Shown here: piece by piece, positions 1 to 64,000 of the stretch | Position numbering within the stretch: the stretch's first letter is position 1 | Layout of the letters: each line of letters begins with the position of its first letter | Assembly: GCA_003139095.1 (NCBI GenBank) | Contig: PLHW01000011.1 | Location: 1 to 64,000, forward strand | Direction of reading: 5' to 3' | Length of the DNA stretch: 64,000 bases | From: Acidobacteriaceae bacterium | Lineage (GTDB): Bacteria > Acidobacteriota > Terriglobia > Terriglobales > Acidobacteriaceae | Position numbers and translations under genes: made by a program | The notes under the pieces: model-generated | Told to the model about the DNA's origin: nothing | The model's input: only the letters and a program-made list of their open reading frames with translations | Database searches by the model: none

Positions 1-1373
1 TGGATGAGCGCCCCGGTGAAAGCACCCTTTTCGTGGCCGAACAGTTCACTTTCCACCAGACCGGAAGGAATCGCCGCGCAGTTCAGACGGACAAATGTGC
101 GCTCCCGCCGCGGGCTGAGATTATGAAGCGCTCGGGCTACCAGCTCCTTGCCGGTACCGGTCTCGCCGTGCAGTAACACGGTGGAACTGGTTGGCGCAAC
201 GATCGTGACCTGGTCCAGCACTTTACGTATAGCGGCACTCTTGCCGACTATGTCTTCGAAGTTGAATTCAGATTCGATTTCCGATTCAAGGTAAAGCCTT
301 TGCTCTTCCAGATCGTCGCGCGACGCGCGAAGCCGTCCGTAGGCCAGAGCATTCTCGAGTACCAGTGCTGTCTGGGTGCCGATCTGCGACAGCAGGTCGC
401 GGTCCGCCTCGTTGAACCCATTAGCCTTGCGACTGCACATGGTCAACAACCCCAGGGGGCCATCGGCACCCATCAGTGGCACCAGGACGGCCGATAGGAG
501 GGATTCCGCTCGGGACGCCTCGCGGAGGGCGGGAGGTATATCTGCTCCACAGGGTGAGTAATATTGTGGCGTCCGGAGGAGCGACCATTCGCTCCATAAT
601 TTCGTAGGCTCGACGACAACAACCTTTTCGAGGAAGCCCTTTCCAGTCGGGAAATCGAGAAATCTACGTTCCAAACTGCCCGACTGCTTATTAAGGAGCC
701 ACAATGAGGTGAGATCGTTGCCCAAGTGCTTGCGCATCGACCCCGCCACAGCCTGAAACAATTCCTCCGCTTCCAGCTTGCTGACAATATGATTGTTAAT
801 CTCCAACAACAAGCTGAGCTGATCTCGCTGCTTCACGACCTCTCGGTGGTAAAGCTCCGCGGTGTCTCTTGCCAGTGCGCACTCGAGCGCGACCGCAACG
901 TGGGAGGCCAGAGCGCTGAGCATCTCGACGTCTTCGGGGGCAAATTGCTGGCCCTGCAACTTTGGCGTTGACAGAATTCCGTAGCGTTTTTGCACGGTCG
1001 ATACTGGGAACAAGTAGGCGCTTCGTCCGGCAACTTCGGCTGCAAAAGGAGCCATGTCAGGGTGTTCCAACATTACTGGCGACAGGTCTGGGACAAACAC
1101 CGGCTTCTGTTCGTCCAGCACCTGCGCCACCGGGCCAATGAGCAACAATTTGGCTCCGCGTGTTATTGCGGGAGCGTCCGGATCTCGATCAAATTCGAAG
1201 CTGGATAAGCTCTCCCCGTCATCGCTCAGCACATAGAGTTCGGCCCCGTGTAATCGGGAAGTACTGGACAGAACACCACGCAGGCTCTGCAGGACGGCCT
1301 TTACTGTGGGCTGATCGGCCAGGGCGGTGGACGCACCCAGCAGGCTTCGATATCGATCTTCGGTGATGGTCAT
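1..1373 (-). CDS. Sigma-54-dependent transcriptional activator with GAF domains (3' end outside window)
   Basis: The reading frame is open on the minus strand from ATG at 1373 to the window edge, about 457 codons without a stop. Translation shows two GAF-like sensor regions (about residues 15-150 and 180-345), a short linker, then the start of an AAA+ domain with Walker A GETGTGKE near residue 401 and the GAFTGA loop that contacts sigma-54 near residue 449. This is the FhlA/NtrC-like architecture: GAF domains sense a ligand or redox state, and the ATPase remodels RNAP-sigma54. The rest of the AAA+ domain and the DNA-binding domain lie left of the window. A GGAGAG ribosome-binding site precedes the ATG. 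The ligand and targets are unknown, and the 289 bases separating it from the Mla operon suggest independent transcription. Confidence 0.9.
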
Positions 1374-1662
1374 GACGCTCTCCGCAATCTTCGGTTTACA
1401 GATGCGCGCAAACTGGTCTTCGTATCGGATTGCAATCTATTGGCCCGGACGATATCGCTAACCGAACTTCGGTCAAGGTGCGGCACCGGATATGCAAAGG
1501 CCGACGTATCGCGGCTTTTCGCAAACACTGAAACGCGCACCGCTTGCTGCACCCCAATTTTTGCGCCTTCAAGTATCTGCCAATCAAGTTCCCACTGCAA
1601 TCGGCGTTCGGATGATCCCGGATGACATTCTGATGTCGGCGGCTCGGTCCCACTTGAAATTT

Positions 1663-2274
1663 CTATCGCTCACTAGCCAGCGGTGCTGGAACAGTGGAAA
1701 GAAGTTTATTGATGGCTAGATCGACAGTCCGATTCATCTCGGAGACGACCCCGCGTACATTTCGTTGAGACACCGGTCGAGTTTCGGAGACAGCATTGCT
1801 CCAGACCGTTGCACCGGTCGCGACTCGGGTGATTTGTGCAGAGATTGCAACTTCCACCTTGACCCCGGATTCGTAATCCACTTCCTCCAGCTTTTCCAAT
1901 TTTCCACTGAAAACGTAGTCGTTGTTCGGCCGGCCGTCATACATAGAGACCATGGAGAACTGACCGCCGGCGCGCAGATGGTCGATGACTGCGCCGGTCA
2001 CAAGGGCACGCGGATCTGCCGCCCAGCGGTGGTATTCGTAGAAGCCGACTTCCTCCGGCGTCGTCCGGTAGACGATCGGCCCTTGCCGCAAATAACCCGG
2101 CGATTGGAATTCTCGCACTGCTATTGAGGTTCGGACGCCTTCGGGGGCTGGCAAATCCGGCGCGGCCGGCAGATTGAGCGTGTAGTAGGACGGATATCTT
2201 AGCTTCCCACCACAACCAGTCAGGGCGGTTATGATCGCCAGCATTAGTGCGAGCGCGTTTAGAAGTTTCTTCAC
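1663..2274 (-). CDS. ABC-type transport auxiliary lipoprotein (PqiC/LptE-like, Mla operon)
   Basis: A protein of 203 residues with a lipoprotein signal peptide: positively charged start, hydrophobic stretch, and lipobox ALTGC, with the acylated Cys near residue 21. The mature part resembles the ABC-transport auxiliary component family (DUF330/PqiC-like), with a YYTLNLP start and a conserved central VFSGKLEKLEEVDY region. Such lipoproteins sit in the outer membrane or periplasm and work with MCE proteins in phospholipid traffic. It is the last gene of the STAS-permease-ATPase-MCE operon, 20 bases after the MCE gene. The precise partner role is inferred from context. Confidence 0.8.
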   Translation of the reverse strand: MKKLLNALALMLAIITALTGCGGKLRYPSYYTLNLPAAPDLPAPEGVRTSIAVREFQSPGYLRQGPIVYRTTPEEVGFYEYHRWAADPRALVTGAVIDHLRAGGQFSMVSMYDGRPNNDYVFSGKLEKLEEVDYESGVKVEVAISAQITRVATGATVWSNAVSETRPVSQRNVRGVVSEMNRTVDLAINKLLSTVPAPLASER

Positions 2275-2294
2275 GTCGATTCTCCTCTCCTGAC

Positions 2295-3218
2295 CTATTT
2301 CGGAACCTGGCGGTCCCCAGGTTGCTTAGTGCGTATCAAGCTCCAGGGACGCTGCTTTAATGAATTCGTGAACTGGTTGAGGTTGTCGGTCGCGTCGCGC
2401 AGATTTTCCACCGTGTCGCTGATCTTGGAGTCATTGGCCCGTACTATGACTTGCATCGACTGCAGCAGGCCTTTAGCCTCTTCCAGAGTTGTCTGTAATT
2501 CAGCCAGATCTTTCCGCATGGGAGCACGCAGATCCGTCACCGTGCCATTCACGTTCTGAATGGTGTCATCGGCATGCTCGCTCACCTTGGCCAGTTGGTC
2601 TGTAAGACGATCAATCTTGGGGCGCTCGTCCGCCACCAACCGATCGATGTTGTCCAGAATGGCTTGGACCTTTTTCTGATTTCGTGGTCCGGTCATCGTG
2701 TCCAGGTTGACAAGCAGATGGTTCATGTTGCCGCTAATGTCGTTGAGTTCTCCCTGTGCCTGCGTGATCAGCGTATTCGCGCTGTCCGCAACGGTTGCCA
2801 GTTTCCCGGCAATCTCATCCAGGCTGGCCGCTTCTTGTGAGGCGACGGTTGACTCTGGAGGAAGACGCTTGGCATCGATAGTGCCGGTTGTGATCGACAA
2901 GGCCGCGCTGTTCATGACGCTGACGAATCCTAGCTTGGCCACTGATTTCTCATTCAGCGGAGTGTCCTTCTTGACTTCAAGCAGAATCTCGATTCGGGTT
3001 GGATCCGCCGCCCAGGGTCGCACGGCTGTAACTTTGCCTACGTTCATGCCTCCGTACAGCACGGAAGCTCCGGGCTCAAGCCCTCCGGCGTATCGCAGGT
3101 AGGTGCGATAGTGCACGGTCCCGCCGCTATACTGCGCATTCAACAGATAGATGACCGTGAATGCGAGTACAGCGAAACAGCCGAGGACAAAGGCACCGAC
3201 CTTTGCTTCGGTGGTCAT
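2295..3218 (-). CDS. mlaD: MlaD/MCE-family substrate-binding protein
   Basis: A protein of 307 residues with one N-terminal membrane anchor (about residues 8-26), followed by the MCE domain (about 35-115) with the LEPGASVLYGGMNVGKV core typical of MlaD. A long helical C-terminal part (about 130-295) is probably coiled coil. MCE proteins form periplasmic hexamers that carry phospholipids between membranes. The start overlaps the stop of the ATPase gene by four bases (ATGA), showing translational coupling. The single MCE domain and long helical tail fit the Mla type better than a Mce4-type steroid importer, although the gene lies in a region rich in lipid catabolism. Confidence 0.88.
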   Translation of the reverse strand: MTTEAKVGAFVLGCFAVLAFTVIYLLNAQYSGGTVHYRTYLRYAGGLEPGASVLYGGMNVGKVTAVRPWAADPTRIEILLEVKKDTPLNEKSVAKLGFVSVMNSAALSITTGTIDAKRLPPESTVASQEAASLDEIAGKLATVADSANTLITQAQGELNDISGNMNHLLVNLDTMTGPRNQKKVQAILDNIDRLVADERPKIDRLTDQLAKVSEHADDTIQNVNGTVTDLRAPMRKDLAELQTTLEEAKGLLQSMQVIVRANDSKISDTVENLRDATDNLNQFTNSLKQRPWSLIRTKQPGDRQVPK

Positions 3219-4018
3219 GGTTTTGCCTCCTTACTTTGCACATACCGTTCCAGATAGGAGGCCAATGCCGGCATATGCACGGGGCTGCCGGGCACACGGT
3301 CAAGGAACTGCCTCACGCGTGGATGCTGGTTTGCGCGTATTTCGTCTTTTGTGCCGACTGCGAGGAGCCTTCCATCGAACAGCATCGCGATCCGGTCGGC
3401 GATGCGGAAAGCGCTATCGAGCTCATGGGTGACAACAAGAGCCGTGATCTGAAACGTCCCCTTGAGAAACAAGATGAGTTCGTCCAGTTCCGCCGCCACA
3501 ATCGGGTCGAGGCCTGCGGAGGGCTCGTCCAGCACTAAGATCTCCGGATCCATTGCAAGAGCACGCGCAACCGCCGCACGCTTCTTCATACCTCCCGAGA
3601 GCTCCTGCGGATGCAGTTTGCCGAAGTCTGCCAGTCCCACCACAGCCAACTTCATCCAGACGATCAGGTCGATGATTGAAGGAGCGAGTGCGGTGTGCTC
3701 CCGCAAGGTGAGCGCGACATTGTCTTCAAGCGACAGAGAATTGAACAGAGCCGCACTTTGAAAGGCCACTCCCAGCGATCGTCGGACTTTGTTCAAATCC
3801 GCCTGTGAGCAGCGCGTGATGTCTGTGCCTTTGATTGAGACGCTGCCCGACTTCGGATGCTCGAGACCAAGAATTTGCCGCAAGAGTGTGCTCTTTCCTG
3901 AACCGCTGCCCCCCAGCAGGACCGTGATTTGGCCTGGCTCGATGTCAAGGTTCAAACCGTCGAGCACACGTCGCCCATCGTATTCCACGGCCAGATCGCG
4001 CACCGAAATGATGGACAT
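3215..4018 (-). CDS. mlaF: MlaF-type ABC transporter ATP-binding protein
   Basis: A 267-residue ATPase of the ABC superfamily. Walker A is GGSGSGKST (about residues 36-44), the ABC signature LSGGMKKR, and Walker B ILVLDEPSAGLDP. A following VVTHEL gives the switch His. It should energise the MlaE-like permease for lipid transport at the inner membrane. The gene directly abuts the permease gene and overlaps the MCE gene by four bases, so the set is one operon. Confidence 0.92.
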   Translation of the reverse strand: MSIISVRDLAVEYDGRRVLDGLNLDIEPGQITVLLGGSGSGKSTLLRQILGLEHPKSGSVSIKGTDITRCSQADLNKVRRSLGVAFQSAALFNSLSLEDNVALTLREHTALAPSIIDLIVWMKLAVVGLADFGKLHPQELSGGMKKRAAVARALAMDPEILVLDEPSAGLDPIVAAELDELILFLKGTFQITALVVTHELDSAFRIADRIAMLFDGRLLAVGTKDEIRANQHPRVRQFLDRVPGSPVHMPALASYLERYVQSKEAKP

Positions 4019-4822
4019 TTAAGCCTTTCCTACGAAGTAAAAGATGGTAGTGAATATCGCGTCGGCGACGATGACCAGGAACGTTGATCGCACCACCGCC
4101 GAAGTCGTCGAGCGACCTACTGCGTCGGGCCCGCCGCGGACACGAAGTCCTTCCAGGCATCCCACATGAGCAATAATGGTGGCGAATGCCAAGCTCTTGA
4201 TCATCGCGGCGACCACATCCCGCAACTCAATCGAGGTCAGCACGTATCGGAGATAGAGCAGGAGACCAAGGTGCGTGCTGAAGAACATAAATAGCCCCCC
4301 GGCGAGAATGCCGAAGAAGGCCGCGACGATACTGAGACACGGAACGGCCACGAGTGCCGCCAGGTACTTTGGCGCCAACACGAACTCCACCGGTTCGAAG
4401 GCCATGACCTTAAGGGCATCGATCTCTTCAGTCACCTTCATCGTGCCGATCTCGGCTGCAAATGCAGATCCCGATCGTCCGCTGACCGCGATTGCAGTCA
4501 GCAGCGGCCCAAGTTCGCGGGTGAAGCCGACCGCGACCAAATCGATAACGTAGTGCAAAGCTCCGAACCGCCGCAACTCAGAGGCTCCTTGCATGGCCAG
4601 GATGAATCCGCTGCACACAGCCATCAGGGCAACCATCGGGAGTGCGTCAACCCCGATCTCAAGCATTTGGTGAACGGCTGCTCGCCACCGATGTCGATTT
4701 CCGACCAGGGGCAGAGCCGCACGCATCCCACGCAGGGTGGCCCACAATTGAATGTTCAGGCTCCCAACATAGTCGAGTTGACTGAGAGTCTCTCTGCCGG
4801 CAATTTCTAGAAGATTGGCCAT
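4019..4822 (-). CDS. mlaE: MlaE-type ABC transporter permease
   Basis: An inner-membrane permease of the MlaE family, with several hydrophobic segments and the conserved region RELGPLLTAIAVSGRSGSAF followed by AEIGTMKVTEEIDAL, a family hallmark. I chose the ATG at 4822 (267 residues) because it has a GAGG ribosome-binding site, gives the usual family length, and leaves a short gap after the STAS gene. In-frame ATGs at 4867 and 4918 would overlap the STAS gene and lack a good ribosome-binding site. It pairs with the adjacent ATPase. Confidence 0.9.
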   Translation of the reverse strand: MANLLEIAGRETLSQLDYVGSLNIQLWATLRGMRAALPLVGNRHRWRAAVHQMLEIGVDALPMVALMAVCSGFILAMQGASELRRFGALHYVIDLVAVGFTRELGPLLTAIAVSGRSGSAFAAEIGTMKVTEEIDALKVMAFEPVEFVLAPKYLAALVAVPCLSIVAAFFGILAGGLFMFFSTHLGLLLYLRYVLTSIELRDVVAAMIKSLAFATIIAHVGCLEGLRVRGGPDAVGRSTTSAVVRSTFLVIVADAIFTTIFYFVGKA

Positions 4823-4847
4823 CAAACGGCCTCGCACCAGACGTAGT

Positions 4848-5198
4848 TCATCTCTCAACGCCCCCATTAAAGAGGGATAGAATGCCCGTCGCCTCAAACA
4901 GGCGCTGTAAGCGATCATGCAATCCCTGCAGCCTAAGCTCGGTTTTACAGTTTCGTGCGATCTTCAGCGCTTCAATCAGAGTGGCAACGCCGGAACTGTC
5001 GATATGGGTAACGCCCGACAAGTCAATGCTGACTGTCCTCGGATGTGGCGCGTGCAAAATGGCGACAAGCTGGTCGCACACTGCTGGAGAGGAATCGATA
5101 TCAATGTGCCCCTTCAAAGACACCAGAACGCCATTCTCGGTGTCCACGATATCGATTTCCGGCTTATCGACGCGCTTTCTGTCAGCGAGCAATCGCAA
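4848..5198 (-). CDS. STAS-domain protein (MlaB-like)
   Basis: A 116-residue STAS domain with the core SIDLSGVTHIDSSGVATLIE (about residues 57-76), as in anti-sigma-factor antagonists and MlaB. The Ser of DSSG is the position phosphorylated in SpoIIAA-like proteins. As first gene of the Mla-type operon it is best read as the cytoplasmic MlaB-like subunit that stabilises the ABC transporter. Translation probably starts at TTG (5196-5198), five bases after a strong GGAGG ribosome-binding site. Confidence 0.85.
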   Translation of the reverse strand: MRLLADRKRVDKPEIDIVDTENGVLVSLKGHIDIDSSPAVCDQLVAILHAPHPRTVSIDLSGVTHIDSSGVATLIEALKIARNCKTELRLQGLHDRLQRLFEATGILSLFNGGVER

Positions 5199-5290
5199 CG
5201 GTTCCTCCTCGGCGTAATTTCGCAGTCCTCATGTGAGAATGAACGAATGAACGTCACATTTCCCCTCAATCCGCATAGGGTGGATAGCAG

Positions 5291-5410
5291 CTAAGCTGAT
5301 CCCTTCGTCTGTGGGCAAAAGTCGATTATTTTTCCGAGTTGCGGCTGAGCCGCCGCCCTTAACGGTTTCCTAAGGTTTTTCGGTATGTAAAACTCAATCA
5401 CTTTTGTCAT
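5291..5410 (-). CDS. Small conserved-looking protein of 39 residues, unknown function
   Basis: A short frame, ATG at 5410 to TAG at 5291, begins MTKVIEFYIPKN and ends FCPQTKGSA. A near-ideal ribosome-binding site (TAGGAGG) stands six bases before the ATG, and the codons look normal. The product is basic, with no membrane segment or cysteine pair. From memory, proteins starting with a similar V-I-x-F-Y-I-P motif occur as tiny orphan genes in Acidobacteria, but I cannot run a search. It lies alone between the Mla operon and the sigma-factor cluster, and its function is unknown. Confidence 0.6.
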   Translation of the reverse strand: MTKVIEFYIPKNLRKPLRAAAQPQLGKIIDFCPQTKGSA

Positions 5411-5976
5411 GACAACCTCCTAGATCCTGGTGAATCTCGTTGCGCGCGGCTGCGCCAGATCGTTCGCTCGCCTTTGTCGGCCGCTATCAGTGCGGGTGAC
5501 AACATTCATTGCAGCCATGATTAGGACTTCCTGTAGCGTAAAACCGCGAGTTGTGATCTTCCACATAAGCCAATCGCCAAGATCAACCCGAAAATGTTGT
5601 TGGCAAGAGCATAGCCATTACCGGTCAGTGATAATCGTAGGGAACTCAAATACTTGCGCAGGAGAAGGCGTACTGATACGAACGATGTAGACACTATCAG
5701 GGCAGTCGCGCCCGAATACGGGCAGATTAGGTCAGCTGTGCTTGGATCTTGACCCTATTGGGTCAGGGAGCGGTTCGGGGGGGTTGCTTCTTACGTCGAG
5801 AAACCATGGACCCCGCGAGGAGTTCAGCATTGTGTCTCAGGAAATTGCTCCCTGTCTTCAACTAAGCTCTATCTGCCGGGCTCAACCTAAGCAATCCGAT
5901 CTGTCCGAGCGATTAAACCTGCGGATTGGCCCCAGAACAAAATTGCTCGTTTGAGCGAGGGTATGGAATGCGTGTG
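5411..5976. other. Intergenic region with two short palindromes
   Basis: No convincing gene is seen; short open frames here lack ribosome-binding sites and recognisable motifs. Two perfect hairpins with four-base loops lie close together: GCCCG-AATA-CGGGC at 5710-5723 and TGACCC-TATT-GGGTCA at 5750-5765. Neither is followed by a T-run on either strand, so they do not look like classical rho-independent terminators. Confidence 0.4.
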
Positions 5977-6600
5977 CTACCGGAGGCGTCTGCGGGAACG
6001 AGGTTGCGCGTGGAGCACTCCTCGTATCGACTTCAGCACTTTGGCGCGTGCCCGAGCGGTCTGCGCTTTCACCGTTCCGATCGGAACCCCCAGAACGCGA
6101 GCTGTTTCGCAAACTGAAAGATGATCCACATACCGCAGGTGAAACGTTCTCCGCAAAGTCGGCGATAGTCTTGCTGCTGACTCTATTAAGCGCGCATGCG
6201 CCCAAGCCTTGTGGCACTCATCCTCGGGATTGGGACGGTGATCCACCAAAATATCGGAGAGCGGATACTGCTGGTCTTCTCCGATTCGCGAATCCAAGGA
6301 TACATGGATATGGCGTGACCGTTTGCGCAATTGCATTCTCGCGCAATTGATAACAATAGCGGTCAGCCACGTGGAAAGTTGGGCCTCGCCTCTGAATTCC
6401 TTCAGGTGCTTGTAAGCTGCCAATAGCGCATCCTGTGCCGCGTCCTCGGCATCAGCTTTATTCCCCAAAAGTCGATAGGCGTATCGATAGAGATACGGAA
6501 AGCGATAGGCCAGAACAGCCATCATCTGTGCAGGTGAAGACGCCCCCGATTCCAGGGCGACACCCTCACCGCGCTCAATCAATTTCTCCAGGGATGGCAT
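5977..6600 (-). CDS. ECF-family RNA polymerase sigma factor
   Basis: A 207-residue sigma-70-family protein of the extracytoplasmic-function type. Region 2 (about residues 30-100) includes [20 protein letters not shown] and the [20 protein letters not shown] stretch. Region 4 (about 135-190) has a helix-turn-helix, [24 protein letters not shown]. No anti-sigma gene is recognisable next to it. The secreted small proteins upstream on the same strand (6676-8824) are candidate targets or operon partners, which is inference from position. Confidence 0.9.
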
Positions 6601-6675
6601 GTTATGTTCGCGCTCCTCTGTCGCCAGTGAAGCACTGGTAGTTCCATGCGACCCCAGCGATCTGGAATTTCGATT

Positions 6676-7176
6676 TCATCTGTATGCGGAGACGGATCCC
6701 GTAAATGGAACCACGAGAACCGTATCGGCGCTTGTCGTTTTCAGCGACTGCCTTGCCTGCTGCCCTGCTGCTTCGTCGATGTCATGTTTTAAAACGTCAT
6801 GGAGCGCGCTAAGCACCTGATACTGCATCATTGCCATTTGGTAGCTCTGCAGCAAAAAATATTCCGCCTGTTCGCGGGTAATTTGATTTGTTTGTTGGGC
6901 CTGCACGATTACAGAGAAATCGGCCGATGTCTTGTCTGCCACCATGCTCATGGCGATTTCGTACGCTTTGAGAATGTCTTGTGGCCCCAATGGTATTTCG
7001 GGCTTGCGCGCAATCACATCGGTTAGAGCCTCGTTAGACTGCATGCTTGTGCCGGAAAGAACTAGCTCCGGCGGAGGCGCATCTACTTGCGCCGTCTTGT
7101 TCTTCGCCTGGGCTGCGGCAGAGTGCAACACAGTGCCAAGAATCGCTAGAGCAAAAAGAAGTGTTCGAAGTTTCAT
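6676..7176 (-). CDS. Secreted protein of unknown function
   Basis: About 166 residues from the ATG at 7176. This start gives a clean signal peptide (MKLRTLLFALAILGTVLHSA, cleavage near AAAQ-A) and has an AGAGGGG ribosome-binding site; a longer frame from 7224 would bury the signal peptide. The mature part is mostly helical and rich in Gln and Met (region around QSYQMAMMQYQVL), ending in a short beta-like VLVVPFTG segment. I do not recognise a family. It is one of four small exported proteins encoded in a row on the minus strand before the ECF sigma gene. Confidence 0.65.
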   Translation of the reverse strand: MKLRTLLFALAILGTVLHSAAAQAKNKTAQVDAPPPELVLSGTSMQSNEALTDVIARKPEIPLGPQDILKAYEIAMSMVADKTSADFSVIVQAQQTNQITREQAEYFLLQSYQMAMMQYQVLSALHDVLKHDIDEAAGQQARQSLKTTSADTVLVVPFTGSVSAYR

Positions 7177-7220
7177 GGGCGCCCCTCTGGCGAGATGCAC
7201 ATCGTAAGGACCCCGCCTGA

Positions 7221-7820
7221 TCATTGCGTGCCGGCGGCATTCAAAGTTGGCGTTTGAGTATCGCGGTACGATGCCCGGACCGTAGCCACGTTTGATTGCT
7301 TGATCACTTTAGCGATATTGCGGGCCAAATTGTGGGTAGCGCGCAAATTGCTGCCGAAGAAACGAACGTTCCCCTGCACCGTGCGATCGAACACAATTTT
7401 GCCGTCCCGCGTGATGAGTTGACTCCGCACCATTAACTTTGTCGCCCCGCTTACAGTGGTCACCGCACGCTGCGTTTCGCTCCCAGGCGTATATTTCACA
7501 ACCATTGTTTTCAAGATCAGCAAGTCCGGAATCCCGCCAGCATTACTGTCGCGCTCGCGGAAGACCTGCTTGAATTGCCTTGTTTTATTCAACTCTTCCA
7601 AGAGGTTCTCGTAGATCGCCACTTGGAAGGAATGCGCGAGGTTCAGGTTTCCGGGATCAATCCGCTCCACTTGCAGGCTCCATTGCGTGCCAGAACCACC
7701 GCTTCCACCGGAAGGTTGAACCGCCGCAGTTTGACCAGCCAGCTGAACCGACAATGCAACTGCAATCGTGATGCTGGCCGCCACACAGAATGTCCATGAA
7801 CTCGGTTTACTTGTCTTCAT
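7221..7820 (-). CDS. Secreted protein, DUF4410-like
   Basis: About 199 residues from ATG 7820, which follows a GGAGG ribosome-binding site and overlaps the previous gene's stop by 14 bases. It has a signal peptide (hydrophobic core VAASITIAVALSVQLAG). The mature region, with YENLLEELNKTRQFKQVFRE, then VRSQLITRDGKIVFDRTVQG, resembles exported DUF4410-type domains, but the match is by eye. The function is unknown, probably a cell-envelope role. Confidence 0.65.
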   Translation of the reverse strand: MKTSKPSSWTFCVAASITIAVALSVQLAGQTAAVQPSGGSGGSGTQWSLQVERIDPGNLNLAHSFQVAIYENLLEELNKTRQFKQVFRERDSNAGGIPDLLILKTMVVKYTPGSETQRAVTTVSGATKLMVRSQLITRDGKIVFDRTVQGNVRFFGSNLRATHNLARNIAKVIKQSNVATVRASYRDTQTPTLNAAGTQ

Positions 7821-8391
7821 GCGTAACCTCCGAGGTACTTTGCTTCGTTGGTTGATCTTCGCCGGAGCTGGAAGATACGCCCCGAGCCACGAGTTCATTC
7901 CTCACGAGTTCACCTTGTCCTTTTTCCAATTGGAAGATCGCACCATGGACTCCGCCATTGCTGTCAACGTATTCCAACGTCAACGTGTCGTATTTCTTAT
8001 GAGCAATGAGACTAACCACTCGGCCACCTCCGTAAGGAGCCGCAGCCTTGCCTAGCTTCATTGGCAGTCCGCCGACCTGCTTAGTCTCGTCACCCAAAGA
8101 AAGATTCAGGACAGAAGCCATGTTTACCTGTACCCCGGGTTTGCCGTTTGGCTGAAATTGCAAGACACTGTCTTGAATTGATAGAGTTCCGTTGCAGTTG
8201 GGCTTTGTGTTTGGCAGACCGAGCAGATGCGTGACCCGAGTGCTGAACGGTGCGTTCGCGTTCGATGGGGAAGCGGCACTCTGGGCCAATGCTCCACTAC
8301 CGGAGCACAACCATAGTGCCCACAGAGTGAGAAGAGCGTATCCGCCGAAGTAGCCGCTGTTATGATTTCTTAGAGCAAACAAACGATTCAT
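7807..8391 (-). CDS. Secreted protein of unknown function
   Basis: A 194-residue protein with an N-terminal hydrophobic segment (about residues 15-36) ending in GALAQSAA, a plausible signal-peptidase site. The mature domain begins with a small Cys-containing strand region (NCNGTLSIQDSVLQFQP) and is predicted beta-rich, ending in a polar tail. This resembles PH-like or lipocalin-like small secreted proteins, but I cannot name a family. It overlaps the next gene by 14 bases, so the two are co-translated. Confidence 0.6.
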   Translation of the reverse strand: MNRLFALRNHNSGYFGGYALLTLWALWLCSGSGALAQSAASPSNANAPFSTRVTHLLGLPNTKPNCNGTLSIQDSVLQFQPNGKPGVQVNMASVLNLSLGDETKQVGGLPMKLGKAAAPYGGGRVVSLIAHKKYDTLTLEYVDSNGGVHGAIFQLEKGQGELVRNELVARGVSSSSGEDQPTKQSTSEVTHEDK

Positions 8392-8470
8392 TAGTCCTCC
8401 ACGCTCGGCTCGAAAGACGAGTCGGGCTGTAACTCTTGCAATAAGTTCTCGAGTAATGACTCTCCCGCAG

Positions 8471-8824
8471 CTATTTCGAGGGTTTAGGGTCTGCAGCGGG
8501 TCTCTGGCTTTCTATCGGCACCTGAAGCGACCGCCCCAACATGTCGTTGTAAGTAATTGTGTTCTTTCCGACGAGCACGAGCAGTTCGTGCCCCGTTTCG
8601 TACTTCGCGGGAATTTCGCCCAATGGTTGCGTGTACAAGACCACGTAAATTGTGTCGCCCACTTTGACCGATACGTCATAGCTGGTGGGATCAGACGTAC
8701 CGTCTCCTGGAGCCTGACGCGGCTTGACCTCAGTAATCATGGCTACTTGATACTTTGATGTGGACTGGCCAAGAGCCGCCAACGCCAGTAAACACAAGGT
8801 GACTACAACGATTAGTCTCTGCAT
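8471..8824 (-). CDS. Small secreted protein of unknown function
   Basis: A 117-residue protein with a clear signal peptide (MQRLIVVVTLCLLALAALGQ). The mature part is a small beta-rich domain with DVSVKVGDTIYVVLYTQP and LLVLVGKNTITYNDMLG. No family is recognised. It is the first of the four exported proteins on this strand and may head their operon; 79 bases separate it from the next gene. Confidence 0.6.
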   Translation of the reverse strand: MQRLIVVVTLCLLALAALGQSTSKYQVAMITEVKPRQAPGDGTSDPTSYDVSVKVGDTIYVVLYTQPLGEIPAKYETGHELLVLVGKNTITYNDMLGRSLQVPIESQRPAADPKPSK

Positions 8825-9316
8825 CCTTCACTCCTCACGCTCTCGCTAGTCCAGCAGTCCGAATCAGGAATGACTGTTAACCAAAACAGGAGCTTGTGAT
8901 CACCTCCGTTGGAACGCAATCGACATGCCAATGCTCGAAGCGCTAGGTAGAGTCTCAACGAGTCGGCGTTACATGTCTTTGCAAGGCTTTCCTTTCTGGG
9001 GCTCGCCGCTCAACGCTCAAGTTGCGCCCACATCCGGGCATCCATGCCTAATGCAGGGCACTAGTTGTGACATTTGACATACGCGCGCATTCAGGAACAG
9101 CTTCGTGCGCGGCTCTTATTCGTTGTTCCGCATTGGCATTGCGCGTGCACTCTCATCTTGTAGCGAGGCGGCAGGCATTTGGTGGCCGAGACGGACTCCG
9201 CAGCCAACCAGTTCGGAGCGCCCGAGAGCGTAGAAGACCAGCGCGGCACATTCCGTTGTTTGTTGCTGGTGTCTGCCCCTCGCGCATTTGTCGGATCTCT
9301 GGATAGGAGGACGATT
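8825..9316. other. Intergenic region without recognisable genes
   Basis: These bases separate the minus-strand secretory cluster from the plus-strand zinc-ribbon gene, so promoters for both directions should lie here. I see no confident promoter pair, tRNA or repeat, and the short open frames have no ribosome-binding sites. Confidence 0.4.
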
Positions 9317-9529
9317 ATGAGAACCTTTGACACTCTACCGGGCGAATCGAACACGAGCATCATCTCGTCGATCGTCAACTTGGTCTGCCCACAATGCGGT
9401 GGAAGAATGTCGGAATTCCAATGTGAAGGAAGATGCTGCAGAAACTGGCTTGCAGAATGGGAATGGGCGAATCAGGCCACCAAAAGTCCCAAGTCCCCGC
9501 GAGGCCACGCTGGCCGGTCGATGCGCTGA
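9317..9529 (+). CDS. Small zinc-ribbon protein
   Basis: A 70-residue protein from ATG 9317, seven bases after an AGGAGG ribosome-binding site. It contains CPQCGGRMSEFQCEGRCC near residues 24-41, a Cys-rich module that could bind one zinc, followed by a Trp-rich helix and a basic tail. In-frame upstream start codons exist, but only this one has a good ribosome-binding site. Function unknown; similar short zinc-ribbon proteins are often nucleic-acid or protein adaptors. Confidence 0.55.
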   Translation: MRTFDTLPGESNTSIISSIVNLVCPQCGGRMSEFQCEGRCCRNWLAEWEWANQATKSPKSPRGHAGRSMR

Positions 9530-9824
9530 GCTACCGTACTTCGGTGGATTCGTCCTTAACGCAAGTGCTAATGGACATCACGCAGAGAGTCTTTCCGGCA
9601 AGAACTCGCCAGATGTAATGGAGCCGGCAGATCGGTATCGATATCGGGTTCGACGACATGAACGAGTTTTGGCCCGACGCACAACGCAATGTTTTCGGTC
9701 ATTAGAGAGTGATGCCGCGAATCTTGGTGGCGTTTGCGATGCTGGCTAGAAATCTGGAATCAGCCGCTGCGTAAGAGAGGGAGCGTACCTGGACGGTATC
9801 TGACCGGGTGGTGGAGCATCTGAG

Positions 9825-11249
9825 ATGAGTGCTGAGGAGGTCTTGACCGCATTCCGGCGTGACGCTCCGTATCTATTCTTAGGTGCGGCCTTCGCCGCTG
9901 TCGGCATGGTGACCGCTGCCTTTGCCGTTCTCCGACGCCAGCGCGACTCACTCCTCATCTGCTTCGCATTGTTTGCCGCCTTGTACGGGTTTCGCCTGTG
10001 GATTTCGTCGCCCATGCTTGCAATGATGGCGCAGGGTGCGACCTTCTACGCGCGCCTGCGTGGAGCCGTTAATTACGTCACTCTGATTCCCGCATTGTTG
10101 TTCTTCATCTCCCTGGGTCTAAGACGATTTGAGCGGGCAGTTGGATACGCGGCGGTTGGGTTCGGTTGCCTACTCGCCGCGGCCACCTTTCTGTTCGGCG
10201 ATTCGCCTCACTACGAGCGAATCAATAGCATCGCTGTCATAAGCGCGTCGGGATTCTTTCTCATTCGCTTCATGGCGAGCGGTTCTGCTGAGAGCATTGC
10301 TCCTGAGGCTGCCAATTTCGATGTGATCCGTTGGGGCTTGCTCATCTTCGTAGGTTTGGTGGTTTGGCAAAATTCAGCTCAATTCTTCCACACTTCCTTG
10401 CCTCTACTGGAGCCCTTTGGATTCGCCGCGTTTCTCAGCACTCTGGGCTATGTTGCCGCCAGAAGTACTCTGCGGCGGGATCGACAGTTGGAGGAGATCC
10501 AAAAGGAATTGGAGGTAGCCCGTCGTATTCAGTTATCAATTCTGCCCGGAGAATTTCCCCCCTCCTCGAACTTCCGAGTAGCGGCTCGCTATGTGCCCAT
10601 GACTTCGGTGGCAGGCGATTTCTACGACTACATTATCGCGGATGACCACCAGGTTGGATTGTTGATCGCCGATGTGTCAGGGCACGGGGTCCCCGCCGCC
10701 CTTATTGCATCTATGGTCAAGCTCGCGGCAGCTTCGCAACGAGCGGTTGCCGCCAAGCCATGTCAGTTCCTGACCGGCATGAACTCGGCTTTGTTGGGCA
10801 ATACGCAGGACCAGTTCGTTACAGCGGCGTATGTCCACCTAAACTCAGAATCCGGTGAAATGCGGTACTCCGCCGCAGGGCACCCGCCTCTTTTGCTTGT
10901 GAGGAATGGACGCGTCACCCAAATTGAAGAGAACGGGTTGATGCTCGCGGCGTTCGATTTTGCATCATACTCCACTGCCGTCCACAAACTGGAAATAGAT
11001 GATCGAATCGTGATGTATACAGACGGGGTTGTGGAGGCTTCCAACGCTGCAAGAGATTTCTTCGGCCACGATGCATTGTGCGATCTGCTGACAAGAACTA
11101 GAGAGCTATCCCCGGCGATGGCGGCAGACTCGATTATTTCTTCTGTGCGCCAATGGTCGGGAACACAGGATGACGATTTGACCATTCTCATTTGCGACTA
11201 CATCTCAAAGAGAAACGAGTGTAGTGAAAAGACTCACCCTCGTTGCTAG
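9825..11249 (+). CDS. Membrane-bound PP2C/SpoIIE-type serine phosphatase
   Basis: A 474-residue protein with about seven hydrophobic segments in the first 215 residues (7TMR-like sensor), a short coiled-coil linker (LEEIQKELEVARRIQLSILP near 222-242), and a SpoIIE/RsbU PP2C phosphatase domain to the C-terminus. Metal-binding motifs are visible: GDFYDY (about 262), DVSGHGVPA (about 282), GHPPLL (about 351) and YTDGVVEA (about 397). Such proteins dephosphorylate STAS anti-anti-sigma factors in response to membrane signals. The STAS protein at 4848 is more likely an Mla subunit than its target. Confidence 0.88.
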   Translation: MSAEEVLTAFRRDAPYLFLGAAFAAVGMVTAAFAVLRRQRDSLLICFALFAALYGFRLWISSPMLAMMAQGATFYARLRGAVNYVTLIPALLFFISLGLRRFERAVGYAAVGFGCLLAAATFLFGDSPHYERINSIAVISASGFFLIRFMASGSAESIAPEAANFDVIRWGLLIFVGLVVWQNSAQFFHTSLPLLEPFGFAAFLSTLGYVAARSTLRRDRQLEEIQKELEVARRIQLSILPGEFPPSSNFRVAARYVPMTSVAGDFYDYIIADDHQVGLLIADVSGHGVPAALIASMVKLAAASQRAVAAKPCQFLTGMNSALLGNTQDQFVTAAYVHLNSESGEMRYSAAGHPPLLLVRNGRVTQIEENGLMLAAFDFASYSTAVHKLEIDDRIVMYTDGVVEASNAARDFFGHDALCDLLTRTRELSPAMAADSIISSVRQWSGTQDDDLTILICDYISKRNECSEKTHPRC

Positions 11250-11425
11250 CTGGGGAGTGCTGGCTTTGCGGTGGCACAGAAAAGAGTACTCTTAGTCCGA
11301 AGCATCTCGAACCGGCAAAATCGGTGCACGAAGAATCACCTGTGCCTCATCAAAACCTTGCGCCATCGTAAAATGAGCGACTTGCAAAGAGGGTGCGATC
11401 CGTCATTCGGATAAGATCCTTGCTT

Positions 11426-12457
11426 ATGATCTCCACCCTCCGGCACCTAATCGGTTGGATGATTTGCGTTTTCCGTTCCCGTGAGGATCTCCTTCTCGAA
11501 AACCTGGCGCTCCGTCAGCAATTGCTCGCCCTGCACAACAAACGACCTCGCCGCCGACTGGCAACCGCGCACAAGCTGTTCTGGACTACGTTGCGAAGAG
11601 TTTGGTCCGGTTGGAAGCAGCCGCTCGTGCTGGTTACCCCGAAGACGGTGGTGGCTTGGCATCGAGCGGGCTTTCGGTTGTACTGGAAATGGCTCTCACG
11701 AACCCGCCGACTCGGTGGCAGAAAACGTGTGAGCGAGGAGGTGCGGACGCTGATCTTTCGTATGGCTGCGGAGAATCCAACCTGGGGAGCGCCAAGGATT
11801 CACGGCGAGTTGCTCAAGTTGGGATTCCATCTTTCCGAACCGACGGTCTCACGATGGCTTCGTCGAGTCCCGAGAACTCCCGATCCCGCCCAGCGTTGGC
11901 TGACGTTTCTAAAAAACCATCGCGAAGCGATCGCGGCCATGGACTTTTTCACCGTCCCGACGATCACGTTTGGTGTTCTGTACTGCTTTTTCATCATTGA
12001 GCACGACCGGCGCAGGATTCTGGGTCTCAACGTCACACGGAATCCGAATGCTGCCTGGATTGTTCAGCAGATACGACAAGCGTGGCCGTACGCGCCAACA
12101 CACCGGTTCTTGCTGTTCGACCGGGACGGGAAGTTCGGCAATGACGTAGTGTCCGCAGTGAAACAGATGGGGAGTTCGCCGGTGCGCACTGCCTTCCGAA
12201 GCCCATGGCAGAACGGGGTCGCGGAACGTTGGGTCGGTAGTTGTCGGCGAGACCTGCTGGACCACGTCATCGTGATAAACGAACGCCATCTGAAGCGCCT
12301 CATGACTGAATACGTTCACTACTACCATGGAGACCGGACGCACTTGGGGCTAGCCAAGGACACACCCGTAGGTCGACCGGCCGCCCAGCCTTCAGCGAAC
12401 GGCAAGATTCGATCTCTTCCGCGACTCGGCGGACTGCACCATCGGTACGCTGCCTGA
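11426..12457 (+). mobile_element. DDE (rve-type) integrase-core transposase
   Basis: An intact transposase of about 343 residues (a GTG at 11393 would add 11). The N-terminal part carries a leucine-rich helical segment and helix-turn-helix-like region, then the integrase core. Acidic residues fit a DDE triad: Asp in AAMDFFT (about 171), Asp in LFDRDGKFG (about 231), and Glu in NGVAERWVG (about 264). The C-terminus has the HYYHGDRTHLGL motif of integrase-core transposases. I could not find convincing terminal inverted repeats, so the element's ends are undefined. It sits alone between a phosphatase gene and a TetR-led cluster. Confidence 0.8.
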
Positions 12458-12869
12458 ACTGTGCTGTTGCAGATTAGGGCGGTCGATTCAAAAGCTACCA
12501 GGCAATGCTCTGTTCGTGTCTGAACCAACGACCAGATTTCAGACCAAGCAACTCCTGGAAAAACAAATCCGAGCTGTCAACAACTTAGACACGCCGCGAC
12601 GGCTTGGTTTCTCGATCCTTCGGGAGGTTTTGATGATCCACAGGCTCGATAGCCTACCGACCGTTGGTTATTGGTCTGTTTCAAAACTCGTTTAGGCAGA
12701 ACGTCTCTCTGGAGGGGAGCCGTCCTCTATTCTGACAAGCTTCGCGACAGCCCTTTTCCTGAGCGGAAATATGTTTACAAGGGACATTATCTTCTGCTAC
12801 CTTCGGGTTCTAGAATCCACCAACGAGAGCGAGCGCTCGTCTTGTCATTGCGCTTGCGGATGGGTAAAT
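12458..12869. other. Intergenic region downstream of the transposase
   Basis: No gene is supported here. The stretch should include the right end of the insertion element and the promoter of the following TetR gene. I see no clear inverted repeat or promoter pair. Confidence 0.35.
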
Positions 12870-13496
12870 ATGCCCAGGCTTTTAGACGACACCCTTGTTA
12901 GCAATAGGCGCAAGATCGAACGCGCCGCGCAAGCGCTCTTCACGAGACAAGGATTTCACGGTACGACAGTGCGGGAGATCGCGCGGAAGGCCGGCGTTTC
13001 CATGGGAAAACTCTATTTGTACTATCCGACCAAGGAACATATCTTCATCGGCCTGGTCCAGCACATGGAACAAAAAATGGAGGTCCTGCGACGGACCGAA
13101 CTTTTTCCGTTAATGCAATCGCCCGATCCGGATTCGCTGAAGAAGCTGGGGATGGCAGTTGGCCGAGTCGTCTCGCAGAATCTGGATTACTGGCGACTCA
13201 TGTACGTCGATGTTGTTGAGTTCCGTCACAAACACTTCATTCACAGTTACCGCGAAGTGGCGGGAGGTCTGCGCACCTATTCGACAGCTTTGTTTCAAAA
13301 GGCGCCCATCCCCTTTCCCCCCGACGTGAACCCCGGGTTTGCGTATGTCAGCTTGTACTTGCAGTTTGTCACCCATTTTCTGGTGGAGGAACTGTTCGGC
13401 GCCAAGCGTTATCTGGGTGTGAGTGACGCGGAAGCGGTCGAACAGTTTGTCCGCCTGTACACGCGGAGCGGTAAAGAGCGAGCTTCGAAGCGGTAG
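12870..13496 (+). CDS. TetR/AcrR-family transcriptional regulator
   Basis: About 208 residues from ATG 12870. The N-terminal TetR domain is clear: RKIERAAQALFTRQGFHGTT, then VREIARKAGVSMGKLYLYYP with the recognition helix (about residues 15-60). The C-terminal ligand domain is unassigned. A longer frame from 12771 adds 33 residues upstream of the domain without a better ribosome-binding site. It is followed 20 bases later by the TonB-receptor gene on the same strand, so it may control uptake and use of that receptor's substrate. Confidence 0.85.
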   Translation: MPRLLDDTLVSNRRKIERAAQALFTRQGFHGTTVREIARKAGVSMGKLYLYYPTKEHIFIGLVQHMEQKMEVLRRTELFPLMQSPDPDSLKKLGMAVGRVVSQNLDYWRLMYVDVVEFRHKHFIHSYREVAGGLRTYSTALFQKAPIPFPPDVNPGFAYVSLYLQFVTHFLVEELFGAKRYLGVSDAEAVEQFVRLYTRSGKERASKR

Positions 13497-13516
13497 TTAG
13501 ACACTAAGGAGGAAAT

Positions 13517-16500
13517 ATGCGAACCCGAATTCTGGGGATGCTGCTGGTGTTGGCTGGCATTCTCTGCTTCATGACGCCGATGACTCAGGCGCAAACCGCC
13601 ACGACCGGACAAATTGTGGGCGCGGTGACGGACCCCAGCGGGGCCCGTGTAGCGGGCGCGAAAGTAACGCTGACGAGCGACGCCGGAGTGCGCCGCGAAA
13701 CGGTAACCGGCGACAGCGGCCGTTACACGTTTCCTCTGCTCGACCCAGGGGTCTATCAGCTCGAAGTGAGCAGCAGTGGATTCGCGCCAATCAAAGTTGA
13801 AAGCGTCACCGTCAAGATCACCGCAACCACGGTTTCCGACGTTGCCCTCAAGGTGGCGGGTGCGCCGACCACTGTTTCGGTTACGGGCGAATCGCCTCTG
13901 GTACAGACGGAAAGCTCTGCCCGCGGAACCGTTATCGACGAGCAAGAGATCCAGGCCCTGCCGCTGCCGACCCGCAACTTCCAGCAATTATTAACTCTGA
14001 CGACTGGTACTTCGGGTTCCCTCCAGAATTCCTCCGAGTTGGGACGCGGCGATGTTGCCGTGTATGTCAATGGCCAGCGCGCGCTCTCTAACAACCTCCT
14101 CATCAACGGAGTGGATGCGAATTCCATCGGCACGGGCGAGAACCCAAATCTTTCTGTCCCGTCCATCGATTCGCTCCAGGAATTCATCGTGCAGACCAGC
14201 ATGTACGACGCCTCCGCGGGCCGCAACGCGGGTGGCAATGTGGCCGCCGTCACCAAGTCGGGCACCAACAGCCTCCATGGAGATGTTTATGAGTTCCTGC
14301 GAAATACCGTCTTGGATGCGAACAACTTCTTCCTGAACGGAGCGGAAAACGGAGCAGTCACGCCGAGGCCTACATACAGGCGCAACCAGTTTGGCGGCAC
14401 GTTGGGCGGTCCGCTGCTGAAGGATCGTGCGTGGTTCTTTATCTCCTATCAGGGCACGCGCGAAACCAACGGGACCTCGCTGACGAACTCACTCGCCACG
14501 GTATTCGTGCCGGCCTTTCTGGGCCCGCAACGCGATGCCGCGTCTCTCGCTAATCTTTCTCTGTGTTATGGCTTGGGTGGCTTCTTCGATCCGTTTACGA
14601 CTTATGCTGCGCTCAACCAGAGGCTGCCCAACGGGCAGTATATGATTCCGTCCGCTCCCGGCGTTACGACCACCGCCGCTGGCTGTGCGCCCGGAGCGGG
14701 GGTGACGGCAGCGCCTGTCCTGGAGACGACTCCGTCCAACTCGACGTACAAAGAAGATCAGTTCAACACCAATCTGGACTTCAAACTGACCGAAAAGAAT
14801 CGCTTCTTCGCCAAGTACTTCCAAGCGCTAAACCGCGAAAATCAGGCGCTCTACGCTCAGTTTGGCGACGGCAACCCACTTCAGGCGCCGGGGTGGCCGG
14901 CTGAAGAAGAGGTAAACCAGCGCGTACTTTCGGTCGGCCTGTCTTCGGTGATCTCGAACCGTTTGGTGAATGAAGTCAGGTTCGGGTGGAGTACGATTTA
15001 CGGACCTGGAAAGCCTTCTACACCTGTCACTTCGGCCGATTTGGGAATTTCGTCTCCGTTAGGCAGCTTGTTTCCGAGTATGCCAACCATGATCTTTGCA
15101 AACATGTTCACTCTTGGGCCGTCTCCGTTAGGTATTACCTATGCGGCGACCAACATGTATAGCGTTAGCGACATGATGACGTGGACAAAGGGCCGACATG
15201 CCATGAAGTTCGGCGGCGAATACAAGCGGCAGGAGTTGGACGCACCCTATTTCGATGTATTCCCCAACGGCGAAATCGCATACGCGGGATTCCTGAACGG
15301 CAATCCATTTTCGGATTTTCTCGCCGGGCTGGCCAGCGTATCCGTCATTGGCTCGGGCACCAATAGTATCCACAACCGGGCCAACGATTTTTCGGCTTTC
15401 TTCCAGGACGACTGGAAGGTCACTCAGCGGCTCACGCTGAACCTCGGCTTACGTTATGACTATTTCGGTCCCACCACCGAGACCCAGGGTCATTTTGTGG
15501 GGTTCGATCCGTCACGGGCTGCGATTGCCCCTCTGCCGATTGTGCCGGGTTGTTTGGACACCTGCGGGGTGGCGGTTACTGGGGGCTTCGTTCAGGCGGG
15601 CAACGGGAATCTGCCGGTCCCCAACGGCGGCACACCGGGATTCACAAAGGTCAGCGACGGCCTAGTGAATTCCAATTTCAAGAACTTCGGGCCGAGGATT
15701 GGCTTCGCTTATCAACTCTCGGATAACGGCAAGATTGTTCTGCGCGGAGGGTATGGCATCTTCTTTGATCGGCCCAACATGCGGCTGTATAACAGCCAAT
15801 TGTTCAATATGCCCTATGAGATGATAGCCACCGCGCTCGCCACTCCGAACGAAAATCCATTTGTGCAAGTCCCACTGCCCAGCGCCTTTCCGCTGAGTCT
15901 CAGCAATACCAGCATCTTCCCGTTCGGAGGATATCCGGCTGTGTTGCCGGTAACCAGCTATGGTTCGGCTACGCCCGCGCCCACCATAGTTCCGGCCTCC
16001 GGGCTCTATCCCGACATACATGACTGGAGCATCCCATACACACAAACGTTCAACCTTGGCGTGCAAAATAGCTTCGCCAATAACTGGATGCTGGACCTGG
16101 GCTATGTCGGCTCGCTGGGACGCAAGTTTCCGCGCTTGTTCTCGTTCAACCAAGCGTTTGGTCCCTCGTTCGCCGGAGTGCCTGCGGTTGGAAGTCTGGG
16201 CGGACCTCTCTTCCCGGGCTTCGGCGATTTGCCCGCACCCGGACTGGGTAGCTTCCTTATGAAAAGCAACTCCAACTCCAGTTACAACTCCCTCCAGGCA
16301 ACCGTCAACAAGCGCTTTTCCTACGGCTTGCAGATGTTGCTCAGCTATACCTGGTCCCACTCGATCGACGACTACTCCGGCAGCGACGTCAGCGACATCT
16401 CACTGCTCCCCGGCGACATGGTGAATCAAAACCACAACCATGCTTTATCGGATTTCGACAGGCGGCATCGCTTTGTGGGGAGTTACTTGTACAATCTGCC

Positions 16501-16999
16501 GGACGCTTATCATGGCGGCTCGGGCCTGGCAAAGGGTCTGGTGAACTCATGGAGTGTGTCCGGAATTGTAACCCTGCAGTCCGGCGTTCCGTTCTCGATC
16601 TTAGGCGCGGATTCCCTGTTTGCGTTCACCCAAAGCGACTTGGCTCCCGGGCGGACGGTGGCATCCGCAATCAAGAGCAGCAACGTGGCCGACCGCCTGA
16701 ACGCCTATTTCGACACGACGGCGTTCGTTCCTCCTACTCCCGACACGGCAGATTTTGGAACTTTGGGGCGGAACATCATTCGAGGTCCGAAGCAGATCGA
16801 CACGGATTTTTCCATTATGAAGCTCGTTCCGATCGCGGAAGGCCAAAAGGTGGAGTTCCGAGCCGAGTTCTTCAATCTGTTCAACAACGTGAATTTTGCC
16901 AACCCCGTGAACGTAGTTTCGTCGGGGAACTTTGGGCAGATTGCATCGACCACTACGGGGCCCCGGGTGATCCAGTTTGCGCTGAAGTACAACTTTTAG
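13517..16999 (+). CDS. TonB-dependent receptor, Oar-like, with carboxypeptidase-regulatory-like domain
   Basis: A 1160-residue outer-membrane protein. It has a signal peptide (residues 1-26), a carboxypeptidase-regulatory-like beta-sandwich (about 28-110, with GQIVGAVTDPSGARVAGAKV), a plug domain (about 120-250, including VYVNGQRALSNNLLINGVDA) and a long beta-barrel ending in the aromatic FALKYNF. This architecture is expanded in Acidobacteria and usually serves uptake of large or hydrophobic molecules. A strong AAGGAGGAAAT ribosome-binding site precedes the ATG. It is encoded with a TetR regulator and with SDR, KAS-III-like and acyl-CoA ligase genes, suggesting import of a lipid-like or cyclic substrate; the substrate is unknown. 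Confidence 0.92.
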   Translation: MRTRILGMLLVLAGILCFMTPMTQAQTATTGQIVGAVTDPSGARVAGAKVTLTSDAGVRRETVTGDSGRYTFPLLDPGVYQLEVSSSGFAPIKVESVTVKITATTVSDVALKVAGAPTTVSVTGESPLVQTESSARGTVIDEQEIQALPLPTRNFQQLLTLTTGTSGSLQNSSELGRGDVAVYVNGQRALSNNLLINGVDANSIGTGENPNLSVPSIDSLQEFIVQTSMYDASAGRNAGGNVAAVTKSGTNSLHGDVYEFLRNTVLDANNFFLNGAENGAVTPRPTYRRNQFGGTLGGPLLKDRAWFFISYQGTRETNGTSLTNSLATVFVPAFLGPQRDAASLANLSLCYGLGGFFDPFTTYAALNQRLPNGQYMIPSAPGVTTTAAGCAPGAGVTAAPVLETTPSNSTYKEDQFNTNLDFKLTEKNRFFAKYFQALNRENQALYAQFGDGNPLQAPGWPAEEEVNQRVLSVGLSSVISNRLVNEVRFGWSTIYGPGKPSTPVTSADLGISSPLGSLFPSMPTMIFANMFTLGPSPLGITYAATNMYSVSDMMTWTKGRHAMKFGGEYKRQELDAPYFDVFPNGEIAYAGFLNGNPFSDFLAGLASVSVIGSGTNSIHNRANDFSAFFQDDWKVTQRLTLNLGLRYDYFGPTTETQGHFVGFDPSRAAIAPLPIVPGCLDTCGVAVTGGFVQAGNGNLPVPNGGTPGFTKVSDGLVNSNFKNFGPRIGFAYQLSDNGKIVLRGGYGIFFDRPNMRLYNSQLFNMPYEMIATALATPNENPFVQVPLPSAFPLSLSNTSIFPFGGYPAVLPVTSYGSATPAPTIVPASGLYPDIHDWSIPYTQTFNLGVQNSFANNWMLDLGYVGSLGRKFPRLFSFNQAFGPSFAGVPAVGSLGGPLFPGFGDLPAPGLGSFLMKSNSNSSYNSLQATVNKRFSYGLQMLLSYTWSHSIDDYSGSDVSDISLLPGDMVNQNHNHALSDFDRRHRFVGSYLYNLPDAYHGGSGLAKGLVNSWSVSGIVTLQSGVPFSILGADSLFAFTQSDLAPGRTVASAIKSSNVADRLNAYFDTTAFVPPTPDTADFGTLGRNIIRGPKQIDTDFSIMKLVPIAEGQKVEFRAEFFNLFNNVNFANPVNVVSSGNFGQIASTTTGPRVIQFALKYNF

Positions 17000-17006
17000 G
17001 GGGCGC

Positions 17007-17789
17007 ATGAAAGCCACGGGTCTGCGGGATAAGGTCGTCATCGTTACCGGCGCCGCGGCGGGGATCGGTCTCGCCACGGCCCGGGCCTTTGCGAGCGAAG
17101 GCTGCCGGGTGGCGGCCTGGGATGTCAACGGCGCCGGGCAGGAAGAACTCGTGCGCGAACTGTCTTCGCTCGGAGGAGAGCCGCTCTTCCGCAAAGTCAG
17201 CGTTTTCGATGCCGCCGGGGTCGGGTCTGCGGTCGAAGAAGTTGTGAAACGCTGGAGCGCGGTCGATGTTCTCATTAATAACGCAGGCATTACGCGCGAC
17301 GCACAGTTCGTGAAGTGGAAGGATGGCGCAGTTGCCGGGACGATGACCGACGATGCGTTCGACTCGGTGATCTCGGTTAACCTCAAAGGTGTCTTCCTCT
17401 GCTCTCGGGCGGTTGTGCCCCACATGATCCGCAAAGGCTCGGGCGTGATACTCAACGCCTCTTCGGTCGTGGGTTTGTACGGAAATTTTGGTCAGACAAA
17501 CTATGCTGCCACCAAGGCGGGAGTCATCGCGTTTGCGCGGACGTGGTCGCGCGAACTGGCAAAATACAATATCCGTGTGAACGCCGTGGCTCCCGGTTTC
17601 ATCGCGACCGAAATGGTGCAGAAGATGCCGGAGAAGGTTGTTCAGACGATGGTTTCACACACCCCTCTCGGTCGCATGGGAAAGCCTGAGGACGTCGCCG
17701 AAGCCTATGTCTGGTTAGCTTCCGACGCGGCGTCGTTCATCACTGGTACGGTGCTCTCCGTGGACGGCGGATTGGTGCTGGGAACCTGA
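17007..17789 (+). CDS. SDR-family oxidoreductase (FabG-like)
   Basis: A 260-residue short-chain dehydrogenase/reductase. The Rossmann motif is TGAAAGIG (about residues 15-22), NNAG follows near 91, the catalytic Ser is in NASSVVG and the Tyr/Lys pair in NYAATKAG. The C-terminal PGFIATEM and TGTVLSVDGG motifs match 3-oxoacyl-ACP/3-hydroxyacyl-CoA dehydrogenases. An extra loop after the NNAG motif (QFVKWKDGAV) is a little longer than usual. It starts seven bases after the receptor gene and precedes the KAS-III-like gene, so it probably oxidises or reduces a beta-hydroxy/keto thioester. Confidence 0.9.
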   Translation: MKATGLRDKVVIVTGAAAGIGLATARAFASEGCRVAAWDVNGAGQEELVRELSSLGGEPLFRKVSVFDAAGVGSAVEEVVKRWSAVDVLINNAGITRDAQFVKWKDGAVAGTMTDDAFDSVISVNLKGVFLCSRAVVPHMIRKGSGVILNASSVVGLYGNFGQTNYAATKAGVIAFARTWSRELAKYNIRVNAVAPGFIATEMVQKMPEKVVQTMVSHTPLGRMGKPEDVAEAYVWLASDAASFITGTVLSVDGGLVLGT

Positions 17790-17816
17790 TTTACAGCAAT
17801 CCTAGAGGACTCATTC

Positions 17817-18809
17817 ATGACTCGTTATGCAACCATTGTCGCGACTGGCAGGTACGTGCCTGAGATAGAAGTGACCAATGATATGCTGCGCGAGCGCTTC
17901 AAGCATATCCCGGATTTTGTAGACAAAATGGAGGCCAGCAGCGGCATCAAGACGCGCTGGCATGCTCCCGAAAGCTGGGCCACGAGCGATGTTGCTCTGC
18001 CCGCTGCGAAACTCGCGCTTGAACGCGCAGGGAAGAAGCCCGAAGACGTCGATTTGATCATCCTCGGCACCGATTCGCCGGATTACATCACGCCCGCCAC
18101 CTCGGTCGTTCTGCAATACAAGCTGGGCGCAAAAAATGCTGGCACATTTGATGTCGGTTGCGCGTGCGCTTCCTTTCCTACCGGCCTTTCCGCGGCTGCC
18201 GGAATCATCGCCGCCAACCCCGGCATCAACACGGTGCTCGTGGTCGGTGTCTATCTCATGCACAAACTCACGGCGCTCGCCGATCCAATGGTCTTTTTCT
18301 ATGGCGATGGCTCCGGCGCGGCAGTGCTCGAGGCGGCCGCTTCGCCGGGGTTTATTACTTCCACCTTTCGCGCCGATGGCTCCTATCACGACTACTGGGG
18401 AATCTACTCCGGAGGTACCTTCGAACCCGCGAGCGAGGAGTCGGTTAAGGCGGGACGTACCGCCTGTACGATCAAGAACCGCTATCCTCCGGAATTGAAC
18501 GAAGAGACTTGGCCGATCCTTGTGCAGCGTCTCGCAAAGGACGGTGGCTTTCAACTCCGCGACGTCGGCTGCTTCATTTTTACTCAAGTGCGGAAACCCA
18601 CGATTGAACGTGTGATGGAGCGTCTTGGTGTGCCGGTTGAGCGCGCGCATACCATCATGGAACAGTATGGCTATACGGGATCCGCCTGTGTGGGCATGGC
18701 CCTCGATCATGCGATTGAGCACGGTAAGCTGAAGTCCGGGGACCTGGTGGTGCTGGTGGGCTCCGGGGTTGGTTACAATCAGGCGGGCTGCGCGTTTCGC
18801 ATGCCATAG
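17817..18809 (+). CDS. KAS-III-like (FabH/OleA superfamily) protein with incomplete catalytic triad
   Basis: A 330-residue thiolase-fold protein. The nucleophile region is FDVGCACASF, with Cys117 at the position of the FabH active-site Cys. The usual HQAN segment is replaced by TQVRKP, and the HGNTSAAS segment by YGYTGSAC, so the His and Asn of the Cys-His-Asn triad are not present. Some KAS-III-like proteins with altered triads act as acyltransferases rather than decarboxylating condensing enzymes; which applies here cannot be told from sequence. It lies between an SDR and an acyl-CoA ligase, fitting formation or modification of an acyl thioester. Confidence 0.82.
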   Translation: MTRYATIVATGRYVPEIEVTNDMLRERFKHIPDFVDKMEASSGIKTRWHAPESWATSDVALPAAKLALERAGKKPEDVDLIILGTDSPDYITPATSVVLQYKLGAKNAGTFDVGCACASFPTGLSAAAGIIAANPGINTVLVVGVYLMHKLTALADPMVFFYGDGSGAAVLEAAASPGFITSTFRADGSYHDYWGIYSGGTFEPASEESVKAGRTACTIKNRYPPELNEETWPILVQRLAKDGGFQLRDVGCFIFTQVRKPTIERVMERLGVPVERAHTIMEQYGYTGSACVGMALDHAIEHGKLKSGDLVVLVGSGVGYNQAGCAFRMP

Positions 18810-18839
18810 CGGCGTTAGGAGCCAACCTGGAAAGGCTTT

Positions 18840-20399
18840 GTGATCACCGGCGACATTCTCGGAGAACGCTCACGTCTTAGCCCCGACGCGGTCGCATTGA
18901 TTCACGCTCCCACACGCCAGCAGTTTAGTTATGCGGAACTAAATCAGCGAGCCCTCCGGTGCGCGCGGGTCTGGACGGACCTCTGCTCCTTGTTGCCAGG
19001 CGATCGCCTCTGTCTCCTTTCCGAAAACCGGGTTGAGTATGTCGATGCCTTTTGGGCAGCGGCGAAATCCGGTGTCATACTCGTCCCTCTTGGAACACGC
19101 AGCACGGCCCATGAGCTGAGCCAGATACTGGCAGACTGTGGGCCGCGCTGCCTCATGTACTCCGCCCGCTATGATGCACTCGCGAAAGAGCTCCAACAAT
19201 TAGTGCCTTTCGAGTACTCCGTCGCTCTGGATGCGGAGCAGACTGGCCCGAAGGTCCTGAGCTATGCGGAAGGTACGGCTCGGGTTCGTCCAGATCCGCT
19301 CTCCACGAGGATTCAACCAGAGGATATTTTCTGCATGCTGTACACCAGCGGGACGACCGGGCGGCCGAAGGGCGTAATGATTCCTCACAGGCAGATTGCA
19401 TGGAACGCCTACAACACGGTTGTCTCCTGGCAGTTGCGGCAGAGTGACCGGGTTCAGGTTTACACGCCCATGTATCACGCGGGCGGCCTCACGGTATTCA
19501 TGACCCCGCTGTTCGCCATCGGGGGGAGCATTGTTTTGCATGATGGCTTCGATGCCGCCGAGATATTACAAGCTCTTCAAGACTATGAGTGCACCATCCT
19601 TTTCGGCGTACCGACGATCTTCAAAATGCTGTTCGATTCTCCTGAATTCGCAGCCCTCGATCTTAGCCATCTGCGCTGGTGTGCCAGCGGAGGCGCTCCA
19701 CTTCCGTTACAACTTCTCGGCGCCTACCAGGAGCGCGGGCTGATTTTTCGCCAAGGCTACGGGCTGACCGAGGTCGGGGTGAACTGCTTTGCCATGAGCG
19801 ACGAAGACTCGCGGCGCAAGGCCGGTTCCGTCGGTCGAGCGATGATGTTCACGGAGGCAAAGCTCGTCTCTCCAGAGGGTAATCAGGTTGCCACCAACGA
19901 CGTCGGCGAGCTCTGCTTGCGAGGGCCACACGTTTGCCGGGGATATTGGAACAATCCGGCCGCCACCGCCCAAGTGATCGACTCCGAAGGATGGTTCCAC
20001 ACCGGCGATCTCGCGCGATGCGACGCAGATGGGTTCTTCTACATCGCTGGCCGCTCTAAAGACATGATCATCAGCGGCGGCGTCAACATTTATCCCGCGG
20101 AGATCGAGAAAGAATTACTCGAGCATCCGGCCATTGCCGAAGTCTCCGTTATTGGGACGGCCGATGAAAAGTGGGGCGAGATCCCGGTCGCCTTCGTTGC
20201 GCTGAAATCACACGCGACCACCAGCGATGTCGAACTTATTGAATTTCTTCGTCCCAGAATCAGCAAGATCAAGCTTCCCCGGCATGTCATCTTTACAAGC
20301 ACATTGCCCCGCAATGCCTATGGCAAGGTCTTGAAGCTGGAACTCCAAGAGCAATTGCGGAACCTCAAGTCGGGTGCCGCGAGCGAAAGAGAAAACTGA
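18840..20399 (+). CDS. AMP-forming acyl-CoA synthetase
   Basis: A 519-residue ANL-superfamily ligase starting at GTG 18840 after a GGAAAGG ribosome-binding site. The P-loop-like motif YTSGTTGRPKG is near residue 167, the adenylate motif GYGLTEVG near 305, the hinge region GWFHTGDLARCDADGF near 380, and the catalytic Lys is in NAYGKVLKLEL near the C-terminus. It should activate a carboxylic acid to its CoA thioester. It is the last gene of the TetR-receptor-SDR-KAS cluster. Chain-length or ring preference cannot be judged from sequence alone. Confidence 0.92.
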   Translation: MITGDILGERSRLSPDAVALIHAPTRQQFSYAELNQRALRCARVWTDLCSLLPGDRLCLLSENRVEYVDAFWAAAKSGVILVPLGTRSTAHELSQILADCGPRCLMYSARYDALAKELQQLVPFEYSVALDAEQTGPKVLSYAEGTARVRPDPLSTRIQPEDIFCMLYTSGTTGRPKGVMIPHRQIAWNAYNTVVSWQLRQSDRVQVYTPMYHAGGLTVFMTPLFAIGGSIVLHDGFDAAEILQALQDYECTILFGVPTIFKMLFDSPEFAALDLSHLRWCASGGAPLPLQLLGAYQERGLIFRQGYGLTEVGVNCFAMSDEDSRRKAGSVGRAMMFTEAKLVSPEGNQVATNDVGELCLRGPHVCRGYWNNPAATAQVIDSEGWFHTGDLARCDADGFFYIAGRSKDMIISGGVNIYPAEIEKELLEHPAIAEVSVIGTADEKWGEIPVAFVALKSHATTSDVELIEFLRPRISKIKLPRHVIFTSTLPRNAYGKVLKLELQEQLRNLKSGAASEREN

Positions 20400-20464
20400 C
20401 GCCAGGACCGTAGTCATCCTAAATGAGCTCCCAGTGTCAGAATCTTGCGAGCATTTCTGCGAAA

Positions 20465-21454
20465 CTACTTTGTCTTAGCCAATGCCTGGGGCAGCGAGGG
20501 TTGTGAGGATAGGCAAGCTGTCGGGTTCGGGCCGGATCCGCAGAAGAAGCGCCAGATTTCCGCGCTGGCATTGGGACCCTTGGGGTCGCCGTATCTGCTG
20601 GGTTGAGGAGAGCCCGACCAAGCATGTCCAAGGCCTTGGACCACCCACTTTTCCATCAACAGGCGTGTGCCGCCCTCCACGTAGGCGTGCTTTTGGTAGG
20701 AATAACCGTTCGGCACTTGGCCGTCGATGATTGTCTCTGTGAGGGCAAACCCACCCTCACCATGGTGCACCGCAAGACACTCATTCGTTTTGCTCCATTG
20801 GGTGATGGCTTGCTCGGCATTGACCGGACTCACAGCGGTATCCGCCGAGCCGTGAAACACAATCACAGGCATCCGTCGCCTCTGCTTGTGTGCGAGGCCA
20901 TTGCGCATCGCTTCAAACGCAAGTTGCCCTTGCCCGAGCGGATCGGGCCCCCCTCCTTTCATCGCGGCGAGCGCTTCGTAGACACTCGTGGCCGCCTTGA
21001 ACTCTGCTCCAGCAAACAAAGCGGTGGCTGCGAAAATATCCGGATAGGTCGCTGCGAGAATGGAAGCCATCGCGCCCCCCGCCGAAACGCCCACAACGTA
21101 AACTCGATTTGGATCAATGTCGTAGGTAGACCGAACCTCTTCGACAACCGCTGCGAGGATTGAAGGTTCACCCGCATCGCGAGTCTGGTGTTTGGGATGA
21201 AACCAGTTCCAGCACTTCAGCAAATTGGCCATGCGAGACTGTTCCGGATAAACCACCAGGAACCGGTTTGCTTCGGCGACCCCATTCATCCCGGAGATCT
21301 CTGCCATATCCTCCGCATTGTGCGTGCAACCGTGCAGCATCATGACCAGAGGGCAAGCGCCTCCCTCTTCCAGCGTTCCAGGCATCCAGAGCTTGAAATC
21401 ACGCGATCCCCCCGCAGCGCGAGCGGTGCCGGCGATCCATCCCTGTTTTTTCAT
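20465..21454 (-). CDS. PHB-depolymerase-family esterase
   Basis: A 329-residue alpha/beta hydrolase of the LpqC/PHB depolymerase family. The oxyanion region is MMLHGCTHNAEDMAE (about 38-52), the nucleophile elbow GVSAGGAM has Ser124, and the final His lies in VQGLGHAWSGS (about 280-290). The N-terminus has no signal peptide, so the enzyme may be cytoplasmic, unlike secreted depolymerases. An AAGGGA ribosome-binding site precedes ATG 21454. It is convergent with the acyl-CoA ligase gene, separated from it by 65 bases. The substrate may be a short polyester or an aryl ester; undecided. Confidence 0.85.
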   Translation of the reverse strand: MKKQGWIAGTARAAGGSRDFKLWMPGTLEEGGACPLVMMLHGCTHNAEDMAEISGMNGVAEANRFLVVYPEQSRMANLLKCWNWFHPKHQTRDAGEPSILAAVVEEVRSTYDIDPNRVYVVGVSAGGAMASILAATYPDIFAATALFAGAEFKAATSVYEALAAMKGGGPDPLGQGQLAFEAMRNGLAHKQRRRMPVIVFHGSADTAVSPVNAEQAITQWSKTNECLAVHHGEGGFALTETIIDGQVPNGYSYQKHAYVEGGTRLLMEKWVVQGLGHAWSGSPQPSRYGDPKGPNASAEIWRFFCGSGPNPTACLSSQPSLPQALAKTK

Positions 21455-21540
21455 GATGGCAAGTCCCTTCGCTGGATAAGCGGAGTCCTTAATTCTTATA
21501 CCATCACCTAAGGAACGAGGACTCTATAAGGATTACGTCG

Positions 21541-22121
21541 ATGCCGTCAACGGATTCGCTTCAGAGTCTTGAAGGTAAGGGTGCCTTGCCGCAGGTATAC
21601 GGGCAGCCGGTGACCTTTACCGCGACGGTGACTTCAATTTTCGATCCGCCGCCCGATGGAGAAACAGTCTCGTGCGAAATGCGCGGCATCCAGCCCGGCC
21701 CCATCAACACCTTTCCCGGCTGGAAAGCACTAGGCCGCCATGTCCTGAAGGGACAGAAGGCGATCAGCCTTGTAATGCCTATCACGGGCAAGAAGCGCGA
21801 CGAAGAAAACCAACAGGCACCCGATGCAGCCGACAGCCACGACTCGCGCAAGAGCGAATGCTTTACCCGTTTCGTGTTCCGTCGAACTGGTTTGTACTGT
21901 CTCAAACCGAAGGCAACGACGTTGCCGCCGCGACCGCGTCGAACTGGAATGCAGAGCGGGCGCTTTCCGTTCTTGGAGTTACTCGCGTGGAGTTTACGAC
22001 GATGAACGGCAACGCCCAGGGATATGCAGCACCCGGAAAGCAAATTGCCGAGCGGTCGCACATCTGCCAGGATGGCATAGGCCACGTTGAGCACGACTTG
22101 AAATGGCCGAAAGCCGAATAA
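21541..22121 (+). pseudogene. Chimeric, frameshifted remnant: Ig-like fragment joined to ArdC-like antirestriction fragment
   Basis: The first frame (from ATG 21541) reads YGQPVTFTATVTS followed by PPPDGETV, typical of bacterial Ig-like domain repeats, then changes abruptly to FPGWKALGRHVLKGQKAI, a signature of the ArdC N-terminal (DUF1738) domain. Near 21880 the similarity moves to another frame, which continues NWFVLSQTEGNDV, ERALSVLGVTRVEF and NGNAQGYAAPGKQIAE, the order found in ArdC proteins. The expected HELAH-type metal motif is absent, replaced by a degraded GHVEHDLKW. So a deletion or recombination fused two gene fragments, followed by a frameshift and loss of the catalytic end. ArdC relatives belong to plasmids and conjugative elements, implying past transfer. 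Confidence 0.7.
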
Positions 22122-22125
22122 AGTG

Positions 22126-22770
22126 GTGGCGAAACTTCACGCAAACCATTTTGTGTTGGGCAAATCTCTTAGAACCTCCGCGATGGCTTCCCCTCCAAGC
22201 CTCATCGAGCCGTCGAGCATTTAGGACATGGATCGTCTGGTAGGCATCCCAGATATCGAGATCAGGATTGAGCGATCGCAACCTCTCCGTCTTCATAATT
22301 CTCGGACCTCCCTTCCATTCGGGATGCGATTTCCCAAACATCTATTTCGCGAAGAAACTACCAAACAAACAGGCGAGCACCGGTACCGGGGGAACGCACC
22401 CCTGCCAATTTGAGTCGAAGGATCTCGAGCTGGAGTTTCCTCACCGATCTCCGCATTCGGAAGTTCGGGCCGTGTCGCACTGATCTTTTCAATCTCCACC
22501 GCGCCGCGGCAGTTCATAATCTCGGCAGCTTGGTCCGCGTTCTTACCGGTGCCGGTTGCGAAAACCATGACACCTCCACGACGCACGCCTTGGACATACG
22601 CTTCGTCATCCGCGGTGTTCCTGGCATCCGCCGATTCCGCCTGGCTGACCGGCGAATTGATCATGGCATCGGGCGGTTTGAGGTAGGCACAAAAATCACT
22701 GGCGTCAAGTCAGCGGCAAATTCCCCCGCGTCCAATCGCCTGCTTTTCGGCCGTCGCTTGGATGATTCGC
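22126..22770. other. Decayed region without intact genes
   Basis: Apart from the stress-protein remnant on the minus strand (reported separately), no frame here has a ribosome-binding site or recognisable domain. The stretch follows the ArdC-like pseudogene and borders the 3' end of the catabolic cluster, so it looks like debris of an old insertion. Confidence 0.4.
22485..22664 (-). pseudogene. Remnant of a YflT-like stress-protein domain
   Basis: A minus-strand frame reads YVQGVRRGGVMVFATG followed by KNADQAAEIMNCRGAVEIEK. The order (EGVRRGG strand, helix, AAEIMxxxGAVxIxx) matches the N-terminal module of heat-stress or YsnF-type stress proteins common in soil bacteria. The frame continues to about 22293, but the similarity ends near 22485 and no full protein can be built. 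The assignment is by pattern only. Confidence 0.4.
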
Positions 22771-23460
22771 CTAAGCCGATTTGTAGGCGGAGTCCGGCAA
22801 TCCCGTTATGCGGACGCCTCCGTGGCCTTTGTGGCGAATGTTAAGGCCGATCAGCAGCGCGGTGATTTGTTCGACAATGCGGGCATTCTCCAGTTTGCCG
22901 CCGTCGATGGCGCGAATTCGGGGAATTTTTGCGGCGAGTGCGATAGCGGCTTGGGTTGCGTTTGGATCGTCGCTACACACGATCACGTCGCAATCCACAT
23001 CGTCATCTCCATTGAGCACTTCAGCAGAAACATTCTGGAAGGCCGCCACCACCGAGACGTCCTTGGGTACAAGTTCCGCGGTCTGCTGAGCGGCCGAGCC
23101 TTGCCAGATTCCGAGCGTGCGGCTGGCGCGTCCGCCGACGCCGGCCGCAAGAGGGACAGTGGCATCGATCAAAATGCTGCCGGGGCGAAACGCCGGCTTA
23201 AGTTGCTTGAGCAACGCGGCCGCGCCCTCAAACGGGACGGTCAGCGCGAGCAGGTCGGTGGCGGCGACCGCGGCGGAATTTTCGAGGCCGGAAATCTGCG
23301 CCCCGGAACCGGCACGTTTTTGAATCGTCTCCGCGGCCTCTTGCGCGCGCGCGGCATCGCGCGAACCGATAAGTACGGCTTCTCCCGCGCGTGTCAGGCG
23401 CAGCGCTAGTCCCATTCCCAGAGGGCCTGTGCCCCCGATCATTGCAATTGCCCGACTCAT
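22771..23460 (-). CDS. NADPH-dependent F420 reductase family protein
   Basis: A 229-residue Rossmann protein. It begins with IAMIGGTGPLGMGLALRLTR, the NADP-binding motif of F420H2:NADP oxidoreductases, followed by LIGSRDAARAQEAA. It ends with KLENARIVEQITALLIGLN and GGVRITGLP, also typical of that family. These enzymes pass hydride between NADPH and the deazaflavin F420. It is the last gene of the long minus-strand catabolic cluster, 27 bases after an NTF2-like gene, so it may provide reduced F420 for a reductive step. No obvious F420-dependent enzyme is encoded in the window. Confidence 0.82.
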   Translation of the reverse strand: MSRAIAMIGGTGPLGMGLALRLTRAGEAVLIGSRDAARAQEAAETIQKRAGSGAQISGLENSAAVAATDLLALTVPFEGAAALLKQLKPAFRPGSILIDATVPLAAGVGGRASRTLGIWQGSAAQQTAELVPKDVSVVAAFQNVSAEVLNGDDDVDCDVIVCSDDPNATQAAIALAAKIPRIRAIDGGKLENARIVEQITALLIGLNIRHKGHGGVRITGLPDSAYKSA

Positions 23461-23487
23461 GAATCCTCCGAAGTTGTGTTGCCAAAA

Positions 23488-23889
23488 TCATTTTGGCAGT
23501 TCGCCGAGCATCTGTAGGACCTTGGCGCTGTCGTAATAAATGATGAGTTTCTGAATGACGCCATTCCGGATCGTGAAGACATCGACGGCGTCAAACTCGA
23601 CAGTTTTCCCGGTCGAGGTTTTGCCGACGAAGCTGATCTCGGCCGCAACGTCACCGCCGCCTTCGCTCACAAACCAGCGCGTGATGTCGTCACGTCGCTC
23701 GGGATAGAAGACGAGTACTCCGGCGTAAAACTCTTGAATCGCTTTGCGGCCCGCGACAGGCGGAAGCATGGGGAAACTTAGCATTGCGTCCTCGGCGAAG
23801 GCTGCTGCCAGATCATCCAGACGAGATTCATTGACCGCCGTGAAATAGCGTTTGGCAATCGCGATGCTGGCCTGTCCGCTTCCAGTCAT
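23488..23889 (-). CDS. NTF2/SnoaL-like protein
   Basis: A 133-residue cone-fold protein of the SnoaL/NTF2-like superfamily, with an N-terminal helix (AKRYFTAVNESRLDDLAAAF) and the typical GRKAIQEFY followed by strands. Members include ketosteroid isomerase, dehydratases and epoxide hydrolases. The catalytic residue cannot be fixed by eye. It is paralogous to the protein at 62283-62684, which shares the RLDDL..FAE pattern, the GRxAIQxFY pattern and the YYDSAKV ending. It lies between the thiolase and the F420 reductase genes, so it may isomerise or dehydrate a pathway intermediate. Confidence 0.8.
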   Translation of the reverse strand: MTGSGQASIAIAKRYFTAVNESRLDDLAAAFAEDAMLSFPMLPPVAGRKAIQEFYAGVLVFYPERRDDITRWFVSEGGGDVAAEISFVGKTSTGKTVEFDAVDVFTIRNGVIQKLIIYYDSAKVLQMLGELPK

Positions 23890-23950
23890 GGTTTCTCCTT
23901 ACCTTTCGAAAATGCCGCGGCTGCGCGGTGCGAATCGTCCGCGGCCAGCC

Positions 23951-25120
23951 TTATGATTCGCGACCCAGGATGACGACGCAAGCCACAGCGCCTGGTCCGC
24001 CTAAATTATGCGCCAGCCCGACCTCGGCATCTTTCACCTGCCGCGCTCCAGCTTCACCGCGAAGCTGCGTAACAATTTCGTAGATCATGCGCACGCCGGT
24101 GGCGCCGACCGGGTGGCCAAATGATTTCAGTCCTCCGCTGGGATTGAAAGGCACATCACCGGTCAACGAACTGCGGCCTTCCTCAATAAATCTCGCGCCT
24201 TCGCCTTTTTTGCAGAATCCAAGGTCCTCGTAATTCGTGATCTCGGTCCACGTGAAACAGTCGTGGACCTCGCAGAAATCCACCTGTTTGATGGGATCGC
24301 TGATTCCTGCCTCCTGGTAAGCCTGTTGCGCGGCCGCGGTAGTGGAAGGAAAGCCGAGGTAGTCCACTGTGGGATCAAGAAACGGCTTGCCCGACATGAC
24401 CGCGAGGCCCGAGCCGCGAACGAGGATCAGTTCCTTGCGAAACTTCGAAGCAAGATCGGCGCGACAGAGAATCGCGGCCGCGGCGCCGTCGGTTGTCGGA
24501 CAGCAATCATAAAGTCCAAATGGGTACGCGATGACCTGGGCATTCAGCACCTGCTCTTCCGTGACTTTGGTCTGGAAGTGCGCCTTCGGATTCAAAGCGC
24601 CGTTGGCATGGTTCTTGACGGCCACCTTGGCGAGGACACGGCGGTCCGTGCCAAAGGTGTGCATGTAACGATTTGCGGAAAGCGCAAAGAGGCCAGGCGC
24701 GGTGGACCCGGATTCGAGATAAGGATGTATGCCTTCGCGCTGCAAACCGCGCACAGCGCGGTCGCGCAACTTTTCCGCTCCGACGACCATTACGATTTCG
24801 TACTTCCCTGCCGCGATTGCGGCAGCGGCATTGCGGAAGGCATCGGTTCCGGTGGCACAATAATTTTCCACGCGGGTAATCGGGCGCCCGCGCATTTTAA
24901 GCGCGTCCGAAAGCGTGATGGTTGCCTTGCCACCGCCGAACCCGGGCGAGAACGTACCCAGCCATGCTGCCTGCACGTCGTCGACACTAATGCCGGCGTC
25001 CTGGCAGGCGCCGGTACCCGCTTCCACCATCATTTCCTGCAAGCTCTGATCGAAGTTCTCGCCGAACTTGGTGCAGCTCACGCCGATCACGGCAACCTCA
25101 TGGGCTAGGGAGCGCGTCAT
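23951..25120 (-). CDS. SCP-x/Ltp-type thiolase
   Basis: A 389-residue thiolase-superfamily protein from ATG 25120, which overlaps the stop of the preceding gene (ATGA). The nucleophile Cys88 is present in VENYCATGTDAF, a second conserved block is EVHDCFTWTEI, and the His motif GHPVGATG is intact. This contrasts with the two Cys-less relatives at 40-42 kb. Proteins of this type perform thiolysis, or with a DUF35 partner retro-aldol cleavage of branched side chains. The overlapping gene encodes a DUF35-containing protein, so the two probably form a complex. A longer frame from 25234 lies inside the neighbour and is unlikely. Confidence 0.88.
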   Translation of the reverse strand: MTRSLAHEVAVIGVSCTKFGENFDQSLQEMMVEAGTGACQDAGISVDDVQAAWLGTFSPGFGGGKATITLSDALKMRGRPITRVENYCATGTDAFRNAAAAIAAGKYEIVMVVGAEKLRDRAVRGLQREGIHPYLESGSTAPGLFALSANRYMHTFGTDRRVLAKVAVKNHANGALNPKAHFQTKVTEEQVLNAQVIAYPFGLYDCCPTTDGAAAAILCRADLASKFRKELILVRGSGLAVMSGKPFLDPTVDYLGFPSTTAAAQQAYQEAGISDPIKQVDFCEVHDCFTWTEITNYEDLGFCKKGEGARFIEEGRSSLTGDVPFNPSGGLKSFGHPVGATGVRMIYEIVTQLRGEAGARQVKDAEVGLAHNLGGPGAVACVVILGRES

Positions 25121-26520
25121 AATCCTCTTCCCGGGCAGCACTTCCAATAGTAGTGATAGAGGCCGCCCCCTTCCTTGAACTTGCGGAACATCAGGTCCAC
25201 CGGCATGCCGATGCGAGCCTCGGAGGGCGCGCAATCCACTAACTCACAGTAGATGCGTCCGCCGCCGGCAAGATCCACCACTGCCATCAGCGTCGGAGGA
25301 AAGGGGGACGGATAGAGTTCATCCTGGGCGAAGGTGAAGACCGTGCCGGATCGTGCCAGAGCGATTTCGCGAAGCTGGTCTCCGCGCCGGCAACTGACGC
25401 ACACCTGCGTCACGGGAAATTGCCGCGTTCCGCAGTGCGAGCACTCGCTGCCATGAAGGCGCACGTTCTGGTGCTCTTCTTTCGCGTAGAGAATGTTGCT
25501 GATCTCGAGGCCGTTGTCGGCGTGGCGGAAATGTTCGCGGGCCTTGCGATATTGCGTGTAGCTCGAATACTGTATGCGCGCGGGCTGTTTAGAGGTTGGA
25601 ACATGCATCTGGTATTCGCGAATGTTTTCTGTAACTCGAAATACGAGCGCGTCAGCGCCATTGCCATGCGCCGCGACCAGGATGATGTCGCCCGGCTGCG
25701 CAGACTCGAGAGCGGCACTGAGCAGGACTAGCGGCATTGCGGAACCTGTCAAACCCACATCGTTGAACAAGATGTCTTGTATCTGGTCTTCTGCCAGCCC
25801 GAGTTTTTTCGCCAGTTGCAGATGAGAACGTTTGTCCGGCGAGGTGAGCGCGGCTTTCGAAACGCGCTGAGCAGTCAAGCCCGCCCGCTTGAGAGCGCTC
25901 TGAATGGCCGTTTGCATCGGCACGACGTAGCCGCGATCGGCGGAGAACTTCGACGCGAACGAAGTAATGAATGCGTCGCGGTCTCGGCGGACTGCATCGA
26001 GAAAGTCATCGTAAATCGTGGCCACCGAAATGAGTTCGGCGATCACATTCTGTTCGCCCACGGCAATTGCCGCGCCCGCGTCGCCAAACAGCATTTCTTC
26101 GCCGGAGCCGGGCTCGGCGTCGCGCGTGTCACCAGCGCAGACGAGCACGTTCCCGCCTTGTCTGCCTCCGAGCAACGAGAGCGCCGTCTGCAAAGCGCTG
26201 GTTGCGCCGCGCAGGGACGATCCCAGGTCCATCGTCGCGCAGGCCGCCGGGAGGTCGCAGACGGCGGCGATCAAGCTGGCGTTGAGGCGTTCAAGATGGG
26301 GAGCAGTAGTGGAGGCGAACAACAGGCCGTCAACGTGGGCACCATCCATGCCTGCGAGGCAATCCTGGGCGGCTGTCGCGGCGAGAGTTAGGGAGTCTTC
26401 ATCGAAACGGATGCATCGCTTTTGTCCGCCGGGCGAAGGAATCTGCCAGGCCCGCGCGATTTCGTCGCGCGCTACCGAATACGCCGGGAGCCGTACTGCA
26501 TGTCCAACGATTCCCTTCAT
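25117..26520 (-). CDS. KAS-III/HMG-CoA-synthase-like domain fused to DUF35 zinc-ribbon OB domain
   Basis: A 467-residue two-domain protein. Residues about 1-300 have the thiolase/KAS-III fold, but the nucleophile region reads DLGSSLRGATSAL, with Leu where FabH has Cys, and the His and Asn positions are also changed (TSPDKR and GLTGSAM). Residues about 340-467 form a DUF35 module: zinc ribbon C-x2-C (SECSHCG) and C-x2-C (VCVSCRR), then an OB fold. DUF35 proteins bind acyl-CoA and pair with thiolases or aldolases, as ChsH2 does with Ltp2 in steroid side-chain cleavage. It overlaps the adjacent thiolase gene by four bases. The KS part may be a structural scaffold. Confidence 0.82.
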   Translation of the reverse strand: MKGIVGHAVRLPAYSVARDEIARAWQIPSPGGQKRCIRFDEDSLTLAATAAQDCLAGMDGAHVDGLLFASTTAPHLERLNASLIAAVCDLPAACATMDLGSSLRGATSALQTALSLLGGRQGGNVLVCAGDTRDAEPGSGEEMLFGDAGAAIAVGEQNVIAELISVATIYDDFLDAVRRDRDAFITSFASKFSADRGYVVPMQTAIQSALKRAGLTAQRVSKAALTSPDKRSHLQLAKKLGLAEDQIQDILFNDVGLTGSAMPLVLLSAALESAQPGDIILVAAHGNGADALVFRVTENIREYQMHVPTSKQPARIQYSSYTQYRKAREHFRHADNGLEISNILYAKEEHQNVRLHGSECSHCGTRQFPVTQVCVSCRRGDQLREIALARSGTVFTFAQDELYPSPFPPTLMAVVDLAGGGRIYCELVDCAPSEARIGMPVDLMFRKFKEGGGLYHYYWKCCPGRGL

Positions 26521-26553
26521 GATTGCTTCTCGGTTTGCATAATTATTTTTTGT

Positions 26554-28221
26554 TCACGGCACCAGCTTTGCCAGCAAGCCGCCAGAATCAATTTCGCTAC
26601 GAAGGAGGCTGAGTTCGTCCGCGCTGGGCAGCGGCGTGTCCGGCACTGAAGTCGGCACAATCAGATCAAATCCCGTATTGGCTACAACCCGCTCAACGGT
26701 TACGCCTGGATGAACAGACTGCAAACGCATGCGGAGTGTATCCGGGCAAAAGTCGAGGACTGCGAGATTCGTGACAATCAACTCGGGCCCGTGATCGTCT
26801 TCGATCCCGAACTCGCGGCGGCTGTGCGGTCCCGAACCGTAGCCGATGGCAGAAATGAAATCCACCTTGGGCACAAATACCTGCTTTGTGTGATTGCGGA
26901 AAAAGCCAACCCACCTGGGCACGCAGGGGGCAAACTCAAGACCCACCGTGCCGGGACCGCGCAACGCCGGCTTCTCCCATGTCCCGGCAAAAGCCAGATT
27001 CACATTGCCGTACCGATCGATCTGCATCCCGCTCAGGAACATGACGTCGAAGGCGCCGCCGAGTTCCAGGTCAAACAGTTCCTCTAAACCAATTCTTGCT
27101 TCGCAGTCGGCGAGACCGCAATCGTCATTTAACGAAGCCGGCAATTGCCGTAAATGCGCATTCAGCGCGCCGGTCCCACCTAAGGTAAACGACGCATTCG
27201 GAGCATGCGTAAGTTGCGCCAGGCGCAAGCCGGCAAGGACCTCCCAGCAACCGGTGCCCGCTCCCGTGAATGTTCCGTCTTTCACGCAACGGGCAATGAC
27301 GGTCGCTATCAACTCGGCCTTCGCTACGGCGCCGCTAGTCAAGGCCGCTATTTGCCCGGCGCGCTCCGCAAGGGGCCGAGGCGCCTGGGCTCTGGGCCTG
27401 GCAAATTCGCTAAGATAGGCGGCAAACGTCGCCTGATCCCTGGCCGATTTGCTGTAGCGCTTCAATTCGTCGCGATCCACTTCATAGCACCCGAAGCTTG
27501 CCGTTGGCTGAGCCGCCCCGAACGCGGGAACGACGGCGTCGACCAGGATTCCGGGAACAGTCGTGGCTGCCGATGCGGCGCGAATCGCGCTGTCCTCCAT
27601 CAGTTCATCGCATGTCGCAATCACATGACGGGAAGCGCGCGCCAGCAGCGGGTCCATGAAGCATGAACCTTCATGCTGAAGATTTCCGTGCGCATCCGCG
27701 CGCCGGGCATGAAGCAGCGTGAAATCCGGGCGAATTGCGGGAACGCAGACAACCGTCTCGCCGGTGAAGGGATCCGTGCTCTTTTTATATTGCGAATTCA
27801 CCCGAGGGCAATCCGATGCCGCAAGCCACTTCGGCAAAACATAAAACGGAGATCCACTGGAAGCCGCTTTGAGCCCGAACGCAAGAAATGCTTCGCCGAT
27901 CTCGACCACTTCGATCTGCCGCTTTTCAGCCGCGCGACGAAACGCTGGCGCCAATCCAAGTTCCTCGAAAGCCACATACGGGCTGATCACCTTCTTCACG
28001 CACCCGGCGGCGATCAGCAGATCCAGTTGAATCCCAGTCACGGCGGCAGTGACCACGGTCAGATTGCGCGCTCCACGCCGAATGAGGGCCCGGACCAAGT
28101 CCATCGGCGCGCCGTAATATGAGAGGCCGCCTATGGCGATCATGCTGCCATCCGGAATGCGCACAATGGCTTCGTCCGCGGTAACGATTTTGGAGATTCG
28201 ATTGGGCACAGAAGATCGCAA
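26554..28221 (-). CDS. Fused alpha-beta CoA-transferase-family protein (IpdAB/glutaconate CoA-transferase-like)
   Basis: A 555-residue protein with both halves of a class I CoA-transferase fold: alpha part about 1-290 (IPDGSMIAIGGLSYYGAPMD near the start) and beta part about 300-555 (VHPGVTVERVVANTGFD near the end). The usual E-N-G or E-S-G nucleophile of CoA-transferases is not visible in the beta half, where the region reads FTLGGTGAL. That fits IpdAB-type hydrolases, which open the last steroid ring, rather than true transferases. It shares clear similarity with the split IpdA/IpdB-like pair at 34.7-36.5 kb. The start is uncertain: TTG at 28221 or GTG at 28209. Confidence 0.82.
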   Translation of the reverse strand: MRSSVPNRISKIVTADEAIVRIPDGSMIAIGGLSYYGAPMDLVRALIRRGARNLTVVTAAVTGIQLDLLIAAGCVKKVISPYVAFEELGLAPAFRRAAEKRQIEVVEIGEAFLAFGLKAASSGSPFYVLPKWLAASDCPRVNSQYKKSTDPFTGETVVCVPAIRPDFTLLHARRADAHGNLQHEGSCFMDPLLARASRHVIATCDELMEDSAIRAASAATTVPGILVDAVVPAFGAAQPTASFGCYEVDRDELKRYSKSARDQATFAAYLSEFARPRAQAPRPLAERAGQIAALTSGAVAKAELIATVIARCVKDGTFTGAGTGCWEVLAGLRLAQLTHAPNASFTLGGTGALNAHLRQLPASLNDDCGLADCEARIGLEELFDLELGGAFDVMFLSGMQIDRYGNVNLAFAGTWEKPALRGPGTVGLEFAPCVPRWVGFFRNHTKQVFVPKVDFISAIGYGSGPHSRREFGIEDDHGPELIVTNLAVLDFCPDTLRMRLQSVHPGVTVERVVANTGFDLIVPTSVPDTPLPSADELSLLRSEIDSGGLLAKLVP

Positions 28222-28230
28222 CTTCGAGGT

Positions 28231-28899
28231 CTACAGCTTCATCTCCGGTACGCTGCCAAGAATGATCAGCTTCGGTTCAGTAACCGCCTGCACGTCCTCG
28301 GCCGTAAGGCCCGGCGCCACTTCGCGCAACACAAGGCCGCCTGCCTCCACGTCAATTACCGCCATGTCGGTAACCACGGTCTTCACACATTCGAGTCCCG
28401 TCAGCGGGTAGGAGCACCGTTTGACGATCTTCGGCTCATCGTCTTTCGTCGTGTGCTCCATGCAAATGATGAGGTGTTTTGCACCGGCGGCAATATCCAT
28501 CGCGCCGCCAATTCCGCCCGATCCCTTCGCTCCGGGAACTTTCCAGTTCGCGAGATCGCCTTTCTGGGAGACCTGAAGACCGCCCATCAGGCAAAAATCC
28601 AGATGTCCTCCGCGCGTCATCACGTGCGCGTCGGCCTGATTGAAAAATGCGGCACCCGGCAACAGCGTGACTGGCACCTTCATGGCGTCCACCAGATCGA
28701 GGTCCTCTTCTCCGCCGGCAGCGCGTGGCCCCATGCCGAGAATGCCGTTCTCGCTGTGGAAGTAGACGATCTGTTCTTTTGGCAGATAGTTCGAAACCAG
28801 GTTGGGAATGCCCCAACCAAGATTCACGCTTGCGCCGTCCGGCAGTTCGCGGGCGGCGCGCTGGGCGATCTGTTCGCGAGTGAGGCGTGGCTTGCTCAT
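28231..28899 (-). CDS. 3-oxoacid CoA-transferase, subunit B
   Basis: A 222-residue beta subunit of a class I CoA-transferase (AtoA/ScoB type). The catalytic Glu50 is in FHSENGILGMGP, and the glycine-rich GSGGIGGAMD loop follows. With the overlapping subunit A gene it should move CoA between acyl-CoA and a 3-oxo acid such as acetoacetate. The start overlaps the stop of subunit A by four bases. In the cluster it could activate a pathway acid or salvage CoA from the end product. Confidence 0.92.
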   Translation of the reverse strand: MSKPRLTREQIAQRAARELPDGASVNLGWGIPNLVSNYLPKEQIVYFHSENGILGMGPRAAGGEEDLDLVDAMKVPVTLLPGAAFFNQADAHVMTRGGHLDFCLMGGLQVSQKGDLANWKVPGAKGSGGIGGAMDIAAGAKHLIICMEHTTKDDEPKIVKRCSYPLTGLECVKTVVTDMAVIDVEAGGLVLREVAPGLTAEDVQAVTEPKLIILGSVPEMKL

Positions 28900-29579
28900 G
28901 TGCGCAGAGTCTTCGCTTGAACGATGCGGTCTACAAAGACCGAGGGTGTAATGATGATTTCCGGATCGAGGCTGCCAACAGGAACGACTTCGTCTGCTTC
29001 GACGATGGTTACGTGGGCCGCCGTCGCCATGATGGGATTGAAATTGCGGGCCGCTTTCCGGTAAATAAGGTTGCCGATCTCATCCGCTTTAAACGCCTTG
29101 ATGAAGGCAAAATCCGCGCCCAGAGCGGTCTCCAGCACACAGCGTTTTCCCTGGAAAACCCTTTCCTCACGCCCTGCGGCGATCTCCGTACCCGCACCAA
29201 CCGGACTGTAGAAGGCGCAAATGCCGGCTCCCCGCGCTCGCATGCGCTCGCAGAGAATGCCTTGCGCAACCAGTTCAACCGTAACTTCTTTTGCGGCGAA
29301 CTGATCCTGGAAGTAATTCGACCGCGGACCGGGAAACGACGCGATCACGTGTTTGACCTGCTTATTCTTGAACAGCAGACCGAGTTCGCCGTCGCCCGTT
29401 CCGCAATTGTTGCTGATTGCGGTCAGGTTCTTTGTGCCCTTCCGGGCCAGGGCCTGAATCAGATTGTTGGGGAACCCCGCCCCGCCAAAGCCGCCAAACA
29501 TGATGGTTGCGCCATCCGGAACATCCGCAATCACCTCGTCAACGGTAGGATAGATTTTTCTCTTCACCGGGTCCTTCAC
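28896..29579 (-). CDS. 3-oxoacid CoA-transferase, subunit A
   Basis: An alpha subunit of the AtoD/ScoA type, about 227 residues from GTG 29579, which overlaps the stop of the VOC gene (GTGA). An alternative ATG at 29606 would overlap by 31 bases. The family motif GATIMFGGFGGAGFPNNLI lies near the start, and ISNNCGTGDGELGLL follows. It pairs with subunit B directly downstream; together they form the transferase with the Glu in subunit B. Confidence 0.9.
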   Translation of the reverse strand: MKDPVKRKIYPTVDEVIADVPDGATIMFGGFGGAGFPNNLIQALARKGTKNLTAISNNCGTGDGELGLLFKNKQVKHVIASFPGPRSNYFQDQFAAKEVTVELVAQGILCERMRARGAGICAFYSPVGAGTEIAAGREERVFQGKRCVLETALGADFAFIKAFKADEIGNLIYRKAARNFNPIMATAAHVTIVEADEVVPVGSLDPEIIITPSVFVDRIVQAKTLRT

Positions 29580-30052
29580 AGTTCTTTCTCGTAGCCTCTC
29601 GTCCACTTTCCGTCCGTGACCTGGTAGCGCGTCGCCACCTCAATCAGCACACCATGCGCCTTCTTGGGCGGCACGAACGTCCACTTAAGCCAGGGAAGGT
29701 GTCCCGGCCCTGAAACTTCTTTGCTGGTCAGCGGGACGCCGGCCTTGTCGAGATCCTCGACAGTCTGCTTGATGTCATCGGAGGTGAACGCGATGTGATG
29801 CACCCGCTCGCCGTATTTTTCCAGCAGTTTCACGTCATACGGATTTTCGCTTTCGAAAAACTGCAATGCACATCCGCTGGGGTTAACGAACGTCGCCCAG
29901 CGCATTTTGTATCCGCCTTCAACTCCCTCGTCCCACACGACCTGTTTTGCCTGTTCCGGATCAAGCACCTGCAACATCTGCTGATAGTCCGCCACCGCCT
30001 CGTCGAGGTTCTTTACCAGAAAAGAGACGTGGTCGAATTTCACATGAGGCAT
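29576..30052 (-). CDS. VOC-family protein (methylmalonyl-CoA epimerase/glyoxalase-like)
   Basis: About 158 residues from ATG 30052, after a GGAGG ribosome-binding site. Two beta-alpha-beta-beta-beta modules of the vicinal oxygen chelate fold are visible. Candidate metal ligands are His in FDHVSFLV, Glu in LQFFESEN, His in VHHIAFTS and Glu in GVLIEVATR, the H-E-H-E pattern of the family. Epimerisation of a branched acyl-CoA is plausible by context, but dioxygenases share this fold. A relative is encoded at 44113-44583. The gene lies between the SDR and the CoA-transferase. Confidence 0.8.
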   Translation of the reverse strand: MPHVKFDHVSFLVKNLDEAVADYQQMLQVLDPEQAKQVVWDEGVEGGYKMRWATFVNPSGCALQFFESENPYDVKLLEKYGERVHHIAFTSDDIKQTVEDLDKAGVPLTSKEVSGPGHLPWLKWTFVPPKKAHGVLIEVATRYQVTDGKWTRGYEKEL

Positions 30053-30087
30053 AGGAATAAATCCTCCAAATAAACTTGCGCCCGCCA

Positions 30088-30924
30088 CTAGCCGACGACA
30101 TTGATGAACTCGAGGCCGCCGTGAATCTGCAACACTTCGCCGGTAATAAAGTCGGACGCGGGCGAGGCAAAAAACAGGATCGCATTCGCCACATCTTCCG
30201 GCGTTCCAATCCGGCCAATCGGAATCCGCTTGATAATCTGGTCGCGCACGTCCGCGGGAATCCCCAGAGCCGCGGCGTCTTTCGCATCGCCACGCGCCGC
30301 TGTCATGCGGGTATCAATAATCCCAGGCGCAACCGCGTTGCAGTTGATCATGAACGGCGCCCACTCGCGCGCCACCGCCTTTGTCATGCCCACAAGCGCG
30401 GCCTTGGCCGTCGCGTAATTCACGTTGCCCACGGCTCCATGAATACCCGCGATCGACGACACATTCACAATCTTGCGGTGCATGCGCCGCCCTGCCTTCA
30501 GGTCGTTCTTGCCCGCGTCGCGCATATAAGGCGACGCAGCACGAATGCAGTTAAACGATCCGCGAACAATTACATCGAGAACCAGCGTGAACTGCTCATC
30601 CGTCATGCGCTGCAGCATCGCATCGCGCGTGATGCCGGCATTGTTGACGAGCACGTCCAGCCGCCCCCAGGCTTTCATTGCGGCGTCGACCAGGGATTGC
30701 GCGGTTTCTGGTTTGGCAACGCTGCCCAAAACTACGGCGGCTTCCACGCCACTCTTGCGCACTTCCTCCGCTGCTTCCTGCGCCGGGCCGTCGTCGATGT
30801 CATTGATGACAACGTGCGCGCCCGCCTGAGCGAGGTGCGTGGCGGTCGCACGACCGATGCCCCGTCCCGAGCCCGTAACGATCGCGACTTTGCCTGCAAG
30901 GGACTTTCCGTCCGGCAAGAGCAT
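30088..30924 (-). CDS. SDR-family 3-hydroxyacyl-CoA dehydrogenase-like protein
   Basis: A 278-residue short-chain dehydrogenase with cofactor motif TGSGRGIG (about 18-25), NNAG near 93, catalytic Ser in NVSSIAG and the Tyr-x3-Lys in NYATAKAA. The C-terminus has the VAPGIIDTRM and TGEVLQIHGG motifs. An Asp-containing NDIDD after strand 2 favours NAD(H), pointing to an oxidative step. Insertions near 145 (RDAGKNDLKAGRR) make it longer than FabG. It follows the acyl-CoA dehydrogenase gene by six bases, matching a beta-oxidation order. Confidence 0.9.
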   Translation of the reverse strand: MLLPDGKSLAGKVAIVTGSGRGIGRATATHLAQAGAHVVINDIDDGPAQEAAEEVRKSGVEAAVVLGSVAKPETAQSLVDAAMKAWGRLDVLVNNAGITRDAMLQRMTDEQFTLVLDVIVRGSFNCIRAASPYMRDAGKNDLKAGRRMHRKIVNVSSIAGIHGAVGNVNYATAKAALVGMTKAVAREWAPFMINCNAVAPGIIDTRMTAARGDAKDAAALGIPADVRDQIIKRIPIGRIGTPEDVANAILFFASPASDFITGEVLQIHGGLEFINVVG

Positions 30925-30930
30925 GCCCCC

Positions 30931-32145
30931 TTAGAAGCAGCGCGGCAGACCCAGCCGCTCGCCGATGATGTTCAGAATCATTTCGTCGCTCACCGGACCA
31001 ACGCGGTGCAGCCGGCAGTCGCGCCAGTAGCGCTGCATGTCATACTCGCGGCTGTAGCCGTAGCCGCCGAGAATCTGCATGCCCGAGTCCGTTACCTCGG
31101 TGGCGTGATTGGCGGAAACGAGCTTGGCCATGTTGGCTTCAATGGCGCAGTCGCGACCCAGCGACTGCAAATACGCAGCTTTATAAGTAATGAGCCGGCT
31201 CAGTTCGACCTTGGTGTACATCCAGGCGAGGCGGTGCTGCACGGCCTGCATCTGTGCCAGCGGTTTGCCGAAGGCGCGCCGCTGCTTCGCGTATGCGAAT
31301 GCATCGTCGTAAGCAGCCTGCGATTCGCCGAGCGTAAGGGCCGCGGTCAGGATGCGTTCGTTATTCAACATTGCGAGCAGTCCGTAAAAGCCCTTGTCCT
31401 TTTCCCCCAACATGCGGCTTTTCGGAGCTTTGACATTGTCATAGAAGACTTCGAACGATTGGGTGGCGCGAATGCCGACCTTCTCCAGCTTGCGGAGTCG
31501 GATTCCGGGCGTTTCGCGATCGAGCAGAAAAACGGAAATTCCATCCGCACGTTTCTTGACGTTCTGATTGGTGCGTGCGACCACCGTGATGTAATCGGAG
31601 ACGTGGGCTGCCGTGGTCCAGACTTTCTGCCCATTGATCAGATAGTGATCATCCTGCTCGACCGCCGTCGTCTTCATTGCGCCCAGCACGTCAGTGCCGC
31701 CATCCGGCTCGGTCAGCGAAAATGCGAATTTGATTTCGCCGCGAGCAAGCCGCGGCAGTAGTTCCCGCTTCTGCTCTTCAGTCCCCATAGTTTCCAGCAG
31801 GTGGCCGCCGAAACAACTCGACATGAAAAAAGTGAGACCAATCGCTCCGCTACGGCGAGCCAGTTCCTCCGTAACAATGGTCATGTCGAGCACGTCGCCG
31901 CCCGCCCCGCCGTAGGCCTCGCCGATGGGAATTCCGAGAAACCCGCCTTCGCCGAGCGCTTTCCACACCCGCTCGGGAAATTCCTCCTTCTCATCGGTTT
32001 CGCGCGCATACTCGGGGGGGCACTCACGCTCGACGAGGGTGCGGATATTGGCCCGCAAAAATTCTTTCTCTTTGCTTAGATCAAAACTGATGCCCATAGC
32101 GCCAGCGCGATCCGCCATCGCGTCGACCGTATTTACCGTTGACAT
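30931..32145 (-). CDS. Acyl-CoA dehydrogenase
   Basis: A 404-residue flavoprotein of the acyl-CoA dehydrogenase family. Conserved blocks are FAFSLTEPDGGTDV (about 146), the KVWTTAAHVSD region, the RRAFGKPLAQMQAVQ arginine block and the C-terminal ILGGYGYSREYDMQRYWRD. The usual C-terminal Y-E-G-T is replaced by RVGPVSDE, so the catalytic base may be the Glu in LNNERI, as in isovaleryl- and long-chain-type enzymes. The start has an AGGAGA ribosome-binding site. Electrons should go to the EtfAB encoded at 44.8-46.6 kb. Confidence 0.9.
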   Translation of the reverse strand: MSTVNTVDAMADRAGAMGISFDLSKEKEFLRANIRTLVERECPPEYARETDEKEEFPERVWKALGEGGFLGIPIGEAYGGAGGDVLDMTIVTEELARRSGAIGLTFFMSSCFGGHLLETMGTEEQKRELLPRLARGEIKFAFSLTEPDGGTDVLGAMKTTAVEQDDHYLINGQKVWTTAAHVSDYITVVARTNQNVKKRADGISVFLLDRETPGIRLRKLEKVGIRATQSFEVFYDNVKAPKSRMLGEKDKGFYGLLAMLNNERILTAALTLGESQAAYDDAFAYAKQRRAFGKPLAQMQAVQHRLAWMYTKVELSRLITYKAAYLQSLGRDCAIEANMAKLVSANHATEVTDSGMQILGGYGYSREYDMQRYWRDCRLHRVGPVSDEMILNIIGERLGLPRCF

Positions 32146-32167
32146 TCTGTTCTCCTGAATTCTTTTG

Positions 32168-32764
32168 CTATCGTTGTTTGATCCCGCTCATGATGAACGC
32201 GATGAAAGTTTTTTTGACGCCATCGAGGCTTGGGGCGCGCGTTCCCGGATACCAGCGATAAATCCAGTTCGTCATCCCCAGGATTGCGTCGGTGAGAAGG
32301 ATTGGGTCGGCATCTACAAACTGCCCCACCTTCTGCCCGTCGCGGATCGCGTCCACAAACATCTTCTGGTACTTGACCATCTCTTCCTGAATGCGCTTCT
32401 GCCGCTTGCCGCTTAGCGTGTCGAACTCGTGCAGAAACAGGCCCACGTAAGTCTGGTTCTGGATGATGTGCTCGATCTGCGCTTCGACCGCTTTTTCCAG
32501 CCGCTCGGTCGGGTCTGCAACTCCGTCAATTGCCTTCGAAGCATGGTCCACGCCCTTGACGATAATGCCGAGCAACAGTTCATAGAGCAGATCTTCTTTC
32601 GAGCGGATGTAGTAATAAAGCGACCCCTTGAGCATGCCCACTTTACGGGCGACATCTTCGATCGTGGTTGCGTGATAGCCCTTTTCGTAGAACAGTTCGG
32701 CCGCGCAAGCCAGAATCTCGTCCATGCGTGCCGACGGTTTCGTTCGAGTCACACTTGTTGTCAC
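32168..32764 (-). CDS. TetR-family transcriptional regulator (KstR2-like)
   Basis: A 198-residue TetR protein from a GTG start five bases after AAGGAGG. The DNA-binding domain spans about residues 12-60 (ILACAAELFYEKGYHATT, then VARKVGMLKGSLYYYIRSKE). The MLKGSLYYYIRSKEDLL segment resembles KstR2-type repressors of steroid-ring catabolism, which respond to CoA thioesters. It lies inside the catabolic cluster, between the enoate-reductase-like and acyl-CoA dehydrogenase genes, and is the best candidate to bind the repeated ACCAAAC-N4-GTTTGGT operator. I saw no such site immediately before its own gene. Confidence 0.88.
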   Translation of the reverse strand: MTTSVTRTKPSARMDEILACAAELFYEKGYHATTIEDVARKVGMLKGSLYYYIRSKEDLLYELLLGIIVKGVDHASKAIDGVADPTERLEKAVEAQIEHIIQNQTYVGLFLHEFDTLSGKRQKRIQEEMVKYQKMFVDAIRDGQKVGQFVDADPILLTDAILGMTNWIYRWYPGTRAPSLDGVKKTFIAFIMSGIKQR

Positions 32765-32800
32765 TGGTACCTCCTTGAAACAAGCTACAAGACTCTCGAC

Positions 32801-34711
32801 TTAGATACGAGCACCAAGCTGGTTACCGCCGGTCACCGCGTCCAGAATGGTTCCTGGCCGCTCGGCGTCGCCCACCCGGTATGTCGGAATCGGAAAACCC
32901 TCCTCATCACAAAATGACAGGTCATCATTCGGCCGGTACCCAAGAGCAATAACCGCCGAATCACACGAATACGTCGCTTCGTCTCCGTTCGGATCGGAAT
33001 AGACAACTCCATCTCCTTCGATCCGCATCACCTTGCAACGGGTCAAAAGCGGCACCTTGGACTTCTTGAGTTCGTAGTACATCCACCGGCGCGTAATCGC
33101 CTCAATGTTCATCCCGATGTGGGCCATCATCTCAAGAATCGCGACCTCGTGACCGCGATGAAGCAGCCACTCAGCCAACTCGCATCCCGTTCCTCCACCT
33201 CCAATAATCGCGACCCGTTGGCCAACCGTCGTTCTCCCCATCATGACGTCTTCTGCGATCTTCACGTGCGGCAAGCGAACTCCAACGATGGGCGGAAGCG
33301 AGGGATAACTTCCAGTAGCATTCACGATGAGATCAGGCTTCAGATCGAGAACCGCGGCCTGGTCTAACTCGCGCCCTGTCTGAATCTCGACTCCTAGTTT
33401 GTGAACCTGGCCCGACAGATAGTCGACGAAGTTCAGGATCTCGCCCTTCGATGGCGCGGCCGCGGACACATGCAGTTTGCCGCCCAGCTTCTCGCACTTC
33501 TCGACCAGCGTTACTTTGTGGCCCCGAGCGGCGGACACTCTAGCGGCTTCCAGGCCCGCGGGGCCGGCGCCAATGACGAGCACGCGGTGAGGATGGTGAG
33601 TGCGCGTAATCTTTAATTCGCCCTCGCGCCCGAGCCCGGCATTCACCGTGCACTTAGCCTCCTGCGCTCGCGAGACTAAGTCAACACACGCATTGCACGA
33701 TATGCAGGGCCGAATGTCGTCGGGTCTGTTTTCTTGCAGCTTCACCACCCAATCGGAATCGGCAATCAGCGCGCGGCCAAGGGCAACCATATCGGCCTTG
33801 CCGTCAACCAGCGCCTGTTCTGCCACCTTCACGGAATGGATGCGGCCCACCGCGATTACAGGCACTTTGACTGCAGATCTGATCGCTCCCGCATCATCCA
33901 GCAGATACCCTTGAGGGATAAACATCGGCGCCATGATGTAACGCAGAGTCTGCCAGTTCCCCGCCGAAACGCTGATCGAACAAACCCCCGCATCCGCCAG
34001 CCTGCTGGAGATCTTCGTGGTATCGGCCAGCGTCAAGCCGCCCGGATAATATTCATTGCCCGAGAGACGAAACTGGATGGGAAAGTCCTCTCCGCAAGTC
34101 TGGCGGATCCCGCGAATGATCTCGAGCGAAAAACGCAACCGGCGATCGAAGTCCCCACCGAATTCGTCGTCGCGTTTATTGGATAAGGGAGAGAGGAACT
34201 CGCACATCAGGTAGCCGTGCGCGCCATGTAACTCGACAAAGTCGAAGCCCGCTTTCTGGACGCGTAGCGCAGCACTGACGAACTCGCCGATTACATACTC
34301 AATGTCACTCTTAGTAAGAACGCGCGGAGCGGGGCCGCGTTCGGAAATTGAAATTGCACTGGGAGCGACGGGCTTACCCAAGGTCGTCTGACGGCCCATA
34401 TGGTTCAGTTGCAAGCCAACGACGGAACCGTAACCCTTAACGACCTCGGCCAGACGCGCCAGGCCGGGCACATGAAAGTCGGCGTGCAATTGCAACTCGG
34501 GCCCAACCCCAAGCACGTCCGGATCGATAATGCAGTTCTCGACCACGATCATGCCCACGCCGCTCTGGGCCCGGGCACGATAGTATTCGACAACCCGCTC
34601 CGTAACCGTTCCATCCTCGTTGGCGTAGCCCATTCCCATGGGCGGCATCACGACGCGGTTCTTCACCCGTAACTTGCCCTTTGCCAGCGTGATCGGTTCG
34701 AGCAACTTCAA
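32801..34711 (-). CDS. Enoate-reductase/2,4-dienoyl-CoA-reductase-like FMN-FeS-FAD protein
   Basis: A 636-residue protein with an old-yellow-enzyme TIM barrel (about 1-330; the catalytic region ELHGAHGYLMCEFLSP is near 175), a 4Fe-4S motif CISCNACVD plus a later Cys (about 336-353), and a C-terminal FAD/NAD domain with GAGPAGLEAA (about 378) and GGGGTGCELAE (about 500). Such enzymes reduce C=C bonds in dienoyl-CoA or cyclic enones; relatives act on bile acids. Translation probably starts at TTG 34711, preceded by GAGGG. It lies 34 bases after the IpdB-like gene, so a reductive step near ring opening is likely. Confidence 0.9.
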   Translation of the reverse strand: MKLLEPITLAKGKLRVKNRVVMPPMGMGYANEDGTVTERVVEYYRARAQSGVGMIVVENCIIDPDVLGVGPELQLHADFHVPGLARLAEVVKGYGSVVGLQLNHMGRQTTLGKPVAPSAISISERGPAPRVLTKSDIEYVIGEFVSAALRVQKAGFDFVELHGAHGYLMCEFLSPLSNKRDDEFGGDFDRRLRFSLEIIRGIRQTCGEDFPIQFRLSGNEYYPGGLTLADTTKISSRLADAGVCSISVSAGNWQTLRYIMAPMFIPQGYLLDDAGAIRSAVKVPVIAVGRIHSVKVAEQALVDGKADMVALGRALIADSDWVVKLQENRPDDIRPCISCNACVDLVSRAQEAKCTVNAGLGREGELKITRTHHPHRVLVIGAGPAGLEAARVSAARGHKVTLVEKCEKLGGKLHVSAAAPSKGEILNFVDYLSGQVHKLGVEIQTGRELDQAAVLDLKPDLIVNATGSYPSLPPIVGVRLPHVKIAEDVMMGRTTVGQRVAIIGGGGTGCELAEWLLHRGHEVAILEMMAHIGMNIEAITRRWMYYELKKSKVPLLTRCKVMRIEGDGVVYSDPNGDEATYSCDSAVIALGYRPNDDLSFCDEEGFPIPTYRVGDAERPGTILDAVTGGNQLGARI

Positions 34712-34745
34712 AAGCTTTCCCTCGTTTCAGTACTCGGCAGCAGCA

Positions 34746-35537
34746 TCACCGCCGCAACATGCCTTCCACGTCGATTCGTCCCCGCAATGTCTCTAACTCG
34801 TCGTCCGTCGGCGCGGCGGTCGTCGGAACGTTAGCGGGAACGATCACTTCAAAACCCGTGTTCTCGATCACCTGCTCCACGGTCACGCCGGGGTGCAGGC
34901 TCTTCAGGCGCATCCTCTTGCTCGTTTCGTCAAAATCGAAAACGCAAAGTGGAGTAACACAGTACACCGGCCCGTTGCCGGGAATCCCTAACTTGCTGCG
35001 TCCGTCCGCTCCGCCTTCACCCCAGCCAACGGTGGAGATGAAGTCGCACTTATCGACAAAGATGCGCTTGTCATGCGATTGCACAAATAAGTAGTAGCGG
35101 TCCACATAGTGAGCCATCGAGAGCGTGCCGACCGCCCCCGGCCCGCGAAACTGCAAGTGCTTATAGTCTTTTCCGACGCCGATTAGATTTGAGTTGCCGA
35201 ACTTATCAATCTGCAACGCGCCCACGACGAATGTGTCAGAAACCAGTCGCGGGTCTTCCTGAAAATCATCGTGCAAAACGTAGCCCTCTGCCCATTTTGT
35301 CGGGCGATTGTCATAGACCGTATAAAAAGGCTCCATGCGCGGCTCTTTCAACAAACTCGTGAAGGTCATGACGACATAAAGCCGCACATTAGGGCAGCGC
35401 AACAGGTGCGCCAAAAGAATTCCCGCCCTCGGCACATGCAGGCCCGCACCCACAGCCACCCGCTCGCCATCGCGCACTTGGTGCGAGATAAAGCTGGCCA
35501 TGAGTTCTTTGACCGTGAAGTTCGGCTCTGGGGTCAT
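34746..35537 (-). CDS. IpdB-like CoA-transferase-family beta subunit
   Basis: A 263-residue beta subunit of the IpdAB/glutaconate CoA-transferase family. Recognisable blocks are RVAVGAGLHVPRAGILLAHL, DKFGNSNLIGVG and LKSLHPGVTVEQVIENTGFE. The last block matches the beta half of the fused protein at 26.6-28.2 kb. The catalytic Glu of CoA-transferases is not evident, consistent with IpdAB-type ring hydrolases acting on cyclic 1,3-diketone CoA thioesters. It follows the alpha-subunit gene by 16 bases. The actual substrate ring is unknown. Confidence 0.85.
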   Translation of the reverse strand: MTPEPNFTVKELMASFISHQVRDGERVAVGAGLHVPRAGILLAHLLRCPNVRLYVVMTFTSLLKEPRMEPFYTVYDNRPTKWAEGYVLHDDFQEDPRLVSDTFVVGALQIDKFGNSNLIGVGKDYKHLQFRGPGAVGTLSMAHYVDRYYLFVQSHDKRIFVDKCDFISTVGWGEGGADGRSKLGIPGNGPVYCVTPLCVFDFDETSKRMRLKSLHPGVTVEQVIENTGFEVIVPANVPTTAAPTDDELETLRGRIDVEGMLRR

Positions 35538-35553
35538 GATCTTCGTTCCACCA

Positions 35554-36456
35554 TCAGTACTCGTGCAACTGCAATAGCCGCTTGATGCCCACTACCTCGA
35601 GGTAATCTTCGTAAGTCGGCGGATCAAGAATGTATTTTTTCAAATACTGCTCAAAGGGCTTGCGATCTCCACTCTTGGCGTAAGCATTCCCCGCCGCGAC
35701 ATACTCGCGGATATGATCGCTATCCTCAATGTAATAACCCGGCCCCGCAAACGGATGCGAGCCGTAAGGCGCGCGCACAACCGCATCCACACCAACTAAC
35801 GAAGTGGCCAGCGGATTCTTGCGAATCTCCTCGTTCGGCACAATGCGTTCCACTTGGGCAATCGTCTTGTCCGCTGCGCGCCACATCGCGCGATCGCCAA
35901 ATCCTGTACTCACGTGCTGCACGTTGCCATAAGCGTCCGACTGTGCCGCATAAATCAAGGCAATCGCCGGCTTGATCGCCGGGATCGCCAGCATGGGCTC
36001 GCCGCTGACGGGATCGTTGTAGACCTTGATCTCCGGATTGATCTGCGGAAACGACGTGCCGATGCCCGCCTTCCATGGCGTCGAGGGCAGTCGCTGCGCG
36101 GCGGCCCGAAGCGCGCAATAGAACATTCCCTCATCGCACTCAAAGATGTCCAACTCGCCGCGCTGTGCCGCCACGCGGAAGAAAGGCGCCACCGGGCAGT
36201 AGTGCTCCCCGCCCATGTAAGTCGTCACCAGCTTCTTCACGCATCCAGCCGCAATCAGAAGGTCGAGATCCAACCCGCCAGAGGCGGCGCCAACCACCGT
36301 AAGATTCTTCACGCCACGCCGAATAATCTGGCGCACCAACGCCATGGGATGGCTTGAGTTGATGAAGCCCCCAATAGCGATCGTCATCCCGTCGCGCACA
36401 GTCGCAGCCGCAGCGTCGAGATCAATGACCAGCGATTTGCGTTCAGAGGCCAGCAT
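35554..36456 (-). CDS. IpdA-like CoA-transferase-family alpha subunit
   Basis: A 300-residue alpha subunit from ATG 36456, two bases after the stop of the flavoprotein gene; a longer frame from 36519 lies inside that gene. Family blocks are RDGMTIAIGGFINSSHPMAL, LDLDLLIAAGCVKKLVTTYM and SDAYGNVQHVS. A Glu at about residue 109 (ECDEGMF) lies near where IpdA has its catalytic Glu; this alignment is by eye. With the adjacent beta subunit it should form a heterodimer or heterotetramer that hydrolyses a ring C-C bond in a CoA thioester. Confidence 0.85.
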   Translation of the reverse strand: MLASERKSLVIDLDAAAATVRDGMTIAIGGFINSSHPMALVRQIIRRGVKNLTVVGAASGGLDLDLLIAAGCVKKLVTTYMGGEHYCPVAPFFRVAAQRGELDIFECDEGMFYCALRAAAQRLPSTPWKAGIGTSFPQINPEIKVYNDPVSGEPMLAIPAIKPAIALIYAAQSDAYGNVQHVSTGFGDRAMWRAADKTIAQVERIVPNEEIRKNPLATSLVGVDAVVRAPYGSHPFAGPGYYIEDSDHIREYVAAGNAYAKSGDRKPFEQYLKKYILDPPTYEDYLEVVGIKRLLQLHEY

Positions 36457-36458
36457 GA

Positions 36459-37850
36459 CTAGTCGTGCCAGGATTCCTTGAACTCGGGAATACGCGTGCC
36501 GAGAATTTGTTCCACACACGTCAATGCCGCGCGGGACGCCCGATCCACGCCGATTCCGCGTGAACGGAACGTTTCGGAAGCGAACCAGAGCCCTTCCACG
36601 CTGGGCGCCGTGTAGTCGGGCCGATATATTCCCACCAAGGCGGGTTTTTGAAATACCCCGAATGCCGGCTGCTGCACGACGTGCCGCCGTTTCCAGATAA
36701 TGTTTTTTGCCGTAAACGTAGTCGGATAAAACGCGGCTAGATCCTTGTCGATCAAGTTGAACTTATTCTCGATCCATTCGCGATCACGCGCGCCCTGATA
36801 CGCAAACCCGCAATTGAACAGGTGTTTGCCCGGCGGCGCCACCGAAGGATCGTATCCCGTCGCGAGGAACGCCCAGCCCGGCAAATTGCTGTGCGCCGAC
36901 TCGTACCAGATCGCCAGTTCCGTCGGATCGAGCCCTGTGTACATCGGCTCGTTCGTCGCGATGTAATATCCCAGCCAGCAAATTTTGTATTTCGGGTCCG
37001 CCAGCGTTTGTATTTGCGTCACGTACCAGTCCGGCAGTTGCTTTGCCGGAACCACGTCGAGCACATTCCACACCGGCAGAGTTGAGATCACGGCGTCGGC
37101 TTCGACGACCTCCCAGTTGAAACCCTCCGTCGCCATCGCGCGCGGACCTTTCTCGAACGCGACTCCCTTAACTTTTCCGTTCTCGATGATGACCTTCTGC
37201 GCGGCCGTCTCAGTCCAGAGCTCGCCGCCAAACCTCTTCATCGCGCCGGCCAACTTGTCGAAGATGCCGTGCCAGCCTCCCTCCGGCCAGCACGAATAGC
37301 CCGCAACTCGCCGCTCCATGTAGTGCATCTTGCGCGTATAAAGATTGTCGCTGGCCGAGTGGTCCCACCATTTTTCCGTCAGGCACTCCGCCACCGCGAT
37401 GTATTCAAAAAGCGCGATCACACCTTCGCTGGTCGTGTACTGGAGAATCCAGTCCCGCAGCGGGCGGCTGTCCCATTTATCGAGTTCCTTCCAGTCCGTG
37501 TCGCAAAGAATCTTGATGACCTTCTTCAGTTCGCTCTTATCCGTGTTATAGAGCGCCTGGATGCTCTGCCAGCGCCCATCCACCCACACCGGCATGCCCT
37601 TGCTGGTCAGGCCGTGTTTCAACTCGTCACCAAGATAGCTGATGATTTTCGTGATTCCGGAACCGCCATCTTCCAGCAAGTGCCCGCCAAGGCTGAGCCG
37701 GTATCCCTCAAACGGCACGGCCATGGCGCGTCCGCCCAGGTATTTGTCGCGATCCATCACGAGCACTTTCTTACCTTGTTTGGCGAGAAGCGCGCCCGCC
37801 GTCAATCCCGCGGAACCCGCTCCCAACACTACTACGTCGTATTTGGCCAC
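36459..37850 (-). CDS. Phytoene-desaturase-like FAD-dependent oxidoreductase
   Basis: About 463 residues from GTG 37850, six bases after a GGAG ribosome-binding site; a frame beginning at 37931 overlaps the upstream gene. The N-terminal FAD motif is VVVLGAGSAGLTAGALLAKQ, followed by the MDRDKYLGGRA signature of the amine-oxidase/phytoene-dehydrogenase superfamily. The C-terminal GLWFASETFRSRGIGVDRA closes the FAD site. Relatives desaturate or isomerise terpenoids. In this cluster it may oxidise or dehydrogenate an alicyclic ring before IpdAB-type hydrolysis, an inference from adjacency. Confidence 0.83.
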   Translation of the reverse strand: MAKYDVVVLGAGSAGLTAGALLAKQGKKVLVMDRDKYLGGRAMAVPFEGYRLSLGGHLLEDGGSGITKIISYLGDELKHGLTSKGMPVWVDGRWQSIQALYNTDKSELKKVIKILCDTDWKELDKWDSRPLRDWILQYTTSEGVIALFEYIAVAECLTEKWWDHSASDNLYTRKMHYMERRVAGYSCWPEGGWHGIFDKLAGAMKRFGGELWTETAAQKVIIENGKVKGVAFEKGPRAMATEGFNWEVVEADAVISTLPVWNVLDVVPAKQLPDWYVTQIQTLADPKYKICWLGYYIATNEPMYTGLDPTELAIWYESAHSNLPGWAFLATGYDPSVAPPGKHLFNCGFAYQGARDREWIENKFNLIDKDLAAFYPTTFTAKNIIWKRRHVVQQPAFGVFQKPALVGIYRPDYTAPSVEGLWFASETFRSRGIGVDRASRAALTCVEQILGTRIPEFKESWHD

Positions 37851-37899
37851 CGTAATCTCCTCATCCCTTTCGCTGATAGTCGCTAATGTCGCTTCGTTC

Positions 37900-39051
37900 T
37901 TATTCGCGAAACCCCAAGTGCGTCTCCGCAATCAAGCTTCGGTGCAACTGGTTCTGGCCCTCCACAATCTGAAAAACTTTGGCATCGCGAAAATAACGGC
38001 TCACCGGCGATTCCCCCGAGCAGCCATACGCGCCGTGGATTTGCACGGCGTGCGTCGCCGCCATGAACGCCGCATCGGAGGCCATCATCTTGGCAATGCT
38101 CGCTTCCTTGCGCGCCTGCACCGCCCCCTGGCTCTTCAGCCATGCCAGCCGGTACGTCGCTGCCCGCGCGCCTTCGATTCCCGTGATCATGTCCGTGATC
38201 ATCGACTGCACCAATTGAAAGCGTCCAATCGGTTGCTTGAAGACAATGCGCTCTTGAGCGTACTTGGTGGCCGCATCCAGGCAAGCCTGGGCGAGGCCGA
38301 GAGCGCGCGCCGCAACCCCCAACCTCCCGTTCTCAACCGCGCTCATGGCAACTTTTAAACCTTCCCCTTCGGCGCCCACTCGATTTTTTCCCGGCACAAC
38401 ACATTCATCCAGAAAAACATCTCCGGTAGAAAGCGGCCGAAAGCCCAGCTTGTTTTTGTATGGCTTGAATCGCAGGCCCGGCGTATCGCGATCGATCAGA
38501 AACGCGCAGATGTTCTTGCGCGGATTCGCGCGGTCGAGCGTGGCAAACGTCAGGATCCAATCGGCAACCTCAAGGAAGCTAATCCAGGCTTTGCTGCCGC
38601 TCAGGACATAGCGGTCGCCATCCTTGCGCGCCACCGTTTCCATCGACGCGACGTCGGTCCCCGAGTGCGGCTCCGTCAAACCGGTCGCGGCAAAGCCCTT
38701 TCCCTCGGCCAAAGGCTTAAGGTATTTTTCCTTCTGCTCTTCCGTCCCAAATCTCAGGATTGACGAACCCGCCAGTCCGCTCGGGAAAGACAGCGCGCAT
38801 CCCACCGCATGACATACCTTGGAGATTTCTTCCAGAATGATGGTGAAGCTGATGAAGTCAAGTTCGGAGCCGCCATACTTCGCAGGAATGACTCCGCCCA
38901 TGAATCCGAGCGCGGCCGCCTTCTGCACGATCTCTTTCGGAAACCGTTCCGCTGCGTCGTACTCCGCCACGTAAGGAGCAATCTCCTGGTTGGCGAAGGC
39001 GCGCGCCGTTTTCCGGATTTGTTCCTGTTCTTCGGTCCAGCTGAAATCCAC
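37900..39051 (-). CDS. Acyl-CoA dehydrogenase
   Basis: About 383 residues from GTG 39051; an in-frame ATG at 39096 would lie very close to the operator. Motifs are FAATGLTEPHSGTDVASM (about 120), SKAWISFLEVADW, the RIVFKQPIGRFQLVQ arginine block and QIHGAYGCSGESPVSRYFRD. A candidate catalytic Glu is present in FQIVEGQNQ. It is first in a minus-strand unit whose promoter carries the shared palindromic operator. It should feed electrons to EtfAB. Confidence 0.9.
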   Translation of the reverse strand: MDFSWTEEQEQIRKTARAFANQEIAPYVAEYDAAERFPKEIVQKAAALGFMGGVIPAKYGGSELDFISFTIILEEISKVCHAVGCALSFPSGLAGSSILRFGTEEQKEKYLKPLAEGKGFAATGLTEPHSGTDVASMETVARKDGDRYVLSGSKAWISFLEVADWILTFATLDRANPRKNICAFLIDRDTPGLRFKPYKNKLGFRPLSTGDVFLDECVVPGKNRVGAEGEGLKVAMSAVENGRLGVAARALGLAQACLDAATKYAQERIVFKQPIGRFQLVQSMITDMITGIEGARAATYRLAWLKSQGAVQARKEASIAKMMASDAAFMAATHAVQIHGAYGCSGESPVSRYFRDAKVFQIVEGQNQLHRSLIAETHLGFRE

Positions 39052-39091
39052 GAGTGGGCAACCCCTTGCACCCTGCCAAACAAATTCATAT

Positions 39092-39109
39092 ACCAAACAA
39101 TCGTTTGGT
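39092..39109. promoter_or_regulatory. Palindromic operator, site 1
   Basis: Perfect seven-base arms ACCAAAC and GTTTGGT separated by four bases (AATC). It stands between the -10 element and the start of the acyl-CoA dehydrogenase gene on the minus strand, where a bound TetR-family protein would block transcription. The same arms recur at 44595 and 44786. Confidence 0.8.
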
Positions 39110-39120
39110 TTGCGCGAGTC

Positions 39121-39149
39121 AGTCTATACAAATTCGACCCCGGCGTCAA
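39121..39149 (-). promoter_or_regulatory. Sigma-70-like promoter of the minus-strand unit starting at 39051
   Basis: On the minus strand, TTGACG (39149-39144) and TAGACT (39126-39121) are spaced by 17 bases. The predicted start point falls near the upstream end of operator site 1. The spacing is ideal and the -35 differs from consensus by one base. Confidence 0.6.
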
Positions 39150-39167
39150 AGGGAAAATGCGCCGCTC

Positions 39168-39614
39168 TTAGCCCGCTTGACGCAGGCGGAAACTGCGGAT
39201 GTCCAGCACCGATCCTTCGCGTTCTTCATTCCATACAGGCTCCACTTCGGCTCCTATTTGCGCCTTTTGGCCGGGCACCAGGTCCAACAGGTGAGGCAGG
39301 CAGGTGTCGGCTCCGCGCAAGCGAACCAGAGCGTACACCACACCAGGTGTCTCGCCCCCGGGCATACTGGCAAAGCTCTCCACCACGCCTCGCGGCCCGA
39401 CCGTCACAAACTCGCGAATTGGCTTCCAGCAGCGTCCGCAAAAGGAAAGCGGCGGCACGGTCTTCCGTCCACACGCGTCACACTCGCTCGCATAGAACAC
39501 ACAATCCTTCAAGCCCGTCAAAAATCGGCTGACCGCCGGGCCCGCCACGTACGAATATGGGATCTGGATTTTTTGCTCGACGATTGGATCCACCGAATTT
39601 GAATTCGCGCTCAT
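39168..39614 (-). CDS. DUF35 zinc-ribbon OB-fold protein
   Basis: About 148 residues from ATG 39614, right after a GAGAGGGG ribosome-binding site and seven bases past the preceding stop. The zinc ribbon is SECDACGR followed by SFCGRCWKP (about residues 45-65), and an OB fold follows. DUF35 proteins pair with thiolase-superfamily enzymes and bind acyl-CoA, as in BbsA or ChsH2. It is the second of two adjacent DUF35 genes, matching two adjacent thiolase-like genes. Confidence 0.85.
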   Translation of the reverse strand: MSANSNSVDPIVEQKIQIPYSYVAGPAVSRFLTGLKDCVFYASECDACGRKTVPPLSFCGRCWKPIREFVTVGPRGVVESFASMPGGETPGVVYALVRLRGADTCLPHLLDLVPGQKAQIGAEVEPVWNEEREGSVLDIRSFRLRQAG

Positions 39615-39621
39615 GCCCCTC

Positions 39622-40086
39622 TCAGTCCACCAGTTCAAAACACTCGATGTCGCGCATGTTCCCTTTGCGGTTCGCCCGGATTCGCGCCTTCACACGCCGG
39701 CCCACTTTCAGCTTGGCATCGTCGGTCTCATCCACAAAGTGATACATCGCAGTCGAAGCCCCATCCAGCCGAATAATTCCCATCCCATAGGGCACGGGAC
39801 GCCGCTCTCCGGTCATGGGATCAATGAAAGGCAATCGCACCACCGTCGCCCCAACCAGCACGCCCTCGTCGCTCACCGGGACCCATTCGCCCGTTTCCAC
39901 GAAGCAGATCCCGCACACCGGCCGCGGCGGAATATACACGCGCTCGCATTCCGGACACCGTATGCCGAACAAGCGCCCATGGTCCTTCAACTCCTGAAAA
40001 AAACGGCTCGCATACGCGCCCAAAGCGTAGCGGTACTCCATCTTCATCAGGAACGGCACTCGAATTACCTCGTCCGTCTTTGCCAC
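39622..40086 (-). CDS. DUF35 zinc-ribbon OB-fold protein
   Basis: A 154-residue protein with zinc-ribbon cysteines in IRCPECERV and PVCGICFVE (about residues 43-63), then an OB fold with LVGATVVRLPF and YGMGIIRLDG strands. It is similar in layout to the next gene, though the two differ in sequence. The likely role is a thiolase/aldolase partner that binds acyl-CoA. It follows the thiolase-like gene at 40122 by 35 bases. Confidence 0.86.
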   Translation of the reverse strand: MAKTDEVIRVPFLMKMEYRYALGAYASRFFQELKDHGRLFGIRCPECERVYIPPRPVCGICFVETGEWVPVSDEGVLVGATVVRLPFIDPMTGERRPVPYGMGIIRLDGASTAMYHFVDETDDAKLKVGRRVKARIRANRKGNMRDIECFELVD

Positions 40087-40121
40087 GAACTGCTCCTTAC
40101 CTCGCGCTCAGGAGGTTACGC

Positions 40122-41282
40122 TCAAAAGCTTGCGCTCAAAATCATTGCATCGGTCCACGCGTTCCCGCCGTAACCCGTCGCCAGTGCCGTTTTCACATTC
40201 GGAACCTGATGCTCGCCCGCCTTGCCCATCACCTGCAACGCCGCTTCGGCCACCCGGATCATCGCCGTCGCTCCGATCGGGTTGGTGCAAAGCACTCCGC
40301 CCGAGGGGTTCACCGGCAACTCGCCGCCCATCAGCGTGACGCCCTCATCAATCAACTTCCCCGCTTCGCCCGGCTCGCAAAAACCCAGGTTCTGATACAT
40401 AGCGAGTTCGGCCCAGCTCGCCACCTCATATATCTCCGCCACATCCAGTTCCTTCCGCGGATTCGTAATGCCAACCATTTTGTATAGCCGGCGCGAAGCG
40501 GCCGTCTGACTGCGCATCACCGCCAGCCGTTTTGGACTGTCGCCCATGTACTGTTGCTCGTGCGCCGTAGTAACAGCTCGAATCCACGCGGGCCTCGCAC
40601 AACGCTTCTTCGCCAGATGGTCCGCCGTCAGCACCACCGCAACCGCCCCGTCCGACTGCGGACACATGTCCAGTTTTCGCACCGGCCACGAAAGCAGTTC
40701 GGACTTCATAACATCTTCCACTTTAAGGTCGGGCATTTGCAGATGGGCATTCACATTGCGGGCGCCGTTGTGCCGCGCCTTCACCGCAACCTTGGCCGCA
40801 TGCTCATCGGTTACTCCGCCTTCCGCGATGAACGTACTCGCCATGAGCGCAAAATTGCCGACCGCCCCCGCCATCATGGTGCGCTCCCAAACCGGATCGC
40901 CCACAGTTGTAATCGCCGTTTGCGTATGCCCGTCCGACTGCTTTTCGAATCCAATCGCAAGCACCGTGTCATAGATTCCCGCCGCAATGTAATAGTAAGA
41001 AGCGGCGATCGTCGTCGTTCCCACGGTCCCGCCGGTGTTGAACTTCACACTCGGCTTCAGGTAGCCTCCCCATCCCTCCACCGCCCAGTGCTCGGGAAAC
41101 ATGAAACCTTCGAACGGCTCCATATTGCCGATCATGATGGCGTCGATCTCGTCGAGCTGGACCTCAGCATCAATCAGCGCGCGCGTCACCGCCTCATTCA
41201 CCAACTCGCGGATATTCACGTCCGTGCGCTTGGCCGCGTGCTTGGTCTGTCCCGTTCCGATGATGGCAACTTTCTGTGGCAT
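40122..41282 (-). CDS. Thiolase-superfamily protein lacking the catalytic Cys and His
   Basis: A 386-residue thiolase-fold protein. Where SCP-x thiolases have VENNCATGS this reads VKFNTGGTVG, so the nucleophilic Cys is missing, and the GHPVGATG His motif is TNPIGATA. The DCF/NEL block is replaced by EIYEVASWAEL. The fold is retained (LDMCPQSDGAVAVVL, NPSGGVLCTNP). It cannot perform normal thiolysis; retro-aldol or other C-C chemistry with DUF35 partners is possible, as for Ltp2. It is encoded between a DUF35 gene and a second thiolase-like gene. Confidence 0.85.
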   Translation of the reverse strand: MPQKVAIIGTGQTKHAAKRTDVNIRELVNEAVTRALIDAEVQLDEIDAIMIGNMEPFEGFMFPEHWAVEGWGGYLKPSVKFNTGGTVGTTTIAASYYYIAAGIYDTVLAIGFEKQSDGHTQTAITTVGDPVWERTMMAGAVGNFALMASTFIAEGGVTDEHAAKVAVKARHNGARNVNAHLQMPDLKVEDVMKSELLSWPVRKLDMCPQSDGAVAVVLTADHLAKKRCARPAWIRAVTTAHEQQYMGDSPKRLAVMRSQTAASRRLYKMVGITNPRKELDVAEIYEVASWAELAMYQNLGFCEPGEAGKLIDEGVTLMGGELPVNPSGGVLCTNPIGATAMIRVAEAALQVMGKAGEHQVPNVKTALATGYGGNAWTDAMILSASF

Positions 41283-41284
41283 GA

Positions 41285-42427
41285 TCAGTTCCCGGAATTC
41301 CCGCGCAGCACTACGACCGTGTGCCCTTGCCCGCAGATACCATCCGCGGCATGCGCCAGCGCCGTCCGCGCGCCCGCCACTTGATGTTCGCCCGCCTGTC
41401 CGCTCACTTGCAGATAAGCCTCCGCCAGCCGAGTCAAGCCGGCCACCGAAGTTGGATTGCCGGTGATCGCTCCCCCCGATGGATTCACAGCGATTCCCTC
41501 ACCTTTCGCCGATTGCCGAATCCATGCCCGCGGATCGCCATCGAACAACTGCAAAGCATCCGCGTACATCGGCTCCTCAAATGCGCAACGCGCGGAGATC
41601 TCGGCAACATCCAACTCTTTTGCTGGATTCCGAATTCCAGCCGCTTTGTACGCCTTCGCAGCCGCCAGTTCGAGCGCCCTCGCCTCCGCCAAATCGCGCT
41701 CGGTCCAGTATGCATCCGTGCAGTTCCCCGTGCCCGTTATCCACACCGCTCGCTTGCCGAAAGCGCTGGCTCTTTCCGCGCTGGCCAGCAACACCGCACA
41801 AGCCCCATCCGAACTGGGGCTCACCATCATTTCGCGCAACGGCCCCGCCATTTGTGGCGATTCCAGAATCTGCTTAGTCGTGAAGTCCCCCGCCCGTTGC
41901 GCCAGAGGATTTTTCTTCGCGTCAAGGTGCCGCCGCCGCGACAACTCCGCCATGTTCTCTTCCGTCACGCCGCTTACATGCAGATATCGCTCCGCCTGCA
42001 AACCGGAAGAAATCGCATCGTGCAGACCCAGCGGCCGCTGCGTAAACGGATCAAACATCGAAACCGTAACCGCCGGCCGCCGGCTCTCCGACTCTTTCGC
42101 GTGAGCGGTGATCAGCGTGTACTCAAAACTGCCCGACAAAATGCGTGCCGCGCCATAAAGCGCAGCCTGCAAGCCATCCGCCGCCACCTTGGCCTCGGAC
42201 TTGAGATATCCCCCCACCACTTCGTTCACCGACATCGAAGAGATGGTCTTGCCGTCAAACATGTCCTGCGAGGCCGTGATCTGGCTGTGAATGTCGGCCA
42301 TCTTCACGCCCGTCTCGCGCAGCAACTTCGCCACGACTTCGTAGACCAACTCGTTGTAGGCCAGGTGATCCTTGGCGGCCTCGTAACAAGTCTGCGCCAC
42401 GCCCACAATCGCGACTCCGCTCGTCAT
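41285..42427 (-). CDS. Second thiolase-superfamily protein lacking the catalytic Cys and His
   Basis: About 380 residues from ATG 42427, whose ATGA overlaps the stop of the enoyl-CoA hydratase gene. A longer frame from 42661 lies wholly inside that gene. The nucleophile region reads AKVAADGLQAAL, with no Cys, and the His motif is GNPTSVAG. It resembles its neighbour at 40122 and probably forms a heteromer with it. Together with two DUF35 proteins this makes a four-gene module. Confidence 0.83.
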   Translation of the reverse strand: MTSGVAIVGVAQTCYEAAKDHLAYNELVYEVVAKLLRETGVKMADIHSQITASQDMFDGKTISSMSVNEVVGGYLKSEAKVAADGLQAALYGAARILSGSFEYTLITAHAKESESRRPAVTVSMFDPFTQRPLGLHDAISSGLQAERYLHVSGVTEENMAELSRRRHLDAKKNPLAQRAGDFTTKQILESPQMAGPLREMMVSPSSDGACAVLLASAERASAFGKRAVWITGTGNCTDAYWTERDLAEARALELAAAKAYKAAGIRNPAKELDVAEISARCAFEEPMYADALQLFDGDPRAWIRQSAKGEGIAVNPSGGAITGNPTSVAGLTRLAEAYLQVSGQAGEHQVAGARTALAHAADGICGQGHTVVVLRGNSGN

Positions 42428-43212
42428 TGTCCCTTCCAGTTGGCCTTGCGCTTTTCGACAAAGGCGGAGATTCCTTCGCGCGCGTCGGCGCTCAGCACCG
42501 CGCGTAGACAGTCTTCTTTCTCTTCCTTCAATCCTTCCTCGCGATTCGCTCCCCACGTCTTGCGCAAGCACTGCTTGGCCAGCGAGGCCGCAACCGGCGC
42601 CTGCGCTGCCAGCAACTGCGCGAATTCCTGTGCAGCCACAAACGTCTTGCCCTCTTCGCACGCACGATGAATCAACCCGATGCGCTCAGCTTCGTCGGCT
42701 CCCATTTTGCCGCCCGTCAAAATAATTTCGGACGCTTTCCCGTATCCCACCACGCGCGGCAATCGCAACGTGCCGCCGCCGCCGGGGATAATGCCAAGCG
42801 AAATCTCCGGCAGCCCAATCAGCCACTTCCCGCGCGACATGAAACGGAAATCGCAGCACAGCGAGAATTCGCATCCGCCCCCAAGAGCATGTCCCTCGAT
42901 CACTGCAACCGTCGGCTTCTTCAGATCCTCCACGCGGTTGAGCGCCTTGTGTACGGTCGAGATCCGGTTCTCAATCCACTCTTCCTCAAAGCGGTACGTG
43001 GTCATCTCCTTAATATCGGCGCCCGCGATAAACACCTTCGGGTTTCGGCTTGCGAAGACAATCGCCCTCGTATCCCCATCGCCGTCGAGTTCGTCGCATA
43101 ACGTATGCAGCTCCGGATACAGGTCCTTGTCCAGCGTGTTCATCGGCGGTTTGTCGATGATCACAGTGGTCACATGTTGCGACCGCTCGAGCTTAAAGAA
43201 CTTGTATGCCAT
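42424..43212 (-). CDS. Enoyl-CoA hydratase/isomerase-family protein
   Basis: A 262-residue crotonase-fold protein. The oxyanion-hole motifs are NPKVFIAGADIKEM (about 57-70) and EGHALGGGCEFSL (about 104-116), and catalytic-region residues appear in LPEISLGIIPGGGGT (about 137-151), including one Glu of the usual hydratase pair. It overlaps the amidohydrolase gene by 20 bases upstream and the thiolase-like gene by four bases downstream. It may hydrate a double bond or, as in EchA20-type crotonases, hydrolyse a ring C-C bond. Confidence 0.9.
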   Translation of the reverse strand: MAYKFFKLERSQHVTTVIIDKPPMNTLDKDLYPELHTLCDELDGDGDTRAIVFASRNPKVFIAGADIKEMTTYRFEEEWIENRISTVHKALNRVEDLKKPTVAVIEGHALGGGCEFSLCCDFRFMSRGKWLIGLPEISLGIIPGGGGTLRLPRVVGYGKASEIILTGGKMGADEAERIGLIHRACEEGKTFVAAQEFAQLLAAQAPVAASLAKQCLRKTWGANREEGLKEEKEDCLRAVLSADAREGISAFVEKRKANWKGQ

Positions 43213-44116
43213 CTCTCTTCGCCTTCGCGGACTTCGCGGCTTTCTTCCCCGTCTCTGGCTCTGACTGATCCCACTTGAAAATCTTAGCCGCCGTATCGTG
43301 CAGCAAAGCTTGCTTCGCCTCCGGTTTCAGGTTGAGCGCATCGATCTGCTGCAAACTTTCCTTATGGAGGATGAGCGGATAGTCCGTGCCCCACACCACT
43401 TTTCCCTTGCCCCGGCTGTTCAGGAAGTGCACCAGCTTTTTGTCCCAGTACTTCGGCGCGTGCCCGCTGCAACAGATGTACACATTCGGGTGTTTCCACG
43501 CCATCGCGATCAACTCCTCCACCCACGGCCAGCCCGTGTGCCCGCCGATCAGCTTGAGCTCCGGAAAATAAAGCGCAATGTCGTCCAGCAGAATCGGCTT
43601 TCCGCACGCGCTCGGCATGAATTCCGCCGAGTGCCCAACCTGGAAAACAACGGGAATATCCAGCTCCGCGCATTTCGCATAGAACGGAAACCACTCCGCG
43701 GCGTTGATCGGCAGCCCGAAACCGAACGGGTGCACATGCGCCCCCTGAAAATTGAACTCCTTTACGGCCCGCTCCAGGTCGCGCACGCCCTGCATGCGAT
43801 CAAACGGATTGATCCCAAAGAACCCGATCACGCGGTCCGGGGCCTCGGCACACACTTTCGCAATATCCTGATATTGAAAATCCCCCCCCATCTTGTTTTT
43901 TCTGTAAAACGCCTGTTTCAGCGCCGGGATGCACACTTTCTCCACGCCCAGCTCGTCCATCTGCTTGACGAAATCTTTCACGCTGTAGCCCACCATGTGG
44001 TGAGTGCGGCCCCACTGCGTGCCCATCATGAAGTGCACCTCTTCGTTGTCAATGAACAGGTGCTTGATTCCTTCAGGAGTGAACGGATTGCACCAAACGT
44101 CAATTGCGCCCTTCAT
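43193..44116 (-). CDS. Amidohydrolase-2-family (ACMSD-like) metal-dependent hydrolase/decarboxylase
   Basis: A 307-residue TIM-barrel protein of the amidohydrolase_2 family. Candidate metal and active-site residues are His in GAHVHPFGFG (about 145), His in FQVGHSAEF (about 180), His in LIGGHTGWPW (about 208) and Asp in VWGTDYPLI (about 265). The H-x-H at the start of the barrel, common in hydrolases, is absent (DVWCNP). Relatives decarboxylate aromatic acids or open lactones. It overlaps the VOC gene by four bases. The substrate is unknown. Confidence 0.85.
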   Translation of the reverse strand: MKGAIDVWCNPFTPEGIKHLFIDNEEVHFMMGTQWGRTHHMVGYSVKDFVKQMDELGVEKVCIPALKQAFYRKNKMGGDFQYQDIAKVCAEAPDRVIGFFGINPFDRMQGVRDLERAVKEFNFQGAHVHPFGFGLPINAAEWFPFYAKCAELDIPVVFQVGHSAEFMPSACGKPILLDDIALYFPELKLIGGHTGWPWVEELIAMAWKHPNVYICCSGHAPKYWDKKLVHFLNSRGKGKVVWGTDYPLILHKESLQQIDALNLKPEAKQALLHDTAAKIFKWDQSEPETGKKAAKSAKAKRDGIQVL

Positions 44117-44583
44117 GATCGGCCCATCCTTTTATTCTCCGGACTCGTTTTATTGTCCGGATCGTTCTCTTCCACTAATTCGATCGGAACCCCGCACGTA
44201 TCCGCCGGGTCCAGAAACGCGATTCGCCGGCCGTGCAGTCCCGGCCGCGGCACCGTGTCCCGCAATCGGAAACCGGCCTGCTGCGCTTCGGCCAGCGCGG
44301 AGTCGAGATTCTCCACCTCAAATGACAAGTGGTGAACTCCCTCGCCTTGCGCGTCCAGCAGCCTTCCCACTTTCGAGTCCGGCTGGCGCGTACTCAGAAA
44401 CTCAAGGTGCGCGCCACCCACTTCCACCACCGCAACATCGGCGCCGGATTGCTCAAGATGCTCGCGCTCCACCAGTTTTCCGCCCAGCGACTGGAACTTC
44501 CGGACGGCCTTCTCCAGGTCGCGGACCAGGATAGCGATATGATTGAACTTTCCCAGTTCCGGGAACTTGCTGGTTGCACTCAT
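44113..44583 (-). CDS. VOC-family protein (methylmalonyl-CoA epimerase-like)
   Basis: A 156-residue vicinal-oxygen-chelate protein with metal-ligand candidates His in FNHIAILV, Glu in AHLEFLST, His in VHHLSFEV and Glu in PIELVEEN. The layout matches methylmalonyl-CoA epimerase, including the EGVHHLSFEV block. It is the first gene of a minus-strand unit with its own operator and promoter directly upstream. It is related to the VOC protein at 29.6-30.1 kb, so the pathway may handle two branched acyl-CoA epimers. Confidence 0.85.
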   Translation of the reverse strand: MSATSKFPELGKFNHIAILVRDLEKAVRKFQSLGGKLVEREHLEQSGADVAVVEVGGAHLEFLSTRQPDSKVGRLLDAQGEGVHHLSFEVENLDSALAEAQQAGFRLRDTVPRPGLHGRRIAFLDPADTCGVPIELVEENDPDNKTSPENKRMGRS

Positions 44584-44594
44584 GCGCGAGTAAA

Positions 44595-44612
44595 AACAAA
44601 CGCTCGTTTGGT
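44595..44612. promoter_or_regulatory. Palindromic operator, site 2
   Basis: Arms AACAAAC and GTTTGGT with a four-base spacer (GCTC); one mismatch in the left arm against the ACCAAAC form at the other two sites. It lies 12 bases before the start of the VOC gene on the minus strand, downstream of its promoter. Confidence 0.7.
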
Positions 44613-44640
44613 CTTACACCAAAAACCGCCATACCGTCAA
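44613..44640 (-). promoter_or_regulatory. Sigma-70-like promoter of the minus-strand unit starting at 44583
   Basis: On the minus strand, TTGACG (44640-44635) and TGTAAG (44618-44613) are spaced by 16 bases; TAAGAC two bases later is an alternative -10. Operator site 2 begins immediately downstream, so a repressor there would block transcription. Confidence 0.5.
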
Positions 44641-44742
44641 ACGGATTCTTCTCTTTTCCAAAAAACGAACGCTGTCGCGCTTGAATTCTTCCGCGCAGCA
44701 CGGTACCCTTCCCGTCGCCGGTTCGGTGCGGATTTTCTTCGG

Positions 44743-44772
44743 TTGACAACTCCACATAAGGCCTTCTATTGT
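44743..44772 (+). promoter_or_regulatory. Sigma-70-like promoter of the etfB-led operon
   Basis: A perfect -35 TTGACA (44743-44748) and a -10 TATTGT (44767-44772) with an 18-base spacer. The predicted start near 44779 is just ahead of operator site 3 and 40-odd bases before the etfB start codon. Confidence 0.6.
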
Positions 44773-44785
44773 ACGGAGGGACCAA

Positions 44786-44803
44786 ACCAAACAAACGTTT
44801 GGT
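44786..44803. promoter_or_regulatory. Palindromic operator, site 3
   Basis: Perfect seven-base arms ACCAAAC and GTTTGGT around AAAC. It lies between the predicted transcription start and the etfB start codon on the plus strand. With sites 1 and 2 it defines a shared regulon over both arms of the divergent cluster. Confidence 0.8.
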
Positions 44804-44821
44804 CCCATACTGGAATCCCTC

Positions 44822-45625
44822 ATGCTTCATCTCGTCGTCTGCCTCAAACAGATCCTCGATCCCGAAATCCCCCCCGCCGACTTCAAGCTCGATCCCTCCG
44901 CCCAGCGAGCCGCCCCGACCGCCTCCCTCGTCGCCAGCATCTTTGACGAAAATGCCCTCGAAATCGCCCTCCAACTGCGCGAGAAAGTCGGCGACGCCAG
45001 GATCACCGCCATTTCTCTTGGCCCTCCCTCCGCCGTTGACGTCCTTCGCAAGGCCCTTTCCATGCGTGCCGATGACGCGATCCTGATTCGCGAGGAAGAT
45101 TTCCCCGGCATTGACGCCCATGGCTGCGCGCGCGTTTTGGCGGCTGCCATTCGCAAGCTCCCTCCCGCCGACCTGATATTGTGCGGCCGCGAGACCGGCG
45201 ATTGGCACGGCGGCCTCGTGGCCGCTTTCCTCGCCGCCGAGTTCGACCGTCCTTACACTAATTTCGTCGCCGGCATTACCAAAGAAGGCGACCATTTCCA
45301 CCTGCGCCGCCAGACCGAAGATGGCTGGGAGATCGTTCGCTCCGCGGCCCCCGCCGTCATCACCGTCACCAACGACGACCACAATCTCCCTCGTATTCCC
45401 AAAGTTAAGGACAACATGATGGCGTTCCGCAAACAAATCCCGGCCTGGACGGCGAGCGACCTCGGACTGGTCCCGGCCAGCGTTGCCGGACCAAACTCAA
45501 AGCTGGAACAGTCTCGCCTCTACGTCCCGGTCGTCGATCGCAAATGCGAGATCATAACTGGCGATAACGCCGAAGCAAAAGCCCGCCAACTGGTCGAACG
45601 CCTCGCGGCATTGCAGGTAATCTGA
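44822..45625 (+). CDS. etfB: Electron transfer flavoprotein, beta subunit
   Basis: A 267-residue EtfB. It has the family start LHLVVCLKQILDP, the ALSMRADDAILI region, and the ADLILCGRETGDWHGG stretch typical of beta subunits. It lacks the long bifurcation-type features I would look for, so it is probably a conventional ETF that collects electrons from acyl-CoA dehydrogenases. It is the first gene of the long plus-strand operon, behind the promoter and operator at 44.74-44.80 kb, and its stop overlaps etfA. Confidence 0.92.
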   Translation: MLHLVVCLKQILDPEIPPADFKLDPSAQRAAPTASLVASIFDENALEIALQLREKVGDARITAISLGPPSAVDVLRKALSMRADDAILIREEDFPGIDAHGCARVLAAAIRKLPPADLILCGRETGDWHGGLVAAFLAAEFDRPYTNFVAGITKEGDHFHLRRQTEDGWEIVRSAAPAVITVTNDDHNLPRIPKVKDNMMAFRKQIPAWTASDLGLVPASVAGPNSKLEQSRLYVPVVDRKCEIITGDNAEAKARQLVERLAALQVI

Positions 45626-46605
45626 TGCGGAACGTACTTGCCATCCTCATTCCCGCCGGCGCTTTCAGCCGCACTGAAGCGGAAACTATTACCGCAGGCA
45701 AAAGTCTCGCCGCACAACTCGGTGCCGATCTGTCCGTCGGAATACTCGGTCCCTCGGATGACTCGTTCGCTCGCGAATGTTTCGCCTTCGGCGCAAAGTC
45801 TCTCACCCGCGTAGAAGGGCTCGCTGCCTACCAGAGTGAAGCGTACTCCGCCGCCGCTCAGCAGATCGCCGCGAGCGTGGCTGCCGATGTCATTCTCTTC
45901 CCCAGCACCACCTACGGCCTTGAGATCGCCCCGGGCGTCGGCTATCGCCTCGGCGCAGCCGTAATTCTCGATTGTGTAGGCTTGATCGGTGATTCATCGG
46001 GTAATCTCACCATCACCAAGCCCGTCTATGGCGGCAAGGCAAATTCCGAACTCATCGCGCGCCAAGGTCCCGTTGTCATCGCCATGAGAATGCGTTCGGT
46101 TGCACCCGGCGAAAAGCAGGATGGCGCGACGGGCGAAATCAATACGATCCCAGCCCCGGCGCTTAGCCCAAGAACGCAGATCCTTGAGCACACGACAGAA
46201 GACACCGGCAGCGGTCCCAAACTCGAAGACGCCCGCGTCATCATCAGCGGCGGACGCGGCCTTGGCAACAAAGAAAACTTTGTTCATCTGGAGGAACTGG
46301 CGCGCCTGCTGGGGGGCTCGGTCGGCGCTTCTCGCGCGGCCTGCGACCAGGGCTGGGTCCCGGCCACTTTGCAAATCGGTCAAACCGGTAAGAAAGTCGC
46401 CCCGGACCTGTACCTGGCCGTCGGTATTTCCGGCGCCAGCCAGCATCTGGTCGGCATCGCAGGCGCTCGTCACATCGTCGCCATTAACAAAGATGCGAAG
46501 GCGCCCATTTTTCAGGTTGCCGCTCTCGGTGTAGTCGACGAATGGCAAGCCTTGCTTCCCAAACTCGTAGTCGCTTTAACAGAACATAAAGCCAGGAATT
46601 CCTGA
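45625..46605 (+). CDS. etfA: Electron transfer flavoprotein, alpha subunit
   Basis: A 326-residue EtfA. The C-terminal FAD domain has the family block VIISGGRGLGNKENF, then GASRAACDQGWVP, QIGQTGKKVAPDLYLAVGIS and GASQHLVGI, ending with AINKDAKAPIF. With EtfB it carries electrons from the two acyl-CoA dehydrogenases to a quinone reductase, likely the FeS protein encoded next. One base overlaps between the two genes. Confidence 0.94.
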   Translation: MRNVLAILIPAGAFSRTEAETITAGKSLAAQLGADLSVGILGPSDDSFARECFAFGAKSLTRVEGLAAYQSEAYSAAAQQIAASVAADVILFPSTTYGLEIAPGVGYRLGAAVILDCVGLIGDSSGNLTITKPVYGGKANSELIARQGPVVIAMRMRSVAPGEKQDGATGEINTIPAPALSPRTQILEHTTEDTGSGPKLEDARVIISGGRGLGNKENFVHLEELARLLGGSVGASRAACDQGWVPATLQIGQTGKKVAPDLYLAVGISGASQHLVGIAGARHIVAINKDAKAPIFQVAALGVVDEWQALLPKLVVALTEHKARNS

Positions 46606-46614
46606 CGGATTTTC

Positions 46615-48651
46615 ATGACGCCTACACGCGAGGTCTTCTTCAATATTCGGCACGTCTGGGTGATGTACGCCCTCTTCGCCGTGACTCTCGCGATTTTCTC
46701 TTATGGTTTTTGCCGCCATTGGCAGCGGTGGTCGCGCGGCCTTCCCGCCTCCCGCACCGACCGCCCCTGGCAACGGTTGCAAGGCTTGTTGCGCCAGACT
46801 GCCGCTCACGACCGTCTCCTCAAGCGCTATCGCGCCGCCGGATTCTTTCATCTCCTCTTTTTCTGGGGAATGGTCATCCTCACCGCCGGCACCACCGTCG
46901 TCTTCATTCACAACGATCTCGGCATCCACATCATGCAGGGAGCGTTCTACCTCTACTTTCAGAGCCTCACGCTGAACATATTCGGCGCACTCTTCATCGT
47001 GGCCCTGCTCGCCGCCCTGGTCCAGCGTTACGTCGCGCGACCCTCCCGCCTCAAACCTGACCATTGGCAGGACGGCCTCATCCTTATTCTCCTCCTCACC
47101 ATCCTCCTCACCGGATTCATCCTCCAAGGCGCGCGCATTCAACTCACGCGCGACCCCTGGGGCGCATGGTCTCCGGTTGGCAACGTCGCCGGTTCCCTTC
47201 TCGCTCGCCTCTTCGGCGTCGACGGCCTTCGGCAACTCCACCTCTTTACTTGGTGGTTTCACATGGCGTTGGTGTTCGGCTTCATCGCGTGGATTCCCTA
47301 TTCCAAGCTGATGCACCTGCTCACGGCTCCGGCCAACATCTATCTCCGCGATCTCGAGCCACGCGGCGCACTTCCACTTCTCGATATAGAGAAAACCGAA
47401 GCGCTCGGCATCAGCCGCCTCGAACAGTTCTCCTGGAAAGATCTGTTCGACCTCGACGCCTGCACCGAGTGCGGCCGCTGCGAAGTCAACTGTCCGGCCA
47501 ATATTTCAAACAAACCGCTCTCTCCGAAGTGGCTGATCCTCGACCTCCAGAAGGCCTCCCGCGCCGAACATGCCGCCGCCCCCACTCCTCCGCCAAACCC
47601 AGAAGAACCCTCGCCCCTCGTAGGTCCGGTCATCCGCGAAGAAACCTTGTGGTCCTGCACTACCTGCCGCGCCTGCATGGAACAGTGTCCCGTCATGATC
47701 GAGCAGGTTCCCAAAATCGTGCAGATGCGTCGCCACCTCGTAATGGAGCGCGCCGAATTCCCCGACGACCTCCAGGGCGTCATTCGCAGCCTCGAAGCTC
47801 GCGGCCATCCTTACCCCGGCTCCAGCGCCTCGCGCAGCGACTGGCACAAGGATCTCGACGTTCACGTTCTCAGCGATAAGCCCGGCCAGTCCTTCGACGT
47901 GCTTCTCTGGGTCGGCTGCGCCGGCGCCATGAATGACCGCAGCAAATCCGTCACCCGAGCCGTCGCGCAATTGCTGCAAGCCGCCGGCGTCAGGTTCGCC
48001 ATCCTCTCGCGCGAAGAAAAATGTACCGGCGATCCCGCCCGCCGTATTGGCCACGAATTTTTGTTCCAGCAACTCGCCCAGGAAAACATCGCCACCTTCG
48101 ACCGCTACGGCGTCAAGAAAATCCTCACCTCCTGCCCGCACTGCTTCAACACCCTCCGCAACGAGTACCCGCAACTCGGCGGCAACTATCAGGTCATCCA
48201 CCACAGCGAGTTTCTTCAGGAGCTCGTCGCCAGCGGCCGTCTCAGGCCCGAAGCCACCGCTCTCGGCAAAGTCGTCTTCCACGATCCCTGCTATCTCGGC
48301 CGCTACAACCAGGTCTACGGCGCGCCGCGCCAGTTGCTCGATTCCGTGCCCAACTCCCAGCGTGCCGAAGTCCCCAACTGGAGCGCCCGCAACGCCCTCT
48401 GCTGCGGCGGTGGCGGCGGCTTCTCTTTCATGGAAGAAAAGACCGGCACGCGCATGAGCCACAACCGTTCCCGCCAACTTGTTTCAACCGGAGCCGACAC
48501 CGTAGCCGTCGGTTGCCCTTTCTGCATGACGATGCTCGAGGACGGCGTAAAAACCGTCTCGCCGGAAGGTCAAACGCCGCGCGTCCTTGACATCGCGGAA
48601 GTCCTCGCCCAAGCCATCATGCAAAATCCAGCGCAGGAGCCCGGCCGATGA
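46615..48651 (+). CDS. Membrane (Fe-S)-binding oxidoreductase, ETF:quinone oxidoreductase-like
   Basis: A 678-residue fusion. The N-terminal third holds about five membrane segments (near 15-35, 75-95, 118-140, 155-175 and 210-232) like nitrate-reductase gamma or HdrE, with His residues that may bind haem b. Next come two 4Fe-4S motifs, CTECGRCEVNC (about 283) and CTTCRACMEQC (about 347), and two CCG domains of the HdrD/GlcF type (SCPHC near 505, ALCCGGGGGFS near 598). Such proteins next to etfAB are thought to pass electrons from ETF to menaquinone. The short gap after etfA and four-base overlap with the next gene place it in the operon. Confidence 0.9.
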   Translation: MTPTREVFFNIRHVWVMYALFAVTLAIFSYGFCRHWQRWSRGLPASRTDRPWQRLQGLLRQTAAHDRLLKRYRAAGFFHLLFFWGMVILTAGTTVVFIHNDLGIHIMQGAFYLYFQSLTLNIFGALFIVALLAALVQRYVARPSRLKPDHWQDGLILILLLTILLTGFILQGARIQLTRDPWGAWSPVGNVAGSLLARLFGVDGLRQLHLFTWWFHMALVFGFIAWIPYSKLMHLLTAPANIYLRDLEPRGALPLLDIEKTEALGISRLEQFSWKDLFDLDACTECGRCEVNCPANISNKPLSPKWLILDLQKASRAEHAAAPTPPPNPEEPSPLVGPVIREETLWSCTTCRACMEQCPVMIEQVPKIVQMRRHLVMERAEFPDDLQGVIRSLEARGHPYPGSSASRSDWHKDLDVHVLSDKPGQSFDVLLWVGCAGAMNDRSKSVTRAVAQLLQAAGVRFAILSREEKCTGDPARRIGHEFLFQQLAQENIATFDRYGVKKILTSCPHCFNTLRNEYPQLGGNYQVIHHSEFLQELVASGRLRPEATALGKVVFHDPCYLGRYNQVYGAPRQLLDSVPNSQRAEVPNWSARNALCCGGGGGFSFMEEKTGTRMSHNRSRQLVSTGADTVAVGCPFCMTMLEDGVKTVSPEGQTPRVLDIAEVLAQAIMQNPAQEPGR

Positions 48652-49643
48652 CCCGCTTCCCTTTGATCGCTCTCGACCCCTCCGGCGACGGCCTCCATCT
48701 CGCAACGCCCGACCCCATGTGGCGCGAAGCCTGGTACTTCGAGGTCTACGACCCCGCGTCCCGCGTGCAGTTTCACGCCTACCAGGGCGTCTTTCCTAAC
48801 GCCGGCACCGGCGATCTCACCGCCGCGTTTTTTGTTGAAGACCGGCGCGTGCACGAAATTATGAAAGTAGATTTCACCGTGCCCGCCGATCCGATCGAAG
48901 AACGCCTAAACTTCGGCCCCATGAAAATGGAAATGCTCGAGCCCTTCGAGCGCTGGCGCATTCGCTACGACGCCGAAGTCACTGCCGATCTCATATTCGA
49001 GGCCGTGCACGCCCCTTACAGTTGGGCCGAGTCGCGTCTCTTCATGGAGAGTACCAGCGACCACGAGCAGCGCAGCCAGCACTTCGATCAACTCGGTCGC
49101 TATACCGGAACCGTCTGGGCGGCCGGCAAGGCCTATCCCGTCAACGCTCTCGGTTTCCGGGATCGCATGTGGGGGTGGGGCGCCCGTCGCCATTGGACGA
49201 GCTACATCGTCATGTGGGCCGCCTTCTCCGAAGACTTCGTCGCCAACGTCTCCATCCAGAATTTTGCCGACGGCACGCAGGGTCTCTGTGGCTACATCCT
49301 TCAGGATGGCGAGCGTTCTCTCGCGCGCCATGCTCGCGTCGAGTTGCAATGGCATCCGCATCGCTGGCGTACCGTGCAGCACGCGGTTATTCATCTCGAA
49401 GATCGTCTCGGCCGCGAAGTCGAACTCACCGGCGTACCTCTTGGCGTCTCCGACACTTCGCATCGCTGGAAGCATCGCCGCGATCACATGCTTTTCAGTC
49501 TCGGCACCTATCATTGTGGCAATGCCGTTGGCCACGGCGTCATGAACTGGGCCTTCCTGACCGAAGCTTTGCGGCCCAATATTTTGGAAGCGAATTTGCC
49601 CGACCCCGCGGTGGCCGGGAATTTTCAGACCAGGCAGGCGTAA
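48648..49643 (+). CDS. Lipocalin-like DUF7064/DUF7065-type protein
   Basis: A 331-residue beta-rich protein. Near the start it reads PMWREAWYFEVYDPASRVQF, and near residue 170 GFRDRMWGWGARR, a signature shared with the protein at 59388-60314 and reminiscent of CrtC/AttH-like lipocalin folds (DUF7064/DUF7065). Members of this group are encoded near lipid and terpenoid catabolic genes. No catalytic residues can be assigned. Its ATG overlaps the FeS-oxidoreductase stop, so it is part of the operon. Confidence 0.72.
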   Translation: MTRFPLIALDPSGDGLHLATPDPMWREAWYFEVYDPASRVQFHAYQGVFPNAGTGDLTAAFFVEDRRVHEIMKVDFTVPADPIEERLNFGPMKMEMLEPFERWRIRYDAEVTADLIFEAVHAPYSWAESRLFMESTSDHEQRSQHFDQLGRYTGTVWAAGKAYPVNALGFRDRMWGWGARRHWTSYIVMWAAFSEDFVANVSIQNFADGTQGLCGYILQDGERSLARHARVELQWHPHRWRTVQHAVIHLEDRLGREVELTGVPLGVSDTSHRWKHRRDHMLFSLGTYHCGNAVGHGVMNWAFLTEALRPNILEANLPDPAVAGNFQTRQA

Positions 49644-49666
49644 CCGTATTGGCGCATTCCGGAATC

Positions 49667-50806
49667 ATGATCGCAACCGGACAAATCGAGCAAGTGAATC
49701 ATGGGCTCCACGAATACGGCGAGAGTGTGCGCCGATTTTTCCGCGAGCAGCAGCGCTCCTCCATGGTCTCGCCGCTCTTCAACATTCCCGGCCGCATGAT
49801 CCTCGGTGCCTACTGCTATTACGAAAATCTCGTTCCGCTCCTCCGCTTCGTCACCTCGCTCGAAAGTCCCGAATACATCGCCCGCCGCATGAAGCGCCCC
49901 TGTAGTCTTCCGAACTCCATCAACATTCACTCACTCATGCTGGGTTACTTCAACGGACGCGAGCAGTCGCGCTTGCTCGGCCGCCCGATGCGCGACAACC
50001 TAGCGGAGATCGCCGCCCTCATCGACTTCTGGGCTCGCGTAACCTCCGTTTATCACGAGGAACGCGCGCACGTGCCGGATGGCGCGGCGTTTCGCTTGCC
50101 CGTGCTGCCACGAGCGTCCGTCGAAAATGTCGCCGCCTCGCTCCGTCAGCCCTCCGCTAACGAACAACATGCCATTCGGCGCATGATGGCCACGCTCGAA
50201 CTCTTCACTTTTATTCTGAATGGCGAATCCCGCATCGGCGTCTTTCACCACGGCCCGTATCCCCTCCCCGACGGCGACGTTCTTATGTTCAAAGAAATGG
50301 TCGGTCTGCAAGAGGATTTTTATTCCTGGGCGACCCCAGACGTTCGTCTTCCCGTGTCCGGCATCGCCCGCGTCATGCGCCTGCGCGGCGTTCAAGTCAA
50401 AATCGTCCACATGGGCAGCATGACCACCGAGCCCGCCAACTACCAGGAGAAAATTGTCGCCGAGGAACTGTTCACCTGCGAGCATAGCGCTCTGCGTCCC
50501 TTGCGTGCCGACGAGATCTCCGCCATCACTCAGTCCGCCGCCAACGCGCAGATGGAGTTGTACCGCCGCATGATCGCCTGGGACGATAAATTTCGCGTCG
50601 CTTACGGCGCCGAACTCTACGGACAAATTCTAGGGCGCTTCGCCCCGCTTGGTCACGAGCAGCATTTCCGGAAGATGATCCGCGAGTCCTTTGCCGCATC
50701 GGTCGCAAAGCACGTGGATGACCTCGCTGGCGGCAAAGAGCCGCCGCTGATTTTGCAGCACATCGCCAGCACCGACGGGCCTATTTACGCGCCCGTCGCT
50801 GGCTGA
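49667..50806 (+). CDS. Protein of unrecognised family, paralogue of the next gene
   Basis: About 379 residues from ATG 49667; the frame is open further upstream, but that part lies inside the previous gene. No known domain is recognised. It is mostly helical, without signal peptide, with a central GVFHHGPYPLPDGDVLMFKE block (about 190-210) and a VAEELFTCEHSA block (about 263). The neighbouring protein has corresponding GTFGHGPYPQSDGSIIVVHE and LAESLFTRTGDG blocks in the same order, showing tandem duplication. A role tied to the carboxylase or phosphotransfer genes downstream is inference. Confidence 0.7.
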   Translation: MIATGQIEQVNHGLHEYGESVRRFFREQQRSSMVSPLFNIPGRMILGAYCYYENLVPLLRFVTSLESPEYIARRMKRPCSLPNSINIHSLMLGYFNGREQSRLLGRPMRDNLAEIAALIDFWARVTSVYHEERAHVPDGAAFRLPVLPRASVENVAASLRQPSANEQHAIRRMMATLELFTFILNGESRIGVFHHGPYPLPDGDVLMFKEMVGLQEDFYSWATPDVRLPVSGIARVMRLRGVQVKIVHMGSMTTEPANYQEKIVAEELFTCEHSALRPLRADEISAITQSAANAQMELYRRMIAWDDKFRVAYGAELYGQILGRFAPLGHEQHFRKMIRESFAASVAKHVDDLAGGKEPPLILQHIASTDGPIYAPVAG

Positions 50807-50818
50807 AGAGTCAACACC

Positions 50819-52027
50819 ATGGCAGATGCTCTTTCGTTGGAAGAGATGAATCGCATCATCGCTCTGTTCGGCGCGAGCCAGAAAAGCTTCATGCGCCTCG
50901 AGCAGCGCTCGTCTCTGCGCTCTGCCTTGTTCGATGTGCCGCGTCGCTCCTCACTGGGCTGGATCGGGATCTACCAGCATGGCGCTTCCCTGCTGCGTCA
51001 ACTCACCGCTTTAGTCGCGCCCGAAGAAATCGGCCGCCGCATGAAACAACTCTGCTCCCGTCCTTACTATCTCCAGCTTTCTATCTTGATGTGCAGCTTC
51101 CTGGGCGCGCGCCAGCAGATGATCCTCGACCTCGGTCTCAAGCCCGGCGAGCCTCTGCCCGGCGAAAACGACGCCCGCGTCGAAGACGCTCTCTTTCTCG
51201 TCGACTTCTGGCGTCGCGTCGCCCGCACTTACCGCAACGATGGCTGCCTCCTCCCCGCCGAAAACGGCTACACGCAGGCGATCCTGCCGCAAAGCATCGT
51301 CGATGAACTCGCCCGCCTCATCGAGCCCTGCACTCCCGATCACCGTCGCAGCGTTCGCCGTCTCGCCGCCACTCTCGATCTCTACTCCTTCATCCTTCAC
51401 GGCGAGCAGCGCGATGGCACGTTCGGCCACGGCCCGTATCCGCAGTCCGACGGCTCGATCATCGTCGTTCACGAGTACAACGATCTGCTCAATCAATTCC
51501 TGCCCTGGGCCGAAACCGCAACCCGCAACCTCTATCCGAATCTCGCCATCGTCCGCCGCCTCAAAGCCGACGTGCACGCTCGCTTCGATTTGTTCGGCAG
51601 CATCCTCTACACGCCCGCCGACGTGGATTCGTTTATTCTCGCGGAGTCACTTTTTACTCGCACCGGCGACGGCACTCTCCGCCAGCTTCCCTGGGAGGAG
51701 ATTCCCGAAATTCAGCATCGCGCCGCCGAGGCGCAAAACGAACTCTACCTGAAAGCCGCCGGTTGGACTCCGCGCTACAAGGCGGAGTACGGCGTCTACC
51801 TTTTCGCAAATCATCTCTACCCGTTCTTCCAGATTGCAGGCTTGGATCCCAGTTGGGGTGAAACCATCCGCCGTGCCTTTGAAGCCGCGGTTGCGCCGCT
51901 CGTCGACCCCATGCTGCAAAAACCGGACATTCCTTCGATCTGGCCTTTTATGGCAACCACTGAAGGCGACTTCTTCTGGCCCGTCACCAGAAGGCACGCG
52001 CTTTCCTCAACCGTGCTGGCACATTAA
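50819..52027 (+). CDS. Protein of unrecognised family, paralogue of the previous gene
   Basis: A 402-residue protein from ATG 50819, 12 bases after its paralogue. It shares with it an N-terminal helical region with a conserved RRMKxxCS pattern (GRRMKQLCSRPYY), a VDFWRRV/IDFWARV helix, the GHGPYPxxDG loop (about 201-210) and a C-terminal helix pair ending in a PIYAP/FFWPV-like motif. His and Asp in the GHGPYP loop could bind a metal or phosphate, but this is speculation. No signal peptide or membrane segment. I do not recognise the family. Confidence 0.7.
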   Translation: MADALSLEEMNRIIALFGASQKSFMRLEQRSSLRSALFDVPRRSSLGWIGIYQHGASLLRQLTALVAPEEIGRRMKQLCSRPYYLQLSILMCSFLGARQQMILDLGLKPGEPLPGENDARVEDALFLVDFWRRVARTYRNDGCLLPAENGYTQAILPQSIVDELARLIEPCTPDHRRSVRRLAATLDLYSFILHGEQRDGTFGHGPYPQSDGSIIVVHEYNDLLNQFLPWAETATRNLYPNLAIVRRLKADVHARFDLFGSILYTPADVDSFILAESLFTRTGDGTLRQLPWEEIPEIQHRAAEAQNELYLKAAGWTPRYKAEYGVYLFANHLYPFFQIAGLDPSWGETIRRAFEAAVAPLVDPMLQKPDIPSIWPFMATTEGDFFWPVTRRHALSSTVLAH

Positions 52028-52031
52028 AACC

Positions 52032-54170
52032 ATGAAACCATCCCCAGGGACCCGCAACTCTTCGAGTACAGCCAAAGCCCAGTACTATTTCTGCGGCATC
52101 GACATCGGCGGCACCTTTACCGATTGTGTCGTCCGTGACAACCACGGCCGTCTCACCATCGCCAAGGCGCTCTCCACGCCTCATGATTCCTCCGAGGGCT
52201 TCTTCAACGCGCTCACCGCGGCCGCGGAAAAAATGGGCATCACCCTCACCGATCTCTTGAGCAAAACCCGCCACCTGATGCATGGCACCACTCTCGGCAC
52301 CAACGCGCTGCTTGAACGCAAGGGCGCGAAGACCGGCCTCATCACCACGCGCGGCCACGCCGACGCCATCATCATGATGCGCTCGGTCGGCCGTTCCGCC
52401 GGGCTGCCCATCCATCGTCTGCACCACGTCTCTCGGCATCAGAAGCCCGATCCCATCGTTCCCCGCAGCCTGATCTGCGAAGTGAGCGAGCGCATGGACT
52501 GGAGCGGAGAAGTGGTTCTACCCCTCAATGAAGAGGAAACTCGCCAGGCCGTCCGCCACCTGGTTGACTCCGGCGTCGGTGCCATCGGCATCTGCTTCCT
52601 CTGGGGTTTTGTGAATCCTGCACACGAACTCGCCGTCAAGCGCATCGTGCAGCAAATGGCGCCCGACATGTATGTCACCTGCGGCCACGAACTCGTCGCC
52701 AAGCCCGGCGAATATGAGCGCATCGCGGCCGTCGCCATCAATTGTTTTATCGGCCCGCTCATGTCGCGCTATCTCCACAAGATCGAAGAAAAGGCCCGCG
52801 ACTTCGGCTACCGTCGTCCGCTCGTCATCATGCAGGCCTCCGGCGGCGTCGCCGGAGCCGAAGATGTCGCCGATCGTCCTCTCTTCACCATCGGCTCAGG
52901 TCCCGCCGGCGGCCTCACCGCTTGCGGATTCCTCGCCAAACAACTGGGCCACCGCAACGTCCTCGCGTCCGACGTCGGCGGCACCAGCTTCGACGTCGGC
53001 CTCATCCACGAAGGCCAGCCCCTCAGCACCAGTCAGAGCACCATCAATCAATACACCTTCTCCGTGCCGCACCTCGACATCGAATCCATCGGCAGTGGCG
53101 GCGGCTCGCTCATCTGGGTTGACGAGCGCTCTGGCACACTCAAAGTCGGTCCGGAATCCGCTGGCTCGAACCCCGGCCCCGTTTGCTACGGCCACGGCGG
53201 TCAGCGTCCCACCGTCACCGACGCCAATCTCGTTCTCGGCTACTACGATCCCAATTACTTCCTTGGTGGAAAGCTCACGCTCGACAAGCCTGCCGCCCAC
53301 GCCGCTCTCGAGCGCGTCGGCCGCGAGCTCGGTATGACCGCCATCGAAGCCGCCGCTGGCGCCATTCGCATTGTCGAATTCCAAATGGCCGAACTCATGC
53401 GCCAGATGTCGGTCCAGCGCGGCCTCGATCCCCGTGAATTCGTCGTCTACTCCTACGGCGGAGCTGCCGGCGCTCATGCCGCCACCTACGCCCGCGAGCT
53501 GGGCGTCACAACCGTCGTCGTGCCTCTCGGTTCCACGGCTTCCACGTGGTCGGCGCTCGGCGTTCAAGCCGCCGACCTCATCCATGTCTATGAAAAAGCC
53601 GAACTCATGATCGCGCCCTTCAATGCCGCCCGCATTAACGAAATCTTCTCCGCCCTCGAAAAGAAAGGGCGGGCACAGCTTCGCAAGGACGGCATTGCCT
53701 CCAAAGATATTTTCCTTGAGCGCCACGTCGAGATGAAGTTCAAACTCCAGATTCATCTCGTCGAAGTTCCCGTTCGCGAAGGCAAACTCACCGCCCGCCA
53801 CCTCGCCGCCTTGCAAAATGATTTCGTGGAAAAGTACGAGCGTACTCACGGCAGGGGCTCGGCCTTCACCGGTGCCGGCACTGAGATCGGCCTTTTCCGC
53901 GTCGTCGCCCGCGGCCGCATGGAGCGTCCCGCCGTCTCCGAATATCAGCGGCAGCACACTGCCAAGGCCGTTCAGTCGCGCTCGGTTTACTGGCCGCAAA
54001 AAAATGGGTTCCGCAACACGCCCATCTACGACGCTTCAAGCTTGAAAGCGGGCCACGTCGTGCGCGGCCCTGCAATTATTCAAATGCCCGAAACCACATT
54101 GGTCGTACCGCCCTTCGCTCATGGCGGCTTCGACAAGTTCGGCAACATTGTTCTCAGGCTGACGGATTAA
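52032..54170 (+). CDS. Hydantoinase A/acetone-carboxylase-type alpha-like subunit (HyuA family)
   Basis: About 712 residues from ATG 52032, five bases after the preceding stop; a frame from 51834 lies in the previous gene. The ASKHA-type ATP-binding fold is clear: GIDIGGTFTDCVVRD (about 20), HGTTLGTNALLERKGAKTGL (about 80), TIGSGPAGGLTACGF (about 288) and DVGGTSFDVGL (about 314). This family includes hydantoinases, 5-oxoprolinase and the ATP-using subunits of acetone and acetophenone carboxylase. The adjacent beta gene supports a carboxylase reading because of its zinc-binding tail. It should phosphorylate the substrate enol or bicarbonate. Confidence 0.9.
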   Translation: MKPSPGTRNSSSTAKAQYYFCGIDIGGTFTDCVVRDNHGRLTIAKALSTPHDSSEGFFNALTAAAEKMGITLTDLLSKTRHLMHGTTLGTNALLERKGAKTGLITTRGHADAIIMMRSVGRSAGLPIHRLHHVSRHQKPDPIVPRSLICEVSERMDWSGEVVLPLNEEETRQAVRHLVDSGVGAIGICFLWGFVNPAHELAVKRIVQQMAPDMYVTCGHELVAKPGEYERIAAVAINCFIGPLMSRYLHKIEEKARDFGYRRPLVIMQASGGVAGAEDVADRPLFTIGSGPAGGLTACGFLAKQLGHRNVLASDVGGTSFDVGLIHEGQPLSTSQSTINQYTFSVPHLDIESIGSGGGSLIWVDERSGTLKVGPESAGSNPGPVCYGHGGQRPTVTDANLVLGYYDPNYFLGGKLTLDKPAAHAALERVGRELGMTAIEAAAGAIRIVEFQMAELMRQMSVQRGLDPREFVVYSYGGAAGAHAATYARELGVTTVVVPLGSTASTWSALGVQAADLIHVYEKAELMIAPFNAARINEIFSALEKKGRAQLRKDGIASKDIFLERHVEMKFKLQIHLVEVPVREGKLTARHLAALQNDFVEKYERTHGRGSAFTGAGTEIGLFRVVARGRMERPAVSEYQRQHTAKAVQSRSVYWPQKNGFRNTPIYDASSLKAGHVVRGPAIIQMPETTLVVPPFAHGGFDKFGNIVLRLTD

Positions 54171-54202
54171 GGATTAACGACTAAGGATTAAGGAGACACG
54201 GC

Positions 54203-56536
54203 ATGGCGGTCCAAACCAAAACGAAGCCCGGCGCGCCCAAATCCGCTGCCCCACCAGCCATTCAATGGGATGGTCGCACCTACCCCTATTGCCCACCCGC
54301 CCGTCTCAACATTGATCCAAGCCTCCGCCTCCATTCCAAAGCGGCCAAACAACTCGACCCCGTCACCTTCGAAGTCGTGCGCCACGCCATGTGGAACGTC
54401 AATGTCGAGCACGGCAACACCATCATGAAGATCTCCGGCTCGCCCATCTGTGCCTACGGGCACGATTTCAATCCTTGCCTCCTCGACGAAAAAGGCGACT
54501 TCGTCTTCTTCGGCCCCTTCCTGCAATATCTCTCTTCGCCCATCGGCTCCGCCGTCAAGTGGACCATGGAGAACCGCTCCGCCAATCCCGGCATTCATGA
54601 CGGCGACATTTTTCTCACTAACGATCCGTGGATCGGCTCCACTCACCAGTCCGACGTCGCCCTCTTCGCCCCCGTCTTCTGGAAGGACGAACTTTTCTGC
54701 TGGGTCGGCAACAGCCTTCACCAGTGGGATCTCGGCGGCACTTCCCCCGGCGGCTTCAATCCGCAGGCCGTCGACGTGTACTGGGAATCCGGCTGCATCC
54801 CTCCCATCAAGATCGTCGAAAAAGGCGTACTCCGCCGCGACCTCGAAGAAGAATATCTCCGCCGCTCCCGCGTCCCGCAACTCGTCGCCCTCGATCTCCG
54901 CGCCGAAATGGCCGGCTGCAACGTCGCCCGCGAGCGCATTCGCGGCCTCCTCGCGCGTTACGGCGCCGAAACCGTCAAAGCCTCCATGCGCAAGTTGCAG
55001 GACGACTCCGAAAAAGTTTTCGTCGAGCGTCTGCGCACCATCCCCGACGGCACTTGGAGCGAAATTGGCTGGATCGAAATGGCCAACCCGCAGGATCGCC
55101 ACATCTATCGCAACTGCGTCGTCCTCACAAAAAACGGCGACAAGCTAATCTTCTCCAATGAAGGCACCGACCCGCAGTCCGGCACGCTCAACTGCACCAC
55201 CGTGGGCTGGAAGGGCGCCATCGCCTCTATGATCTGCGCCCAAATGCTCTTCGACCAGATGTTCGTAGTCGAAGGCGCTTACCGCCACATGGAATTCGAC
55301 CCCACGCCCAGCACGCTCACCTGCGCCACCTTCCCCGCCGCCGTCAGCGCTGCGCCCGCGCTCACACTCCTCCAAACCATCGCCCTCGCCGGCATAGCAA
55401 TTTCCAAAATGCTCGCCTGCTCCTCCGACCCCGCCCTCCGCTCCGAAGTGCAAAGCTGCATGGGCGCGCCCATGTATCCCGTCGCCGCCTTCAGCGGCCT
55501 CGATCAGCGTGGCACTCCCTTCGCCTCGTTTTTGCTCGACCCTGTCGGCGCCGCTCTCGCCGGACTCTCATGGCGCGATGGCGTCGACACTGGCGGCTGG
55601 CCTTGGGATCTGCAAAGCACCATGCCCAACGTCGAAGAGCACGAACTCTTCTATCCCATCCTTTATTTATGGCGTCGCGAGCTCGCCGATTCCGGTGGGG
55701 CCGGAAAATTCCGCGGAGGCAATTCCGCCGAGCTCGCCTTCATCCCGCATAAAACCGATCGCATCAGCTTCTTCACCGCCACCGGCCACTGCGCCGTGCC
55801 TCCGCCCAGCCTCTTCGGCGGATACCCTTCTTCCACCACGCGCTACACCATGCGTCGCGGAGCCCACGCCCGCGACCTCATGGCCACCACCGGCAAGCTC
55901 CCCGATCACACCAACGCTCTGCGCGGCCACAGCGAGTATCTCGCCCCAAAATCTTTCAACGTCCCGCAGGAAAAAGATGACGCATTCATGCTCTCCTGGG
56001 CCGGAGCCGGCGGCTACGGTGATCCTCTCGAGCGCGATCCCGCCAGCGTCCGCCACGATATCCTCTCCGGCGTCTGCACTCACGATTGGGCCACCCGCGT
56101 CTATTGCATCGTCCTCGACGCCGACAACAATTTAAACGCCGAAGCCACCGCCGCTCTCCGCGCCGATCATCGCCGCCAGCGCTGCGCCAATGCTCCCTCC
56201 TCACCTCGCCGAACCATCGACGCCCAAAATGCGCGCCAGGTGCAGGAAGGCCTTCTCCTCGCCGCCACCGCACGGGGCAAAGTTCTCGCCTGCTCCAAAT
56301 GCCACACCGAAATCTGCGCCGCCTCCGACAATTACAAACTTCACTGCGCCAGTCTCGATCTCCCCGTCACTGACGCCAACCCGCACGTTCTCGATCCTCA
56401 CAATTACATCGACGACGAAGTCCTGTTCCGTCTCTACTCCTGTCCCGCCTGCGGCCTGCTGATCCAAACCGAAATCCTCCGTCCCGGCGACGAGCCGCTC
56501 GCCGATCTCCACATCGAGGAGAGACGCGCCCGATGA
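54203..56536 (+). CDS. Hydantoinase B/acetone-carboxylase-type subunit with gamma-like C-terminal zinc domain
   Basis: A 777-residue protein. The HyuB core occupies about residues 45-640 and contains FLTNDPWIGSTHQSDV (about 135) and NSLHQWDLGGTSPGG (about 170), resembling the metal-binding His/Asp blocks of acetone carboxylase. The last 80 or so residues hold LACSKCHTEIC and YSCPACGLLIQTE, two C-x2-C pairs that look like the separate gamma subunit of acetone carboxylase, here fused. Together with HyuA this predicts ATP-dependent carboxylation of a ketone. The stop overlaps the CoA ligase start (ATGA), as expected if the beta-keto acid is next converted to its CoA ester. Confidence 0.88.
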   Translation: MAVQTKTKPGAPKSAAPPAIQWDGRTYPYCPPARLNIDPSLRLHSKAAKQLDPVTFEVVRHAMWNVNVEHGNTIMKISGSPICAYGHDFNPCLLDEKGDFVFFGPFLQYLSSPIGSAVKWTMENRSANPGIHDGDIFLTNDPWIGSTHQSDVALFAPVFWKDELFCWVGNSLHQWDLGGTSPGGFNPQAVDVYWESGCIPPIKIVEKGVLRRDLEEEYLRRSRVPQLVALDLRAEMAGCNVARERIRGLLARYGAETVKASMRKLQDDSEKVFVERLRTIPDGTWSEIGWIEMANPQDRHIYRNCVVLTKNGDKLIFSNEGTDPQSGTLNCTTVGWKGAIASMICAQMLFDQMFVVEGAYRHMEFDPTPSTLTCATFPAAVSAAPALTLLQTIALAGIAISKMLACSSDPALRSEVQSCMGAPMYPVAAFSGLDQRGTPFASFLLDPVGAALAGLSWRDGVDTGGWPWDLQSTMPNVEEHELFYPILYLWRRELADSGGAGKFRGGNSAELAFIPHKTDRISFFTATGHCAVPPPSLFGGYPSSTTRYTMRRGAHARDLMATTGKLPDHTNALRGHSEYLAPKSFNVPQEKDDAFMLSWAGAGGYGDPLERDPASVRHDILSGVCTHDWATRVYCIVLDADNNLNAEATAALRADHRRQRCANAPSSPRRTIDAQNARQVQEGLLLAATARGKVLACSKCHTEICAASDNYKLHCASLDLPVTDANPHVLDPHNYIDDEVLFRLYSCPACGLLIQTEILRPGDEPLADLHIEERRAR

Positions 56537-58107
56537 ACATTGGCACCATCGCCTCGCGCAACGCATGGCGCTACCCTAATAAGGTCGGCCTCGTCGACGC
56601 CAACAACGGCCAGCGCATGACGTGGGCTGAGTTCAACTCCGCCGTAAACCGTCTCGCGCACGCCCTGCTCGCTCGCGGTCTAAAAAAGGGCGACGCCATC
56701 GCCATCTACTCGCGCAACAGTCTCGAGTACATGCAGCTCTTCATGGCCGGCGCAAAAACCGGCATCGTCATCCAGCCCATGAACTGGCGCTTCAACGCCG
56801 ACGAAATCGCCTACACCCTCAAAGACGGCGCCCCGCGCGGCATCCTGGTCTCCGCCGAGTACGCCACCCTCTTCCGCACAATTCAGCATCAACTCTCTTC
56901 CATCGAATTTGTCGCCGGCATCGGCGCCGGCCACGCCTTCGACCTCGACTTCCACACTTGGATCGCGCCCTGCTCCACCAACGAACCTGACACCGTTACC
57001 CACGTCGGCGACGGCGACCTCTACTTCGTCTGTTACACCGGAGGCACGACCGGCATCGCCAAAGGTGTCATGATCACGCATCGCAACGCGCTCACCACCT
57101 GCATGAATATGACCGTCGCCGAAACCATCTCCACCGACGACGTCTATCTCGTCATGGGTCAGATGTTCCACATCGCCGTCCTCCTCCCGCACGGCTACAT
57201 GTTCCACGGCGCTCGCGTCATCATCCTTAACTTTGAAGCGCGCAAAACTCTCGAGGTCATCCAGGCCGAGCGCGTTACCAGCTTCCTCGCCATCTCCACC
57301 ATGATGAACTACCTCCTCGACGTGCCCGACTTCGCCTCCTTCGACTTGAAGTGCGTGCGCCTCCTCTCCTACGGCGGCGGCCCGTTCGCCACCGCCACGC
57401 TTCGCCGCGCTGCTCACGCCTTCCCCGGCGTCGGCTTCCTCCAGTACATGGGGCAAACGGAGGTAAGCATCATGTCGGCATGGCTCGGCCCCGAGGATCA
57501 TCGTCTCGGCATGACCACGAATCCTCGCCTGTTAAGCTCCTGCGGCCGCGAAGCGCTCCTCTGCGATTGCCGCGTCGTCGACGAAAATGACCACGAAGTC
57601 CCGCGCGACGGCAAGACTCCCGGCGAGATGCTCGTGCGCGGCGACAACGTCATGCGCGGATACTGGAAAATGCCCGACCTAACTGCGCAAACTCTGCGCG
57701 GCGGCTGGTGCCACACCGGCGACGTCGTCACCTGGGACGAGCACGGCTATTTCTACGTCGTCGATCGCAAAAAGGACATGATCGTCTCCGGCGGCGAAAA
57801 CATTTACACTCCCGTCGTCGAAGACGCCATCTACAAGCATCCCGCCGTCAAAGAATGCGCCGTCATCGGTGTCCCGCATCCCGTCTTCGGCGAAACCGTG
57901 AAAGCCATCGTCGTCCTCTGTGACGGCATGAACGCCACCGAGTCCGAGATCATCGAAACCTGCAAGCAGCACCTCGCCGGTTACATGAAGCCCACCTCCG
58001 TTGAGTTCGCTAGCGAATTGCCCAAGGCCCCAACCGGCAAGCTGCTCAAGCGCGTGCTCCGCGAAAAATACTGGGGCGGCGAGACTCGCCGCGTGGGAGG
58101 CGCATAA
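56533..58107 (+). CDS. AMP-forming acyl-CoA synthetase
   Basis: A 524-residue ANL ligase. Motifs are VCYTGGTTGIAKGVM (about 163), YGGGPFATAT (about 280), a QYMGQTEVS adenylate-site block (about 305), GWCHTGDVVTWDEHGYFY (about 392) and PTGKLLKRVL near the end with the catalytic Lys. The P-loop Ser is replaced by Gly (YTGGTTG for YTSGTTG), a common variant. Four-base overlap with hyuB argues that it activates the carboxylation product, as benzoylacetate-CoA ligase does in acetophenone degradation. Confidence 0.92.
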   Translation: MNIGTIASRNAWRYPNKVGLVDANNGQRMTWAEFNSAVNRLAHALLARGLKKGDAIAIYSRNSLEYMQLFMAGAKTGIVIQPMNWRFNADEIAYTLKDGAPRGILVSAEYATLFRTIQHQLSSIEFVAGIGAGHAFDLDFHTWIAPCSTNEPDTVTHVGDGDLYFVCYTGGTTGIAKGVMITHRNALTTCMNMTVAETISTDDVYLVMGQMFHIAVLLPHGYMFHGARVIILNFEARKTLEVIQAERVTSFLAISTMMNYLLDVPDFASFDLKCVRLLSYGGGPFATATLRRAAHAFPGVGFLQYMGQTEVSIMSAWLGPEDHRLGMTTNPRLLSSCGREALLCDCRVVDENDHEVPRDGKTPGEMLVRGDNVMRGYWKMPDLTAQTLRGGWCHTGDVVTWDEHGYFYVVDRKKDMIVSGGENIYTPVVEDAIYKHPAVKECAVIGVPHPVFGETVKAIVVLCDGMNATESEIIETCKQHLAGYMKPTSVEFASELPKAPTGKLLKRVLREKYWGGETRRVGGA

Positions 58108-58109
58108 AC

Positions 58110-58451
58110 GTGCAAAAACTTGGCCGAGGCATGCTCATCTCCGGCGCCGAGTGCACCGGCGTTCTCCGCGTCGTCGAAACCGTTCAGGATGTCATCGCCC
58201 TCATGAAAACCGACGTCTCCAACGTCATCCTTTTCACCCGCTCCGCTTCCGCCACCACCGTCACGCCTCTGTTCTCGCGCATCAAGGGCGTCGTCTGCAC
58301 CGCCGGCGGGCCTACATCTCATCTCGCCATCGTCGCCCGCGAGTTCGACATCCCCTGCGTCATGGCCAGCGAGATTTACTACGACGGCAATCTCGATCTC
58401 CAGAACATCCTTATTAATAAGGAGGGCGAGATCTTCCTCGCGCCCGCATAA
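58110..58451 (+). CDS. Stand-alone PEP-utilising phosphohistidine (mobile) domain
   Basis: A 113-residue protein from GTG 58110, two bases after the ligase. It is only the swivelling domain of PEP synthase/PPDK-type enzymes, with the phosphohistidine site GGPTSHLAIVAREFDIP (His71). In full PEP synthases this His shuttles phosphate between an ATP-grasp domain and a PEP/pyruvate TIM barrel. Here the TIM barrel is a separate gene and the ATP-grasp part is absent from the window. Phenylphosphate synthase is a known split relative. The natural phosphate acceptor here is unknown. Confidence 0.88.
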   Translation: MQKLGRGMLISGAECTGVLRVVETVQDVIALMKTDVSNVILFTRSASATTVTPLFSRIKGVVCTAGGPTSHLAIVAREFDIPCVMASEIYYDGNLDLQNILINKEGEIFLAPA

Positions 58452-58452
58452 A

Positions 58453-59361
58453 ATGGACCGCCCTCCCACCCGCACTCGCATCTACATCAATCTCAGCTTC
58501 CCGGAGCTCTCCGCGAAGTATGCCAAGCTTTCCTGCGATGGTGTCGGCATCATGCGCGCCGAATTCCTGGCGCTCTCCCTCGCCACGCATCCCGACCAGA
58601 TCATCGCCGAAGGTGGCGAAGAAAAATTCATTGACACCTTCGCCCAGGGCCTGGAAAAAGTCGCCCGCGATTTTTTCCCTCGTCCCGTCACCTATCGGAC
58701 CCTCGACCTCAAGTCCAACGAATACGCCGGGCTCGTTGGCGGCGATAAATTCGAAGAGCGCGAAGAAAATCCCATGCTCGGCCTTCGCGGCTGCGCCCGC
58801 TATCTCGCCAGCCCCGCCAGCTTTCGCCTCGAACTCCGCGCCGTGAAGCGTGTCCGCGAGTCCGGCCTCACCAACGTCCGCCTCATGGTTCCCTTCGTCC
58901 GTTTCCCGCGCGAACTGGCCGAGTGCCGCAACATCATTCACGAAGAAGGCCTGTTCGCCGATCCCTCTTTCGAATTCTGGATGATGGCCGAAGTTCCTTC
59001 CACCATCTTCCTCGCCGATGAATTCCTGCCTCATGTCAGCGGCGTCTCCATCGGCTCCAACGATCTTACGCAGCTCATCCTCGGCATCGATCGCGACTCG
59101 CGCAAACTCGCGCCCTCATTCGACGAGCGCGACCCCGCCGTCCAGAAAGCCCTCGAAATACTCGCCGCCGCCGCCCGCCGCCACAGCAAACAACTCTCCA
59201 TCTGCGGCGACGCGCCCTCGCGCCACCCCGAGATGGTCGAGCGCCTCGTCGCTCTCGGCCTCACCGCGATCTCCGTCTCGCCCGAGGCGTTCGCCCGAAC
59301 TGTCCAATTGGTCGCCGATGCCGAAGCTCGCCTCGGCATTCCGAATCCTTCATCCGTCTGA
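58453..59361 (+). CDS. Stand-alone PEP/pyruvate-binding TIM-barrel domain
   Basis: A 302-residue protein equal to the C-terminal domain of PEP synthase. Substrate-site residues are kept: Arg35 in GIMRAEFL, Arg82 in YRTLDLKSNE, Arg112 in LGLRGC, Glu180 in MMAEVPS, Asn203-Asp204 in IGSNDLTQL, and the proton-donor Cys251 in SICGDAPS. So it should bind PEP or pyruvate and exchange phosphate with the His protein encoded one base upstream. It lacks the ATP-grasp and swivel domains. Direction of flux (PEP to His, or reverse) cannot be told from sequence. Confidence 0.88.
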   Translation: MDRPPTRTRIYINLSFPELSAKYAKLSCDGVGIMRAEFLALSLATHPDQIIAEGGEEKFIDTFAQGLEKVARDFFPRPVTYRTLDLKSNEYAGLVGGDKFEEREENPMLGLRGCARYLASPASFRLELRAVKRVRESGLTNVRLMVPFVRFPRELAECRNIIHEEGLFADPSFEFWMMAEVPSTIFLADEFLPHVSGVSIGSNDLTQLILGIDRDSRKLAPSFDERDPAVQKALEILAAAARRHSKQLSICGDAPSRHPEMVERLVALGLTAISVSPEAFARTVQLVADAEARLGIPNPSSV

Positions 59362-59387
59362 TTCGCTATAAATAAGGAGGAGGCTCC

Positions 59388-60314
59388 GTGTCTCTGTTAA
59401 CCCCACAAGACGAATTCATTCATCCCGTCACCGCCGAGCCCACCTGGCGCGAAGCCTTCTACTTCGATTTCTACGATCCCGCCAGCACCATCGGCGCCTT
59501 CGGTTACGCCGGCGTCCATCCCAATCAGAAAATCGGCGACCTCATTTTCGTCATGTGGCGCGGCGACGTCCTCCTCGCCCGTTTCACCCGCTGGGATTTC
59601 AACATCCCCGAAGACATCGGCGAAGACCGCTTCACCTTCAGCCCGCTCTCGTTCCATCCCATCGATCCGCTGAAGACCGTCGCCTTCGCCTACGACGACG
59701 GCGCCTGCCGCATGGACGTCACCTTCCACGCCATCCATCCCGCCTACAACTGGGCCGAGGCTCACGGCGCGCTCTCCCAAACCTCCAGCCACCACTATGA
59801 GCAGCAGGGCCGTTACACCGGATCGGTTCGCGTCGGCAATCGGCACTACACCATCAATGCCGTCGGCGCTCGCGATCATGCCTGGGGCTGGGGAAACCGC
59901 GCCGGAATTCGCCGCTGGATTTGGGCCTCGGGCCAATGCTCCGACCAACTCGCCTGGAACAGTTTCCAGATCACCCTGGGCGACGGTCGCGACGTTCTCT
60001 ACGGCTACATCTATCGCGGAAAAGAAAACGAATTCATCCGCTCCGCTAAAACCAAAGCAACCTACGCCCCCACCGGAAAAGCCCCCGAAAGTTTCGCCGT
60101 CAGCCTTGAAGGCCGCAATGGCGACAAACTTTCCGCCACCGCCCGCATCCGCAACGCCTTCAGCACCTCATTTCAGGAGCGCAACAAGACCGGCTACCAC
60201 TATTTCTGTTTCACCGAATATCAATGCGAAGGAAAAACAGGTTACGGCCAATCCAACTTCCACTGGCGCTTAGAAGAAGATCGTCCAAGAGACTGGACGG
60301 TGGTCCAGCCGTAG
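59388..60314 (+). CDS. Lipocalin-like DUF7064/DUF7065-type protein
   Basis: A 308-residue beta-rich protein starting at GTG 59388 after AAGGAGGAGG. It reads PTWREAFYFDFYDPASTIGA near the start and VGARDHAWGWGNR near residue 164, matching the protein at 48648 in both spacing and motif. The two therefore bracket the HyuAB/ligase/PEP genes. The Trp-rich GWG block and Arg-Asp-His are candidate ligand-binding residues. Function unknown; a carrier or hydratase role for a hydrophobic substrate is a guess. Confidence 0.73.
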   Translation: MSLLTPQDEFIHPVTAEPTWREAFYFDFYDPASTIGAFGYAGVHPNQKIGDLIFVMWRGDVLLARFTRWDFNIPEDIGEDRFTFSPLSFHPIDPLKTVAFAYDDGACRMDVTFHAIHPAYNWAEAHGALSQTSSHHYEQQGRYTGSVRVGNRHYTINAVGARDHAWGWGNRAGIRRWIWASGQCSDQLAWNSFQITLGDGRDVLYGYIYRGKENEFIRSAKTKATYAPTGKAPESFAVSLEGRNGDKLSATARIRNAFSTSFQERNKTGYHYFCFTEYQCEGKTGYGQSNFHWRLEEDRPRDWTVVQP

Positions 60315-60408
60315 CCCCCCGCTGAAAGTGAGTTTCGTAGGAGCGAGTGCCTTTAGCGATATCTCAAGGAATCGCTTCTATCTTATTGAAAGATAAATAC
60401 CTTACGAC

Positions 60409-60537
60409 TAAGTCCTTATTTTTCAAAGATCAAAGCTCGGTTTTTAGCTAAGTCATTGATTCTAAAAGATAATTCTAAGTCCTTATTCCTCAAAGATCTA
60501 GCGGGAATTCGACGCTAAACCACTGATTCCAAAAGAT
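60409..60537. repeat. Two imperfect direct repeats, 67-base period
   Basis: Copies at 60409-60470 and 60476-60537, each 62 bases, both start TAAGTCCTTATT and end AAAAGAT, with internal CAAAGATC and a later TGATTC in register. They lie between two convergent genes, in a stretch richer in A+T than the surrounding genes. No function is evident; a terminator-associated or structural repeat is possible. Confidence 0.7.
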
Positions 60538-60606
60538 CGACTATAGGGTAATGTGTTACTAGATGGTACACAGAAATCCGACCACCACGCGAGCGCGATC
60601 TTCCGT

Positions 60607-62280
60607 CTAGGTCTCGGTAGGTTTCAACTCCGCCAGCGCGCCCTTCTTCATCTCATACTTCTTAATCTTCCCGCTCCCCGTCATCGGAAACTGCTCCACA
60701 AATCGCACATGTCTCGGCACCTTGAACCCCGAAACTCGCTCTTTGCAGTATGCGATGATCTCTTCCGCCGTAACTTTCTGATCAGCCTTCAGTTGCACAT
60801 ACGCAAACGGCACCTCTCCCAGTCGCTCGTCCGGCACTCCAATCACAATCGCCGACTGCACTGCCGGATGTCCGCCCAGCAGGTTCTCCACCTCCAGCGC
60901 CGAAATATTCTCCCCTCCCACGCGCAGCGTATCCTTCAGCCGTCCTGTCCAAGTCAGGTATCCCTCAGCATCCATCCGTCCCAGATCGCCTGTGTGCAGC
61001 CATCCCTCCGCGTCAATCGCCCGTTTAGTCCCTTCCGGGTCCTTGTAATATCCCTTCATCACGTTGTACCCGCGGAAGCAGATCTCCCCCACCTGCCCAG
61101 TCTCTGCGGTTTCCCCGGTCTCCGCCGAGAGGATTCGCACTTCCACTTCCGGCTGTGGCCGCCCCATCGTGCTCAACCGCTTCTCGTACGGATCCCGCCA
61201 GTCCGCGATCGTGACGTTCGGACTTCCCTCCGACAACCCATACAGCGGACAGATCTTACTAATCCCGATCTCCTCCGCCACCATGCGCAGCAACGAGGAA
61301 GTCCCCGCCGTCCACCCCTTATGCAGTGAAGCACGCGAGCGCCGCGCAAAGTCCGGGTGGTTGCGCAGCGAGATAAACATCGACTCCAGCCCCACATAAG
61401 TTGTGATGCCCTCGCGCTCGATCACCTCCAGCGTCTCCGCCGGATCGAATATCGGATTTAGATACAACGTGTATCCCAGCGTGATCGCTCCCAGCAGCGC
61501 GCATACCGAGCCGCCAACATGAAACATCGGCATCGCCGAAAGCACCCGGTCCGTCTCGTCAATCCCCGAGCGTTCGCCCATCTGCGCCGCATTGCGCAGC
61601 ACCTGCCCATGGCACAACATAGCCGCCTTCGGAAAAGCGGTCGTGCCCGATGTGTACTGCATCAGCACGATGTCGTCGCACCCCACTGCCGCTTCGATCT
61701 GTTCCCGCTTCTCCGTCAGGCCGGTCGCCTTCCCAAGCTTCATGACTTCGTCATACGAAATCATCCCCTCGCCGCTCGCTCCCAGCACGATCACGCGCCG
61801 AAGCTCTGGCGCCGCTGCGCACTTCAGTTTGTTCGGTTCGCAGTTCGGGAGTTCCGGCAAAACCTGCCGTAGCGTTTTCAGGAAATCGATCTTGCTGTGC
61901 TCCGGCATCGTGACGAACGTGCCCGCGTCCGAATGCCGCAGCACATACTCCAGTTCGGATGACCGATACCTGGTATTGAACGCCACCATCGTGCATCCCA
62001 GCTTGGCCATCGCCAGTTCCAGGACGCACAACTCGGGCAGGTTGGGAAGCCACGCCGCGATGTGGTCACCTCGCCGTACGCCCAGCGCGATCAACCCGCA
62101 AGCCAGGTCCTCCACCTCCCGCGCAAACTGCCGCGCCGTCATCCGCCGCTCCGGAAACACGATCAGATCTTTGTCGCCCCAAAGCTCCACGCACTCCGCC
62201 AGCGCCTGGCCCAGCGTAAACCGGCTCCATCGTGTTGCTCTCCGCGAGGAATCGCTGCGATTGGAGGTCTCCGTCGCCAT
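60607..62280 (-). CDS. AMP-forming acyl-CoA synthetase
   Basis: A 557-residue ANL ligase with LMQYTSGTTAFPKAAML (about 210), PLYGLSEGSPNVT (about 340), EGWLHTGDLGRMDAEGYL (about 445) and GSGKIKKYEMKK near the end with the catalytic Lys. The segment sizes resemble medium-chain or cyclohexane-/cholate-type CoA ligases, but substrate cannot be decided. It is convergent with the plus-strand operon and likely in one unit with the NTF2-like and SDR genes upstream on its strand. Confidence 0.92.
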   Translation of the reverse strand: MATETSNRSDSSRRATRWSRFTLGQALAECVELWGDKDLIVFPERRMTARQFAREVEDLACGLIALGVRRGDHIAAWLPNLPELCVLELAMAKLGCTMVAFNTRYRSSELEYVLRHSDAGTFVTMPEHSKIDFLKTLRQVLPELPNCEPNKLKCAAAPELRRVIVLGASGEGMISYDEVMKLGKATGLTEKREQIEAAVGCDDIVLMQYTSGTTAFPKAAMLCHGQVLRNAAQMGERSGIDETDRVLSAMPMFHVGGSVCALLGAITLGYTLYLNPIFDPAETLEVIEREGITTYVGLESMFISLRNHPDFARRSRASLHKGWTAGTSSLLRMVAEEIGISKICPLYGLSEGSPNVTIADWRDPYEKRLSTMGRPQPEVEVRILSAETGETAETGQVGEICFRGYNVMKGYYKDPEGTKRAIDAEGWLHTGDLGRMDAEGYLTWTGRLKDTLRVGGENISALEVENLLGGHPAVQSAIVIGVPDERLGEVPFAYVQLKADQKVTAEEIIAYCKERVSGFKVPRHVRFVEQFPMTGSGKIKKYEMKKGALAELKPTET

Positions 62281-62282
62281 CG

Positions 62283-62684
62283 CTATCTCGGCTCGAATTC
62301 ATCGAGCATCTTCGCCACCTTCGCGCTGTCATATCGAATGCGAAGATTCTTCACTCGCCCGTTCTCCACTTCGAATACATCCACCGCGTCGAACACTATC
62401 GTCTGTCCCTTGACCGTCTCGCCCTCAAAATGAATCTCGACCGCAACGCTTCCATCGTCGCTGAAAAAGAACTTGACCGGGTTATCGAAATGCTTCGGAT
62501 AATGCTTCAGCACCGCCGTATAAAAGGACTGAATCGCCGCCCGCCCCCGAATCGGCTCGTACGTCGGAAACCGCAGTGTCGCCTCCTCCGCAAACACTGT
62601 CCCCAAATCATCCAGCCGCGTCTCGTTCAAGCTGGCAAAGTACTTCTGCACCACCGGCAGATTTTCCTTCATGCTGGTGCTCAT
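62283..62684 (-). CDS. NTF2/SnoaL-like protein
   Basis: About 133 residues from ATG 62684, behind GGAGAG; a longer frame from 62786 overlaps the SDR gene. The fold and several motifs (QKYFASLNETRLDDLG, GRAAIQSFYTAVLKHYP, RYDSAKVAKML) repeat those of the protein at 23488. The paralogue pair at two sites of the window suggests related isomerase or dehydratase steps. The catalytic residues are not identifiable by eye. Confidence 0.8.
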   Translation of the reverse strand: MSTSMKENLPVVQKYFASLNETRLDDLGTVFAEEATLRFPTYEPIRGRAAIQSFYTAVLKHYPKHFDNPVKFFFSDDGSVAVEIHFEGETVKGQTIVFDAVDVFEVENGRVKNLRIRYDSAKVAKMLDEFEPR

Positions 62685-62700
62685 CTCTCCAATTCCATCT

Positions 62701-63453
62701 TTACTGGGCGACGAATCCGCCATCCACCGGCACCGCAACTCCGGTGATATAGCTGGCCTCGTCGCTCGCCAGGAACAGCGCGGCATTGGCCACTTCTTCC
62801 GGCCGCCCCAGCCGCTTCAAAATCGTGAAGCTGGCATACAACTCCCGAATCTTCTCCGGATGCCCCCCGCCCAGTTTCTCGCAGGCCCGATGCAACAGCG
62901 GCGTGTCGATCGGTCCCGGGCACAGGCAATTCACTCGGATGTTATGCTCCGCGTAATCGGCGCACATGCTCTTGGTCAGTTGCAGCACCGCAGCTTTCGA
63001 CGCGCCATACGCCGAGTATTCCTTCACCGCCACCAGTCCACCCACCGACGATATATTAATGACCGAGCCGCCTCCGGATGCGATCATCGCCGGCACCGCA
63101 AAACGGCTGATGCGATACGTCCCGTTCAAGTTCACCCCGATCTGCCGGTCCCATTCCCCGTCATCGCACGTCGTCACCGATCCCGTCGTCTCAATGCCCG
63201 CGTTATTCACCAGGATTTCCAACCCGCCCAACTGTGCCACCGCCTCTTTCACCATGCGCTCGGCTTCCGCCAGTTTGCTCACATCTCCGGTCACGTAGCC
63301 AAACTTGCCTTTGAACGCCACCTCGGCCGCTTCTTTCGCATTCAGATCTCCGATCACAACCTTCGCGCCCTCTTCCACAAACCGCTTCGCCATGGCCAAT
63401 CCAAGTCCCGAAGCTCCGCCCGTAATGAATGCGCGTTTCCCTTTGAGTCTCAT
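62701..63453 (-). CDS. SDR-family oxidoreductase
   Basis: A 250-residue short-chain dehydrogenase: TGGASGLG (about 12-19) for NAD binding, GDLNAKEA with an acidic residue favouring NAD, NNAG near 87, Ser in NISSVGG, and Tyr-x3-Lys in YSAYGASKAA. The C-terminal LCPGPIDTPLL and TGVAVPVDGG complete the family pattern. It may oxidise a hydroxyl on the substrate of the neighbouring CoA ligase. It starts a few bases after the next SDR gene. Confidence 0.92.
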   Translation of the reverse strand: MRLKGKRAFITGGASGLGLAMAKRFVEEGAKVVIGDLNAKEAAEVAFKGKFGYVTGDVSKLAEAERMVKEAVAQLGGLEILVNNAGIETTGSVTTCDDGEWDRQIGVNLNGTYRISRFAVPAMIASGGGSVINISSVGGLVAVKEYSAYGASKAAVLQLTKSMCADYAEHNIRVNCLCPGPIDTPLLHRACEKLGGGHPEKIRELYASFTILKRLGRPEEVANAALFLASDEASYITGVAVPVDGGFVAQ

Positions 63454-63459
63454 ATTTGT

Positions 63460-64000
63460 TTACCCCTGAATTTGATATCCGCCGTCAATCATGAACGCCG
63501 AGCCGGTGACAAAACCCGCCTCGTCACTCGCCAGATACAGCACCGCCGCAGCAATTTCCGAGGGCTGCGCTGCCCTCGGCAACAACTGGCCCGCCAGGTA
63601 ATCCCGTTTCGCCGCTTGCCAGTCGCCGTTCGGCCCCGCTATCGCCTTGCACGCATGTTCCAGCAACGGAGTATCCACCACTCCCGGATTGACCGAATTC
63701 ACGCGCACATTGTGTTTGGCGAAATCGACCGCCATGTTGCGCGTCAGTTGCACCACCGCGCCTTTCGAAGCTCCATACGCCGCGAGCCGGGAATACCCGA
63801 GGAAGGCTGCGATTGAGCCCATGTTCACCACGGCCCCGCCTCCCGCCTTGATGATCTCAGGCAGCGCATATTTGCTCATGCGGTATACGCCGCCCAGGTT
63901 GACCGCGATTTGCCTCTCCCAGTCTTCCTCGCTGATCTCCGCCACCGTGCCCTTCACATCGATCCCCGCATTGTTCACCAGGATGTCGAGTCCGCCGAGA
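63460..64000 (-). CDS. SDR-family oxidoreductase (5' end outside window)
   Basis: The frame runs from the right window edge to the stop at 63460; the first visible residues are LGGLDILVNNAG, so the cofactor-binding N-terminus lies beyond 64000. Ser in NMGSIAAF, Tyr-x3-Lys in LAAYGASKGA, NPGVVDTPLL and TGSAFMIDGG are seen. It resembles the SDR at 62701 and is probably a tandem duplicate. Confidence 0.9.
   Translation of the reverse strand, partial: LGGLDILVNNAGIDVKGTVAEISEEDWERQIAVNLGGVYRMSKYALPEIIKAGGGAVVNMGSIAAFLGYSRLAAYGASKGAVVQLTRNMAVDFAKHNVRVNSVNPGVVDTPLLEHACKAIAGPNGDWQAAKRDYLAGQLLPRAAQPSEIAAAVLYLASDEAGFVTGSAFMIDGGYQIQG

What the first reader, a model, noticed from the sequence alone, without database searches (positions are those of the whole stretch)
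52032..59361. Ketone-carboxylase-like HyuAB operon with a split PEP-synthase module lacking ATP-grasp
Seen: HyuA, HyuB, an AMP-forming ligase, a lone phosphohistidine domain (His71 in GGPTSHLA) and a lone PEP-binding TIM barrel (Arg, Asn-Asp and Cys251 residues kept), with gaps or overlaps of only a few bases between most genes. Known: HyuAB-like acetone/acetophenone carboxylases spend ATP to activate ketone and bicarbonate, and phenylphosphate synthase is a split PEP-synthase relative that still has an ATP-binding part. Inference: here PEP may charge the small His protein, which then phosphorylates a ketone enol, a carboxylase subunit or a partner protein. That would be a PEP-driven carboxylation system, which I do not know to be described.
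Basis: partly seen in the sequence, partly recalled or inferred. Interest (0 to 1): 0.85.

Follow-up and report, generated by a model that had tools for sequence, protein, structure and literature searches.

The report
Probable PEP-driven kinase beside HyuAB carboxylase
A rare bacterial gene cluster appears to take phosphate from the metabolite PEP instead of ATP, pass it over a small carrier protein to an unknown pair of proteins that probably phosphorylate an organic molecule, and do so beside a probable ketone carboxylase and relatives of a phosphate-removing lyase; nothing has been tested in the laboratory yet.

Summary
U, mob and pepC recur together in Acidobacteriota, Proteobacteria and Actinomycetes MAGs. 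HyuA lies nearby in 14 of 15 loci that hold mob and pepC (the exception is a 4.5-kb contig).

It is not a split PEP synthase. pepC comes from PEP synthase, but mob belongs to a swivel lineage that sits beside U proteins elsewhere; in 6 of 12 such U loci a PPDK_N-type gene is in the same stretch. I read it as a donor swap: PEP phosphorylates mob His71, which phosphorylates a substrate held by U1/U2. D1/D2 would remove the phosphate and HyuAB-gamma would carboxylate with ATP. PEP-to-His chemistry is supported by kept residues; acceptor, substrate and step order are inferred. Nearest known: HpeHI/PpsAB kinases, and 25-hydroxysteroid kinase with its lyase. My searches of the held papers found no PEP-driven version.

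The parts
45625..46605 (+). ETF alpha-like protein upstream, recurrent in many Acidobacteriota copies (name given by eye)
46615..48651 (+). iron-sulfur/heterodisulfide-type membrane redox protein, present in some copies
48648..49643 (+). D1: DUF7065/DUF7064 protein, homologue of 25-phosphosteroid lyase
49667..50806 (+). U1: undescribed family, paralogue of U2; proposed substrate/acceptor module
50819..52027 (+). U2: undescribed family; confident model (pLDDT 93.7) without a PDB fold match
52032..54170 (+). [quoted passage not shown]
54203..56536 (+). HyuB (ApcD-like beta) fused to acetone-carboxylase gamma domain with CxxC...CxxC
56533..58107 (+). AMP-forming acyl-CoA ligase; absent from several copies
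58110..58451 (+). mob: phosphohistidine swivel domain protein, His71; groups with U-associated swivels
58453..59361 (+). pepC: stand-alone PEP-binding TIM barrel of PEP-synthase origin
59388..60314 (+). D2: DUF7065/DUF7064 protein; model matches 25-phosphosteroid lyase

Best explanation
The operon encodes a PEP-driven small-molecule phosphotransferase coupled to a pathway with a HyuAB-type ketone carboxylase. pepC binds PEP and hands its phosphoryl group to His71 of mob, as in PTS enzyme I. mob then swings to U1/U2, which hold an organic substrate (a hydroxyl or enol function of an alcohol or ketone), and phosphorylates it. D1/D2 later remove the phosphate by elimination, as 25-phosphosteroid lyase does. 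HyuA-HyuB-gamma carboxylates a ketone with ATP, and a ligase or CoA-transferase makes the CoA ester for thiolysis. Shown here: gene content, conservation, kept PEP-site residues, separate lineages of pepC and mob, homology of D1/D2 to the lyase. Inferred: the direction PEP to His, U as acceptor, carboxylation by HyuAB, and the chemistry and order of the steps.
For: Stand-alone barrels form one side of a branch (99/92, 16 rows against 41 PEP synthases) and keep the PEP-handling residues, including C251 (most of the same letters stand in the two PEP synthases aligned). mob His71 is kept in 15 of 15. mob groups with U-associated swivels, not with PEP synthase (100/99; p-AU 6.8e-5 against joining it with PEP synthase). 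U relatives are fused to, or within 0.6 kb of, a swivel domain in 10 of 12 non-module loci, with fusions in three, and a PPDK_N-type gene is in the same stretch in 6 of 12: same carrier and U, other donor. The D1/D2 profile hits 25-phosphosteroid lyase at 1.1e-9, and the D2 model matches it with E 3.5e-17, TM 0.71. The Asp that is Asn in entry 9g4c is kept in 15 of 15 D rows. D relatives occur in 4 of the 12 other U loci, two of them only weakly. On a Mycobacterium branderi plasmid (L035) HyuAB-gamma relatives lie with a D relative next to a gene annotated phosphotransferase: kinase, lyase and HyuAB again, with another kinase type. Related known logic: HpeHI phosphorylates hydroxyphenyl ketones before carboxylation (PMC9618137, PMC12167813).
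Against: No activity, substrate or complex is known. U has no match, so its substrate-binding role is guilt by association. In Solirubrobacter contig L048 a U2 relative (46%) lies beside a stand-alone ATP-grasp gene, and its genome shows no pepC match at E 1e-15. A full-length PPDK in the same cells could in principle charge mob. HyuA's best NCBIfam model is caprolactamase alpha (559 bits against 426 for ApcC, both under their cut-offs), and in the PDB it is as close to N-methylhydantoinase as to ApcC, so a hydrolase is not excluded; HyuB and the gamma domain point to a carboxylase. HyuAB-gamma relatives at 36-39% occur without mob, pepC or U in the stretches I opened (3 of 925 plasmid records). 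The D fold also serves pericyclases and a hydratase. Of the 6 PPDK_N genes counted, that of L095 may be a complete PPDK.
Confidence: 0.47

Rival explanations
1. A PTS-like regulatory relay: PEP charges mob, which phosphorylates HyuAB, U1/U2 or another protein to switch the pathway on when PEP is high.
For: A PEP barrel plus P-His carrier is the core of enzyme I (recalled); the own genome has PF00391 only in PPDK and mob, so no second PF00391-type carrier was found beside PPDK.
Against: U and mob travel together, even fused, in loci without HyuAB; D1/D2 are relatives of a lyase acting on a phosphorylated metabolite, which fits a small-molecule phosphate better.
Confidence: 0.13
2. The PEP module activates bicarbonate: charged mob and U1/U2 make carboxyphosphate, replacing the missing Apc alpha-prime and epsilon subunits, while HyuA makes the phosphoenol ketone with ATP.
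For: Each of 13 loci examined has one HyuA only within the fetched stretch; the window HyuA matches ApcC far better than ApcA and carries an alpha-like SERMDWSG segment. In PMC5214803 ApcC is the phosphoenol subunit and ApcA the carboxyphosphate subunit.
Against: U and mob occur without HyuAB, next to biotin carboxylase genes (L032) or with no carboxylase in the annotated stretch (L031). Acetone carboxylase also has one alpha subunit and no relay (PMC5214803).
Confidence: 0.1
3. HyuAB-gamma is not a carboxylase but a lactam/amide hydrolase, and the PEP module serves an unrelated step of the same catabolic pathway.
For: HyuA's best NCBIfam model is caprolactamase alpha and its PDB matches to ApcC and N-methylhydantoinase are tied (1.1e-123 and 4e-123). 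No curated cut-off is reached.
Against: HyuB matches ApcD best in both libraries and carries the gamma domain, which PMC5214803 reports as absent from any Hyd complex; CxxC pairs in 12 of 12 HyuB.
Confidence: 0.12
4. An ordinary PEP synthase in pieces: an ATP-grasp protein encoded elsewhere charges mob, and pepC makes PEP from pyruvate.
For: pepC is a PEP-synthase domain; 17 of 18 genome handles have PF01326 somewhere.
Against: In 9 distinct genomes all PF01326 matches are in one full-length PPDK-sized frame, which should not need pieces. mob is not of the PEP-synthase swivel lineage. The linkage with U, D and HyuAB would be unexplained.
Confidence: 0.06
5. Reversed roles: U1/U2 are the phosphate-donor side, through an unrecognised nucleotide site, and the pepC barrel has been re-tooled to hold the ketone as its enolate acceptor.
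For: The barrel stabilises enolates (recalled), and the substrate may be a ketone; U has three Arg kept across nearly all sampled members.
Against: Elsewhere U lies with a separate ATP-grasp gene, and pepC keeps the whole PEP/pyruvate site.
Confidence: 0.06

Closest known systems
HpeHI / CreHI / PpsAB two-component phenolic dikinases and rifampin phosphotransferase (PMC12167813, PMC9618137)
   Same: A swivel phosphohistidine domain carries phosphate to a small molecule; in the Hpe pathway phosphorylation precedes carboxylation of a ketone.
   Different: They use an ATP-grasp donor and no PEP barrel. The U profile does not detect the HpeH-like protein of L097, and no RPH match appeared in the fold search (not an exclusion). 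The carboxylase here is HyuAB-type, not biotin-dependent.
PTS enzyme I
   Same: PEP-binding barrel plus P-His swivel; enzyme I alone was reported to phosphorylate rifampicin in vitro (PMC13099321, abstract).
   Different: Two separate proteins, only the PF00391 and PF02896 domains, barrel closer to PEP synthase, catabolic operon context.
PEP synthase / PPDK
   Same: pepC is homologous to the PEP-synthase C-terminal domain (39-52% identity in the matches).
   Different: No ATP-grasp part; the swivel protein is of a different lineage.
25-hydroxysteroid kinase and 25-phosphosteroid lyase of Sterolibacterium (PMC8449060, PMC11061730; PDB 9fzn, 9g2i, 9g4c)
   Same: D1/D2 are homologues of the lyase and keep its RDxxWG motif; chemical logic of phosphorylate, then eliminate phosphate.
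   Different: The steroid kinase is a 40-kDa ATP kinase, not a swivel system; D2 is only 15-18% identical to the lyase over the fold.
Acetophenone and acetone carboxylases (PMC5214803)
   Same: HyuB matches ApcD best; gamma domain with two CxxC pairs; HyuA alpha-type with ATP motifs.
   Different: Gamma fused to beta; no second HyuA (alpha-prime) in the stretches; HyuA is equally close to hydrolases; linked to a PEP module.

Membership tests
PEP synthase (split) | PEP/pyruvate-binding barrel with catalytic residues | tested here: met
   PF02896 E 1.8e-65; residues kept in 15 of 15 or 16 of 16 rows with letters
PEP synthase (split) | ATP-grasp (PPDK_N) part nearby or as a dedicated partner | tested here: not met
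   none in module loci except beside U2 in L048; 9 distinct genomes hold only one full-length PPDK-sized frame
PEP synthase (split) | swivel domain of PEP-synthase lineage | tested here: not met
   module mobs group with U-associated swivels 100/99; p-AU 6.8e-5 against joining with PEP synthase
Two-component small-molecule dikinase (HpeHI/PpsAB type) | swivel domain with phosphohistidine motif | tested here: met
Two-component small-molecule dikinase (HpeHI/PpsAB type) | ATP-grasp component | tested here: not met
   (with the exception of L048)
Two-component small-molecule dikinase (HpeHI/PpsAB type) | RPH-like substrate-binding domain | tested here: inconclusive
   U2 model had no PDB match at E<=0.001 and VIA Z<=2.7; U profile did not hit the HpeH-like protein of L097 at E<=1; true HpeH or PpsA sequences were not compared
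PTS enzyme I | PEP barrel plus P-His | tested here: met
   as two proteins
PTS enzyme I | N-terminal HPr-binding domain | tested here: not met
   mob and pepC show only PF00391 and PF02896 at E<=0.01
Acetophenone/acetone carboxylase | alpha subunit with ATP motifs, beta subunit | tested here: met
   shared with hydantoinases, so not specific
Acetophenone/acetone carboxylase | gamma subunit with four conserved Cys | tested here: met
   PF08882 at 696-771; two CxxC pairs in 12 of 12 HyuB
Acetophenone/acetone carboxylase | curated NCBIfam equivalog score | tested here: not met
   ApcC 426 of 1500, ApcD 194 of 1500, caprolactamase alpha 559 of 1000 bits
Acetophenone carboxylase proper | alpha-prime (second HyuA) subunit | tested here: not met
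   one HyuA in each of 13 loci, within the fetched stretches
Acetophenone carboxylase proper | epsilon subunit | not tested
   no profile was searched
Acetophenone/acetone carboxylase | carboxylation activity | not testable with these tools
   needs enzyme assay
25-phosphosteroid lyase family (D1/D2) | fold and profile homology | tested here: met
25-phosphosteroid lyase family (D1/D2) | Asp of the RDRxWG motif (Asn in 9g4c) | tested here: met
   D163 kept in 15 of 15 rows of A3; that it is catalytic is inferred
25-phosphosteroid lyase family (D1/D2) | phosphate elimination activity | not testable with these tools
   needs enzyme assay

The most novel reading that the evidence does not exclude
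A new class of soluble small-molecule kinase: PEP, not ATP, is the donor; a stand-alone PEP barrel charges a stand-alone swivel protein; the acceptor is a pair of proteins of an undescribed fold (U1/U2). It arose by swapping the donor domain of a U-swivel system that is found with ATP-grasp genes elsewhere. It would make high-energy phosphoesters (tertiary or enol), which ATP makes poorly, for phosphate elimination and ATP-driven ketone carboxylation.
Probability: 0.45. Interest if true: 0.86.

Novelty: new variant of a known kind. Interest (0 to 1): 0.73.

Why it matters
If true, small-molecule kinases of the swivel type are modular at the donor end: ATP-grasp can be exchanged for a PEP site. 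PEP is a stronger donor (recalled), which suits phosphoesters of tertiary alcohols: PMC8449060 reports that a tertiary steroid phosphoester has a transfer potential slightly above that of ATP, so that its ATP kinase is fully reversible. It would also give a function to an undescribed protein family (U) and a possible lyase reading to DUF7064/DUF7065 proteins, perhaps including the Rv3169 family (D1 and D2 match its model below the cut-off), and it would link phosphorylation to carboxylation in a second, unrelated carboxylase family after the Hpe pathway.

Tried and rejected
Split PEP synthase: rejected because mob is of another lineage and no dedicated ATP-grasp partner was found. My own first idea that U is the RPH/HpeH substrate-binding domain: no support; absence from the fold lists does not exclude a distant relation, and no true HpeH or PpsA sequence was compared. 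PEP as replacement for ATP in HyuA: HyuA keeps GGTFTD, GGTSF(D/E) and G(S/A)GGGS motifs where the frame is complete.

Searches that gave little: U1/U2 (27 rows) against Pfam and NCBIfam at E up to 1 gave only scattered single-member hits. U2 against plasmids gave 8 records, of which I opened 6; the two not opened are Rhodococcus opacus records with the same match as H35. HyuB against plasmids gave 925 records, of which I opened 3; the highest identity listed is 43.6% in a haloarchaeon, not opened. pepC against plasmids gave 230 records; I opened one, Gemmatirosa H39, a full-length 794-aa enzyme, and did not check whether the rest are full length. G1463:C8 (469-aa frame at base 511) was not followed; G1593:C381 is cut by a contig end. 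The first swivel tree had long rows, so I rebuilt it without seven of them and with half of the PEP synthases.

Rows left out of counts: L016, L027, L029 and L096 are second copies of the contigs of L041, L053, L046 and L047 and are not counted twice where I say distinct. L048, L049, L051 and L052 are 3.2-4.6 kb contigs without a complete mob-pepC pair and are not in the 15 loci. A third, partial U frame in L016 (18395-18991) is not counted among the U loci. In L050 HyuA appears as two overlapping frames cut by the locus end.

Full report
What is in the window. HyuB is fused at its C-terminus to an acetone-carboxylase gamma domain (PF08882, residues 696-771). Upstream lie D1 (48648-49643), U1 (49667-50806) and U2 (50819-52027), downstream D2 (59388-60314); neighbouring gaps are -4 to 32 bases. 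U1 and U2 are paralogues: U1 rows are 31-39% identical to the window U2, the window pair 34%. Neither they nor the 27 rows of their alignment have a Pfam or NCBIfam family. D1 and D2 carry DUF7065 and DUF7064.

Conservation. A same-genus genome (G210) and three genomes of two other families of the phylum carry the set. U2 is rare: 4 of 396 genomes of the phylum sample, the own genome included. A stand-alone pepC was found in 2 of 298 genomes of the order sample, the own genome included; the other seven hits at E<=1e-30 are in frames of 815-857 aa. A scan of one genome per species with the U1/U2 alignment gave 17 loci: record titles name Acidobacteriota groups, Gammaproteobacteria, Proteobacteria, Lysobacterales, Actinomycetes, Solirubrobacter and two unplaced bacteria (HR08, HR10). 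I count 15 distinct loci with mob and pepC (window, L028, L039-L047, L050, L053, L054, L055); U1 and/or U2 is in all 15, and HyuA is within the stretch in 14 of 15. L055, without HyuA, is a 4.5-kb contig. Gene order differs: U1-U2-HyuA-HyuB-(ligase)-mob-pepC in the Acidobacteriota copies, HyuA-HyuB-D1-U1-U2-mob-pepC-D2 in L044, mob-pepC-U1-U2 with HyuA about 9 kb further on in L047, and HyuA about 7 kb after pepC in L050. Linkage through rearrangement argues for shared function. The ligase is missing from several copies and is not part of the core.

No ATP-grasp partner. Three PPDK-type queries matched only mob and pepC frames in the module loci, except in L048. L047 has ADP-forming acyl-CoA ligases with an ATP-grasp_5 domain, a different family. 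In whole genomes PF01326 is found in 17 of 18 handles. In 9 distinct genomes (G586=G656, G593, G634=G659, G650, G651, G653, G655, G657, G660) all matches lie in one frame of 906-941 aa, the size of a complete PPDK; I did not open those frames. The window genome has a PPDK frame of 942 aa and a 1027-aa response-regulator-type fusion. G210 and G652 have further PF01326 proteins, G658 one cut by a contig end, and G662 and G654 have separate two-component dikinase-like pairs that the U profile does not hit. The one genome without PF01326, G661, is a 2.0-Mb MAG. The exception: in the 3.2-kb Solirubrobacter contig L048 a U2 relative (46%) converges on a stand-alone ATP-grasp gene, and its genome has no pepC match at E 1e-15. 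This fits a donor swap but also shows that the U2 branch is not tied to PEP.

The PEP side. In the barrel R35, R82 and R112 are kept in 15 of 15 rows with letters and E180, N203, D204, R214 and C251 in 16 of 16. The assignment of these to enzyme I and PPDK active-site residues is recalled; alignment with two PEP synthases is seen. His71 of mob is kept in 15 of 15. The stand-alone barrels form one side of a branch with 99/92 support in a tree with 41 PEP synthases, which were chosen for similarity to pepC. In class samples of 274 and 299 genomes no stand-alone barrel besides the seeds was found at E<=1e-65, with one 469-aa frame unresolved.

The carrier is not from PEP synthase. In a tree of 73 swivel domains the 15 module mobs and 15 swivels from loci that hold U stand apart from 38 PEP synthases, 2 PPDK, 2 ATP-grasp-swivel proteins and one HpeH-like protein with 100/99 support; few columns (142) and some long rows call for care. 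After removing seven long or odd rows and half of the PEP synthases the split stays at 100/99 on 110 columns, and a tree that joins module mobs with PEP synthase is rejected (p-AU 6.8e-5). So the module is a chimera.

The acceptor side. U relatives outside the module were found on Rhodococcus, Novosphingobium and Methylibium plasmids and in five genomes of the phylum of the Actinomycetes seed. Of 12 such loci (L030-L034, L038, L048, L091-L095) 10 have a swivel domain fused to U or within 0.6 kb, with fusions in L030, L032 and L038; in L033 the nearest is 6.5 kb away and L048 has none. A PPDK_N-type gene lies in the same stretch in 6 of 12 (L030, L031, L032, L038, L048, L095); that of L095 also matches PF00391 and weakly PF02896, so it may be an ordinary PPDK. 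A stand-alone pepC or HyuAB was found in none of the 12, but L048, L092 and L094 are under 5 kb and L093 ends about 0.4 kb after U. Three Arg are kept in rows with letters: R30 in 26 of 27 module and 12 of 12 other rows, R98 in 27 of 27 and 12 of 13, R198 in 27 of 27 and 16 of 16 (where numbering is two lower); so is the GPY motif, but for one Phe. The U2 model is confident (pLDDT 93.7, pTM 0.92), yet Foldseek found no PDB chain at E<=0.001 and VIA-align no Z above 2.7.

The phosphate-removing side. The D1/D2 profile matches 25-phosphosteroid lyase in the PDB (E 1.1e-9). The D2 model (pLDDT 91.2) matches it with E 3.5e-17 and TM 0.71 and Z 24-25. The putative AttH 2ich scores Z 26, pericyclases 21.8-23.2 and a hydratase 22.8, so the fold is shared by other functions; only the lyase entries were found by sequence profile. 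The lyase entry with bound steroid (9g4c) differs from 9fzn by Asp to Asn in the RDRxWG motif; this Asp is kept in 15 of 15 D rows. D relatives also lie in 4 of the 12 other U loci (L030, L031, L032, L034; weak in L030 and L032) and, on a Mycobacterium branderi plasmid, beside a gene annotated phosphotransferase near HyuAB-gamma relatives (L035). PMC8449060 (passages read) reports that a tertiary steroid phosphoester has a transfer potential slightly above ATP; that PEP would be the better donor for such a product is my argument.

The carboxylase. HyuB matches ApcD best in NCBIfam and the PDB. HyuA is ambiguous: its best NCBIfam model is caprolactamase alpha (559 bits) before ApcC (426), both under their cut-offs, and in the PDB ApcC and N-methylhydantoinase are tied. 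HyuA keeps the ATP motifs and an alpha-type SERMDWSG segment. The gamma domain speaks for a carboxylase, since PMC5214803 (passages and one section read) finds no gamma in Hyd complexes. The same paper names ApcC as the phosphoenol and ApcA as the carboxyphosphate subunit; one HyuA occurs per locus in 13 loci. Module HyuB proteins are at least 58% identical to the window's. In plasmids no record reaches 60% and the highest listed is 43.6%; the three opened are 36-39% and show no mob, pepC or U match in stretches of 15-20 kb.

Comparison with print. In the Hpe pathway an ATP-dependent two-component kinase phosphorylates acetovanillone before a biotin-dependent carboxylase that accepts only the phosphorylated ketone (PMC9618137: abstract and discussion read; PMC12167813: abstract, introduction, structure section and discussion read). 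The authors suggest that phosphorylation may allow a carboxylase that spends one ATP instead of two. Enzyme I alone phosphorylates rifampicin in vitro (PMC13099321, abstract read), a precedent for PEP-driven small-molecule phosphorylation. PMC11061730 (passages read) sets out the steroid kinase-lyase cascade. I found no report of a PEP-driven swivel kinase with HyuAB or of the U family in my searches of the held library (listings, most of them capped); the library lacks most subscription papers.

Verdict. The best reading is a PEP-driven, donor-swapped small-molecule kinase joined to lyase relatives and a probable ketone carboxylase, confidence 0.47. Its substrate, the acceptor role of U and the order of the steps are open.

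Noticed in passing
L048 688-1845 and 2282-3133 (-): Solirubrobacter MAG contig: U2 relative (46%) converging on a stand-alone PPDK_N ATP-grasp gene, in a genome without a pepC match at E 1e-15.
   Followed up: partly
L097 6562-7830 and 7827-9467 (-): Actinomycetes MAG: two-component dikinase-like pair in which the ATP-grasp protein carries a cyclic-nucleotide-binding domain and the partner a C-terminal swivel; not hit by the U profile.
   Followed up: partly
L035 1909-4301 and 8956-13415: Mycobacterium branderi plasmid: HyuAB-gamma relatives near a D relative that adjoins an annotated phosphotransferase and several P450 genes; a kinase-lyase-HyuAB grouping with another kinase type.
   Followed up: partly
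L034 6961-10884: Methylibium petroleiphilum PM1 plasmid: D relative, U and swivel genes about 4 kb from cobalamin-binding and mutase-type genes; a possible kinase-lyase system for another alcohol.
   Followed up: no
L032 16931-25053: Rhodococcus oxybenzonivorans plasmid: swivel, U, ligase, ATP-grasp and biotin carboxylase genes in a row, a second pairing of a U-type set with a carboxylase.
   Followed up: partly
L030 7993-12309: Rhodococcus opacus B4 plasmid: swivel-U fusion beside an annotated tyrosine phosphatase and an ecdysteroid-kinase-family gene.
   Followed up: no
L016 18395-18991 (-): A third, partial U-like frame (198 aa) in the same-genus genome, about 5 kb from the module.
   Followed up: no
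window 23951-42661 (-): Frames that look by eye like thiolases, HMG-CoA-synthase relatives and CoA-transferases; similar-looking frames lie beside the module in L043, L045, L046 and L053. No family search was run on them.
   Followed up: no
G000:C7:105187-106401 (L017 6630-9713): 1027-aa protein with a PPDK_N ATP-grasp region and what looks by eye like a response-regulator N-terminus, perhaps a signalling relative of PEP synthase.
   Followed up: no
plasmid record (H94): A short swivel-type match is annotated agnD1, phosphoenolpyruvate binding protein, on a Rhizobium rhizogenes K84 plasmid.
   Followed up: no
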